Part shown: positions 1 to 64,000 of the stretch, one piece after another
How the letters are laid out: every line of letters starts with the position of its first letter
Position numbering within the stretch: the stretch's first letter is position 1
Assembly (NCBI GenBank): GCA_963681505.1
Contig: OY811980.1
Coordinates: 4,199,504-4,263,503 of the forward strand
Length of the DNA: 64,000 nucleotides
Direction of reading: 5' to 3'
Source: Eunapius fragilis
Taxonomy: Eukaryota; Porifera; Demospongiae; Spongillida; Spongillidae
Made by a program: the position numbers and the translations under genes
The notes under the pieces: model-generated
Database searches by the model: none
Told to the model about the DNA's origin: nothing
Seen by the model: only the letters and a program-made list of their open reading frames with translations

Positions 1-3000
1 CTTGAAGGCACCAATGTCCCTACCAATGATGGACCTGCAAGGAAAGAGAAATAAGCCACTGCCCAAATAAGAACACTACAATTATGCTTGAATGTGCAAA
101 AGTGAAATACTTCAAATGCAAACAATCACCTGAACAACGATATCATGACACCACCAATAGTTTCAAATACGACATACAAATGATAATTTACTAATTTTAC
201 AGAAAATGTAGTACGTACACGTACATTCTGAAAAACACAAGTGCATATATATACACATGAGCATTGATACAGCTGTGACAATGTTAACAGCACTGGTACC
301 ATAGTGTGCGCAACAACACTGGTACTATAGTGTGCACAACAGCACTGGTACCATAGTGTGTGCAACAGCACTGGTACCATAGCGTGCACAACAGCACTGG
401 TACCATAGCGTGCACAACAGCACTGGAACCATAGTGTGCGCAACAGCACTGGTACCATAGTGTGCACAACAGCACTGGAACCATAGTGTGCGCAACAGCA
501 CTGGTACCATAGCGTGCGCAACAGCACTGGTACCATAGTGTGCACAACAGCACTGGAACCATAGTGTGCACAACAGCACTGGTGCCATAGTGTGCACAAC
601 AGCACTGGTACCATAGCGTGCACAACAGCACTGGTGCCATAGTGTGCGCAACAGCACTGGTACCATAGCGTGCGCAACAGCACTGGTACCATAGTGTGCA
701 CAACAGCACTGGAACCATAGTGTGCACAACAGCACTGGAACCATAGTGTGCACAACAGCACTGGTGCCATAGTGTGCACAACAGCACTGGTACCATAGCG
801 TGCACAACAACACTGGTGCCATAGTGTGCACAACAGCACTGGTACCATAGTGTGCACAACAGCACTGGAACCATAGTGTGCACAACAGCACTGGTACCAT
901 AGTGTGCACAACAGCACTGGTACCATAGCGTGCACAACAGCACTGGTACCATAGTGTGCACAACAGCACTGGAACCATAGTACGCACAACTGCACTGGTA
1001 CCATAGTGTGCACAACAGCACTGGAACCATAGTACGCACAACAGCACTGGTACCATAGTGTGCACAACAGCACTGCAACCATAGTACGCACAACAGCACT
1101 GGTACCATAGCAGGGCTCGAAATAGCGGTCGACACACTGGCAATTATTATAATGTCTGGACAAAATTAATATTGATCTGTAATTAATGTCCGGACAAAAT
1201 GGCGGATGCTGTAAATGGCAGTGACAGTCTCCTACCAGCCAAGAAGCATGCAGTTTGTTAGAAAACGGTAGAGAACTGGATAAAAGAAAACTATCGATCG
1301 TTCAACACGACTATTGATAGTGATGAACATGTAAATACTCTTTCGTGTAAAGTTTGCAGGCAGTATACAGATAAACTGGTTGGTATACGTAACTACCATC
1401 CTGCGTTCGTGGCAGGGACAAGTAATGTCTGAGCCTCTTCTTTTAAAGACCATGCAGTGACAGACATGCACAAGCATGCAATGGCTTTTTTTTCGGAATA
1501 GCACAACAAACGTCACGGAGTCACCAATTGTAACATTTTTACTCCGTTCTTCGATGGATCCTACCACGCAAGATCAAATAAAACGTATAATTATATATGC
1601 GTGATCACTTACATGTATGCATATTCAATTTATACAACTTAATAAAATTTGTATGGGTACTGCAGGACAAATTTTACAATTGACAGGACAAACCTAGCAT
1701 TGTACTGGCAATTTGGCAGTACAAGTGAAAAAGTTATTTCGAGCCCTGCATAGTGTGCACAACAGCACTGGTACCATAGTGTGCACAACAGCACTGGCAC
1801 CATAGTGTGCACAACAGCACTGATACCATAGTGTGCACAACAGCACTGGAACCATAGTGTGCACAACAGCACTGGTACCATAGTGTGCACAACAGCACTG
1901 GAACCATAGCGTGTACAACAGCACTGGTACCATAGTGTGCACAACAGCACTGGAACCATAGCGTGCACAACAGCACTGGTACCATAGCGTGCACAACAGC
2001 ACTGGTACCATAGTGTGCACAACAGCACTGGAACCATAGTGTGCACAACAGCACTGGTACCATAGTACGCACAACAGCACTGGTACCATAGTGTGCACAA
2101 CAGCACTGGTACCATAGCGTGCACAACAGCACTGGTACCATAGTGTGCACAACAGCACTGGAACCATAGTGTGCACAACAGCACTGGTACCATAGTACGC
2201 ACAACAGCACTGGTACCATAGTGTGCACAACAGCACTGGAACCATAGTACGCACAACAGCACTGGTACCATAGTGTGCACAACAGCACTGGTACCATAGT
2301 ACGCACAACAGCACTGGTACCATAGTGTGCACAACAGCACTGGTACCATAGTACGCACAACAGCACTGGTACCATAGTGTGCACAACAGCACTGGAACCA
2401 TAGTACGCACAACAGCACTGGTACCATAGCAGGGCTCGAAATAGCGGTCGACACACTGGCAATTATTATAATGTCTGGACAAAATTAATATTGATCTGTA
2501 ATTAATGTCCGGACAAAATGGCGGATGCTGTAAATGGCAGTGACAGTCTCCTACCAGCCAAGAAGCATGCAGTTTGTTAGAAAACGGTAGAGAACTGGAT
2601 AAAAGAAAACTATCGATCGTTCAACACGACTATTGATAGTGATGAACATGTAAATACTCTTTCGTGTAAAGTTTGCAGGCAGTATACAGATAAACTGGTT
2701 GGTATACGTAACTACCATCCTGCGTTCGTGGCAGGGACAAGTAATGTCTGAGCCTCTTCTTTTAAAGACCATGCAGTGACAGACATGCACAAGCGTGCAA
2801 TGGCTTTTTTTCGGAATAGCACAACAAACGTCACGGAGTCACCAATTGTAACATTTTTACTCCGTTCTTCGATGGATCCTACCACGCAAGATCAAATAAA
2901 ACGTATAATTATATATGCGTGATCACTTACATGTATGCATATTCAATTTATACAACTTAATAAAATTTGTATGGGTACTGCAGGACAAATTTTACAATTG

Positions 3001-4723
3001 ACAGGACAAACCTAGCATTGTACTGGCAATTTGGCAGTACAAGTGAAAAAGTTATTTCGAGCCCTGCATAGTGTGCACAACAGCACTGGTACCATAGTGT
3101 GCACAACAGCACTGGCACCATAGTGTGCACAACAGCACTGATACCATAGTGTGCACAACAGCACTGGAACCATAGTGTGCACAACAGCACTGGTACCATA
3201 GTGTGCAAAACAGTACTGGAACCATAGTGTGCACAACAGCACTGGTACCATAGTGTGCACAACAGCACTGGTACCATAGTGTGCAGTACCGTAGCGTGAA
3301 CACAATAAACAATCATGGTCATAGCCCCACAGCCTGTACTCACGCCTCAACATTGGTCCCATTCTGGATCATCCAGACGTCTGCGTAGGTCCTCAAAACC
3401 AACATCAGTGCTATCAGCATAAGGTAGCCAGCCTAGTGTGGTACAGAGGGGGAGAGACAGGTTCATTGAAACCCTGGCTGGGAGATAACTACATGTGCAC
3501 ATAAATACATATGCATATGTTGTACATGTGAAAACATAGGATCATATGATTCCATCCACTTCACTGTACACAGACAAAAAAGACGTATTGGGATTGTACA
3601 GGTACATATGGCAACAGTGACTATACAACCGAGATAAAAAATTGCCTACATCGCAAGTCTCCTGTGTTTACTAGACTCCTTGCTACACGTGTAAGAACAC
3701 GTGAGATGCTCACACTGTGCAAAGTGATCAACAGAGCTCCTCCCACCATGATCTCCAGCTCATATCATGATCACTAGCTCCTCCCACTATCCCATATCCA
3801 CAAAACACATGTCACACATACATAAGAAAACACATCATGATCACAACACACAACACACACACAGATGGTGGTCACTTAAGGTGGCCTGACCACACACCCT
3901 TATGTACCTCAGGGGAGAACACACCAGGAACAATGATCTTCAATAATGGCCACACTCTCCTACAAGAAAAAGATGGTTCAACTGCCAGATATACGAGGGG
4001 GTCCCTCCATTCATAGGAGCATCTTGAAGATGAGCACATACCTGAAGAATGTTAAGTCCACAGCAGCTCTCTCCTTGGACCCTCCTGAGCCCTGCAGTGT
4101 AATGAACGGAACAGGTACACAAGGATCCAATGCAAGTGCGTTTTAATTAAAAACAAATTCATCCTCTTCCCAGTCTGAATGCCTGTACAATGCACGCATT
4201 GCAGCGCGCATGTAGCGACATAAGAGCCAATATATTCACCAACCTTCGATAAAACACGAGTGCGTTCTTGTGACCTGAAATCAAAAATGCACATGTTAGC
4301 TCCACGCCCACAGAGATGGCGTATGTAACATGATTGTACTGCGAAAGGCTTATACGGGAGGCTACATGTAATATGTACAACAACGGCATCGTTGTCTCAG
4401 ACGATGTTTCAGGCTAGTTTGAAGAACACTATCAGGGCCCGAGGGATCGAATCATGCAGTGTGGCAATGCTACGATGACCATATTCTAATATGAGCACAC
4501 CAACCATACCGGGATAACAAACAAGCAAATACCCAAATTACGTGCTACAAAAAGGGGTTGCAAATGCCTTATTACCCTTAAAATCTATCGAAGTATGCAC
4601 CTCTCAGTGCGCTCACCTCCCGCCTCCTGTCCGCGCGAAGTAGAACGCCAGAGATGCAGCAATGGCTGCCGCCGCCCCCACCGCTCGGGGATTGAGTAGG
4701 TATTTGGAAAGTGCTGGTGCCAT
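1..4723 (-). CDS. ABCD3: ABCD3 (PMP70) peroxisomal ABC half-transporter, 5' part
   Basis: Six exons on the minus strand give the first 121 residues: 4617-4723 (start codon), 4244-4274, 4042-4091, 3908-3959, 3344-3432 and 1-34, which runs to the window edge. All junctions are GT/AG and the phases agree (2, 0, 2, 0, 2). The start MAPALSKYLL matches the ABCD3 N-terminus (M..FSKYL), followed by a small-residue hydrophobic stretch, KERAAVDLTFF (family KERAVVDKVFF), LLKIIVP, then the first membrane segment GYLMLIALMLVL and RTYADVWMIQNGT, a near-exact ABCD3 signature, then SIIGRDIGAFK. ABCD3 forms a dimeric pump in the peroxisome membrane that imports branched-chain and dicarboxylic acyl-CoAs and bile-acid intermediates. 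The ATPase domain lies outside the window. The junction after exon 2 uses a weak donor (GTTGGT), so that short exon is the least certain. The intron 35-3343 is filled by repeats. Confidence 0.9.
286..1110. repeat. 26-bp minisatellite, array 1
   Basis: About 32 tandem copies of a 26-bp unit with ACTGGTACC, CATAGTGTGCAC and AACAGC segments lie in ABCD3 intron 35-3343. Units differ mainly at GGTACC/GGAACC/GGTGCC and GTGTGCAC/GCGTGCAC/GTACGCAC, giving readable variant strings. Since 26 is not a multiple of 3 and the unit lacks minus-strand stops, all three minus frames stay open for hundreds of codons. The resulting cysteine-rich translations are artefacts. Confidence 0.95.
1111..1748 (+). mobile_element. 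Non-autonomous hAT-like transposon, copy 1
   Basis: A 638-bp element with inverted ends CAGGGCTCGAAATA and TATTTCGAGCCCTG sits inside the minisatellite. Flanks read CATAG on both sides, a 5-bp target duplication cut from the satellite unit; classical hATs make 8 bp, some Repbase hAT groups make 5. Inside, a plus-strand start at 1199 (MADAVNGSD) leads into a zinc-finger-like stretch (CKVCRQYTDKLVG, then SFKDHAVTDMHKHAM) typical of the N-terminus of ZNF862/TTF-type hAT transposases, with internal stops. The rest of the transposase is missing, so this is a deletion derivative dependent on another source of transposase. Confidence 0.8.
1749..2429. repeat. 26-bp minisatellite, array 2
   Basis: About 26 copies of the same 26-bp unit separate the two hAT-like copies. 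The order of unit variants at its start (GGTACC, GGCACC, GATACC, GGAACC) is repeated at the start of array 3, showing that arrays and transposon were copied as a block. Confidence 0.95.
2430..3066 (+). mobile_element. Non-autonomous hAT-like transposon, copy 2
   Basis: A 637-bp near-identical copy of the element at 1111-1748. By eye I see one A/G difference and one T-tract length change. It has the same ends, the same CATAG flanks and the same internal stops. The 1319-bp spacing and shared satellite flanks show a segmental tandem duplication rather than a second transposition. Confidence 0.85.
3067..3306. repeat. 26-bp minisatellite, array 3 (remnant)
   Basis: About nine units, the last one degenerate (GTACCGTAGCGTGAACA). 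It starts with the same variant order as array 2 and then breaks off 38 bp before ABCD3 exon 3344-3432. Confidence 0.9.
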
Positions 4724-5880
4724 GATCCCACATGCACAATATAACGCTAAGCAAAACTAGCTGGCGTTTTAAGACACACCCCTGAATGCGACCATTATTT
4801 AAAGTTACTCGATGTTTACGTAACATACAATTAAGGTATGAAAAATGAACCCTTATAATCAAGTTGCTCACATAAGGACGCTATCTCTAGCTTTCCTTAG
4901 CCTAAATTATTGACTAGATACGCGAGAAAAATAAAAGACTATTATACAGTCGGTTTGATAGCCGTACTGAATTCAAAAGCAGGATACATTTTTATTTATA
5001 TATAGCCGGTGTGGCAGGTAACGCGCACTCCAGGCGAAAATCACTCTAGATTCTCCCCTACCTGAAAGTTGGAGAGACTCTAGTGGGCGTGCATCTTATC
5101 TAGGTGTGAAACGCTCTATAGTGTGTTTCTTTCTGACATGGAGGAAGCACTCTCCTTAGGCAAGAAGTACTCTACTTGCAGCGCTAGCTAGATTATTAAT
5201 ATACACAATAGGGGCATATACAATCACTCTTGTTGCATGTGCCTTATACAATAACATGTATTGATATGACGTTAGATCAATAATAGCACTATGAAGACTT
5301 TAATTTGTACCTTTTTAATAGTGCATGCCATGTAATATTAATTTTAGTTTGTCCAAACTGCAGCATGTATAGATACATGTAATGAACGTAACCAATCAAG
5401 TTAACAACGTTTGCAATGCTGATACAAGAGATTAGCAGAAAAACGGAACATGCACAATGAAGATTGGAACCTACGAGAGTAGGTTCCTTATAGGAATCCT
5501 GCATTAACACTACTGTTTCATTGCATTGAGAAGTGGGACAAAAAAGATCAAATATTGGAATATGACGTCACGTACATAGCAACTGTTAAAAGATGCAACA
5601 AGCACGGACTTTATAGACTGAATGCTGTAAAAATACCGTCTGTTTTGTATCGATTGTAACAAGTGCCACGAGTACAGCTTACACCATTCGGTCGCGGTGT
5701 GGCTGTAAAGTGACAGCATCTCGCGGTCGTCCTTTCACTCATTGATTTACACGCACAGTCAGGAACTTTTCCTGCGTGGATGAAGTATACCACTGTGCTA
5801 TAGATGGAACGGAGTACGTTTTTAATTCCTTTTGAAGGTGGCTCTCGATGTTCGTACAAAGTTAACCATATCTCATGGGC
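4724..5880. other. Region upstream of ABCD3, no gene recognised
   Basis: This stretch should hold the ABCD3 5' UTR and promoter on the minus strand. I see no convincing TATA box, CpG-rich core or conserved ORF. Short open frames on both strands show no family signature. Confidence 0.5.
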
Positions 5881-5889
5881 CATGCAGGT

Positions 5890-6555
5890 GACACTCTTCT
5901 GATACCGGCTAGGTGTACTATTGGTATCGCAAAGGTGACGACTACCAGGATCCTTTTCAACATTATATTATGTAGCTGTCTACAAGGTTCTTCATTCAAT
6001 ATGACCACGCAAATTTTTACTAATAGGCTCCGCATGTGAATGTCTGACCATGCAGCTTCTTGTCCCTGGGTTTCTGTACATGGATGAGGCACTTTCAAGT
6101 TTGCACCATTGTCTCTCTTTTTCAATTTCTGTCCTTCTGTTGTAGAGGATTGAGATGGGTAGTGGGCTCACTCCTGACCACAACCACTCTCATCCTGCTG
6201 ATGTGCTTATAGAAGGGTGGGAAAGAGGAAAGCCAGCGGCGTTTGACATCACTGTTACTTCTCCACTCTACTCAGCCTTTCTAGTCAGGTGGCTGGGGCA
6301 GCATGCAGCTCTGGCTGCAGAAACCCAAAAGCACATAGCCAATGATAAAAAGTGCCAAGAGTTGGGTTGGGCATGTGTTTCCGTTGCTTGAAGACATACA
6401 GCAATTGGGGTTAAGAGGCAAAGCAGACATTTTCACGATTGGCATCTCGTCTGGCTACTGACTCCTCACAACCAAAGTCTAAATTTATCGCTGACCTATA
6501 TGAATGTTTAAATCTAACCTTGCTGAGGGCCATTGCAAGGGCCATTCTAGTCAGG
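5890..6555 (+). mobile_element. LINE-like element fragment, C-terminal endonuclease-type region (plus copy)
   Basis: The plus-strand frame 6155-6391 reads HPADVLIEGWERGKPAAFDITVTSP, then ETQKHIANDKKCQELGWACV. The spacing of PAD and the later FDITV resembles the PD..D core of restriction-like endonuclease domains at the C-terminus of R2/NeSL-type retroelements. After a break the frame continues (ETYGNWG-like, RAIARAILVRK) to about 6600. Family assignment is by memory and tentative. The reverse transcriptase is absent. Confidence 0.5.
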
Positions 6556-6644
6556 AAGTACATAGTTAATTGTCTTGTGTTTAGTTAGTGTATTATTGTT
6601 ATTATTATACACTAACTAAACACAAGACAATTAACTATGTACTT
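6556..6644. repeat. Near-perfect palindrome, 38-bp arms, 13-nt loop
   Basis: Arms 6556-6593 and 6607-6644 are exact inverted copies around a 13-nt AT-rich loop (6594-6606). Weaker inverted similarity continues outward on both sides into the two LINE-like fragments, which meet tail to tail here. Confidence 0.95.
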
Positions 6645-6960
6645 AAGTAAGGAGCCCTATTGGCCGGAAAGCTCTGGCTAGAATGGCCCTTGCAATGGAC
6701 CTCATTTAAACATCCATAGAAGTCAGCAATAACTTTGGTTGGGATGAGTCAGTAGCTAGACGAGATGCCAATCGTGAGAATGACTGCTTTGCCTCTTGAC
6801 CCCAATTGCCGTATGTCTCCACAAAATTTAGTGAACTTATTGGCCGGGGTCTAGCCCGTGTGTCTGTTTGCAACACGAAAGTTGTGTGACCAAATTCAAT
6901 GGAGACATGCTGCATGTCCAGTGTTGGTTCGGAGGTAGTTGTCATGCATTGCATTGACAA
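6645..6960 (-). mobile_element. LINE-like element fragment (minus copy)
   Basis: Minus-strand frame 6706-6960 ends VETYGNWGQEAKQSF then SRLASRLATDSSQPKL, matching the tail of the plus copy at 6390-6540. The two copies are inverted and share the terminal RAIARAIL-type region, so they form the long outer arms of the palindrome. Confidence 0.5.
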
Positions 6961-7344
6961 GACCTCTAGGAACTGTCAACTGGACCAAAAGAGCAACAGC
7001 CGAATTGGATAGACTAAACAAAGACTGCTGATTTAGAGGCCAAGTTAAAACTGGCTGTGAGTGTTAGGGTCATGTTAAGTGAGTGTTAGGGTCATGTTAG
7101 GACACAATGCATTAGTAAAAGGTTGGTAAACGGTGCACTTGGTACTATAAATTCGATTGGAAAGGATTGCATCCATGTCACATTTGACCACAATACTGAT
7201 ACACAATTTTAAATTGAAACGGTGTGTAGTAAGTTTCAAATACTTTGTCATTTCTATGTGTAGCTATTTATAAGTACATGAGCTAATAATAATTAAAATT
7301 GTCATTGTTATATCATTCAGTGTTATAATGTTACAAGTAATAAA

Positions 7345-8275
7345 AAACATTCTCTATGAGAAATTTGGTGGCAGGCAATAGTGATGTAAAAAGGAAGGAA
7401 ACAAGGGTCTAATAAGGATAGTCCCATTTTGAACAACATAATGTCCTACAAATGTGCAATTTGCACTTTTATTACAAGCAACATCGGCCATCCGAATCGT
7501 GATAATGTCCGAACAGTAACGCTATCGACGTCCTATTTTCAAGACGTCATACTAAATACAATTTGGGGTCTTGCACTTGCTCCGTGCAACGTCCGATACC
7601 CCACAGGGTTTTAATATATAACTTTCGGTAGTAACCAAATCGCTTCATATTGGGTTTGTAGGTAGAGAGGTCCTGTGTATACCTATTGATTTGTTCTGTT
7701 CGTTAATTTCTACTTCATCCGTTACGGAGATATAACAAAGTGCGTGCACTGTTTCCCGCTCGAATCGCGCCGATGGTTTAGGCACCCGTCCCATTGGCGC
7801 GGGAAACCGTGCAGGCACTTTGCACAGCTATTATTATAATAGTATATATATCTCCGTAACACCCGATGAAGTAGAAATTAACGAACAGAACAAAACCGAT
7901 AGGTACAGGACCTCTCTACCTGCAAACCCAATTTGAAGCGATTTGATTACTCCTGCGCGTGCCGAAAGGTATGGCGGGTTCAAATCATCCTGTGGGGTAT
8001 CGGACGTTGCAATACTGGCACGGAGCAAGTGCAAGACCCCATAATGTACTTTATCATAGAGCAAAGGGTAGTATGAAAATAAGATAGCCTTTACCGTTCG
8101 GGCGATATAACAATTCAAGCGCAACGGATTTTTGTCACGAAATTTTAGTCGTGAACTGTCCCTTATATAATATATATAATCATATTTCCATTTCAGTCAA
8201 TCTTGTTCCCATGCTTTTTGCATCACCATTATCTTCCAATCCTATATGCCACCAACTAGCTTGATCGTAGAGAAT
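7345..8275. mobile_element. Palindromic MITE split by a second element
   Basis: The outer arms match a MITE family seen four more times in the window (16907, 22890, 32790, 59824): ACATTCTCTA..GAGAAA, a TTGGTGG-type block, then a GTGATGTAAAAAGGAAGG-type block. Left arm is about 7335-7420, right arm about 8195-8275. The middle is occupied by an unrelated inverted-repeat element, and the right arm is cut by the next element at 8276. Confidence 0.7.
7423..8165. mobile_element. Inverted-repeat (foldback) element nested in the MITE
   Basis: About 300-bp arms face each other. They share GGGGTCTTGCACTTGCTCCG, the CGTCCGATACCCCACAGG block, GTAGAGAGGTCCTGT and TTCTGTTCGTTAATTTCTAC in opposite orientation, around a GC-rich centre near 7750-7810 that is itself a hairpin (GTGC..GTTTCCCGC / GCGGGAAAC..GCAC). 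No coding capacity is seen. The exact ends and target duplication are unclear. Confidence 0.7.
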
Positions 8276-10102
8276 TAGTCTCGTACCCAGACCCACATCG
8301 CAGCTGCGGATGGAATACATCACCGCCTACGCGAGTAGTGGGTCTGGTGTCCTCCTGTACAAATTTCTGTCCAGTTGCGCCGGAATGTTGTAGCGACCAA
8401 TCAGATTTGAGGTATGCGCTAATTGCATATTCTAGTTATCAATCGAAGTTATCGGTTATGGCGGTAAGGCTAGAGATGGATGATGTACTGGTAATACGTG
8501 CGATTCAGTCGGCGGTGAACGTATGGCGTATGCCAAATTTAGTTCCGAGTCATCGAAGACGTGGTCCGTGGTCGGGACACGTTCGTAAGCTTACCAACAG
8601 GTTACGGCGTTCTGATCTGCTATGGGCAGAGGTACGTACGAAGCAAGCCCCTCACAATCGCGCCAAAAAGGCAACGAGCGAGAAACGATGTCACAGCCGA
8701 TCCTCATCTTCGTAGAGCAGCCAGCTCGTCGTCTGAGTCCAGCGACTCTGACGCATACAAGATGAAGTTCAAGAGGCGCGAGAGGACCCACCACTCCAGG
8801 TCGCAGGAGAGCAGCTTCCTCAACGCCCCCCTTCTGCCTTCACTACCATGTCCCTACTCCTCGAGGCACGAAGTCAAGAGGGGTAAGCATGCCCATTTTG
8901 ATAAACTTCCCTCTCCCATAGACGATCCTTCCTCACTCCCCGTTTGACTGAGATACCCAGTAAAAAGGTTGATGGAGTGCTTGATTCCTTGGCAGAGTGG
9001 TCAGGTTAAATTTGTTACAGAAGGCGTAGTACTTCCTGATCCCTGCCCTGTTGGTGGCACTGGACGTTGATGGGGCCACAGCTCTGTGGAGGAGGTGTCT
9101 CAGGCGACCTTCTAGAGCTCTGCTAGCTCTTGAGGCACTGGTGTGGGCAGTTCCCTCCGAACCAGGCTCCATCCAAGTATAAGCCCCATAACCACAGGTG
9201 CCGGAGGCATCCGTGTACAACTGGATTGGACTCTGCATAGCTCCAATCTGGGGAGATGAATACAGAAATGCCGTTCCAAGATGGTAGGAAGCTGTTCCAC
9301 CATCGTATGTGAGCTCTGGCTTGATACGGTGATAGACCCTTCTCAAAGTATGCATTCAGAATGTTTCCAATTCAGGCCTCTGAATGGAGTTCCCATTCAG
9401 AGGCCTGTATTGGAACCATTTTGAATGCAGATTTTAGGTCTAACTTGGCCATCATGGCTCCTTTTTCAAATCTGCTAAGGAGCCCCACCACATCGTCAAT
9501 TGTGGAGTAATGGACAGTGAAATTAGGTTGCATGCTGAGAAAGGAAGGTGAGGTCGGTTGTATGGTGTGTGCAATGAAAGGAAAGTGAGGTCGGTTTGTA
9601 TGGTGTGTGTAGTGAAAGGAAAGAGAGGTTCGTGGACACATCGTCAGGAGACGCAGGCCTTGTCAGGATGATCTTTCGGTTGCTGGAGCTCACGTAGTCC
9701 CAGGCAAGGGGGCAGGCATTGGCGGGGTGCTCCCCACCGCAGCCTGTGACCCAGGACTTGTGATGCAGCATAGCTTACATTTACCTTGACCGGAGTAGCT
9801 TCGCTTATGAGAGATGGTTCAAAAAGCTGGCGTTTAGGATCGGGTGATACCAAGGTTAAGCGCACTGATAATCGCTTCCTTAATAGGGGAAGATATTGTA
9901 CGAGGTCCAGAAATGTAGTTGCTTGCTAATTAAAGCTTTAACACACTAATTGCATTCTTGCGGAAGATAATATTATTCATACATGACGTTGAATGTAAGT
10001 ATTATGTAATCGCTGGACAGAAATTTGTACAGGAGGCCCACTACTCGCGTAGCGGTGATGTAATCCATCCGCAGCTGCGATGTGGGTCTGGGTACGAGAC
10101 TA
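8276..10102 (+). mobile_element. Helicase-fragment DNA transposon with TAGTCTCGTACCC ends
   Basis: Inverted ends of about 95 bp start TAGTCTCGTACCCAGACCC (8276 on) and mirror at 10010-10102. Flanks carry an exact 9-bp direct repeat GTAGAGAAT (8267-8275 and 10103-10111). Just inside the left end a plus-strand stretch about 8460-8660 resembles the start of a RecQ-type helicase: a VIEDVVRGRDTF-like lead and LPTGYG, the Walker A loop with its lysine region lost. A related element sits at 28504. The superfamily is unassigned: Academ elements carry SF2 helicases, but the 9-bp duplication is more Mutator-like. A DIRS-type remnant lies inside. Confidence 0.65.
8930..9960 (-). mobile_element. DIRS-type retroelement remnant (minus)
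   Basis: A minus-strand fossil shows, in order, a reverse-transcriptase-like segment (YSTIDDVV, MAKLDLKSAF), an RNase H-like segment (LYTDASGTCGYGAY) and the start of a tyrosine-recombinase region (ATNRAGIRKYYAFCN). These are hallmarks of DIRS1-like elements. It is incomplete at both ends and broken several times. A short direct repeat of about 45 bp near 9540-9630 lies in it. It is inserted within the helicase-fragment element. Confidence 0.75.
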
Positions 10103-10111
10103 GTAGAGAAT

Positions 10112-10719
10112 ATGGTGATAGTGACATGGTGCAATATCCGATTGGACTCTTAACTCATGTAACTGTTGTAGCAAAACAAACCTTGCAACACAACTACCCC
10201 ACTGAACGCGATAGTTGGGCTAGTACTCCTTCCCATATATACGATGTAATTAATCGTCCATATAAGTGTTTGAATAATACATTCAATTTCCATTAATTAT
10301 GATACAAAAGTTACTCCCCCCTGCCTCTACATCCACCTCTTAATTCCTCAACGTGAAGATGGTGTAGCGGAATCCTCTCTGGGAGAGGGAGTGTCCTAAT
10401 GTGGAGGAGCAGAAGGCATCCACTGGTGGCTCTGGACGTCCCATGCAACAGGGAGGAGACGTGGGTAGTGGGAAGCACCTATGTATCAATCCGAAAACAT
10501 CATTCTTGCCACATGCACAGTACATGAAAATAGTGGCAGCAACTAAGGCCTATAGAATAAATTACACAATGCCACAGGTTCAAGACAAACAACAACACTA
10601 CGTCATGCGGTTCAATATTATCAATATTATTATTTTTATTCATCTTGAACATTTGAATATTTACATGCACAATAAAAATATCCGGTGCCGCTAATGGTTA
10701 ACATTAAATGATGTCATGA
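10112..10719. other. Gap between the transposon field and the LTN1 stop
   Basis: This holds the presumed LTN1 3' UTR. Open frames such as 10340-10525 (minus) show no recognisable domain. Confidence 0.4.
10635..10640 (-). terminator. Candidate LTN1 polyadenylation signal
   Basis: TTTATT on the plus strand reads AATAAA on the minus strand, about 80 bp past the LTN1 stop codon. The placement is right, but the area is AT-rich and chance matches are likely. Confidence 0.4.
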
Positions 10720-13700
10720 TCAGAAAACGTTCCTGCAGAGAGGGCAACTGCTCTTGGTACTAGTGCTGAACCATTTGTACTGCAAAAGGTAAGAAACAGC
10801 ATTATCAATATGGGGGAAAAGGTAGGATTCTAACCAATCAATAACCAATCAATACAAATTATGCACCGATTAGCAGTGTTAGTTACAATAATTCAATAAC
10901 AACTTTCAGAAATTAACCCATTGACTGCAAATATATGTACACAAATGCAAACCTGAGGTTAACAAGTGTCCCTTCACAAAGAAGTCAGGTTAATCACTTT
11001 AGCAAATATACGATTTGGCTACATGATCCATCCCCAGTAGGGTAAAGGATATAAAATGTGTCTACTATGCACTGTCACTTACCAGACATGCATTGTGAAA
11101 ACGTTTCTTGCAGGTTTTACATGACATCTTTGGAAGAGAGTAGTTTGAGGCATGAATCACACTGAAGCAAATCATGCAGTCCTCAACTCCAGCAAAATGC
11201 TTGTCGAGGTTTGTCTTCCACAACGCCAAGCCATCCCACAAAGATCCATTCTGAAATAACAGATCAATCTTCAATAAACTACATGTATATTATGAATTAT
11301 GTCCATGCTCAGTGCAACACCTTTCCACCATGCTGTTTCTTTGCTGTACTCCCATACACATACAGTAGGCACATGTCATGCCACTTGTACCCAGTAATTA
11401 GCCAGAGAATACTAATAGCAAAATGGGCTGGGTAGAGCAAGGGAACACCCCTGGATTAAGAAACAATGAATCAGCTAAAACATGCTAACGGAATTGTATC
11501 AGTGCATAATAATAAAATGAGTCATTGTTTTTGACAAAACTAATGAAAGTGCTTAATATGAATGTTTGATGTGTCAGTGGATCTTTCCCTTATATAGAGC
11601 AAATGGCCCTATTAAGAAACAATCTTCTTTCTTTGTAAAATAGTAGCATTAAATGAAAATTAATGGTGGTTTCTGCATATCTCTATGATGAACATATAGG
11701 TTGATATAATTAATGGGAATATTAACATATTATTTAATTCTAAAATTCAGCTTTTCAGCAAGTGCGGTACAGCTACCAGAGAAGAAACAACCAAATCAAA
11801 GGGTTTTATCAAAACACAGCAACATGCTCCAGCTAATATGCTCCATCTACTGGAAATAAACCACTGTGTCTGATAAGATGAATAGCAAGATCTGCCAATT
11901 TCGAGACAGTTCATTACAAGTCAAAATTGACACAACAATGGAGGAAATTACTATTAATACTCGTGATGAATAGAGCCTTAATCCCTAAATAGACACTGTT
12001 GTGACAGATGTCTCACCCTAGGACAATGAAATTTCTGGCAATGCATTTTCAGTGTTGTTGTTTTTCACAATTGTCCCGCAAAGATCCCCCCCCCCCCCCC
12101 CCCCCCCTTTCTGCCCTTCACCTTTTTACATTTGCTACTGATTTAGAGCATGTTTATAGTGTCTTAATGTTTAAAATCCAGGGAAAAATCCTTATTTAAG
12201 GATGTCATTATCCTTAAATTAGGATCATCTTTTACATTGCATATTTTTGCTAACCAAGTAAGCAAGATAAAATAAATGCCATTAGTCAAATGTATACTGA
12301 TTAGCCTCCATAACAAACTTTAAATGATGTCAATATGATCAATGTCCATGTGGTAAAACAGGGAGGAAGTGGCACATCCTTATTTAAGGATTGACACCAT
12401 CCTTAAATAAGGATCACAACAGTAGAGATTATTGACCATAAAAACCACAATAGTTTTAAAACTTTTGATTTTCTCTGATAGCCAGTTGATCCAGCTATAC
12501 TCACAACCTGATTTGTCGAAGAAACAACTTGTGGTTAATAAGTTATGCTTTTTTACACCATAACGCTTAAAAATTAATATCAAGCATTTGTAAAATGACA
12601 TGTACTGATGTAGATGCTTGCTTCTGCTCAAACGCCGGCATGGACGTACCCTAGCCTCACTGAAACCACGTGCACTGCATGTGAATGCTCTGCCGCCGCT
12701 CCATCGAACGGTGTGCTTTCTAGTTCTATCATTGAGTACAGTACCATATACAATGGTGCATTGAAGGAGGGGGGGGGGGGGGGTTGGGAGATCTAGGAAG
12801 CATTGCCATTTGCCAATTGGCATACGATATGTGTTCGAGCTTAGTGTAGCTTAGTCCCAATGAATCAGACTCGAGAGAAGACCACGCCATTGCCTAGGCC
12901 TACTGTTGCCGTCGCTGTCACTATCATTTGACGAATCATGCAGTGCTGCCGCTTTGGTCACCTGGGCCTACATGTATGTCATCCATCCGTACTGAGGAAC
13001 TACATCCGTCGCTTTCTGTGGCTCCCTCGGTATCTAAGCAGGGTTACTTAGCTTGACGCTTTCGAGTGTATGCAATCGTTTCGATCTTTGGAAGTATACT
13101 GCATGGCCAGTACGTGAGCGTAGATTGTTGAAGCCGTGGATATTGTTCCACAGATCCATCTGTCAGTGTAATTTCTACTCCTAGAGCTACCAGAAACCTG
13201 TCCTTCCTTGCCATACGTCGCTTTGAGTTAATTTGCTCACTACTATATCGCCAGCGGCAAATGGCGGTTTCGCCGTATTAACACTGTAATACTGGTTTTT
13301 GAGCAAGCCAAACCTGTTTTAATCGCGGCAGTATCACTGATCTGCATGATCTTGAATCTAGTGAATCACTAATATAAAACAAAGCATCAAGAGTACATCA
13401 TTCTTTTAGAAAGTGGTCACCATCCTTATTTAAGGATGCCATCCTTAAATAAAGATTGCGGGAGATTAAACATTAACTAACTAGATTCAACCAGGACCAT
13501 GACATCAATGATCAATGCAAGAAACATAATTGTACAATCCTCTGGATAGGGATCACTGAACCCATACAATGCAATCATGCGAGATCATAATTCCACAGTC
13601 ACTCCCAAGTGGAAGCTGCATTGTCAGCCAGCTCACCAATAGGGTTCAGCCTACACAACATACATGTACATGTACATCTGTTACCACGACTGTCCTTCAT

Positions 13701-15635
13701 AGCCTGAACCAGTAACTCACTGATGCACTCACATTGTAAATTATACCATGTTGGTGCTTTGAACCAAAACCACCTAAACCCTCTTTGAGGTATACAGTTT
13801 ACATTTGTACTTGAAAGCAACCTCTGGGCTTTTCCTCCAATAGCCACCAAATCATGGTCAGCATATGCAGGCCAATCCCCAGTGGTAGGTAGCGCTTATA
13901 ATAGGTCCCTGTGGGTTGGCAGCAATCACCCACCAGCAGTAGCCACCTGCCAACTCAGGGGGCAAAAAATGTTTTGCCTACGTGCATGCAGTGCCTGGGA
14001 GTTTATATAGACATCCCAGGGAGCATTTCAGAAGGGAAAGCAATACAGGGTAGTGCAAAACAGTATCTTGTGTTCAGAAAACATGCAGACCCTATAACAA
14101 GTGGCCATTTTTGTTTTATTCTACGTCAATACAAACAAGGGTAAGGAAATGGTATTGTTAACAAGTTTCACATGTCAACAATTGTAAACAATTCTATATA
14201 ATGTAAGCGCTTACATTTAGACATTGCATGAAATAACATTAGTATAACAACACCAGTTGCATGCTTTAACAACTAAAACACCATTCTATTCGATTATATC
14301 TCGTGCCCATCAAGGATGAGATGACATAATCATGGAAGATCCCTCCATACGGTAAGGGAGGTACTAAAATGGCACTACAGTACACAGCATCATCTTATCC
14401 ATCACAAAGCACTGACAACCATCGCAGGCTTGTACATGTAATACATGTGCTTGCATGCCGTTCTGAAGTAGCTGGAACAATAATGCCTTGGTCCTGCCCA
14501 CACACAGCACAGGAGACTTGTACATTTTAACACGCATTGCAGAAATGGAGTGCCTTGCATTCCATTCATACATTTATACAACCAGAGCACAGTAATTTGT
14601 ACAATTTATGAAATACCTGGTTGGCTACAAACACATTCAATTGCAGCATCCATTTTCTCCACTGTGCAGGGTCGATTCTAACCCTCTTCCCTTCACGGAT
14701 AGATGGTGGTTGAAGTGGGTAGCTCTCAGGCAGGGAAATCCACAGTTCTATGCAACACTCGTCCACTCTGTAAGTGACAGAGACCTCGGAGGCTCCAGCA
14801 CAAACCCGTGTCTGCAAACATGTACACACGATACTACACATCTCCATAGCATCATGTGAGCTCTGGCTAACCTCCATGTTGCCATCTACACTATTATACT
14901 TCCTTTGAAGTTCAGTCTGCTGCAGAGCAGGACTAACAATTCTAGATGTAAACCTAATGAACAAAAGCAACAAGAGAAAGTATGTAAAGCACCACGGTAG
15001 CACTACTAAACACTTTGATAACTATTGTTCAAACACAATTGTATGACCATTTTAAATGCAGCATAGCACTGCAACGTACATGTACATACGACAAGTTTTT
15101 TGTTTGGACACTAAACACTGAAGACAAAGGTAAAATATGCATGTACACAAAAAATCCAAGTGAAGCAAACAAAGGAAGCAACATAAAACATTGATCCCAT
15201 CAATGCACATTAAAAATAGGTGTGCTAATGAAATATTCGCTAGTGCCACATACTGGATTCACATACATTTACAGTGCAGATCAAATTCACAATTATTTAC
15301 CTGGAAACCATCGCACTTGTCTGCCTGTCAAGAGAATTGTGCCATTGCCTCAACATGAATGGAAGTTGCTTGGCGACTGCAACATACACACAGCAGGCAA
15401 GAGTCTCCATTGAAGGACTGAGAGACACTAGCTCAAACAGGAAATAGCGCATTAAAGAAAAATAGCAATGGGTGAACAGACTTAAACACACGTACATGTG
15501 TTACAATACAATACCTTCAATCATTTCATCCTTCATTGACACTGCTGTAGAATCACTCAGAAAGCTGAAGAGACCATGCATAAGATGGTCGAAAAGAGTC
15601 AGATCCTTCAGCCACTCACTAACAACTGCTCTTGC
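10720..15635 (-). CDS. LTN1: LTN1 3' exons: RWD-like region and RING finger
   Basis: Exon 14617-14953 carries the RWD-like region ([38 protein letters not shown]), which contacts the 60S subunit. Exon 11083-11250 carries [12 protein letters not shown] and the first RING cysteines ([24 protein letters not shown]). Exon 10720-10779 ends the protein: [19 protein letters not shown] then TGA. Together they give C-x2-C, C-x2-C, H-x2-C and C-x2-C zinc ligand pairs, all present. Exons 15301-15427 and 15515-15635 supply the preceding helical segment ([14 protein letters not shown] matches LPAMVRLWWNSSEKR in human). No disruption is seen. Confidence 0.95.
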
Positions 15636-18600
15636 CTGTATAAATGCACATACATGTAAAATACATGTACACGTATACATCAGTTGATAAGTGTGTCTTT
15701 TATTTATACAAAATCTCACTTAAACCCTTGCAGGTCATTTCATGACAGGTCACCAGAAGGGCCTGCTATTCTTTCCACCATACCTGATATTTTCAATACA
15801 TGTTTAGTATATTTGGTGAAGTACCCACACCAATTGTTGCCTCTGTATGTCCATCAGATTATTACGTATTAATTAGTTTATTACCCTTCCAGCTTTAAAA
15901 CTTCATATCTCTTGAACCATTGGTCATAAGTAAAGTGGAAGGTATCTTCAAAACACTTGTCGTGGGCGTGATTCAAATTCTTAATATTCCTTCATGCTGT
16001 GGAACTGGAGGTAAGTACTGAATCTTAGATTATGTGAGGCCCCTTTGATGATTTCAGGGTCCATACGGCTCCATGTGTACATGTCCAACCACATTGCCAA
16101 ATGGTTGAGAAAACGGAATGGAGCAGTGATATACGACTGATAACTTTAAAGGAAGCCTCCGACAAAAATTGAAGGTATCATTTTAAGCATGAAGCCTGTG
16201 CATTACTCTCAACCCAAATCATTCGTTACGCAGCTTGAAATGAAAGCCAAGTAACAGCCTGCATATTTTGGCAGGTAATTTAAATTAGGCTATCGACAAG
16301 TCTCACCAAAACTACTATATACGTAAGGACCCGACACGATTTATTTTGATCTAATTTGATGTCTACTATAGCTTCTCATATAATGTTTAGTAACTTTTGA
16401 ATTCCGTCGGTGGAACTACATACACAATCAGATACTACTGGAAGTCAGTGCTATACAGCCTACAGCAGATATATGAGAAGCAAGAGGCTCCAATGAGAAT
16501 GTCTCCCCTACAGAAACAGAACCCGGCAACAGCTAGCCACTCATACATATACAGTCTGCAGAATGAAACATTCATTAATGCATCGGCCAAACTAAAGCAG
16601 TTGGCAAATAAAACTATTTAAGGATAGTCCATACAACGGTGCACAATTTTTAAAATGAGAGTTGTATTGATTCTAGTATTACTATTAGTTAGGCTCGCTC
16701 ACCGTCTGGATATGTTTTGATCAGATGGTGCATGTATGTGGTCACTATCGGATTGGAATAATAACCACCTGCCCTACCCTGGATGCCCAACTACACACTA
16801 TCCTCACTACCGCTTAACCACAGTAATTACTTTTCTGACACTATTCCATCCATGATTTCATGGTATGAAAATATACTGAAGCATAACAATAAATTAAATT
16901 AATGAAACAAGTGATAAAACCATTCTCTATACAAGGTTGGTGGTATATAGGAATCAAAGGCAATGGTGGTGTAAAAATCAAGCGAACAAGGCTTCTGATT
17001 GAAAAGCAAAAATGAAATAGATCTATATTAGCAGCATGTCGTCATATTTAACTGTGTGTGCTAATATAGGTCTGCAGTGTTTGTGACCTTTGGACTATTC
17101 CACCTGCGCATGTCCAAGAGACTGGCTAAACCTGCTATTGTATTATAGTATTTAAGGTAGTGTATTGTACCCATTGTATTCTTGCTGTGATATAGTGATT
17201 GGCAGTCCTAACTGACCCTCAGCTTGACGCTGCGTGTTTGGATCTCGGGTTAGGCTACACTACAAGGTCTATTTTATTTTTCCTTGTTTCCTTGCTTTTT
17301 ACACCACCACCGCCTTTGATTCATATATGCCACGTTTTTATCACTTGTATTAATAACTTAAAGTAGAAACATTTCGTTTCATGTGCACCTGGGAGATGTA
17401 ATGTATTGCTTTAATCCTTTATGTCAAAACAATGAATTTTATTATGTTGCATACCTGATTGGGTAACATTACTTCAGAAATCGTGCTGTTTTGCAAGTCT
17501 AGGGGAAGTGATTTCTGCTTACGCACATTTCTACATAATTTATTTCGTTTCATACAGAAGTGCGTCGGAGTATAAGTGACATACAGTCACGTTATGAGCA
17601 ATTTCACTCCGTTAATGTCTGTTGTTCTGACAGTCATCCCAGGTGTACTAAACAAAAAGGTTTTGACATTTGATCACTGATTGAAGGGCATAAGTACATT
17701 TATGCAGTACAAGTCCCTTTAGGATTGGGCCAAGAAAAGTAAGGCTTAAATCCTTTTGATGCACGAGCCATGCTATAGCAGAGCTATCTGCACTACTGCT
17801 GTCTGTATAGGTTGGAAACGGAGCCTACATGTACAATAGAACATTTACGGTATCATTCTGTAATTCTGAAGTGAATCCTCATTATAGCCACTCTATGTAT
17901 AAAAGCTGACCATGACTCAGCAGAACCAGCAAAACAAAAATTCAAACATTTCTTTGCATACCCACTGTATAACGCACAATCAACATCGCTCATAAAAAAG
18001 TATGCACTGGAGGTCTTGGTAAGGTTACGTGGCATGTATTTTAGAGCCCGTTTCAAAATTTGATGTTCGGTGACAAAACTGGAAGGTAAGCATACACAGG
18101 AGACATGTGGCAGTACGTATCTGCAAACCTAAATCGCTGACAAATTTTCTATCACTACAAACAAGCTAAAAATTAGTACAAGTTGTGGTTTCATCCAAAC
18201 ATGTACACAAGTGCCCAGGACGACACCAAAGATTATCTATGACTGAAAACAGCTTATAACATTGGGTATGATGTCAACATACAGCCTGAAAGGTTCATTT
18301 TCTGTATGTGCCGTATAAGTATTCCGTGGCGTAAGTGGCATCACAGACACAGGTCAATTTCTATGGCACAAATACACAGATCAGTATGCTTTATGTGCAC
18401 AGGCATGCAAGTAGTTCAGTGTTTGTGCAAGTGGATATGCGCACATCAGAAGGAAGACAGTTGGTAGAAGACACCAAACAGATTTCACACCTAATTTACT
18501 CATAGCTCATTGTCCCTCCTCCAGTTTTCTTGATGAGCCTTGTCCACCTTTGGCTATCCTGAACTGTTTAGGTTGCACTGTGTTCCAGCAGCTGGATTGG

Positions 18601-21600
18601 TGTGCACTATGGAGTAGAATGCCACATATTGGCACCCTAGTTCCACTGCACGTCAGGCCAGCATCAAACGTGACACTTCTGCTGCTACATGTATCAGATG
18701 TTCTGTTATATTATCCAGGTTGCAACAGGGATTAATAAAAGCTGGTAAGCTGGTGAATATGAAGAGTACTAGAACCCACTATCTGGGCTGTTGAAGAGGG
18801 CCATAATGAAAACACACTCTCTGATCTACTTAAACAATGAGCAGGAAAAAGAAAATCTCTGAAGGCAACACAAAAATTATATTTGTTCACTTCGAGAAGA
18901 TTGATGAATCATGCACAGCAGCAGAGGAGAAAAATACCCTTTGTCAATACATTAGACAATGTGTTGTACATGTACATGTACCTTCCTTCCACTTTACTCT
19001 ACAACCAATGGCTCATAAGGGTAAACATTTACATCATAAAAAATGTCCAGATCTGATAGATACAGAGGTGATAACTGGTGCCAAATTCAAATCAGAGCAG
19101 GTATGGATCGATGATCAATGGTTAAGCTACCATGTAGCGTCCCATGGTATTCATAATGCAGTCAGGTACATGTAGGTGCAAAAACTGCATAGTGGCAGAC
19201 TGTGATACTTACATGTACAGCACATAAATTAACAAATGGTATTTCTATAGCATTCATACAGATCATAAAAGACAATATATTTAACATATAAGATGCAAAA
19301 CTGCACCTGGAAATGTACTGCTTACCAGATTGCTTTAATAAAGCAAAATAAACTAATATCCTCCTTTAAAATTTACTGCCCTCCCTCTGTGCCCATTGTG
19401 TCATGTACATGTACATACAAAATGGAACACTGTACTGCATCTGTAATCACTGCATGAAGTACATGTATTATTTCATGTGTACACCTTCACTCTGCATCAA
19501 TGCACAAAGCTACTGTAAGTACCCTCTTTATGCAAGATTACCTCAGGACTGCACCGGCCCATAGCTTGCAAGATTAAGAACCACAGGAAAAGATAACTAG
19601 TTGTGCCAGCTTTGCTTGATGGGGTCGTATGGCTGACTTCCAAGAACACACAGTCCATATCTATGTTCTCTAAAGCCACCCCCAACACTGACTTGAAGAA
19701 GGCCACACTGTAAAATAAAAGACATTTACATGTAAGTGCTATATGTCATGTACATACATATATGAAGCAACAACATGCATTTCATTAACCTCCGCGTTGT
19801 TACGTTGCCGTGCACGGAAATTCATTACCGTACACGGCAATTAAAAATGACGGTCTTTCAGGAGTCATAATTATTCCTAAAATTAATCTAGCACTAATCC
19901 CATTTGTTCGCTGAACTCCTTTTAACGTGACAAACTAGCGCAATTATAATCTTCCACAGTTTTTCTATGTCCTAATTGCTTGTTACCGTGCACGGCAATA
20001 AATAGCGTTACTGTACATGGTAATTTCGCCGCAAACTGGAGGTTAACAATATTAACCCATTCATATACACAATGTAATACAGAATAGTTTGAGTACAAGT
20101 GCACTGTGCAATATGTGACACCACCAAAGAATTCCGGAGTCTGAAAAGTAAAGTGCAAGTTTACATAATCCTGGTAAACGTACAGGTAATCTTATACAAA
20201 AAAGGCCTGCAATTATTGAGTGCATCTAAAAAGAGCTACGATTGTTCTGCATGAACATTAAAAGCATAATGGAAAATGCAATACCTCCTCAGGTGTGTTA
20301 AGACAAGATAGGCTTAAAAGGCTTAAATGACTGCCAGAGAAGGTGTTTATTGTTGTATGGACATTGCAACATGATGCATAATATCTAATACACTTTACAA
20401 TTGTATGATTATATACATGTATTCTTTACTTAGTTCATTCATAGAATTGAAAACCCGGGTGGTCGAAATCTGTGCAGCTACTGTATTCTAACTCACATAT
20501 TTGACTGTTTTAGTTTTAGTAATTCCTAATTAGAAATGCCTATATTGCAGGCAAACATAAATTCATCATTTTTGTATGCAATTTAAGCCTACATTTTACA
20601 ACTACTGGAACTAGTTAGACCAGTAGCAAATAATTAATATGGCGTATCTAGTCCAGAAAAACATTTCATAACCTGGGTATTGAAATGAGGAAACACTCTA
20701 TATGACGATACACAATGCATCGAACGGTGATGTTTGCTAGGCAGCTATCAATTCAATTAGTTTGCGGGATAATTGTACAAACATTCAGTACGATATAACG
20801 AGTAATTATTGAGCACAGATTCAGATATTTTGTGTGCTAAGGATGAATTATGGGCCATGCAAATAATCTAGAATGTACGTCTATTAATATTTTTTTATAC
20901 ATAATTATTTAATTACAAGATATAATACACATCAAACACACACAGGTACGGTTCTACACTCTTCGGAGAATGGCTCTAGCATTCGCTCTAATTAAGCAAA
21001 TGCTTAAGTTGGAGAACAGTTCGAAAGAAGCCTGTGACTTCGGCAGGGACTTGTGGATAGCAAGCCGAGCTGCAACTTGTTCAAAAAAAGTAGAAGCCTC
21101 TTTACCCCAAGCCCCATAGGAATCAACTACTAGAGGGGTTGAGACCCACCCTAGAGCGGAGCACTTGCCGTCATGTACATCTATTGTCTTGAAATTATGA
21201 ATGACACTCAAATTGAAACTAGAATTTTACCAATGAATACCCTTATTGGCATGATTTAAATGTAAGTGCTACACTTTTATAAAACCTCGTTGCTGTCCCC
21301 TACTTTTAATATTCATTTGGTTAAATACGCTTATCAAGAGAGGGATGGGGTAATACACCACCTCTTACTTTAACGATAATCTTCCTGATGAAGAAACATT
21401 CTCCTCATCACTGAGATTGATTTCAGCTGCAGACAGCAATCTATGATATGTTGTATATGCACATACAATATAATGAAACAGTAAATCCGCATATATGTAT
21501 TAGAAATGCTACCACTGACTCCTACATGAACAAATACATAAGCTCACTTAGATTTAATTAGCAGATACTCATATTTTTCTTGTTGAATTGTATTCTGTAA

Positions 21601-24600
21601 CCTTTCATGTTTCACAATCAAAATATGGAAAATATGTAGACGTTACTAACCACCACAATCTAGATGGTTGATAAAAAAACCTCAAAACCCTTGTCAAATT
21701 AAAGAACAAGATTTTAATAACTAATAACTTCTAGTTATTAATGGTTGCTTGCAATTTTAATTCATCTACGTATTTGTAACATTAATAGTTTTACTTGAAT
21801 TATGGATGCTACTTTTTTCAGTTATCAAAATCTCATCTCATTTGTGATCTATACAATAATCAACAATAATACATGCTTAGTCCATTGCTATGGATTCAGC
21901 AGTTTGAATTTATTTAAATTTAAATCTCAACCTACAAGTGATGAGTGCCAGGTTAACCTGGCAATCAATCTTCATCTTGTGTTCATACATGAACTTTGAC
22001 ACCACAGCAGGTTAAAAATGGTGTCACATGAAGTGGCTGGCATATTTCACAGCAGCAAAGGATGCTAGTTTATCGTGTTCCGTAAGTACAATCATACTAA
22101 GCTTCCACATAAAAGAGAAGCCCTTGCGTTTAAACTAGTGCATCTCGTAAAAAATTAATGGATTCCGAGTAGCTGTTATTGAAATTATGTTAGAGTATCA
22201 TGTCTTTCCTGTTATAAAAATGATACGCAGGCATAATTGTTACGGGATATACTTGCCTAAACATGAGCCATTTTTTGGTACTTTGTTGTACCTACATGGG
22301 GTTAGTTATTCTAGGCAGGGCACTCGACGAGTTAATAAAAGGTGAAGTACTATTTAAAGTTAACTTTCTTTGACAGTGAAACCAACCGATTAGACCATTT
22401 GAGATAATGAGGAACATCTGTAACATGTAAATGCACACATAAAAATCTACATACAAAGCATATATTGCAAATGCATTCACACTACAGTGAACATGTAAAA
22501 GAAATGTATATACATGTACCAGAACTGTTGCATTCAGCATTACATATAAATAATCACCTTTTTGCTAGTATGCAAGCAGCTGATTGAAATGGATAGAAGT
22601 TAGAGAGTATAATTTGGACAAGCTCATCCAGGGATAAATTCTCTGTCTTCTCACACAGTGCCACAACAGCTCTGCTTAGACTGTATCTCTGGTGCATTAG
22701 GCCATAGTCTTTACCAGGTAAACTGACTGCATAGGAGAGGAACATAGATGACCTTATTATAATAAAATAAACAGTATACTATCACAAAAACATGTACATA
22801 CACATACCTGTCTGTATACATTCTTTGCAAGTAAATAAAAACACCATATCCATCCGTTGTATGTTCATTGTATACAGTATGCAAGTAAATAAAAACGTTT
22901 GGATGTGGTGCAAAAGGAAGGAAACAAGGTTGTAGAAGGAAAATGTGTCACATTTTTATTTTCCCACAACTTTGCTCTTCCTTTTTATACCACTATCCCA
23001 CAAACTTTCTCATTAGAGAATCTTTCTATTCACAAATCCAACAACTAATTGTAAATGAGCCTTTAAATTCCTTTTTTCTCCTTATATACCATGTATCAAA
23101 TTAGTATCAAATGAAGATATTTGCTCACCTCTTCAACAACTAATTTTAATGAACCTTGTAATTCATATGAATTCATTAAAGGATGTTATAAAATTTTCTA
23201 CGAGCATCAAGGTTGACAAATGCATTTGAGCTGTAAGCATAAATAAAACTTCAAGCCATCATACATGTACCTCAGTTAGTACATAAGAAAGAAGTTGTAA
23301 AGGCCTAGAAGGTACATGTAGGTATGAAATAGGTACAAACAGCATCGATTGGAATTGCTCCCATTGCAAGCGATACAAAAATAGAAGGGGGGGGGGTCTT
23401 CTTCACTATACAAAACAACTTTTTTCATTTCATGATATGGCAGTACACGTCCATGTATAGAGGAGATATCACCCTCTTCTCATACTGTATAGGCGACTCT
23501 ACACAACTCTACACCAAGTACACTTCATACCTGCACATTTTAAGAAATGAGGAAGAAGACAGTCTTGCAGTGCTGGCTGGAAGAACTCCTTCCACTCCAT
23601 ATGCAGGTCAAGCCTTGGACTGGTGGAGTGGAAGTAGTGCGAAGCCATGCAGCAGAGCTCCATGACGACGCACTGAAAAACAACCAAGTTCACAGTTGGA
23701 TCTCGCCCCATGCTCTCCATCAGAAGCTGTAAGCAACAGAAAGCACCACCATGTAAACACAGGAACATGCACATATGATCATACAAATATACATTAATGT
23801 ATAAGCAAAATCTATTACCAAATACCCAAAAATCTGCACTTCAGATTTCCAATGCATAACTGTTTTTCACTAATTATGGCAACCCTGTTGATCCTCAGAT
23901 GTAAATACCTTTCTAGCAAGACAATCTGTTGTACCTAACTGAGCCATTCATATAAGAAGTAAAATATGTTCACAAAATGCAACTCCTCAGTATTCAGAGT
24001 ACATGAATGTAATGGATTATCTGCATTATTTGTCTGCAGTCGACCAAGGATTGCAAATTGGAAATTCCACCCCTCTCTGTAGGTACTCATGTATACTCTT
24101 CACAAAGCAGAATCTTTAACGTGCTGATATTCCAATTGCTTTCTACCCCACCTCCTCAGATGAGGTAAGGAATGATTGGGGGGCTCACCTGACAGAGGGA
24201 CACTAGAGTACACAGTACAAAGTCCCATGCTTCATTAGGCATCAGTTCAATCTGCAAGACCACTCGCATAAGGACAAGGGTCAGCAGTGAAAGAAAGTTG
24301 CTACTCGATTCCTCAACACTAAGAAGGAAGACAGATAAACAGGAATTGGTACCAGCTCCAGCCACAAGCATAAATGTGACCAGAACAGCACCTTTCAAAC
24401 AGAGAGCTGTCCGAACGACTATGATTGGCAGCAAGTCCTTTCAATATGAGGAGTGCAGCCTGTTGGAACAACTCAGCCTTAGGGTTCAGAGTCAGGCAAC
24501 CCACGACAAGGGGAAGGTCTGTAAACAAAGGGAAAGTAAAAAATAACGCAACTGTTCATTATTTATGTACCAACCTCAAATCTCTCAGGTTTGATACTAG

Positions 24601-27600
24601 AATCACATCTTTTTGTACTTCCTTTCCCCCCGCTCATTAATTACCACATGTATGTAAGTGATGTGCGTATGCATGGATACAAGTACGTGTACTTTTCATA
24701 AATTTATCACAACATTTGCGTTATGCACAGCCAAGAGAACGAAGTACATGTACATCCTTTATTCCTTTATGTAATGTTTCCTTTATCTTATTTTACTTAA
24801 TTTTATTTTTTAATTATTTTATATTATTTTTTAATTTTATTGTTTCTGCTACAATATTATTTTACACCAGTGTAGGAGCGATATGCCTCCCCCCCCCCCC
24901 CCCCCCCCCCCCCCAGTGCCAAAACGCAGTGATTTGGACCCCCTCATGGACCTTATTTCGCTCGAGGTCTGGCGGCCCCGGAAAGCCCCCTTCTTAAAGT
25001 AAAGTATAGTGCATACAAATGTATCATTTCGCCTTTACTTACCCTTGTCACTGATTGTTATGCATGTGTACCACCTGCATACACGAGGTATTCTCTATAG
25101 ATAGCTGTTATGAGCGTTACAGGTGAGACTGTAAAGTGTGATGCATCTTCTTCAGAATACTCGTGCAGCGCATACCTCACAAATGCACTCTATCTGTCGG
25201 ACGTGAGCAAAGAATACAAACGGGGACTTCGAAAGCAATCTGCGGTTTTTAAGTGATGAAGTTGACATTTGTACTAGGTTGGTGGCAAAACTAAACAACG
25301 TAACCCTATTGTTCTCTACAACCACGTGCTTTTGCGACAAAAATGATGAAATTACTCACTTTCACCTTCTCGTTTGATTAAAACAACTAGCTAAACGATC
25401 CAATCGTCAGGAGTCTCGTTATAAACAGGTCTGGGGTCAAATTCTATTAGGAAGTTTCCAGCGAAACTTCCGATAAAAAGCTTGCTCAGATTAGCGACAG
25501 ATACTATTGGCCTGAGCTCTACAATCAAGTGTACTCCTACATAGTTAAAATCATGGTTATGCTTTAGTTGATTCAGATCAGTTCGTGCGAGCCTTGTAAA
25601 AGGATGAATCCAAAGTTATAGAAGGGTCATGCACCATTGCATCCAATCCCTGTAAAGGATGAAGTGTGGCATCAGATAGGAATAGATCTCATAGGTCCAC
25701 TACCTGTCACACCTAGAGGTTGTAAGTACATCATGACTGTGACTGACTATTATTCCAAGTGGACTGAAGCTGCACCACTTCAGAATAAAAGTGCACCTAG
25801 TGTTGCTAATATAATTCTTGTACTTGGTGAGCCTTTGGATTTATGCCATTACCTGCATGCCTCTGCGTACATTTATACATGTGCAGCCCTGAATTAACAG
25901 ATATCTATATCATTAGCAGTCGATATGTTGGTTTGGTTGTCCAGCTATCATTATAATTGATCAGGGCAGAGAGTTTGTGAATAAACTGTCAGATGAACGT
26001 TTCAAGAAAAACAAAAACACCAAACACCTCACCTTATCACCCTCGGGTAAGTTTACAATAACCATCATAGGTAGTTTGTATATTTACATGCATATTATAC
26101 TGAACCTTCAGGACCAATGGGCTAACTGAGCGATTTGTCAAGATGTCTGGCTAAATCAATGAGAGACATTTGTGAATGGGATGTGAAAATTGACACTGTT
26201 TTATCTGCATATCATGTCTCGAAACATCATTGTCAACCTCGTTTGCCCCTTGATGTTGAGTTCCTTCCAAACCACAATCTAGAAGATGATAATGTAGAAG
26301 AGTTTTTAAGCACAATGTTGAAGATAAAGGATGAAATCAAAAACAAAGCTAGTGTTAATATAACTAAAGCTCAGAGAGCAAGCAAAAGGAGTATTTTGAC
26401 AGACGACATTTTGTTGAAATATGTTGCATGCCAGCTATTTTATATTGGCAGTGATGACATCATACCATTTTAGCAACTTAAAGAAGGAACTAAAGTGCTT
26501 CTGGAAAACACTCAACTGAAGGGAGGGAAACTTACAGAAAGGTTCAAAGGGCCATATGTCAGAAGGTGTTGCTTGGGTAAAGGTGCATATGAGCTTGAAA
26601 CCAAAGATGGAAAGGTGTTGAAAACTAAGCACAACATGATTCATTTGAAGGTTTAATAAGCGTTGCGAAAATTGTGTTGTATTGATTGGGCACAGTGGTT
26701 TAAGATGCAGACATTGGGTTAGGGCATGACTTTGATGTTTTTTTTAAATTTACATAATTTAACTCAAATAGCCCAAAGTATCTGATTTCACTAAAATAAA
26801 TTGAAATTCAGTTTGACTCAAAATGTTGACGCTAAAAACAGATGAAAAATTAGAGTTCCGACATCAATATCTTTATACTAAACTACATATTTAATGGAAC
26901 AAATGGGAGGAAGAATAAATATGTAGCTAGATAGCGTTTTCACCTGCCTTTCGAAAGATACCAAATTTATTATAGTTTATGTCTTTGGAATATATCTTTT
27001 TGCAATGAAAGACGGGCAAAACGAGGAAACGTTAGATTGTACCGCCTAACTTCCCTCGGCGAGTACAATAAGACAGACAAAATAGATGCATGATGTTATC
27101 AGTTGGCATCCCCAAAACATGTGCCGACAACGCCCCGCTTTCTATATGGGACCATCATAAAGACTTCAACAACATCAATACCGTTTATGTTTTTGCCAAT
27201 AATTCCTAATAACGCTCGCGCGCGTAAAGATAATTTGTGTTCCACGTTTGCTGGCCATGACAGAAAAGCACAAAATAACGAACTTAGAAGCTCACAACAG
27301 GTATGTTAAGAAGTTTAAGAGCAACACTGAAGCATTAAGACAGTTTTTGGTTGATGAAGGGCTTAAAAAAGGTAAGAAACTCGAAAAGAAGTGGGCGTTC
27401 CGTTTTCTGCCGCTGCGATCCAAATGGATCAAGATGAGTAAAGGAAAATCCAAAAGGAGTGAAGCTACAATAAGGGCACTTCAGAATTTCCAGGAAGAAG
27501 TGTTTTATGAAGCAATGGATAGTTCCAGTGCAGAGGCTTGTGCATTAGTTGACACAAGCATGTCAGGTGAAGGGTCCAGTGAGAGAGATAGCTTGGATGT

Positions 27601-30600
27601 TCCACAAGATGAGAAAGAAAGTGTGCTATCTCCATTAGATGTAGTTAGTCCACGTCAAAGAAACAGGAGGATGCAGGTATTGATGTCTTTAATTCAGGAA
27701 AAACAATATTACTCCATCTCAGTTATTAGGATACCTCTTACACAAAGAGAACTATGTGAAAGATAGGCCTCTAGCTGCTGTTGGCATGCAGTTATTCTAC
27801 AAGGAATCTGCTGACAAAGAAATCAGCTTGGATGATGGTCTCTACATGCTGTCACAATATAAACTTGGTCGTACCAGCTACACAAGTCGGTTGAGTTACC
27901 TGCTCATTACAAACTCATGCAACACAAAAATGCTATTATGCCATGTATTACACCATTATCTGATGTACCAGGTGTCTGTATAAGCCTTCAGGAATCAGTA
28001 ATGATACATTTTGAGAGACTGATCAAGCTACTTCAATTGCAACCAGGAACATACTTGATGAAGGCAAAAGAAGGCCTTGATAGATCTGGAAGGCATAGTG
28101 TGTACAACCAGCAAGGCCTAGGAAGTATTGAGTGGCATAACATGATCATTTGGATGTGGATTCCCCTAGAACTGGTTATAGATCCATCAGACGTAGCTAC
28201 AGGGAATCAACCTAGTACTAGTACATGTAGCTCAGGTAGAAACAGTGTCTGTCTATGGAAGGAAGGCGCCCCAAGCAGTCCAGAGGCTGGGAGGCCAATC
28301 CTTTTAGCAGTTGGAAAAGAAGACAAGGATTTGCTTAATAAGCTGGTTCCACTGTGACAGTTAATGTTACAGTAGCCATTGCGGGTGAAGAATACAGCTT
28401 GAAAGTGAAGTTTATCTGAAGCATGAATGATGGTAAAATGCAGAAGTTATTGCTGGGTAGAGGTGGTGCTTTCTGTGTGTTGTGTCCATACTCTGACGAG
28501 GATTAGTCTCGTCCCCAGACCCTACACTTCACGTGTTAGGGTCTGGGATTTCGAGTCGCTAGCGCTTGTACCATCTGGAATGTAAACAAACAATTATCAC
28601 TTGACCACATCCGATAATTATTAAAGCTATGGCGACGGTATGGACCCCGTATCAGTGTAGGTGTTGTGGAGACGTTGTGTGGAGCCACAGAAACCGCAGA
28701 GTACTGACTCGCGATGCTGCCCACACCAATTGTTTGCTCCAACTAACTGGCAAAGAGTGGGCATATTTAGCTCCTGAGATTCGTGGAAGTAAAGGGTTGG
28801 ACAAAAGCTATATATGTCGTTTGTGCTACTTTGCCTTAGATAAAGTAGTTGCCCTTCACGAAGGTGGTCGTAAACGTACGGTAACAGAACATAACATAGA
28901 GTTTTACCGTATCCTGTTGGCAAAATAACCAAACAATCATGGCCATTTGCAAAGCTACATATAGCCTCCTTCTGCTTGTCCTTCAATGTCTCCCCTTCTG
29001 TCATCACGAAACGCATAGCTTGTTCGACCATATCCATACTTACACGTAGTGTGTGGGTCTGGGTCGAGCAATGTTTATGTACATACGTCATAATTAAAGT
29101 GCGCACGAATTCCAGCGTTTGGTACACTTCCGCCCCATTATGTAATTATGCGATAAACATTGCATCATATTGGTCCTATTACAGCTTTCAGTGTGAATAA
29201 ATTTCCAATTCTGCATGCATTGTTACGTGGTCTGAATTATTGCCTGAAGTTGGTATACAAGTTAAGTGCTGGGGTGGATGAATGGAAGGAAAACAGCCAG
29301 ACTAAGGCAAAGGTAAGGGTGGCGAAGAAATTCATTCAGGAGACAATCAAGGCCAAAACTGGGCTTACAGTTGATAAACTAGCCCCAGTAGGGGTTGGAG
29401 GAACTACGACAACAGGAAACATGGCCAGACAATTATTATCTGATTCAGTGAAACGAAAGTTTTTGGTTGACTGTGTTCTTGTGAAGATCCGGGCAGATGA
29501 AAAATGTGATCAGAAGATGTTTGACGAATTTATCACGAATTATTCTGTTATATTACGTGCAATCTCTTCCAGAAGAAACATTAATGCAGATTGTTTGAAC
29601 AGCTATGCAAGGAAACATCTCTAACTCTAGTGAGTCATTGGCCAACTTTCAAGTTCACACCAGCTGTACACCAAGTGTTGGCACATTCTGCTGCACTCAT
29701 AACAGCGAATGAGTCAATAGGACTAGGTTCTTTGTCTGAGGAACCATTGGAGCACAACAATAAGAACATTCACACAGAGAACATCTCTCCCGTAAAACGA
29801 CTCAACATGCCAACATCTCTGATGTCCTAACCAGGTTGTGGGTTAAGTCGGATCCTATAATTAGGAGTGCTAGAAATAAAACAAAATGCTCATTTTGTAG
29901 CAATGAGCATAATGTGCGTTCGTGTCCTCAAAAGCAAGTACGAGAAAGTCTTTGCCTTTCTTTTGAGGAAAACCTCATTTCTTGCATCTTTGCTGAAGAA
30001 GAAATCCCAACTGCACTTGGTGAACAAACATAGTAGCTAGAGCTTATTGCGTATCATGTGATAGCTTATACACCTATTTTCCTTGAAGTGTTAATTGATC
30101 TAATTTATCAGTTTGTGTTAAAATATAAGGCTTGTATTGAAAGACTATAAAATGTTAAGAAAAAAGGAATAAATTTTGAGAAAAATGATACTTCTTAAAG
30201 TTTGAATTCAGTGGTTTGATTATATCTATTAATATTAATGTACAATAATTATTTTAATGAACATTCTCACTACCATAATAGCAATATTGATCCTAACTTA
30301 GAACTACACAATTCAAAAATGTCTGCATCACCCCTGGTATTAAACCACTGTGTTGGGTTCTATAGTTATTTATAGAAAACAGTCAATGTTCAAATCAAGG
30401 TGGTAAACCTTTGGATCTGCAATCCGGTGAGTCAGATACTGATGAAATGCTTCAAAATGCAGCCTGCTAAATAAAACCACATACACAATAAGATGGATGC
30501 TCAAATGATGATCAAGAGGATGGAACAACAACATTGGATTTGCTATCTGGTGAGTGTACAAATAGTTATAAAGAGTTTTAATTGAAATAATGCAAATTAG

Positions 30601-33600
30601 ACAGATGCTCAAAGGAAGATCAAGAGGATAAAACAACAACATTGAATTTGCAATCCGGTGAGGTTAAAAATAATAACTGAAGGTTTTAAAATGCAGCTTA
30701 AAATATAATACAATCATGCACAATCAGAAGGATGTTAAAACGAATATCAAGAGAATGGGAATGGAGTGTATTTTGGACAATACTATTGAGGTGGAAAGTT
30801 ATGATATTGTAAAGAATGCAGAGGTATCTAATCAAGACGATGTTTCTCAGAATGCAGTAGACGAAGCCATGCTTAAGAAGCAGCTGTATTGCCCTAGTCT
30901 ATTTCAGTTGTGGAGGACAGGAGCTTTTGCAGTAAGATATGAAGCTAGTAAGGATGATGAAGATTTTGGTGGAGTTTGTGGGCCACATACGAGACCAACA
31001 TAACTGCTGTGGAAAAGCAATGGGATCTGTGGAGAGTGAGAGCAACATTGCCAACACCCACTCACCAATCTTTGCACTGGACCTGGCATCAATCAGGAAA
31101 CTGAACATGAGTTCTAAAGTTGGTGGTCGACTTGAGTACAACGTCTGCAGGAGTACTTTTCTATTCTACGACAGGCTGAGCCGAGTGGCTCTGGCTAAGT
31201 TAGATGAGGACCCTAACAGGTTGGCTGAGATGGCTGATGTGCTGCTTGCCATACGCCTGCTCGTATCCTATGTCATGCATGCTAGCAGCCCAAGAGGCCT
31301 ACCGTATGCAGATGGCCATAGCTGAAATGGACTGTAGCACTGCCTACATCGTATCTGACTTCAAGCAGAAGTTTCTGGCAAAAGGATATCGCGAAGGAGG
31401 TTACTCGTACTACAGAAAGAAAGGAATGCTGTGGTGGGGAGCTGGGACGGGGGCATGATGGGGAGGTGAGGGATGGTGGGGAGGAGGTGGTAAGGAGGAG
31501 GGGATGGAGTGTGCTGGTGGAGGATTTTCAGAATGTAGGGACAGATAAAGAGGCTCTTCATTTCATTGACTGTATCATTCAAGATGAGTAGAAGCTGATG
31601 CTAATGTTGTACTGCCATGCTTGGAGGCAGCTATGCATGCTTTGCGGCGTCGACTTCCCTATTTGATCAAGGTTATTGCGCAGAGTGACAATGCCAAAAA
31701 CTTGCTGGCAAGCAGACCAAGTTGCTCCTGCCTCAGGTGTCCTCTGCTGGCGGGCTTAAGCTGGTGGTCTACTACCACAATGAGGCAGAGTGTGTGACAC
31801 ACACTTCTCCCATCAGAAACCCCCCGTGGAAGGTTCCCACTCCCAATCAACTTGCAGTTACTCTGATGACCACTTCAGTCAGCAACACTACAGTGTCACT
31901 GGTGAAGCTTGATTGTTGGGCTCCATTCCGCTCCACACGTAGACCTTCAGTAGTTGGTACATGTATATTGGAATTGTATGCCACCCAGTACATCACATCT
32001 GCAGGTAAGTTTACAGCAGATGATAATGTACTACAGCCTTGGCCAAAAGGTACCATCCGTGGTTGTGTCCATTCCTCTGTACCATGCTGCATCACTTATT
32101 GCCCCAAGGTGAGGAGGGCATTAATTTTACAGGTGTTAGTGTGATGTTAAACAGTGCAAGCCTGCAAGTACGAAAGGAAAAGGGGAGATACACGAAGAGA
32201 TGCAGAGGTATCCATACCCTGACCTCAAAACATTACTCACTCGTTATGGCCCTTGTACTTGTAATACATGTAGCATGCATGTGAGCAAAAGCTTCAAACT
32301 TTTAGCACAGCTGCATGTACAGGTGACCCCTCAGAATTGCTTGCATCGGAACATCAAAATTTTGATTTGTGATTACGTTGCAACATTGACAAAGCAAACC
32401 ACAAACTCGGTCTGCTACAATGCATTGCTTTTTGGATGTACAATACTGAAATAAAATTTAGTAACATTGTACAGACCACATATTGAACAGCGGCAGTTAC
32501 AAGCAACAATCACGTCGGCTGATTTAGTGCTAGACAATTTGTGAGTGTGGGTGTAAAATAACTGATCGACCAAAATGACCGACCATGGCAATAAGCGATC
32601 GATTGGCCTTCCCAACAAATTGAATGGCAAAATGTCCAATGGCCGACCACTATAAACCTATCTGGTTACTGAATAGAATATGACCCTGATCAGAGCCCAT
32701 TTGTTCCCATTATATGCTATTGCATGAAATGATTTAGAATGATGCAACATACTGAAGCATAAAACGTATCAACAAAAACAATTTATAAAACAGGTAATGA
32801 AAATATTCTCGACGAGAAGGTTTATTATAGGACAAGAAGGCAATGGTGGTGTAAAAAGCAAGGAAACAAGGTTTCTGACTGAAGAGGAAAAATGAAATAA
32901 ACCTATATTATCACACAGTTTAAATACCATGACAATATGCTAATATAGGTCTATCCTTTTCATTCAGATGCCTTGTTTCCTTGCTTAATTACACCACCAT
33001 TGCCTTCCAGTCCTATACCACCAACATCATAGTAGAAAATGTTTTTATTACTTATGTATTTTAAGCCCAAGACAAAAGGTCTCCATTGGGCTATTGAAGC
33101 TAAACATTGATTGAGTGTTCATAAAGAAAAGAAGTGAACACACAATGTGACAGGTTGAGTGTTCATAAAGAAAAGCTAACACAATGCAATACACATAACA
33201 GCTTACTCACCATCTGGTTGGGCTTGCACAATGTGAAGAAGCTCAGAAGTATATAGTGCTGGATCACATAATCCCCCAAGAGCTGCCACCAGCAAAGAAC
33301 CATCAGAATCACTTATAGCAATACTGTTCAAAATACGGTGACAATTTATATTAGTTTTTGACTTCATCATTCTATCCTTACCTTATGAGTTCTGGCATTG
33401 AAATGGACTCCAAACGAAGATCACATGACTCCATTGTATGATCTTCTGACCCTAACACTCGCTCAAATTCAGCAAAAAGAAGATGTAGTAAAAGCAAGCG
33501 TTCCGAGGATTTTCTAACAGTGTGAGGAGGTACATGTATCATGTATCTGACCACAATTCCACAAACGTTTACTTGTGCACATAAGATATTACATGTTAGA

Positions 33601-36600
33601 ATAAACATGAAAACTCACTACGTCAATAACGGCAATACAAAATGGCCGTCAAGTACTATTACCCAATCATTAAACGTAGGAAATAGGTTTTTAAAAATAA
33701 ATCCTATCTGAGGCTGTTACACCACATTGCTGCCAGATGATTTGTGTGTTGTCGACCTTGATGGTAGCAAAGACCAACAGGACACCTCGATATCAATTTT
33801 TTTATTGAGCGTGCATAATTCATAGCCTTGGAATCTTAAACTTCAATCGAACTAATCACCACCCAACTGCAGCATGGTGTAATAGCCTCGTAACAAAAAT
33901 CAAAGCCATACAGTTATAGTCAGGGTCAATGTTGCATCTCGCATGTGAGAGAAACAAAACATGACAAAATCTCACCAGCTGTTCAGCTGCCAATCTGAGC
34001 AACAGAAAATCAGGGCGGTTTTTGGAACATGCATGAATGCAAAGCTACAGAGTGGCTGCAAAATTGCTATGTATGTAACAGCCACAAGACACCATACCAC
34101 CATAAGAATTAATGGTTAATTATCTACATGTAATTACCAGATACGATCATAAGCACGATCATGACAGAGACACACAGACATATACATGTAAGTATCAACA
34201 CATATTCCATGTACATGTACACATACCATATTCACTGTACTGTAATCAGCACACTTGTACCAACTACGTACCTGCTCAAAATCGTCACAAGCAAACACCT
34301 GATCCATGGCTTATGCTTCACTCCTAATCTGAGGGTCCTCTCCAGAGCAGATTCAATTATGCTCCTCACAAACAACTCCTAACAAAGGCATGATATGCTA
34401 AAAATGCTACATATACTATACATAAAAATTACGCTCACAAATGCTAAATGGCCAACTTTCAACATGTCTCAATCATGTCCACTACCAAAAGCCGTGAGGC
34501 GACTTAGTTGAAAGTTACAGCCATTTGAAGGTCAACCATTGTTATAACTTTATGTATATATAAACACGAAGGGCCATTTTCACATGAACAGTCAGTTCAA
34601 AATGTTGTATCTCTATGTATAGTCAAACGTTATAGAAATGCTCTCAATTTGAATCGCTACGATTAAATGACTTATTATTTGCAGTACATCCTACCCCACC
34701 ATTTCTCTATGGCACATTCTATCTGCCTCTAAGGTCCTTTCCTTATGGTACATACCCCTACGGGTTCAAACTTAAACATCCTTTTGCAGGAGAGTCCCAA
34801 TCGCTTCAAAATCAGTATACATGCAGAAGAATCCTGTTGCTATTGATTTGGCATGTTCTTTAATTTTTACACTACCCATTGAAAAAATATACATGTACAT
34901 GTAGCTTTGCAAAGTGCGTGCACATTTTCCCACTTGATTCCCACAAATGATTTAGGCAAACCGCTTCCAATCAAATGTAACCTTTCGTCACTGTCACTGT
35001 CATATCAACTCTGTCACTAGCATCATCAACTCCATCATGCTCATCAACCCCATCATCTTAGGTTTTCAGTTTGCATAACACAGTTACTGTAATAGACCTA
35101 GCACATTCATAGCTAGTGATCTGCATGACATATATATGGAACAGTCCACGCAAAAATGTTGTATCGCAATACATGTATACACTATGCTCTCCACTTTTGC
35201 AGTGGGAAGCCCTAGCTCGTAGCCATCCTGGTACGGAGGGCTGTTGCGAGTCAGTAGGTTCACAAGTCGATGCATGCATGCAGACGGCATGCATCAGAGT
35301 GGGCAATCGGTGAGATGTCGAACTCGATCATTCGTCAGCAGTTGGTGCTTGTTAGCCTCAACCCAGTGCATGTTGGCATGTACCGAAACCGCCCCCCTCC
35401 CCCGCCCCCCATGCAGGCAGCGCCCAGCCCGACCCCTCGGCGACAACACCCGGTGTTCAAACCCGCTCTTTGCGCCATCTGAGGCATTTGCGGGTTAATT
35501 CAGGCCTACAGTCCCTAGCTATGCTAACGGAGCTGGGGTGACAAGGGGCGGTGCACAAATGAGCGCCTTCGATTCGACGGCGATGTTCCCTGCGAAGATC
35601 ATAACTCGCAGGAGTCGTGGTCAATCGAGAACGCGAACCTAAACCCACTACTCAAATCCCACAGCCGCAGTGCACCAGTCAGACTCACGGACATATTGGT
35701 ATGGACCGATTGCTTCCCTGGCATGGTGGCCATCTTGGCCCGGCGGTACCCCCATAAGACTCTGGAGCTCTTCGCATACATGTGCATGTGAAGGATCGTC
35801 AATGCGGCCTGCAAATATGAGGGATCGGCCTGGGTAACATACGACCGGGTGTATTGACGGCAATTGTGTATCCATGCATCATGACTATTTATCCGTCCGT
35901 ATATCCTTTTCAATGAATCATATGTCATTATCCTCCAGGTTCCGCACCCCATGGCTTCACGGAGGCAGCCGGGACGAAGGTGTCTCACCACTCCAAGCCA
36001 CTGCTTGGGCAGGAGCCCTACAAGGCCACCCCGATCCTGAATTCACCGAAGCCATCGTGTATGGCCTAAAAGACTGTTTTCGAATCGGCTTCGACAGGGC
36101 TAGCCCCCTGGTGTCCCCGCAGACAGAAACATGCATATCAATGCCGAGCTACAGAAAAAACGTTTCCTCGGCCCATATTCTATAATGGTCGCGCTGGCCA
36201 CCATCGTTTGGTTGTACTCCAGCCTTGCTACGTCATGTGGAAATTAGTATGCAATAGAGATCATTCCCTCCCATAATTTTAGGTAACGACCTCGTCGTAC
36301 CTGGAAGATATGCTGATGTTTGACCCATCAACCTCAGGTGAGTCAGCCACGGCAGCTGTCATGGGGCTCAGAGCCCTCGTCGTTGCAGCAGGTGCCGTCA
36401 TTGTTCAACCCAATCGCGGGGCTACTGGCTCGGTTAGTAAAATGTATCCTCGAATACGAATTCATTGAGATGGCGGAGATGTGGCCAGATGCCTGGCTAG
36501 AGGAATCCCAAACCAGGGCCGGTGCAGCTCATAGGGCAGGTAGGGCATTTGCCCTACCACTTTTTCCCGCGACTAAGATAATTATTAATATTTTTCATTA

Positions 36601-39600
36601 ATTAATTAGCTTTGATTAAATTTATAAATAACCGTTAGCATTAGCATGCGCAATGGCCGCCGTACCATTTGCAATGGACGTTCTACCTGAGGTTGGAAGT
36701 CAACCGCATCATCCAGCCTCAGATTTTAAGTATCCGCAACGATCATTTGGGAAAGCAATGAGGGCTTGCCAATCTTCTTGGTTTAAGCTGTGGCCATTTT
36801 TGCACTACAATGAAGCGAAGGATGTGTTATTTTGTCACATGTGCGTAGTGGGCCTGGGACAAAAAAAGCTGAAGCCATCAAATGTCGATCCAGCGTTTGT
36901 AAGTATTTTCTAATTTCAAGTATAATGATAGATATAGTACCATTTGTCAATATGTGCAGGTTTGTAGAGGATTCTGCAATTGGAAAAATGCAAAAACGCA
37001 AATCCAGAAACATCAAGAGAGCAAATGCCACCGTGAAGCAGTTGAGGTTGTGATTACACTTCCTAAGACTACTGTAGATATTGGTGAGCAGCTATCACTA
37101 CAACATGCAAGGGAAAAAGAATACAATCGCAAATATTTCCTCCACATTCTGTCCTGCATTAAATATCTTGTGCGACAAGGATTAGCTCTTCGGGGAGATG
37201 GAGATGAAAGGGATAGTAATTTTTTCAACTGCTCAAAGCAAGGGGCAGTGATGATATTGATTTTTCATGCAATGGTTAGAAAAAAAGAAGATTAAATACA
37301 CCTCACATGATATCCAGAATGAGATCGTAAAACTAATGGCTCTTTATATTCTTAGAAATATGTCTCAGATTTTGCAAGATTCTTCATTTCTTACATTGAT
37401 GATGGATGAAACAACTGATGTATCAAATAAGGAGCAGGTAGTAATAGTTATGAGAAGAGTTTCAGAAAGTTTTGAAGTGCATGAAGAATTTTTGGGTCTG
37501 TATGAGGTGTCATCCATTGATGCATCAACCTTGACTACTGTTGCCAAAGATGTTTTTGCTAGAATGAATCTACCTATTTCCAAGCTTAGGGGACAGTGCT
37601 ATGATGGAGCAAGTACAATGAAAGGTGTACGATCAGGAGTAGCTTCACAAATACTAGCTGAAGAACCAAGAGCAGTATATACGCACTGTTATGGACACAG
37701 CCTTAACCTTGCTGTAAATGATGTTTTTAAGAATAAAAGGTCATTAAGGATGCATTGGATGTAACACACGAGGTAAAAAAATTTAATAAAATAGAGAAGC
37801 AATTTTCAGAGAAATTCAAAACAGTGGTGGCTCAGATTATGATGGAGCTCATATGTCTCTAGAAAAGCACTTTGGAATTAGACCACTATGTCCCACAAGG
37901 TGGACTGTGCGTGCCGATTCCCTTGCTAGCATTACTGAAAACTATTCATCACTTCAGAGCACTTGGGATGAAGTTGTTGACATCACAAGGGACTCTGAGA
38001 TAAAGGCTAGAATTATTGGTGTAGCAGCTCAAATGAAAACCTTTGAGATTGCTTTTGCAGTGCATCTTGCAGAAATGCTGTTTAGGCACACAGATAATCT
38101 CAGCAAAACACTACAAAAGGACACCATATCAGAAGGCCAAATTGTTGCATCCATGATGCTAGCCCCACTTCAAAGTGTCCGAAATGATGAGTCCTTTCAG
38201 CTTTTTTGGGATAAGTTAAGTTTGTATCTTACTTTGATTGATGTTTCTGAGCCTCGGCTACCAAGGCAAAGGAAAATCCCAAAGCGGTTTGATGATGGTA
38301 CTGCAAGCACTCATTTTCATGACACACCAACATTGCATTACCGGCAAGTTTATTAAGAAGCTATTGATTCCTACCAGTCGTCGATCATTTGAGTGGCCAG
38401 GAATTTCGAAGGCACTGCATGGGTGCCTACAACCATCTGTTTTGCAAGGAGGCCCTGGCACAGAAAAACCTGAACCGGTCGGCAACGAATTTGCGGTTTT
38501 ATTCTGAGGCATTCACCGGTCGTGTCAAAATCATCCCGAGGTGTCGCTATTGCCTGAGTGAGACCAAGGACACCTAATTATTACATGGACTGGAAACCAC
38601 CGCGTAACGTACGTAATACTATAAATTGTCGCAATCCTCGTTTCGCCTCGTTCCCAACCTTTTTGGACTAACAAAGAAGTTGTCTTAGCTTTGGAGTGAC
38701 TTAGTTACAGAAAGCTGTTCTTTTGTTGAGGTAAACCCGTTATAAGTCTTCAAGATTACGTTAACGTACGGGTCTTAGCTTCTATGTGCATGTTTGCCTT
38801 GCTACGCTACTTTGGTTAGGCTCCTGGACGGACTGATGAGCAGACATTTGTTCTGAAAGGTGTTTCCAGCGCTTCATGGTATGATACAACTCGCATGTTA
38901 GTTTGTATAGGAAAGGATGTTTCTTAAAGTAAGGGCAAACGATTTTAATCGAACGATGCGCATGTTCTGTTGTCAGGCCTCTGCAAATATGGTAATAGTT
39001 ATGGCCTTATGTAATGTTTCACAGTATACCAGGATGGTTTCTCTAACTCCAGATTATATTTACATTACTTAGAATACTTTGCTGAACCATTTCCAACGCA
39101 CTTGGTAACGTCCCATTGAGCCCCTCCGATGAGGATGCAACTTCAGTCAAGGACTCTTCATCTTCTTGTGTATCGCTCTCATCGCTCGCATCATCCGATT
39201 CATTTACTTTAGAACTCATGTTTCATTCAGCCAAACTACACAAGTTCATTAATAATTCATGAGCAACGAGGATGGCGACACGAATTTATTGTGGTTTCCA
39301 GTCCATGTAATAATTAAGTGTCCTTGGTGAGACACACGACCTGCGGGCTAGCCCATCGAATCCGGACACGGGAAATCTCGACACAATCCACAGACCATCA
39401 GGTCCCCAAATATGCTCAGCGAAGGACATCTCCGTAACTACAATGATGGGAAGTGTCACTATGACTGGTGCAGGCACCAACATAACTGCCGCGAGTGCTT
39501 TGGTCCACATTTGTGGCTTTCATGCTCGAGGAACACCCGTTGAAAGGATCAGAATGGTTGCAACCGTTCCAGGCCACCAGCATGGACATCATATTATTAT

Positions 39601-42600
39601 TTGAGTTCATTTGCAGTGATCATGTTTGCACTCCACCCTTTGGTGTAAAAACCTGCCTAGACAGGTCTTTAATTATCGCTGTGTTAAGTATTGTTGTAAT
39701 CGTTTTGTGTGGCAATAATATTTTTATAGGTTGTTTATTCTTGCAGGCTTTACAACTTATCCCTACACTCGCGATCTGATGCTGCTGCAATCGTTCACCT
39801 CGTTACTGCCGCCCCACAACCAGCTGTTCGAAGGTGGTTGCACCCTGTTGAATCTGACCGCATGGGAAGCTGCCTTATGCGGGCATCCAGACAAAGACAC
39901 AACCGAATACATTTGCTCGGGCTTAAGGTTTGGGCTTTGTTCGGGGTTGCCCCCTCAAAAGTGCAACTGTCAAAATGCTCTCCTTGTTCAAGCATCCCGG
40001 CATCATTCAGGAGTACATCACAAAGCAGCTGGAACTGGGCAGGATGTGGGATCATTCCTGGGACATGTCACCATTGTTTTCTTCCCATGCAGATGGTAGA
40101 CATTGCCTTCCATCGGAAGTACTTCACTGAAGGTTGTGTGGGCAAAGACTTCCTGAAGTTTTTTGGTTAGGCTGCCTGTAAGTTCAAGCTTGTAAAGGAC
40201 GAAAAGTGGCTGCATGATCGAGATACCCGTGGAACACTGAATCTGTGGAACTTTTTCGTAAATTTCTGTAAATCTAATACTAGCTGTCTCCAATCCTCAA
40301 TGCTTTATAAATTAATCACATGCACATGTATGTAGTTTGCCAATAGCAACATCCTTGCATAAGGTACCTTACAACAAGATGACACCAGAAGAGCTCAATG
40401 CAGAGTGTCAAGTTATTTTTCAAACAAAGCTGGTTGTCTCAAAAGACGAGGCATCATATTTGGAACAGGTAACCAGACTTCAGTCACAGTCAATATTATG
40501 GTATCAGCACTGTACAGGTCGTGTAACTGCTTCCAAAATATTTGCAGTGGCACGAACATCTATTGAAAATCCGTCACGATCCCTGATCAAAGAAATAATG
40601 GAAACGAAGGTCCATGCACATACTGAAGTGTTGTCGCTGAAGTGGGGAATAGAGAACGAACAAAACGCACGAGAACAGTATTTTGGGCAAATTAAAGATG
40701 ATCACACAGAACTCTTCTGCACTTTGAGCGGACTTTGTGTGAATCCCAAATATCCTCACCTTGGAGCCACACCAGACAGGATTGTAAAATGTGACTGTTG
40801 TGGGTACAAGCACAAAGAAAGTCACCCACATAGTGTTGTGGACAACAAATTTTGCCTTGAACCTGTTGATGGCCTAGTACGCCTGAAGAAAACCCATGAG
40901 TGCTATTATCAGATACAAGGGCAATTGGCTATTTGTGAAATGGAATATTGTGACTTTGTCTGTTGGACTCCTCATGGAATACAAATTGAACGTATCCTTC
41001 CCGATACACTCTTTGAAACTGTCAAGCCAGCTCTTGATACATTCTTTGTAAGGGTGCTGTTACCTTTGCTCATGACTGGTAAAACACAGCAGGAACAGGG
41101 CACTGCTCACTTGTCTGTAAAAGAAGACACCTACTGCTGGTGCAATGGCAAAGACGAAGGTGCAATGGTAGCTTGTGACAATGAAAATTGCACACGCCAG
41201 TGGTTTCATTTCGAATGTGTGGGTCTGAAGAGCAAACCACGCGGAAAATGGTACTGTTGTGCTGAATGCAGACACGCTGAGACATAACTTTGCTTTTTTA
41301 TGTAATTAAAATGAAATAGATTCAATCACACTTGGACACAAATTTACTAATGCAGCACATACAGTCATAATTTTGTCAATTAGTGATGTTTCTTTTCCAT
41401 CATTACATTTAAGTGTAGAAACTGGCAGTGTCGACTGAAGAATAGTATACTTATTCTTAATCATAGATTGATCAGGTGCTTACTTAAGTAAGAATTTGCT
41501 TACTTAAGTAAGCAAACTTTAGCCCTAGACTCCCAAAATCCACGGATCGCCTGTGATGTTTATTAGGCAATTTTAGTACTAGAGAGGGGTTGAAGTTTCA
41601 TCGCCTCTTGTATCTGGCTCAAACAGAGCTTGTTAACATACGCTATAGTATGGGGGGAAAAGTTGAGCGCTCTTACGATATAACGTAGATAGGTACTGCA
41701 AAATGCGTTTATTTTACGCGGAACACTGATAAACTTACTACGAGCGGGTAAACAACAACTGCCAATACGTATTGAAGCCAACAAAACGTTTTTTGACCTA
41801 GGCTATACTCTCGGGTATACTAGATAGTCGGGCATTAATTAAATAACAAATTTCAATCAATAACTGCATTGAATTCCATTTATCATGGCGCTGGGGATTA
41901 AGATCGGATGTACCATACACGCCTTAGCAAACAAGGTCATGGGAAGTAAGTGGTCAAAACAACGTTACGGATTGGCTTGGAAGACCAAAGAGCTGCGTGG
42001 CACAGTCACTTCAATGATTGGAACAGGTCGCAGCCGAAAGTGGAATTGTTATTTTGAAGAGCTGTCTATTTCACGTGCATTGTCAGCGCGCTCACTCATA
42101 ATCAGTGGCCAGGATACCTTACCTCCTCAGCAACTAACACCAGCAAGTGTTAATGAGCAAGGTGATAATGATGCTGAATTGGATGAAGAAGGTGTAGATG
42201 AGATAGTAGATGGCGAAAATGAAGACATAACAGCAATCGGTGTAAATGATGAAAATGGTGATGCTGATGAGATGCAGCAAGAGGAAAGTGCTGTGCAAGA
42301 AAATCAGGAATCGAGCAAGAATGATCCACTCAACTGCAATGGTGTTCTGTGGAGTGTGGTTTCCAATGTATCTGAGGACACACGTGTGCAGCCATGCTAC
42401 AGAGCCATGATACTGTGGGATACCAACACTCAGGAGGAAAAGCGCACAGTCCAGGACTATTTCAAACTTTGATTTCCTATGCAAATGATGGATAGCATTG
42501 TAGCATGGACATCACAAGCCACACCTCCAGGGAAGAAGGGTATAAACAGTGGTAGCATATTAAAGTTGTTTGGCTACCTCCTTGCATTAACCAGAACTAC

Positions 42601-45600
42601 TGCTCGCAGAAGGAACCTGTTCAGTGAATGTGACGGGCTGTTTCCAGCTCCTCGTTATGGAGCTAGATTTGGGCTCTCCCAGCATCGTACTGATATGCTT
42701 TTGCGATCTCTCAGGTTTTGTCCATTAACAGATGTAGACAAAAACGACAAGTGGAGCCCAGTGCGCAGACTGATAGATGGATTCAATCTGCGTCGTGTGG
42801 AGTTGTTCTATCCATCATGGCAGATATGTGTTGATGAATTGATGAGTGCTTGGAGGGGTAAAGATGGTAACTTTTGCAGTGATGGGTTGCCACATGTCAG
42901 CAAGATAGAAAGAAAGCCTAAAGGTGTAGGTGCTGAATTGAAGGATGCAGCTGATACAGAAACAAAGGTTATCATTCAACTGGAAATTCAAGAGGGCAAG
43001 GAGGAAATGGAGAAGGAATATATGGATGTGTACAAGAAAGCTGGGACTGCACAAGTTCTACGACTAACCAAGCCTTGGCATGGAACTGGTAGAGCAGTAT
43101 ATGCTGATTCTGCCTTTGCCAGTGTGACCACTGCATTTGCCTGTCGTCAGAAAGGCCTCCATTGTACAGGTTTGGTTAAGACTGCCACAACCAAATTTCC
43201 TAAGAAGTTTCTGGATTCCTGGGAATACAAAGAGTTAGGAGACTCTGTTACTCTTGTGGCACAACATGATGGCTATCCTTTGATTGCTCATGGATGGGGG
43301 GACAAGGTAAGAAAGAACTTCATCTCCACCAGATCAGACACGCTAGATGGCCGGCCTTCAAGCAAACGAAGGTGGCGTGAAATGTTGGATGCAGATGGCA
43401 ATGAAGAGGGGCACACAGAGGCATACATGAAACATGTGAAGCGATCCACGTTGGTAGAGGAGTATTTTGATTCTGCCTCAGTAATAGACATCAACAACCA
43501 TGTGAGGCAAGGTGGTCTATCACTTGAGACGGCTTGGAAGACACATAATTGGACCAGCAGAGTAATATCCACCATACTGGGCATAGTGGAAACAGATGCT
43601 TACCTGATGTGGAAACACTTCCATCCTGATGGTAAGAACTGGGACCATGCATCATTCACTGAAGAACTTGTTATGCAACTTCTTTCAATCCCAGAAGAGG
43701 AAACAAGCCCTAATGTGTCTCTAGATTCAACAAATGAAGACATACTCAAAGAGCATGATGTGCGTCCATTGAGCGAGTTACAACAGTACAAAGGACAGAC
43801 TAGTTCTGGAAAAGCAAGAGTACCTCTCAGACGATGTACAGTGTGTGGTGGAAACTGCAAGTACTATTGCAAGGGCTGTTCAAATCCTGACAAGAACATA
43901 ATAATACCACTCTGCGGTCTGAAAAGCAAAAATGGATCTGGTTGTATGATGAAACACATAATGTTGTGACTTGTAAAATAACGGAACTGCTTGTACGATT
44001 CATGATTGTGTTGTGACGATGTTTTTTATATGTACGTGCGCGTATTTAGAAACAGTGCATTGCAACGTACAAGTGTAGGTCTGGGTACGAGATGCATGGC
44101 TGCGTAATTTTGTTTGTGTAAGCACTATTTGGCTAGTTTTAGCGGTCTCTGAAGATCGAGACGTGAAAAAGCAATATATTAGGTTCTTCAGTTGATACAG
44201 TATACGACAATATGAAGACTACGTATGTAGAGTGTGTGGTAGGCCTCGTACCGCATTAAAAAAAAAAATTAAACGCGTTTTTGCGCACTTAGTTGTTTAC
44301 TTACATGGCAAGGCCATAACTAGAAGACTGAAGGCAAAATCAACTTACAGTGGTGGTGCAATATGAGTGGTGATACTGTGGTTTAAATTTCAAGCTCTGG
44401 AAATACTTTTTAAGCATCAAACCATCGATTTTTGCTTGCTTACTTAAGTAAGCATCACGCGTAACTTAAGTAAGTTCGTACTGATCAATCTATGATTAAG
44501 TAGTCCTATAACTCTTTCGATGTGAATCCTGACTTTTGAAAGTCGTTGAGAATACTCCAGTGAAAGTTGTTTTTTCCCTCGAGTGAAGGAGGGGATTTCC
44601 AGCTTTGCCCCATGTATTGCAACATCGTCATGTATGTCAAAACCCGTCGGCCAGTACAACGTCACCATGTTCAAGTAAGCGTAGGAAACCACTGTTCATG
44701 ATGATGAACTTATCTGCAGCTCTGCCACCCCAACACTTTGACAAAAAAGATATGGCACCACAAGGTGTTATCCCAACTAAAAATTTCACTGCATTGTGCT
44801 TCTTATAATTGGAATAAGTTTGTGCCCGTGCTTGATACGCGTATGGTCGCTCTGTAAATATTTCAGAACAATCAATGATACATCTTGCCTTAGGATACAA
44901 GTCTTTGAAAATCTGAGGCATGTTTGACTTGCATATTTCTTGATCAGGCCACTTTATTAGAAATTTTAAACTACAGTACATTGCATCTATCCATGCAAGA
45001 AATATATCTGATACTGTGGACTCACTGATGCCAAAGTGGTAAGCAAGGTATTGTACCAAGAGACCAAGACTTCGTCTCATTAAGATCAGCAATAAGCGGT
45101 CCGCATCACATAAGCGCACATTTGTTGTTGTGTGTGACTTAACGGCCAGTGTAGGAGAGCATGACAAAAGGTATGCTAATACTTGTTCAAAAACAGAACA
45201 GGTGGGTAGTCCTGTGTAAAACTTCACCGCTTCATCATTGGAAGCTATTTCACTGTACCTGAACGTTAAAGGGCTTGTCTGCGTTTCTGAAGATGTTGTG
45301 CTCGTTGGTGTTTGCGTTTCTGTACACTGGACTTCAAGGGCTGCAGTCTGTGTACCTGCTTCACACATGAACTGCGAGTCTCCGAGAAGTTAAAGACCTT
45401 CCACTGCATCGTGATGTCTTTCCATTTCACGCTCCCTGTCCTCTATTATTTCTCTCCTAGACTTAACTCTCACCTCTCGCTCACGTTGCGTTTCTGAGCT
45501 TTCTTGCGTCTTCTTAAACGAAAATACAGCAGGAACGTAGTCTACATCGCTGCTGTCGTTGACCGGTTTTCCTGCATGTTAAAAGATACAGTAAAATTCA

Positions 45601-48600
45601 CACGCACAAACTGAGAGCATATAGCCGTACACACCTGATACAAAACGGTCACCACAAATTTGTAAGTGTACCGTAAGTATCCAGTTTTGTCTTTTCAGAG
45701 CTTTTATCCACTTCAGTCTTCTGGCACGATCCGTTATTGGAAAACGATAAAAACCAAGGCCAGTATGTTCCCCGTGGCGATTTTGCAACCAAACGCACAA
45801 CAACTAACAACCATGTTTTAGCCACAAAAAATAAAGTTGCCAACCAATTTATATTTCATCGATTCTGGTCACGTGCTTGCGTTCCCACCGGACCTATGTA
45901 TTACCGTAAACTACCAGAATTAAGCCCACCCCCCCTCCGCCCCCAATGCGAGAGAGTTAAAAAAATGGTATATTTTTAAATGATCACAACTCCGGATCCT
46001 TCAGCAGGTCTATCTAGCTTTTTCAAACTCAGCTTTATATATCATTTTGCCTACGAAATATGTAACTAGTTTATCCTAGTCTCACGTACCTTTGAATTAA
46101 AATAGTCCGAAATTTGATGGGATTTAAGAGAGCCGTAGCTTTTCAACCGCACACATCGAGACGTTCCAGGTACCATATATGATAAGCGAAACCATTTCTC
46201 AAGACTAGTATGCTGTTACTTTGCATTTACCTGTTTCACAGTCGTTACTTTTTTTCCGTCGAAAGTATAGGGGTTGGAATCGCACCGCCATTTTTTAAAC
46301 TTAAGCACGTTCCAACCCGGAATGGGAATGTAAAGATTGTTCGACTTGAGTAAATGGTAAACAGGCGGAAGTGGTTTATGTGGTAATCAGCACGAATATG
46401 AATACAGATATGTGACATACAGTGCAGTGCCTGCAATACCGCATGCGGTGTGATTGGCTTGACTAGACAACAATTGAAGCCGATTATCTCTCGTGGTATG
46501 CTATAAAGGACAAAAAAAAGCGCAAAACGTAGCGCTTTTTATTGTATTGGCTTAGGCAACAATTGAAGCCAGCTACCTCTCAAAAACAGCGCAAAGCATT
46601 GCTTATTGTAGTGGGTAGGCTGGTATAAATAAACTGCATACAAGTAATGATGCATAGGCTCTATGTTTAAATGTTTTAATGAGTTCGCGTCGAAAATCGT
46701 ACACTGTCGATTTCAAGCTCAAGGTTCTTGACAGGTACCATAAAAACGGTGAGAGTGGCCATGTGACGTCAAAGCATTTTGAGATAGACCGAAGGATGAT
46801 AAGGAATTGGTTGGCAAAAGAAGATTGCATGAAAAAAACAAGATGCAGGAAAGAGAAGAAGCATCTGTATCCTGCAAGTAAAGGACCGCATGCTGCAGTT
46901 GATGCAGCTGTTTTAGCGTATCTAACAGATGAGCGCAGTGCAGGAAGACCTGTCAGCAACAAACAACTACGAGCTAAAGCTATGGAAGAAGCACCCAAGC
47001 TCAATGTCCCAGCATCCTTTAAAGCCTCAGACATGTGGTTGAAAAGATGGAAAAAGAGAAACCATGTGAGCATGCGAATGGCAACGAATGACTCTCAAAA
47101 GGTTCCAGAAGACTACTGGGATGTGCTCCATACGTTTCGATCCGACGTGCTAAAGTTGGTTGTTGCACATGGATATACGCCAGCTAGAATCGTCAACATG
47201 GACCAGACAATGTGCAGATTTGATATGCCGCCTAACAGGACGAACCATGCTACAGGGAGTAGGTCCATTTGCATTGCTAACACCAAAGCAGCGAAGAAAG
47301 GATTCACCGTGGCCTTAGCTGCATATGGATGTGGTGTAAAACTGCCAGCCCTTATAATCTTTACGGAGAAAGGAGGTAAGTTGGGCCCACATGTTAGCAA
47401 ATCCCTTACAATTCCACCCAACGTTCGAGTGATGGCTACCGCAAACGGATGGATGACTACTAGTCTTTACCATTGGTGGTTACATCACATCTACGGTTGC
47501 GACAAAGACAACAGGCGACTGTTACTGGTCGATAACTACCGGCCCCACTTAACTGATGACAGCCAGGAGATCGTAACTGCTGAGTGCAACAGTGACTTGC
47601 TATTTATACCAGCAGGATGCACACCCCTTGTCCAGCCGATGGACGTATCTGTGAATCGCCCTTTTAAGCAGGCAATGAGAGACAACTGGCTTAAATGGAT
47701 GTCTAGCAATAATGAGCGTACCGCACATGGTAACCTCAAGCAGCCAACACGCCAACACGTGATTAACTGGATATTGGCAGCGTGGGACAACATTAAGGCT
47801 GAAAGCATCATTGAAACTTTCATGCGCTGTGGCATAATGGCTGCAGCTGATGGTAGCGATGACGAGAAAATGTTCAGCCATATACCACGCGTCATCGTCG
47901 AAGAGGATCTGCAGGAGGATGAGGATACGATAGAGAATGACGATGATGTTGATGAAGATACTGCAGAATACGACAACGACGATGACGGGATGGTTACAGG
48001 TGATGATTTTGATCCATTTGACTCTGATGAAGACTAATCTGTACACTATTTTTTAATAACTAGGTTATTTATTGAACGCCTTCAATGCAATGTGCAATGT
48101 TTGTTTCTGTATTCATATTCATGCTGCATTACCACATAAACTACTTTCGCCTGTTTACCGTTTACTCGAGTCAAACAATCTTTACATTCCCATTCCGGGT
48201 TGGAACGTGCTTAAGTTTAAAAAATGGCGGTGCGATTCCAACCCCTATACTTTCGACGGAAAAAAATAACGACTGTGAAACAGGTAAATGCAAAGTAACA
48301 GCATACTAGTCTTGAGAAATGGTTTCGCTTATCATATATGGTACCTGGAACGTCTCGAGGTGTGCGGTTGAATAGCTACGGCTCTCTTAAATCCCATCAA
48401 ATTTCGGACTATTTTAATTCAAAGGTACGTGAGACTAGGATAAACTAGTTACATATTTCGTAGGGAAAATGATATATAAAGCTGAGTTTGAAAAAGCTAG
48501 ATAGACCTGCTGAAGGATCCGGAGTTGTGATCGTTTAAAAAAGATACCATTTTTTTAACTCTCTCGCGTTGGGGGCGGAGGCTTAATTCTGGTAGTTTAC

Positions 48601-51600
48601 GGTACATGGACTGGAAACCACCGCGTAACGTACGTAATACTATAAAATTGTTTGCAATCCTCGTTGCGCCTCGTTCCCAACCTTTTCGGACTAACAAAAG
48701 CTTTTGTGAAGTTGTCTTAGCTTTGGAGTGCGCATGTTCTGTTGTCAGGCCTCTGCAAATATGGTAATAGTTATGGCCTTATTTAATGTTTCACAGTATA
48801 CCAGGATGGTTTCTCTAACTCCAGATTATATTTACATGTACATATGTGATGATTGAACCTGTATTTATTTCTATAATACTTTGCTGAACCATTTCCAACG
48901 CACTTGCTAACGTCCCATTGGGCCCCTCCGATGAGGATGCAACATCAGTCAAGGACTCTTCATCATTTTCCTGTGTATCGCTCTCATCGCTCGCATCATC
49001 TGATTCATCTACATCAGAACTCGTGTTTCATTCAGCCATACAACACCAGTTCATTAATAATTCATGCACAATGAGGATGGCGACACGAATTTATTGTGGT
49101 TTCCAGTCCATGTAATAATTAAGTGTCCTTACGACCTGCGGGCTGGCCCATCGAATCCGGACACGGGAAGTCTCGACACTATCCGTAGATCATCGTGTTG
49201 AGTTGGGCCCACAAAAGCGTAGGAACGTAAACAAGATTGGGGGGGCCAAAAGGGTGTGTGTCCAATATAAATTCTGCGTACTTTATATACATATTGCCCA
49301 AGATTGGGGGGGCCAAGGCCCCCTCTGCCCCCCCAGTTCCTACGCCTATGCAGTGTTCCCAAATATGCTCAGCGAAGGACATCTCTGTAACTACAATGAT
49401 GGGAAGTGTCACTATGACTGGTGCAGGCACCAACATATCTGCTTTGGTCCACATTCATGGCTTTCATGCTCAAGGAACACCCGTCGAAAGGATCAGAGTG
49501 GTTGCAACCGTTCCAGGCCACCATGTCCATAACTCATATGTGTAACACTAGTGCATGCATGGACATCATATTATTTGAGTTCGTTTGCATTGATCATGTT
49601 TGCACTCCACCCTTTGGTGTAAAAACCTGCCTAGACAGGTCTTTAACGATCGCTGTGTTAAGTATTGTTGTAATCGTTTTGTGTGGCAATAATATTTTTA
49701 TAGGTTGTTTATTCTTGCAGGCTTTACAACTTATCCCTACACTCGCGATCTGATGCTGCTGCAATCGTTCACCTCGTTACTACCGCCCCACAACCAGCTG
49801 TTCGAAGGTGGTTGCACCCTGTTGAATCTGACCGCATGGGAAGCTGCCTTATGCGGGTACCCAGACAAAGACACAACCGAATACATTTGCTCAGGCTTAA
49901 TGTTTGGGCTTTGTTCGAGGTTGCCCCCTCAAAAGTGCAACTGTCAAAATGCTCTCCTTGTTCGAGCATCTCGGCATCATTCAGGAGTACATCACAAAGC
50001 AGCTGGAACTGGGCAGGATGTGGGACCATTCCTGGGACATGTCACCATTGTTTTCTTCCCATGCAGATGGTAGACATTGTCTTCCATCGGAAGAACTTCA
50101 CTGAAGGTTGTGTGGGCAAAGACTTCCTGAAGTTTTTTGGTTTGGCTGCCTGTAAGTTCAAGCTTGTAAAGGACGAAAAGTGGCTGTGTGATCGAGATAC
50201 CCGAGGAAGACTGAATCTGTGGAACTTTAACACTAGCTGTCTCCAATCCTCAATGCTTTATAAATTAATCACATGCACATGTATGTAGTTTGCCAATTGC
50301 TGTTGTGCACACCTAAGTGGTGATTTGATATTAGTCTACGCATTCAGAATGGGTTAAACATTCTCGCATTTAAAAAACGACTATATAAGTGGGGTAGCTG
50401 TATTTGTGACAGTGAAACATTCCTATAATACCTGGACTGGAGTCCCGCTCAGCGGAAGTCCACGTCAATTATTGCCAGAGACAACGAACTTACGACGAGC
50501 TATTGGATTTGAGTGCCAGGTTGTGCATGTACCCCTCCTTAATCCATATATTTTTCCATTACCTTTAAAGTTAGCTGCATGCGTGTGGTTATTGCGTAAA
50601 TTTGATAATTTAGTAATGGCAAGCATTGAATTTCATACAAACGTACATGTATGTGCATGGAAAGAAACGAAGACCACTTTAGCTTGTCTACACACTGCCC
50701 ATACGTACATGCAGTCATTTAAGCAGCTTATTGGGACCCCTGGACTCAGCTAGTCACTCCACTGTCCACTAAACAGGTTTGGTGTTGTCCCTAAAGACAA
50801 CAACACAGGGAAATGGCGTCCGATAACAGATTTGTCCTACCCCTGGGAAAAGTGGAAATGACGAAATAGACCCCGAGCTCTGTTCGTGGAGGACGCGGCT
50901 TCCGAGGCCGCTGAATTGGGCAAAGGGGCAGTTATGACGAAGGTTGATATTGAGGCGGCATATTGTCTGGTCCCGGTCCACCCACACTGTTGGGTAAGGA
51001 ATAGATAGGGGCAGGTTTTTTGCTGATCCAATGTAGCCTTTTGGTCTCTGGTCGGCGCCAAGATATCAATGTCATTCCAGACACAATGGAGACCTAAAAT
51101 CTCGCGGGGATCAATGCATCACATGTATGTGCGTCCAGTCGACCACACATCAATATCAAGGAGGCTACTGATTTAGCACAGGTGGTCTGAGTAGTACTCA
51201 GCGTTTACATCGAGCACAAGACAAATTTCAGAAGGCATCAGCTCCCCTCAATGGAGGAGTCTTACCACAAAGACACCTGATGGAAAATCTGAAAGACAAG
51301 TTCCATCAGTACCAGGAGAAGCTTCGGACACTTACATTATCACCATATACTGTACCATCGAAGAGACCCAACACTTCTTCAATACCACCAACTACATGGT
51401 GAATATAGTAGGGAGCTGAGGGAAATCTACATCTACCTATGAAATCAATGTTACCACCTTGGTTGTGAGTTCTACAACAGCTAGTCCCAGTTTTACAGTG
51501 ACAATGAATTAATCCAATGTAACAGCTAAAAATCATGCTCAAAGTTTACCAACCAATGTTTTCCTTTCCCCTAATTCAGCTCCACTCAATTACATTCACA

Positions 51601-54600
51601 CACCACCAGGTGTATCTCAGCAGGCTTATTTTGTGCATCATGTTTGGTTTTTGATAGGATCAAGGCATACTGAAAAACAATCCACATCTGCAGACTCAGA
51701 AGTACACCTCAGCTCCTTACATGTAGTAAAGTATTGCCAGGTTGTATGCTTGTAAATGGCCATCTGACCAATAATTATTTAGCATTAATAAAAAAGTTTT
51801 ACTGCTTGTACCTTATGTGTGTACAAATGCCAGTAGATATGGGTATGAAAAAAAAGAAGCATTATCCAAATAAGATAATGACTGAGAAACCACTTCATGT
51901 GAATTTTACTGGTGTGCACATCCAATGAGCAGTGATGCAAACCGTCACTTGGCAGCAATAAGAAAACGTGAATGACGATACAAGAAAAGGATGGAACAAC
52001 TAGACTGAAGCTGATAAAAAAGCAAGAGGAGGATGCAAGAAAACTAGAAAGGCCAGGTGGTATGCTTGTACTGTACACGGCCACCTAACCAATAATTGAC
52101 TAGTTTGGCATTAATAAAATAGTTTCCCTGCTTATTATGTGCACCAAGTCTGGTTTGTGCTACGAGGCATACTAAAGAATACACCTCATCTACAGACTCT
52201 GAAGCACATGTATCTCATCAGCTTGCTCTGTGTGCGACTGGAGATTTATTTAATAGGAGCGACCACTTAGGCATACATGTCTGCCGTCACTCCACCAGCA
52301 AGAACAAGAGTTTCCTGGAAGTACATGGCACCGAGATTGAAGACTCCAATCAAGCTATGACCAACGTGACCTCCTCGTCCCCCTTGCATTACACGTAGTA
52401 AAGTATTGCCAGGTGGTATGCTTGTAGATGGCCACCTAAAATAGTTTCATTGCTTATTATGTCTGTTTTTTGCTAGGAGGCATACTTAAGAACACACCTC
52501 ATCTACAGACTCTGAAGTACCTCATCAGCTCCTTACATGTAGTAAAGTATTGCCAGGTGGTATGCTTGTAAATAGCCACTCATATGAGCAGTGATGCAAA
52601 TCGTCACTTGGCAGCAATATGAAAACGTGAACGACGATATAAGAAAAGGATGGAACTAGACTGAAGCTGATAAAAAAGCAAGAGGAAGATGCAAGAAAAC
52701 TAGAAAGGCCAGGTGGTATACCTGTACTGTACACGGCCACCTGAAAAATAGCTAACTAGTCTGACATTAATAAAATAGTTTCCCTGCTTATTATGTGCAC
52801 CACGTCTGGTTTGTGCTAAGAGGCATACTTAAGAACACTCCTCATCTACAGACTCTGAAGTATCTCATCAGCTCCTTACATGTAGTAAAGTATTGCCAGG
52901 TGGTATGCTTGTACATAGCCACTCATATGAGCAGTGATGCAAACCGTCACTTGGCAGCAATAAGAAAACGTGAATGACGATACAAGAAAAGGATGGAACA
53001 ACTAGACTGACGCTGATAAAGAAGCGAGAGGATGCAAGAAAACTAGAAAAGTTTATCTCAATGCAGCAAATGCAATTACCATTTCAAATACAATATATTT
53101 TCTGAAAGCCATGTGTGTTATGGTGTCTTCATACACAAAGATTTCCTTAGCACTCAGGAAAAATGGGCGGTGAAGGCCCATCAGCTGAACCAACGGTGGT
53201 TGCAAATATGGCCACTAAAGCCAGTGTGGCCACTGACAGCATTCCTGACGTTGGTCAGGAGGAAGCCAAATGATGAAAAACCCGGTTGCTGCTTCAAAAA
53301 GAGAGGATGTTCTGAATGGTGTTTGCTAGGAGACATTCTGAAGAACACTCCAAATCTACAGACTTGAAGTACCTCAGTTCCTTACATGTACATTGTAGTA
53401 AAGTATTCCCAGGTGGTATGTAAGCCTCCTGTCATAGATGGACCAATAATTAACTAGTTAGGCATTAATAAAATGGTTTGGCATTAATAAAATAGTTTCA
53501 CTGCTTACTATGTGCACCATGACTGGTTTTTGCTAAGAGGCATACTAAAGAACACTTCTCATCTACAGACTCTGAAGTATCTCATCAGCTCCTTACATGT
53601 AGTAAAGTATTCCCAGGTGGATTGCTTGTAGATGGCCACCTGACCAATAATTAACTAGTTTGGGATTAATAAAAACTAGGTTTGCCCACCTGGCCTCCAC
53701 TTAACGATGTGCATCTTCACCATGCTATTCCATTTGCTGGAAGTTTAAATACTGCCAGCTGTACCTGGAGCTAGATAACCTCACTTACAACTGACTTTGA
53801 TGCTTCCAACTTTTCAAAGTACAGTTAGGCACTGCAAAGCCTGCCATCTCCAAGCGGAGCTTGAAAAGGCCCAGCAGTCACAGCAAGAACTGCAGCAAAT
53901 GGCAACTTATATGGCATTAGTGAACAGTGACAGAAATCCTCTGAGACAGTTCTAATAAGATGAGTGAGCAATTAAAACATCTCCACAATAGGAAACCAAG
54001 GATAGCAAATGCAAGCCACAGTGAAATAAGGGTAAAAAGAAGAGCCATTTGTCAAGACCCTTGACAATACTTTAGGTGTTCAATGACAGTAGTATTTCAG
54101 TGGTGCATTTATTGGCATAAGGTACTTTAGGTACTATGCTCATGAATATTCATATTACATGTACATGTAGTTGCATTTCTGTGCTAACTAATTTTAAGAC
54201 CCTTCATGTATGTACAGTGTACATCCATCTCACAACTGGCACAACTAAAAGCTGCCCCATCGATCTGAAGAGCTAGTGAAGAAAGTATCACTGTTTATTA
54301 TCATATTTGGGAACTGGCATAAGATTTGTGATAGCAGCTTTGCACAAGCACTAGACAAGGTAGATAACTTCTTGCAATGTACTTTGAAGTTGTATGCACT
54401 AGTTACAGTTTAACTAAACAGGCTATTCAAGCTATTCAAGAGTTCTTCACCTTCTACTGGGACACATTCCCTGATGCAACAGTACCAATAAAAATGCACC
54501 TTCTGGAGGATCATTCAGTACAGTGGCTTTTGCTTCCTTGGTAAACAAGGTGCACAGTACATACATGCCACGGTATATGCTCCCATCAGAGACAGGGTAA

Positions 54601-57600
54601 AGAATCTGCAGTGCATAATAAAAGAACATCTATTAAGTACGAAGCGATAATTGCAAGCTGCCATCCAGCCCCAGGAAAGAGAATAAAGAACAATAAGTCC
54701 TGTAGCTCTGCACAAACTCAATAAATTTGTATTTTTGAAATGAACATGTCTTAAAGCCAGCTGCTGGGTCATACATGTTACATGTAAATGCACAGGGCTA
54801 TTCTTTAAACTCATTTGTACTACTTCCAATAATTTTCCAAAAATAATATCATTCTGTCTACTTCTTTAGATCCCTCCCCCTGGTTTTCAAAGGCCTAACG
54901 CGTATTCAGAAAATGTGTCATCGTTAGTACTTAGCAGAAACAGACACCACATTCTATGTACATTAGTATTTATTGTTTGGTCTGATCCAGTTCTTGATGT
55001 CATAATCATTCTTTGCACACACGAGATCAGAGTTTGTCAATATGTGCGATCTTCTGCCGGACTCCTGGCAAGAAGAGACGCAAATTGCTACTGGTACTGG
55101 ACTCCTTGCAGTTGGCACCTCGTCGCTTGTCATGAAAGGCACCAGAGTACAGGACACCGGCCTCTGGATAGAGCACTTTTTGAGGATGGCTGCCATACTC
55201 GTATCGTGCTACTGCGACAAGGCTCCCAGATGTTCGCATATCAGGCATCTATTTGTCAGAGCGTCATGGAACTTCGAGGGCAACGTGTGAGTGACATACG
55301 ACTGTTAGTATCAATGCGAGCCTCTTGACAACAACATGGATCTCAACTGGCCTAGATGAACTCTAAATTATATAATGAGGCTTTCATAGGTCGCGCAAAA
55401 TCCATCCCACGTAGCAGGCACAGTCACACGACAACTAACTGCTCACTGGAGCCTAACCTTGACGCCCAGCCACCTCGAGCAGTTCCAAAATCTGCCACAG
55501 TGACGACTCTGGGTGAGGCAATTATACAATGTACCCGCCTGGTCCCTGTTCACCCCCAAGGACTGTCCACTTTTGGGCACGAAGTGGAAAGACCAGTCCT
55601 GCATGTACATCAACCCATGCTGCCATTCCAAGGAGGCTTAACAAATTTTGTGCTTTACATAACGTATACGATCCATCCACATACATGTAGCTACAAAACC
55701 GTTGCACTACTTCGCGACCTTATTTACCAACAATGGGCTTGCCAATAAAATCCTACCTCTCGCTGGTGCGGAGTATGCAGATGATTCCCTCGGTCTACCT
55801 CCCCCGTCTGAACAATTACCACCATCCAGACTGAAGAGAGTACTCAATGGCATCCTGAGAAGTAGGGTTCTGGGGGGGGGGGAACAACCAAGGACCCACC
55901 TCTAGATAACTGCCACCATGCTGTGGTGCATTAAAGCCCCACTCAAGGAGTGTAATGTCCAGGATGCACTGGCCTTCTGGGCAATCGCTGTGACTGCCTT
56001 CTTCGGGTTCTTCCATCTCGGAGAATTGCTGGTCGAATCCGAATAAACTTTACAACCTCGCACTATCACGATGTGGCTACTGACGCTCACTCCAAAATAT
56101 CAATGGTGGAGATTCACCTTAAAAAATCGAAGTGTGACCAGTTCGGAACAGAGGCAGACATTTTACTAGGGCACACCGGGTGCTCCTATGCCCAGTTGCA
56201 GCCATCCTGTCATTCATTGGTTCACATAGGGACACGGCTGGCTGCCTCTTTATTGACAGCGAGAAAAAAAACATTGCAAAATCTCGTTTTGTGTCTGGGG
56301 CTTGAAAGGCTCTGTCGTAAGCTAACTTTGCCGAAGAGCAGTTTGCTGGGCACAGCTTCAGGATCGGGGTAGCAACCAGCACGGAGTTGGCGGCAAGCTC
56401 TAGGAAACCTCTGCTACATCAGAACTCTACAAAGCCATCTTGCCACCATCACCACAACACTAGCGAAATACATGTAGCAACGACCCCAAAACCCCATATA
56501 TTGTAGGCATAATCTCTGTTATAGCGCTGAACACTGCACACTAAGCTCTGCCGCCTGTCAATTAATAAACTAACCTACTCACTGTTTGGGGGGTATAGTT
56601 GGCCTTGCATGGCCTCCTGGGTGGTGCCATATCACCACGCAACCCAAACATGCCAGACCACGCCTACCCTGGCTTCAGACCCCTGCCAAGTGTATGTAAA
56701 CGCAGGCCAGCGTAAATGAACTGTGCTACAATAGCGTGAGAGAAGGTTAAATGCCATGTAAATTTTTCTCTGGTTGTACATGTAGTAGTATTTTTAAAGT
56801 TAATCCGGCGAATTGCCCAGTTAGATTTTTCCTGACAGAGCCTTTTCCACAGGGGCTTCACTTAGAGTAAATTTTCACCCGTATTCATTTGAGTTGCAGG
56901 CGATAAATCGGCAGGAAGTCGACCCGTGTATGTCGGCCATTACTAGTTTACTTGAGATGCTCAGATGCTGCTTTAAGTCTGCAGACACTCGTGAACTGAA
57001 GTAAAATTCATGGTCTAGCTTTACAAAATTCTGCCAAACTACATGTAGTAGCCAGCTAATAACATAATGCCCTCACAAAACATCTGGGAGTCTGCTTAGA
57101 GCTCATCCTGTAATTAGCATTGGAGACATTAATTTGCCTCATTTCCAATCATCTGTGACGTAAAATCACTCAACAATGGAACGGTATGAGGCATTTACAT
57201 CCGAGCATTCATTAGGAAAGCAAACAGTAAATTCCTGAAGCGTGAGATATTTTACCTCTGCATGAATTGTCTCCACTATCATAAATAGTGGTGTAATCAT
57301 TCATCCTGCATAGGTTCTTAAACTCTAGTTCTATACCTTTGACAGTAATTATCAACCAGATTGGTTCATTAAAGATACACGCAACAAGGTTGTTACTTTA
57401 TGAAAGTTAGCAGGTTAAGCATGGGTGATCACACAACAACGCAATCACATACTCCACTCCTGCATGTGCAGTGACTAGTTGCTTTCTTTTTTCACAATAA
57501 CATGTGCAGTGACTAGTTGCTTTCTTTTTTTCACAATAACATGTGCAGTGACTAGTTGCTTTCTTTTTTCACAATAACATGTGCAGTGACTAGTTGCTTT

Positions 57601-60600
57601 TTTATTCACAATACTCAGCAACAGGTCCTACTGTACATGTACTATACATTCTGCATGTGTATACCCAGGCAATGCTGCTAGCTGGTGCAATTAAAACTTA
57701 AGCATGCGTGTAATTCCCTCAAGTAATGAGATGCATAGTGCTGAATTCACACTCACAGCGTTGTCAAATGGACCACTACCCTGTTGTACGCATGTGTCAG
57801 CTCAGAATTCAACAGCAATACTTACATGACCCATGTCCCTCTGCTCCTTCATGTGAGATGACTGCAAGTATCCCAGGCCTTGAACAAAGAGGACCACTAG
57901 ATCTGTCCACATGGTCATAGCTCCCCTATCTTCAACTTCTCCATATAATAACGCACTTGGGTCCACCTCTACAAACCAGTGGCTTCCATCTTTTACCTTA
58001 GCAAACGCTGGCTCCTTGCTCACCATCCCTTCAAGGATACTGGCGTCAGAGAGGGCAATGGCTGGCCACACCACAGAGACCAGGGGTGGTGGAAGTGTAT
58101 CCATAACTAAGGCAGTCAGCAGGTCATCAGAGGGAGGTGAAGGCATGTACAGCATCCCACTGGTGCAAAATAGTTCAAGAGCCAGAAGCGGCAGGGCTTC
58201 AACCTGACAAATAGGTCCATCAATGCATGTCAACAATCACAAATAAAAGCATACTTTCTAATTGCAAGCACATGCTCTGGATTACATCATCCAAAGAGGA
58301 ACGTGTAAACTTAATGTACTTACATGTATGCAACCCCATATACAAGTACATGAGTTGACTTTACATTGACGCCAACTTCTTTATTGCTAAGATATTTGTA
58401 CAGTGTAAGTCTGATCACAAGCATGTTATAAACTTCTGTAAACCTACATGCACTTCATTTTTCCACTGCACCACGAATCAACTGAGATCCCCAAAGCATA
58501 AGCTGCATGCAGGCATTCAAACTCCCCTGTTACACAGTGCAACACTTCTGGTGGTACCTTGGTGGACTGAAGGGAAGCCACTATTCCTGAATATGCACTT
58601 TGGAAGATATCAGAAGTCTTTAGTTGCTCGCAATGAAGGACAAAAAATGCCACTGCTTCAAGAAGCACCCTGAAATTAAAATCCATGCACAGTGCTAAAG
58701 CTGTGATAAAGGGAGGCCACACCCACTTCTCAATGTCTGTTGTTCCCTTGCTGATGATAATCTCACTGGCTTTCTTCAGCCACATAGAGGGACTGATGTG
58801 AACTGTAAGAAGATGTCGGAAGCACACGACAACAGGTCTGAAGAGCTCACTTCTCTGCCCTGGAATGGTAACAGATTGAATACACAACAAAGTACAGCAC
58901 ATACATACATGTAGTCCATAGGTTAGATGACATACCAAATTAACAAGTCAGGATGGGCTGCATAGAGGATATATACATTGTATTTACTAAAAAGCGCTTG
59001 ATTTGATCATACAAGGAATCAAGCAACGCTTTGATCAACCACTGTATTCAAGCTTTGAAATCCTTCTAGTGAAAGCAGCTACAAGATAGAAGTATGATCA
59101 ATGCAGAATTAGCATTTGTTATTTTACAAGGATGACTTTAACTGCATGCAGCTTGGAATTTTAGCAAGTAATTCCCATGTGAAACAGCTCAATATCTTGA
59201 TGCTGTCGTCACATACTTGCAAAAGCTATCCCAGGCTCAGAAGTCATTACTGTTGGAAGTATGTACCTTTGCAGGCGCTTCAGTGCTCTGAGACATTTTA
59301 AGACATGTAGAAACATAATTTGGGTCATGACCATCTTACAGATCAGTTCAATTGAAATAGGGAATGAATTTATAAAAGGTTCCAGCCACAGAGAAGCGGC
59401 TAACATTTCTGTCAACCGATTGAAATATACATAGCACTTTGATCACATCATTGCATTCTAGTCATAAATGATTGAAGCCTACAGTATGTTCTATAGCTGT
59501 TCATGAAAAATGGTTAAATTTCATATGGCTTTTGAAGATAAAAGTTGCACAATTTGCAAAACCTCTGGAGCTCTGCCGCAGACCCCAATGGGGAAGCATA
59601 CAGCGGGCAGATGGAGGTATGCCCCCCACCGACCCTCTCTATGCCCCTCTCCTTTCTATTATGTAACCTTAGCCTCTACACTTTATACATGGAAGTCCTT
59701 CCTGCACCTCAGAAACATAATGAGCTTTAAAGAGGTTACATTATAACTTACTTAATCTAACTCGCACCTGTGACTGTCAGCACTTACCAATATCCACACT
59801 TATCGGTAATAAATTTTAAAAATACAGTAAAGAAAAACATTCCCTAACGAGAAAGATGGTGGGATACATTGTATATGAATTGAAGGTAAGGGTGGTGTTA
59901 AAAGAAAGGGGAAAAGGTGTTGTGGAAAGGAAAATGAGACAAAAATATAACAGAACATTGCCTCATTTTCCTTTCCACAAAACCTTGTTCCCTTCCTTTT
60001 TACACCCCTTTGCCTCCAATTCCTATATTCCACCAACTTTCTCGTTAGAGAATGTTTTTCTTTACTTGTAAAAGCATACATGTACACTGTACCTGTCTCA
60101 CTGCTGCTCAGTACGTTTACTGACCAATGTAACAAGCATACAAGGAGGTCATCCAGTCCTGATCTGACATCCTGACTCTATCAAACAAGTCTCAGTATGA
60201 TATCCTAACACACACATCAAAAGCTGCACTCACATTTTGGATCACCAAAGCATTAACACTCCCTACTGCTTCAAACAGATCTTCTAGTTGACTCTTCTCA
60301 AGCTGGTTCAAACTTTCCTTAATCAGCAGGCATAACTTGCAAAATACATTTCCAACAACAGGTCCTCCTGACAGTCCATCAGCAGCTGCATGTAACCAAT
60401 GATCAGTGGACATGTTACTAATGACTAGAGCAGGAACAATTATGACGGCCGGAAACTAGACATTTGTCTGGCTAATATAGTCTATTGTCAGGCGGTCAAT
60501 TAACTATCTGGAAAAATGGCCAGACAAAAACGTGCAGGTGATTTTGATACTGGAAGTAGTGAAGGCAGGGGCGGATACAGGAATTCTGAAATACGGGGGG

Positions 60601-63600
60601 GGGGGGGGGGGGGGGGGGGGGGGTCCAACATGAATAACTAATAGGGGAAGGGTGCAGTAGGGGGATGTACCCCCTCCCACGCGAAGCGTGGAAGCTGTTG
60701 GGGGTTCCGTACTTGGTGACACAGACTATCTATCCATATTGACGCCTGAAACTGATACAATAGGCTATGAAATGCATATGATGACCGGGGGAGGGGGGGG
60801 GGGGGGGGGGGGGGGGTTCGGACCCTCCCCCTGGTCCTATCTGTAAAAAAAACACCTAAACGACAAGTAATGAAATGATCGCAACCACCAAACACTCGCA
60901 TGGCTTTGCTGTGAACTCGAACGCGATAACAGTGCGAGGCTTAATTCACAACATTTGTATGGCCAAACGGCCACTCAATTATGATATTGGGTGGCCCTTT
61001 TCTGGATTTGGTCAGCCACTTTTGTATAGTAACCGGTAGCATGCCTACTTGTCATCAGTACACCCCAGCCCCCAATGTGCGATGAAAAGTTCATTATCCG
61101 TATCGGTGGAGGGAATGCACTCGCATCGGGGTAAGATAGCGCAATTAACAATCGGTCAAATGACCGATCACAGACAATATTGTACGGCCATTTTAGCAAA
61201 ATGATCTGAAAATGGCCGTGGGCCGGCCGTTAATTCCCGCACTGCGATAATGTCCACGTGATGTGTGACAAGCTACATTTTCCCTTGATGATTGGGACCA
61301 GTTGTTTTCAGACATATGGATGCATGCATTTGATTTTGAACTCAACTATAAGTCACTATACACATGTACATACATGTACATGTGTTCTATGTATATCATA
61401 GTTAATCATGTTTTGTGTCTACGTACTTAAAAAAAAATGTCCGGCCAAACTCTTGTTACCCAAACATGATGTCTGGCCATCCCAAAAAAGGTTATAATTG
61501 TCCCTGTACTAGAGCATGTAACCAATGATCAGTGGACATGTTACTAATGACTAGAGCATGTAACCAATGATCAGTGGACATGTTACTAATGATTAGAGCA
61601 TGTAACCAATGATCAGTGGACATGTTACTAATGACTAGAGCATGTAACCAATGATCAGTGGACATGTTACTAATGACTAGAGCATGTAACCAATGATCAG
61701 TGGACATGTTACTAATGACTAGAGCATGTAACCAATGATCAGTGGACATGTTACTAATGACTAGAGCATGTAACCAATGATCAGTGGACATGTTACTAAT
61801 GACTAGAGCATGTAACCAATGATCAGTGGACATGTTACTAATGACTGGAGCATGTAACCAATGATCAGTGGATATGTTACTAATGACTAGAGCATGTAAC
61901 CAATGACAATATAAAGAAAAACAATAATCAACATGAAAACCAATGATCAGTATAATGCAATTAGAACCAATTATTAGATACAGGACTTATGATCAGTTCA
62001 TGTGACCAAGATCAGAGTGCTCATAGAGCCAAACACATACATGTACATGTACATGTACATGTAACAAGCGATCAGTGCATATAAGCAATGATCAACGCAT
62101 GTAATTAATGATCAGCCCACGTAGTGCATGTGACCAATGAATGATCATTGCCTGAAAAATGCTACTGTATGCTACATGTAGGTCATTGCACATGGGTAAA
62201 GAGAATTACATGTAAAGTCTCTTGCATGTTATATTTTATGGTATGTGTTCTCAATTAACCTTACTGACATCCAGTACAGCACTAGTGCTGTCAATAACCC
62301 CTGCATCTAATTAAAGGTCATTTAACATACATGTACAATGTAACACCACGTATTAATATTTACAGCATGCTTAGTCCCCTGTAATAGTGTAATTACATGT
62401 CATTAGACAATGGGTACAGTATATCTCACCTAGCTCTCGAAGAAAGAATGAAACAAACAGCCACAAGTATGGTATCTTGCGAGAAGTGCCTTCAGACATT
62501 AATGCCATCAGGTTGCCTTGCAAACTTGTGAGGAGTGTTGTGACATCCACCTGTTTTACCTTCTTACTTATCTGTGGAGCAGGACACAAGCCTCTCAATG
62601 TGAGGTTGCAGATGTAACTATGTATACGACATACCTTCAGAAGCATTAGTGGCAACAGAGAAGGGAATTGCTAAAAACGAAAGTCAAAACAGTCAAAACA
62701 AAAAACAAAACAGTCTTACATGCAAGCAGCTCTACTACCGAATGCTATGACTTACACAAATGATTTCTTCCACATATTTCAAACCTGTTGGCCTTGAAAG
62801 GGCTTCACTGCAAAGAATCACCACAACTGCTTCCATCACACACTCTAAATAGAGTCCATCCTCAGATGGTAAGTCTTGGATATTGACAGTTGCCAATAGT
62901 TGAGAGGCAAGGGTCAAGCATTCTCTTTCTCCTGGCAGGCAGTCACAGTGAACAGAGATGGGTATCTCTGAGGTTCCAATATTCACAGATTCATCATTTG
63001 AAAACATGCGCCCGGCAAGATTGGACACCACCTGTCCTCCACAAACCTCCAGGGCCTGTGCCAGTAGTTTGCAGTGCTGCAGTGACTGTGAGGACAGCAG
63101 CTTTGTGAAGCACACAGCACTCAGTGAGGTGACAACAGGGGCAAGGTACTGAGCCAGCTGCTGCCCGCTAGCGCCACAGTCAGGTTTTGCTATGGCAATG
63201 GTGCCAACAACACCATGCATAGATTCTGCACAACTCGTAGCATCCGTTTTAAAGCGAGCTAGAAGATCTGCTATCCTTGAGAACTGCAGCTGCAAACAAA
63301 ATGGCACCCCAAGAATAACAAAACTGGCCGGAAGACATTTTACATGTACATGTTACATGTAAACAGCCATACAGCACATACATGCAATATGGACAGAAAT
63401 AGTCCTACATTGTATACTAGATGTTTCCAGATATTTCCTGAGCCAAATCAGTAATGAATTTTATTGAGGAATTTAGTGTGTATTTTAAATGTGCCACATA
63501 ATCAATATTGAAAGGAGTGGGAGGAGGCTCTCGATGACTGATAATGAATACGTCCATGCACACAAGTTTCCATTAGAAGCAATTATACAAAAAAATACAA

Positions 63601-63965
63601 GTATTTGTCCAGTGTCCTATTATTAGCAATGGTTTTGGTTAGTTAACTACATGTAGAACTAGCAGAAGATTTTATTACACTTGTCCTGCACGAATTGCAC
63701 ACTTACATGTAAATGTGACTAAAACACAAGTACAAACATGCACAGTACACACTTGCTCTTTGTCTGAAGGCAAATGAATCATAACAATCTCCGCAAGCCT
63801 GACGGAGAACCTCTGCTGGAAGCACGTGGCCCAGAAACTGGGAGGACTGACATCTTCCCTCTGAGCAGACAGGACGCCACTGACTATCCTGACCACAGCA
63901 GAGTTCACCGCATCAAGAGGCACGGGTGGACATCGCATGATTGCATACTCAATGAGGTCTATCAC
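10720..63965 (-). CDS. LTN1: LTN1 (listerin) E3 ubiquitin ligase, N-terminus beyond window
   Basis: Twenty-one minus-strand exons give about 1290 codons (human protein 1766 aa). Coordinates: 63753-63965, 62756-63289, 62635-62670, 62430-62571, 60234-60385, about 58448-58854, 58365 to about 58435, 57826-58203, 34272-34378, 33382-33513, 33211-33323, 24392-24518, 24189-24318, 23531-23726, 22558-22726, 19542-19707, 15515-15635, 15301-15427, 14617-14953, 11083-11250, 10720-10779. Splice phases agree throughout except near 58.4 kb. Listerin binds 60S subunits carrying stalled nascent chains, with NEMF, and ubiquitinates the chain. The identity rests on the C-terminal RWD-like and RING exons, which are near-identical to animal LTN1; upstream exons show the helical-repeat character and weak landmarks ([14 protein letters not shown]). 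Introns range from 58 nt to 23.4 kb and hold most of the mobile DNA. Confidence 0.93.
12188..12225. repeat. Double palindrome ATCCTTATTTAAGGAT, copy 1
   Basis: Two adjacent 16-nt palindromes of the ATCCTTATTTAAGGAT type, the second degenerate. The same arrangement recurs at 12375 and 13421. Confidence 0.8.
12375..12414. repeat. Double palindrome ATCCTTATTTAAGGAT, copy 2
   Basis: The best-preserved pair: ATCCTTATTTAAGGAT, an 8-nt spacer, then ATCCTTAAATAAGGAT. Confidence 0.85.
13421..13456. repeat. Double palindrome ATCCTTATTTAAGGAT, copy 3
   Basis: The same pair with a 4-nt spacer and a slightly altered second half. Copies 2 and 3 bracket about 1 kb, but no transposon ends could be shown. 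Confidence 0.8.
15636..19541. other. LTN1 intron, one MITE, otherwise nothing recognised
   Basis: Apart from the MITE at 16907-17348 I see no conserved ORF, RNA gene or transposon end. Confidence 0.5.
16907..17348. mobile_element. Palindromic MITE with internal insertion
   Basis: Ends are ACAAGTGATAAAA and its inverse. The arms share the family blocks CATTCTCTA, TTGGTGG, GGCAATGGTGGTGTAAAAA, AGCGAACAAGG and ATCTATATTAG. About 190 bp near 17073-17262 is extra relative to sister copies and looks like an insertion. Confidence 0.75.
19542..24518 (-). CDS. LTN1: LTN1 middle-to-C-terminal helical-repeat exons (five)
   Basis: Exons 19542-19707, 22558-22726, 23531-23726, 24189-24318 and 24392-24518 are joined by matching phases. 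Landmarks against animal LTN1 are [16 protein letters not shown] (human EWKEFFSQGIHSLLLP) and [14 protein letters not shown] (human ESEWDFIMCSMLAWL). The intron between the last two is only 73 nt. HEAT/ARM-like helices are expected to form the elongated arm that spans the ribosome. Sequence divergence is high, so these exons are assigned partly by position and phase. Confidence 0.85.
19789..20042. mobile_element. TTAA-flanked piggyBac-like MITE
   Basis: A 254-bp element starting CCTCCGCG and ending CTGGAGG lies between TTAA tetranucleotides (19785-19788 and 20043-20046). It carries four copies of a CCGTGCACGGCAA-type palindrome near its ends, two on each side, which could be transposase sites. 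The terminal repeat proper is short (CCTCC), so the class is inferred from TTAA plus CC ends. Confidence 0.6.
20954..21211 (-). mobile_element. LINE-like element fragment, C-terminal tail
   Basis: The minus frame reads [20 protein letters not shown], then [19 protein letters not shown] and ends [12 protein letters not shown]. This is the same protein tail as the fragments at 6155-6960 (LGWACV, ETYGNWGQEA, SRLASRLAT, RAIARAIL). Three independent decayed copies in one window indicate an abundant family. Confidence 0.5.
22890..23030. mobile_element. Palindromic MITE (short copy)
   Basis: Inverted blocks AAAAGGAAGGAAACAAGG and CTTTGCTCTTCCTTTTTA face each other around a short centre. The right side continues into AACTTTCTCATTAGAGA, the family terminal block. 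Confidence 0.65.
25440..26655 (+). mobile_element. Integrase remnant, Ginger- or Gypsy-related
   Basis: A plus-strand fossil shows an integrase core start ([33 protein letters not shown]), a middle part with [11 protein letters not shown], and a C-terminal GPY/F-like module ([28 protein letters not shown]) ending at 26655. Ginger DNA transposons and Gypsy LTR elements share these parts. No capsid or reverse transcriptase part is visible nearby. Possible introns favour Ginger. It is incomplete and broken in several places. Confidence 0.65.
28629..28928 (+). CDS. 99-aa cysteine-rich zinc-finger ORF of the helicase-type element
   Basis: An intact small [23 protein letters not shown], with later [22 protein letters not shown] and ending LLAK. 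It has CxxC pairs near residues 10-13 and 64-67. It may be the N-terminal zinc module of the element's transposase, cut off by the internal deletion and closed by a chance stop. Not a host gene as far as I can tell. Confidence 0.5.
   Translation: MATVWTPYQCRCCGDVVWSHRNRRVLTRDAAHTNCLLQLTGKEWAYLAPEIRGSKGLDKSYICRLCYFALDKVVALHEGGRKRTVTEHNIEFYRILLAK
28940..29037 (-). pseudogene. RecQ-like helicase, N-terminal fragment
   Basis: The minus frame reads [20 protein letters not shown] then [20 protein letters not shown]. The Walker A part PTGYGKT and following residues run into sequence that is antisense to the zinc-finger ORF, where the real helicase homology stops. It has the order of RecQ motif 0 and motif I. 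Confidence 0.6.
30385..30661 (+). repeat. Tandem mini-exon-like repeats
   Basis: Three direct copies spaced about 110-125 bp, each with an AG before it and GTGAG after it. Copies 2 and 3 are exactly 57 nt between the putative splice sites. The frame reading [18 protein letters not shown] and [18 protein letters not shown] is open in both and copy 1 ends LDLQSG. A fourth degenerate copy begins at about 30725, directly before the longer ORF 30716-31003. Confidence 0.55.
30716..32160 (+). pseudogene. Unassigned DDE-like transposase remnant
   Basis: Plus-strand segments that appear to belong together: [40 protein letters not shown] with a helical run; [52 protein letters not shown]; and [19 protein letters not shown]. 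The trio VSDF, QSDNAKN and YHNEA has the order of an RNase H-fold D-D-E site, but I cannot name the superfamily and no ends were found. It starts just right of the Transib-like element and is broken by several frame changes. Confidence 0.4.
32790..33057. mobile_element. Palindromic MITE
   Basis: Arms share GGCAATGGTGGTGTAA, AGCAAGGAAACAAGG and ATATTAG blocks in inverted order. The right end reads GTTTTTATTACTTATGT. Same family as 16907, 22890, 59824 and the outer arms of 7345-8275. Confidence 0.75.
33211..34378 (-). CDS. LTN1: LTN1 central exons (three)
   Basis: Exons 33211-33323, 33382-33513 and 34272-34378 each have AG acceptors and GT donors. Phases link exactly to 24518 downstream and 57826 upstream. 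The introns are 58 and 758 nt. Residues such as [18 protein letters not shown] and [16 protein letters not shown] are amphipathic helices of the repeat arm. This cluster sits between two transposon-filled introns (24519-33210 and 34379-57825). Confidence 0.8.
33514..35290. other. LTN1 intron sequence, no element recognised
   Basis: Apart from exon 34272-34378 I see only simple sequence such as TACATGTACATG runs. Confidence 0.5.
35300..36200 (+). mobile_element. DIRS-type retroelement remnant
   Basis: Plus-strand fossil with a gag-like segment ([32 protein letters not shown]) followed by the start of a reverse-transcriptase region ([24 protein letters not shown]). Local GC content is higher than in the surrounding intron. 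Incomplete and broken. Confidence 0.65.
36514..38370 (+). mobile_element. hAT transposon, 3' end missing
   Basis: The left end CAGGGCCGGTGC is hAT-like. The transposase is in several frames: a TTF-type zinc-finger N-terminus ([20 protein letters not shown]), [39 protein letters not shown] (DUF4371-type core), [48 protein letters not shown]. The C-terminal dimerisation domain and right inverted repeat are absent and the sequence passes directly into DIRS gag-like DNA, so a deletion removed the 3' end. Frame breaks lie near 36910, 37290 and 37765. Confidence 0.8.
38563..39328 (-). mobile_element. Short inverted-repeat DNA element, deletion derivative
   Basis: About 38-bp inverted ends (ACCAAGGACAC, then TAATTATTACATGGACTGG) bound 766 bp. 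The flanks share GAG, a possible 3-bp target duplication. On the minus strand an acidic N-terminus starts near 39218 ([20 protein letters not shown]), which looks like the surviving first exon of a transposon gene. A shorter copy lies at 48605-49128. Confidence 0.65.
40337..41287 (+). CDS. YqaJ-like nuclease with PHD finger (transposon-encoded)
   Basis: An open frame of 316 codons. YqaJ/lambda-exonuclease-like features: [14 protein letters not shown] (residues 54-67), [15 protein letters not shown] (101-115), HLGATPDRI (141-149), [21 protein letters not shown] (190-210). The family's metal-binding LEIKCP (ExK) motif, expected between CDCCG and [10 protein letters not shown] (residues 152-166), is missing, as if a short in-frame deletion removed it, so nuclease activity is doubtful. 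Residues 267-311 form a PHD finger ([27 protein letters not shown]) with all C4HC3 ligands. A splice acceptor at about 40335 fits an upstream exon, so the ATG at 40337 may not be the true start. Confidence 0.75.
41461..44495 (+). mobile_element. piggyBac transposon, TTAA target
   Basis: The ends TCATAGATTGATCAG (41461-41475) and its exact inverse (44481-44495) are flanked by TTAA on both sides (41457-41460, 44496-44499). Internal palindromes GCTTACTTAAGTAAGC recur near both ends (two at left, one and a partial at right) as subterminal repeats. The element carries one transposase gene. Its TTAA target is part of the ISL2EU-like transposase coding sequence. Confidence 0.9.
41885..43969 (+). pseudogene. 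piggyBac transposase with a single in-frame stop
   Basis: One frame of about 694 codons from ATG 41885 to the stop at 43969, interrupted only by TGA at 42470-42472. The first 195 codons include an acidic linker. The catalytic region follows: [13 protein letters not shown] (first Asp), [14 protein letters not shown] (second Asp), [13 protein letters not shown] (third Asp), then a C-terminal cysteine-rich domain ([15 protein letters not shown]). All recognisable catalytic and zinc residues are present. The piggyBac fold transposes without footprint at TTAA. A near-intact frame suggests recent arrival. Readthrough or an intron at the TGA cannot be excluded. Confidence 0.85.
46624..46631 (+). promoter_or_regulatory. 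TATA-like box of the pogo transposase
   Basis: TATAAATA lies 48 bp before the ATG at 46679. Two direct repeats containing ACAATTGAAGCC precede it (46475 and 46558 regions) and may be transposase or promoter sites. Confidence 0.4.
46679..48037 (+). CDS. pogo-type (Tc1/mariner) transposase, intact 452 aa
   Basis: N-terminal Brinker/CENP-B-like helix-turn-helix ([28 protein letters not shown]), a second HTH around 80-130 ([33 protein letters not shown]), then the DDE_1 core: NMDQT (Asp175), [10 protein letters not shown] (Asp285), PLVQPMD (Asp322), giving D-D-36-D. The C-terminus is highly acidic, as in other pogo transposases. No stop or frame change is seen over 1359 nt. It would bind the long inverted repeats that bracket it and insert at TA. 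No sign of host domestication: it is still within its own transposon ends. Confidence 0.9.
   Translation: MSSRRKSYTVDFKLKVLDRYHKNGESGHVTSKHFEIDRRMIRNWLAKEDCMKKTRCRKEKKHLYPASKGPHAAVDAAVLAYLTDERSAGRPVSNKQLRAKAMEEAPKLNVPASFKASDMWLKRWKKRNHVSMRMATNDSQKVPEDYWDVLHTFRSDVLKLVVAHGYTPARIVNMDQTMCRFDMPPNRTNHATGSRSICIANTKAAKKGFTVALAAYGCGVKLPALIIFTEKGGKLGPHVSKSLTIPPNVRVMATANGWMTTSLYHWWLHHIYGCDKDNRRLLLVDNYRPHLTDDSQEIVTAECNSDLLFIPAGCTPLVQPMDVSVNRPFKQAMRDNWLKWMSSNNERTAHGNLKQPTRQHVINWILAAWDNIKAESIIETFMRCGIMAAADGSDDEKMFSHIPRVIVEEDLQEDEDTIENDDDVDEDTAEYDNDDDGMVTGDDFDPFDSDED
48605..49128 (-). mobile_element. Second, shortened copy of the inverted-repeat element
   Basis: It starts at CATGGACTGGAAACCACCGCG, directly after the pogo TA, and matches 38584-39306 with an internal deletion. 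The outermost part of its left end is missing. The right end keeps GGTTTCCAGTCCATGTAATAA. Confidence 0.7.
49129..51330 (+). mobile_element. DIRS-type remnant, second copy of the 39.3-40.3 kb block and extension
   Basis: 49129-50298 is a close copy of 39329-40341, with the Cys/His segment and the beginning of a reverse-transcriptase region. Past 50298 it continues with further reverse-transcriptase-like sequence ([29 protein letters not shown]) to about 51080. A small insertion lies at 49212-49350. The fossil is broken many times. Confidence 0.65.
49212..49350. mobile_element. Small insertion with GCGTAGGAAC ends
   Basis: About 140 bp present here and absent at the matching place in the 39-kb copy. 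It begins near GCGTAGGAAC and ends GTTCCTACGC, with internal ATTGGGGGGGCC repeats (49236 and 49303). It looks like a very short MITE. Confidence 0.6.
51600..53680. repeat. Degenerate tandem repeat field, units about 200-400 bp
   Basis: The block TTACATGTAGTAAAGTATTG, followed by CCAGGTGGTATGCTTGTA, recurs near 51717, 52390, 52540, 52880, 53390 and 53600, each followed by GGCCACCT-type and AGGCATACT..GAACAC and CTACAGACTCTGAAGTA blocks. A second module with GATGCAAACCGTCACTTGGC occurs three times (51930, 52595, 52935). Open frames inside are short. Origin unknown; it may be a satellite grown from a transposon piece. Confidence 0.75.
53690..54940. other. Intron sequence with no recognised content
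   Basis: Open frames here are short and show no domain. A TACATGTACATGTAG run occurs at 54157. Confidence 0.5.
54950..56580 (+). mobile_element. DIRS-type retroelement remnant with tyrosine recombinase part
   Basis: Plus-strand fossil with a gag-like segment ([43 protein letters not shown]), a short reverse-transcriptase-like part near 55780 and a tyrosine-recombinase-like region about 55920-56480 ([34 protein letters not shown]). The order gag, RT, recombinase is that of DIRS1-like elements. Large parts are missing and it is broken many times, so it looks old. Confidence 0.7.
56590..57825. other. Intron sequence up to the LTN1 exon, one short tandem repeat
   Basis: Apart from the 38-bp repeat at 57463 nothing is recognised. 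Confidence 0.5.
57463..57613. repeat. 38-bp tandem repeat, four copies
   Basis: Four copies of a unit with CATGTGCAGTGACTAGTTGC, a T-rich run and CACAATAA, spaced 38, 39 and 38 bp; the last copy is truncated. It lies about 210 bp from an LTN1 donor site. Confidence 0.9.
57826..58854 (-). CDS. LTN1: LTN1 central exons upstream of the giant intron, with one unresolved junction
   Basis: Exon 57826-58203 (126 codons, phase 0 at both ends) and exon about 58448-58854 are clear. Between them a short exon ending at 58365 reads [20 protein letters not shown], resembling human YVERIIVRLHETLFKTKKL. Joining it to the exon above needs an intron of only 31 nt (58436-58466) or 37 nt (58411-58447); both keep frame and use GT/AG but are at or below the usual minimum. 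Either a very short intron or a small lesion is present. Confidence 0.7.
59824..60069. mobile_element. Palindromic MITE, best-preserved family member
   Basis: 246 bp almost wholly palindromic. The ends are ACAGTAAAGAAAAACATT and its inverse, then AACGAGAAAG, TGGTGGGATA and GGAAAATGAG blocks mirror on the right. No coding capacity. Good template for the family consensus. Confidence 0.85.
60234..63965 (-). CDS. LTN1: LTN1 upstream exons in the window (five)
   Basis: Exons 60234-60385, 62430-62571, 62635-62670 (36 nt, [12 protein letters not shown]), 62756-63289 (178 codons) and 63753-63965 are all phase-consistent. The protein is leucine-rich and helical without catalytic motifs, as expected for the listerin arm. 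The acceptor of exon 60234-60385 lies in the edge unit of a 42-bp tandem array. The exons coding for the N-terminal segment that engages the ribosome and NEMF are to the right of the window. Confidence 0.8.
60387..60430. repeat. 42-bp tandem array, left edge unit at LTN1 splice acceptor
   Basis: One unit (CATGTAACCAATGATCAGTG...) lies directly against exon 60234-60385. Read on the minus strand its end supplies TTGGTTACATGCAG, the exon's acceptor and upstream tract. Confidence 0.85.
60431..61506. mobile_element. hAT-like deletion derivative inside the 42-bp array
   Basis: 1076 bp with ends CAGGAACAATTATGAC and, inverted, CAGGGACAATTATAAC. The flanks GACTAGAG and TACTAGAG match at 7 of 8 bp, a hAT-like 8-bp target duplication taken from the array unit. 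Near the left end a plus-strand start reads [17 protein letters not shown]. Two long G tracts (60595-60623 and 60793-60816) and a CAGGGGCGGATACAGG motif at 60568 suggest a further nested insertion. Confidence 0.7.
61507..61905. repeat. 42-bp tandem array, main part
   Basis: About nine nearly identical 42-bp units with AACCAATGATCAGTGGACAT and GTTACTAATGACTAGAG segments, then a decaying tail to about 62150 of scattered GATCAGT pieces. As 42 is a multiple of 3 the minus strand stays open as 14-residue repeats, which is not evidence of a protein. Confidence 0.95.
62036..62062. repeat. ACATGT microsatellite
   Basis: A run of TACATG units. Shorter TACATGTACATG runs occur throughout the window, mostly in introns. 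Confidence 0.85.
63290..63752. other. LTN1 intron, nothing recognised
   Basis: No ORF, repeat or transposon end is seen apart from a TACATGTACATG run. Confidence 0.5.
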
Positions 63966-64000
63966 CTGAAAGTAAGTCAAGAAGACACTAATAATTTCAA

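Follow-up and report, generated by a model that had tools for sequence, protein, structure and literature searches.

Did antibody-gene signals inherit their 12/23 spacing from a transposon? Transibs are known relatives of the enzyme that shuffles vertebrate antibody genes, and the stretch of DNA analysed here (64,000 nucleotides, hereafter the window) holds an element that touches on this question and that an earlier note had described as RAG1-like/Transib. The element spans 3,662 bp (positions 26691-30352), and both of its ends begin with CACAGTG. This heptamer is contained in an exact 13-bp inverted repeat, CACAGTGGTTTAA (block 1), located at 26691-26703 on the plus strand and at 30340-30352 on the minus strand. 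Directly outside the two ends lie exactly matching copies of TTGGG (26686-26690 and 30353-30357). The terminal heptamers and flanking repeats that the earlier note had reported were found in place; its 5-bp duplication was likewise confirmed, only three of the five positions being G or C. A further exact inverted repeat, 12 bp long (GATGCAGACATT; block 2), is present at 26704-26715 on the plus strand and at 30318-30329 on the minus strand. Block 2 abuts block 1 on the left (0 bp) and is separated from it by 10 bp on the right, so that the ends of this one copy are bipartite and asymmetric, with identical blocks set at unequal distances. Measured to the common ACATT sequence, the spacers are 13 and 23 bp. 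Beyond block 2, the likeness between the two ends ceases sharply. This second block, and hence the bipartite asymmetric layout, was absent from the earlier note.

As a control for chance, inverted pairs of 13-mers whose starts lie 1-6 kb from each other were counted in the window and in 100 first-order Markov simulations. The window contains 432 such pairs, many of them from tandem arrays, against a simulated mean of 8.23. Pairs with a 5-bp flank repeat number 2 in the window (simulated mean 0.02), and the only pair combining a flank repeat with a second block is the Transib element (simulated mean 0). The ends and duplication of the element exceed chance expectation. The other flank-repeated inverted pair of the window lies at 1111-3066. 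With at most 2 mismatches allowed, the window contains 7 matches to block 1, against 3.16 expected, and 10 to block 2, against 9.19 expected; together, the two blocks occur nowhere in the window except at the two element ends. BLAST of the element against the window returned no further match, and the window had no match in Rfam.

The affiliation of the element was addressed through its transposase. In a PDB search, the C-terminal half found HzTransib as best match (E 1.9e-13, 53.8 bits), followed by the RAG1L protein of ProtoRAG (E 0.16, 14.7 bits). The HzTransib entries matched were 6pqn and five more, titled putative DNA-mediated transposase; we take 6pqn to be the Transib of Helicoverpa zea. 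Direct alignment of this half gave z 31.8 to HzTransib, with 61 identities in 228 aligned positions, versus z 14.3 to ProtoRAG. The N-terminal half found no relative in PDB or Pfam, and the 50 residues surrounding the second Asp had no PDB match; aligned directly to HzTransib, the N-terminal half reached z 12.3 (0 of 2000 shuffles; 52 identities in 213 positions, or 24%), as compared with z 2.1 for a RAG1 piece. The Pfam RAG1 family, PF12940, was unlisted for either half at E up to 10, in a search whose HMMER filters remove most matches above about 0.1; control pieces from ProtoRAG and HzTransib scored 2.8e-38 and 1.8e-4, respectively, the latter under the family cut-off. Pfam scans of six transposase pieces returned only matches under cut-off (best E 0.041), those of two read-through halves none, and six pieces (all those described below except 28351-28504) gave weak matches only in NCBIfam and PHROGs (best E 0.049 and 0.033). 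Because HzTransib is the best match, both halves align to it and the catalytic and zinc residues align as well, the element, judged from its sequence, is a Transib and lies nearer to Transib than to RAG1. Superfamily membership therefore stands, as do the CACAGTG ends and the 5-bp duplication, whereas the label "RAG1-like" was overstated, HzTransib being closer in both halves. The traits of the superfamily seen here are a RAG1-core-like DDE transposase, a C2H2 zinc site, heptamer-like terminal inverted repeats starting with CAC, a 5-bp duplication (in one copy) and a single gene without RAG2L. That the element is a dead member of the Transib superfamily we regard as virtually certain.

The single transposase gene of the element is broken into pieces on the plus strand. 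The first two, 27257-27682 (N-terminal, starting at the first ATG of the open frame, 27257, and without a family match) and 27696-27881 (in a different frame), were assigned by position only. The third (27872-28354), placed by alignment to HzTransib, holds the start of the RNase H region and the first catalytic Asp (28079-28081); by itself it aligns to HzTransib 44-228 with z 8.8 (0 of 2000 shuffles). The fourth (28351-28504) carries the second Asp (28429-28431), an in-frame TGA (28417-28419) and the zinc Cys codons of the FCVLC motif (28474-28476 and 28483-28485), and taken alone is weak (z 3.6, 11 of 2000 shuffles). The helices past the Cys pair and the GNMAR block are found in the fifth piece (29166-29621), the zinc His residues (29669-29671 and 29684-29686) and the catalytic Glu (29750-29752) in the sixth (29624-29830), and the end of the C-terminal domain with a CCHC motif (29887-29925) in the seventh (29821-30033). 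The three catalytic residues D, D and E, the two Cys and the two His are all in register with HzTransib. The fragments (first Asp, FCVLC, GNMAR block, catalytic Glu) thus occur in the order given by the earlier note; decay is heavier than described there. The reading frame is broken five times (within 27682-27766, within 27863-27983, near 28350, within 29585-29624 and within 29764-29830), the TGA being the one stop codon, and the catalytic region is interrupted by nested DNA at 28498-29163, both outer boundaries being approximate. The nested DNA includes an insert whose end, AGTCTCGTCCCCAGACC, recurs within the window and which holds the start of a RecQ/DEAD helicase on the minus strand; it is followed by a 96-bp sequence with inverted ends (29068-29163). 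With five frame breaks, one stop and nested DNA in its catalytic region, the element is a fossil, dead copy. Structure predictions for two open pieces had mean pLDDT values of 34.8 and 48.8.

The earlier note had also suggested looking for a linked RAG2-like gene. Counting the terminal repeats, the element has 566 bp ahead of its first ATG and 319 bp beyond its final open stretch, too little for a RAG2L gene (kelch plus PHD), and the scans run on pieces of the element listed neither a kelch nor a PHD family. The heptamer fits the note's comparison of the ends with V(D)J signals; an RSS nonamer was looked for at spacers of 12 and 23 and not found. Placed at ACATT, the nonamer ACAAAAACC matches 3 of 9 positions on each side, and other offsets do better (up to 4 left and 5 right). 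What ties the element most closely to V(D)J signals is the bipartite asymmetric structure of its ends.

Taken together, the locus is probably best explained as a fossil Transib cut-and-paste DNA transposon, most likely a degenerate relative of Subgroup I with functionally asymmetric ends. In the intact element, the one transposase, a RAG1-core-like DDE enzyme, would have brought together the short end, with its adjacent blocks, and the long end, whose blocks lie 10 bp, or about one helical turn, apart. The enzyme would have nicked 5' of CAC and presumably released the element by way of flank hairpins; insertion by 5-bp staggered joins would then have generated the TTGGG duplication. In the Subgroup I Transibs of Tao et al. 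(2022), the ends are bipartite and asymmetric and the transposase bears a CTT1 zinc tail (PMC9435367). Asymmetry alone is no marker of Subgroup I, since asymmetric as well as symmetric ends occur in Subgroup II (PMC9435367) and ends of the 12/23 type in some insect Transibs, according to the available part of PMC8355894. The CCHC motif lies in the same open frame as the end of the C-terminal domain, ten residues past SDP. Its spacing is Cx2Cx3Hx4C, whereas the CTT1 motif, Cx2Cx3GHx4C in the accessible portion of PMC7204232, is one residue longer and has a G. Positioned near the C terminus, the motif resembles a CTT1/CTT* tail. The element shares with Subgroup I its two-block asymmetric ends and a RAG1-core-like transposase without RAG2L, has a zinc tail resembling CTT1, and differs in its spacers (0 and 10 bp), in the shorter tail and in the alpha11-alpha12 region. 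The latter, expected in Subgroup I, was not seen, because the distance from the second zinc Cys to the LHALL helix is 21 residues (nested DNA excluded) versus 29 in HzTransib. The nested DNA occupies that place; the region may have been deleted or may never have been present.

With a single copy at hand, the 10 bp by which the ends differ could stem from an indel private to it, and the element could be an ordinary Transib outside Subgroup I with an incidental CCHC. This explanation, which we hold to be possible but doubtful, fits the heavy mutation of the one copy known, the ends of HzTransib, its best solved relative, which are called symmetric in the available part of PMC8289069, and the alpha11-alpha12 region not being seen. 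However, it requires an indel to land exactly between two blocks that are still exact over 13 and 12 bp in spite of the decay and past which likeness stops abruptly, and the CCHC motif sits at the place expected for CTT1. Derivation from a RAGL transposon (RAG1L plus RAG2L) that lost its RAG2L gene appears improbable: both halves are nearer to HzTransib, PF12940 is unlisted for them and, upstream of the core, the part scanned (the open frame 27203-27766) brought up no zinc-finger family, even though a CCHC tail and asymmetric ends are common to RAG1L transposons (PMC9435367) and ProtoRAG has a slightly higher alignment score with the C-terminal half of the transposase (102) than with HzTransib (95), both pieces being cut by the window's alignments. 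That an unrelated DDE transposon acquired Transib-like CAC-start ends and a 5-bp duplication by chance might be argued from the N-terminal half, which by itself has no profile match; the E value to HzTransib and the register of the catalytic and zinc residues make such a coincidence exceedingly unlikely.

Searches extended to other sequence collections. In viral contigs, protein and alignment scans yielded 3, 222 and 85 stretches fitting the pattern, none confirmed as a relative, and DNA-pattern scans gave no match. Phages gave none either; among plasmids, one scan turned up a single weak match, lying under an IS110 transposase (E 0.2), and a further scan gave no match. Genome contigs gave 17 stretches in one scan, with no relative confirmed. 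Nine stretches from another scan of genome contigs, one of which crosses a stop, were all judged from their translations to be chance matches; by eye, three are presumably MiaB-like, three transketolase-like, one methyltransferase-like and one glycosyltransferase-like. Scans of bacterial, viral, phage and plasmid sequences thus revealed no relative there; bacterial Transibs have been reported by Tao et al. (PMC9435367). A literature search at the level of listings found no description of sponge Transibs.

How does the element compare with known systems? HzTransib has one gene and is not known to carry RAG2. The element is homologous to it over both halves, also has a single gene and carries a 5-bp duplication as in other Transibs; it differs in being dead, in a CCHC tail that falls outside the HzTransib alignment and in its bipartite, unequal ends, those of HzTransib being described as symmetric (available part of PMC8289069). 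Transibs with 12/23-type ends, namely Transib 5 of Drosophila melanogaster and Transibs 2, N1, N2 and N3 of Anopheles gambiae, combine a heptamer with a second block at two spacings and are free of RAG2, as is the element; compared by description, in the accessible part of that report, they carry nonamer-like, RSS-resembling sequences, whereas block 2 is not nonamer-like (PMC8355894). The ends of AanRAGL consist of 13-bp and 10-bp elements with 4- and 13-bp spacers, a bipartite, unequally spaced design matched here (PMC9435367). The RAGL transposons (ProtoRAG of amphioxus and AanRAGL of a pelagophyte) share with the element CAC-start asymmetric bipartite ends, a 5-bp duplication and a CCHC tail; the element lacks a RAG2L gene, and its similarity to them is lower. 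Finally, CACAGTG is identical to the heptamer consensus of V(D)J 12RSS and 23RSS (available part of PMC8289069), and in both systems a second conserved block occurs at two spacings that differ by about one helical turn, the second block of the element not being an A-rich nonamer.

Conceivably, though we think it rather unlikely, the element keeps the ancestral short-end/long-end pair of the RAG/Transib lineage without RAG2, in an animal outside the sampled groups (perhaps a sponge). Such an element would combine the same two blocks at either end, spacers to ACATT near the 12/23 rule and a CTT1-like tail with a short zinc-binding domain. If it were true, the two-spacer rule would be a property of the transposase, independent of RAG2 and of the RAG2-binding region. 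The weight of the locus by itself is modest, since asymmetric Transibs have already been published (PMC9435367; available part of PMC8355894) and the copy is single and dead. With an RSS heptamer, two blocks whose spacing differs by one helical turn between the ends, and no RAG2, it provides an extra data point on the Transib side.

Inverted copies of CACAGTGGTTTAA (block 1), each beginning with the CACAGTG heptamer, delimit the element at window positions 26691-30352 (3,662 bp), and TTGGG lies directly outside both ends. Counted inwards from each end, a second signal, GATGCAGACATT (block 2), starts at position 14 on the left and position 24 on the right. The blocks of 13 and 12 bp are thus separated by 0 bp (left) and 10 bp (right). 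When the window was simulated 100 times with a first-order Markov model, an inverted 13-mer pair with a 5-bp flank repeat arose in 2 runs, and in none did such a pair also have the second block. The real window contains two such pairs, and only that of the element has the second block; by simple counting, about 5e-5 12-mers common to both ends would be expected within 40 bp. The heptamer ends and target duplication described in the earlier note were confirmed. The spacers from the heptamer to ACATT, a motif common to both ends and chosen post hoc as reference, measure 13 and 23 bp, close to the 12/23 rule of V(D)J recombination signals. Nonamer likeness at ACATT amounts to 3/9 positions on each side, and both ends match the nonamer better at other offsets.

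The same note had recognized fragments of a RAG1-type catalytic core in order, and these fragments are present. In alignment with the HzTransib transposase, the first Asp lies in GLDRSG (opposite GFDGAS), the second in SMNDGK (opposite TMIDGK), the zinc Cys pair in FCVLC (opposite CYLC) and the catalytic Glu in SEEPLE (opposite SEEASE); two His are common to all three proteins of the alignment (A1). The assignment of catalytic and zinc-binding residues is assumed to follow RAG1. This is almost certainly a dead Transib-superfamily element.

Scanned singly, six of the seven transposase pieces gave no Pfam match above cut-off and only weak matches in NCBIfam and PHROGs. The gene was also read through as two halves, N before and C after the nested DNA, with frames joined by X at the breaks. 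Neither half matched Pfam. The C half, searched against 177,635 distinct PDB sequences, placed 6pqn, which we take to be HzTransib, at the top (E 1.9e-13). RAG1L (6b40, presumably ProtoRAG of amphioxus) ranked second at E 0.16, and four further listed matches were noise. HzTransib was also the top PDB match of the open piece 29178-29624 by itself (E 0.055). The N half found no relative in PDB (one antibody chain at E 1.4). Aligned directly with residues 44-228 of HzTransib, a sequence retrieved with a Transib-like bait, it scored 87 (shuffles 30.6 +/- 4.6; 0/2000 reach it), as against 38 with a RAG1 piece (3jbw; 28.7 +/- 4.4; 89/2000). Piece 3 alone was strong against HzTransib (z 8.8, 0/2000 shuffles) and piece 4 weak (z 3.6, 11/2000).

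Over the C half, the window protein is identical to HzTransib at 61/228 positions (z 31.8) and to ProtoRAG at 51/221 (z 14.3). HzTransib and ProtoRAG share 40/182 with each other (z 12.8). The pieces of these two proteins were trimmed by the window's own alignments, which biases the figures in favour of the window. The transposase is Transib-type, not RAG1L-type; of the earlier "RAG1-like/Transib" label, the second term stands. The linked RAG2-like gene that had been suggested for search has no room within the element, which leaves 566 bp ahead of the first ATG and 319 bp beyond the last open stretch, both figures including the TIRs.

The element is dead. Its gene carries five reading-frame changes (one near 28350, the others in the intervals 27682-27766, 27863-27983, 29585-29624 and 29764-29830) and an in-frame TGA stop at 28417-28419. 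It is interrupted by an insert at 28498-29069 (start approximate), whose first bases include the end sequence AGTCTCGTCCCCAGACC. Further copies of this end sequence, and of AGTCTCGTNCCCAGACC as the end of the insert, lie at 8277 (+), 10085 (-) and, with 2 mismatches, 44078 (-), making 4 matches for AGTCTCGTCCCCAGACC in the window versus 0.12 expected. Within the insert, the start of a cysteine-containing ORF on the + strand faces that of a RecQ/DEAD helicase on the - strand (Pfam DEAD 1.1e-6; RecQ family 9.6e-8, though far under that model's cut-off). The insert resembles a two-gene transposon shortened by deletion. Adjoining it is a MITE-like 96-bp sequence (29068-29163) whose inverted ends, GCAATGTTTAT, are identical over 11 bp.

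According to Tao et al. (PMC9435367), every Subgroup I Transib has asymmetric ends and carries a CTT1 tail, the subgroup lies closer to RAG1L, and Subgroup II includes asymmetric as well as symmetric ends. Pelagophyte RAGL ends combine 13- and 10-bp blocks with 4/13-bp spacers (PMC9435367), as compared with 13/12-bp blocks and 0/10-bp spacers here. Ten residues past SDP, the window transposase has a CCHC motif spaced Cx2Cx3Hx4C, one residue shorter than the Cx2Cx3GHx4C of CTT1 (PMC7204232). The alpha11-alpha12 region, reported as kept in Subgroup I (PMC9435367), is not visible in the window transposase outside the nested DNA: 21 residues separate the second zinc Cys from the LHALL helix (nested DNA excluded), versus 29 in HzTransib. 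The nested insert could have replaced this region. Membership of Subgroup I is thus preferred, though short of proof. The lack of a visible alpha11-alpha12 region would also suit a less likely alternative, an ordinary Transib outside Subgroup I, its 10-bp end difference a chance indel and its CCHC incidental. The full explanation, Subgroup I and functional end asymmetry included, we consider no more than moderately probable, since it takes in both of these and Subgroup II also has asymmetric elements.

Nicking, flank hairpin formation, excision and staggered joining are established for HzTransib and RAG. By analogy, the intact transposase would have nicked 5' of CAC; hairpins would then have formed on the flanks, and the excised element would have entered its target through joins staggered by 5 bp. 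Of this pathway the window shows the duplication and the active-site residues alone, the other steps being modelled on those systems.

CpG in the window is depleted (0.53 of expectation), and several other DNA transposase genes are present. Together with a Listerin-like ORF, these genes would fit an animal genome, though not decisively. A piggyBac-type ORF (42473-43969; DDE_Tnp_1_7 4e-31) sits between a YqaJ nuclease ORF (40316-41287, +; PHD-like match slightly under cut-off) and an HTH-bearing DDE_Tnp_4 transposase (44637-45389, -). The outer two possibly form one ISL2EU-like element split by the piggyBac. A pogo/Tc5-type transposase, open for 459 aa, lies at 46658-48037 (DDE_1 4.6e-26, HTH_Tnp_Tc5 2.1e-10). 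ORF translations at 39719-40170 and 49693-50288, about 10 kb apart, are nearly identical. Arrays of 26-bp units occupy 286-1110, 1749-2429 and 3067-3285, the first two open in three - strand frames, and 42-bp units (98% match) occupy 61508-61906. A possible host gene anchor is the fragment at 14566-15021 (-), with a UBC_like fold (6.5e-20), which resembles the end of what we take to be Listerin.
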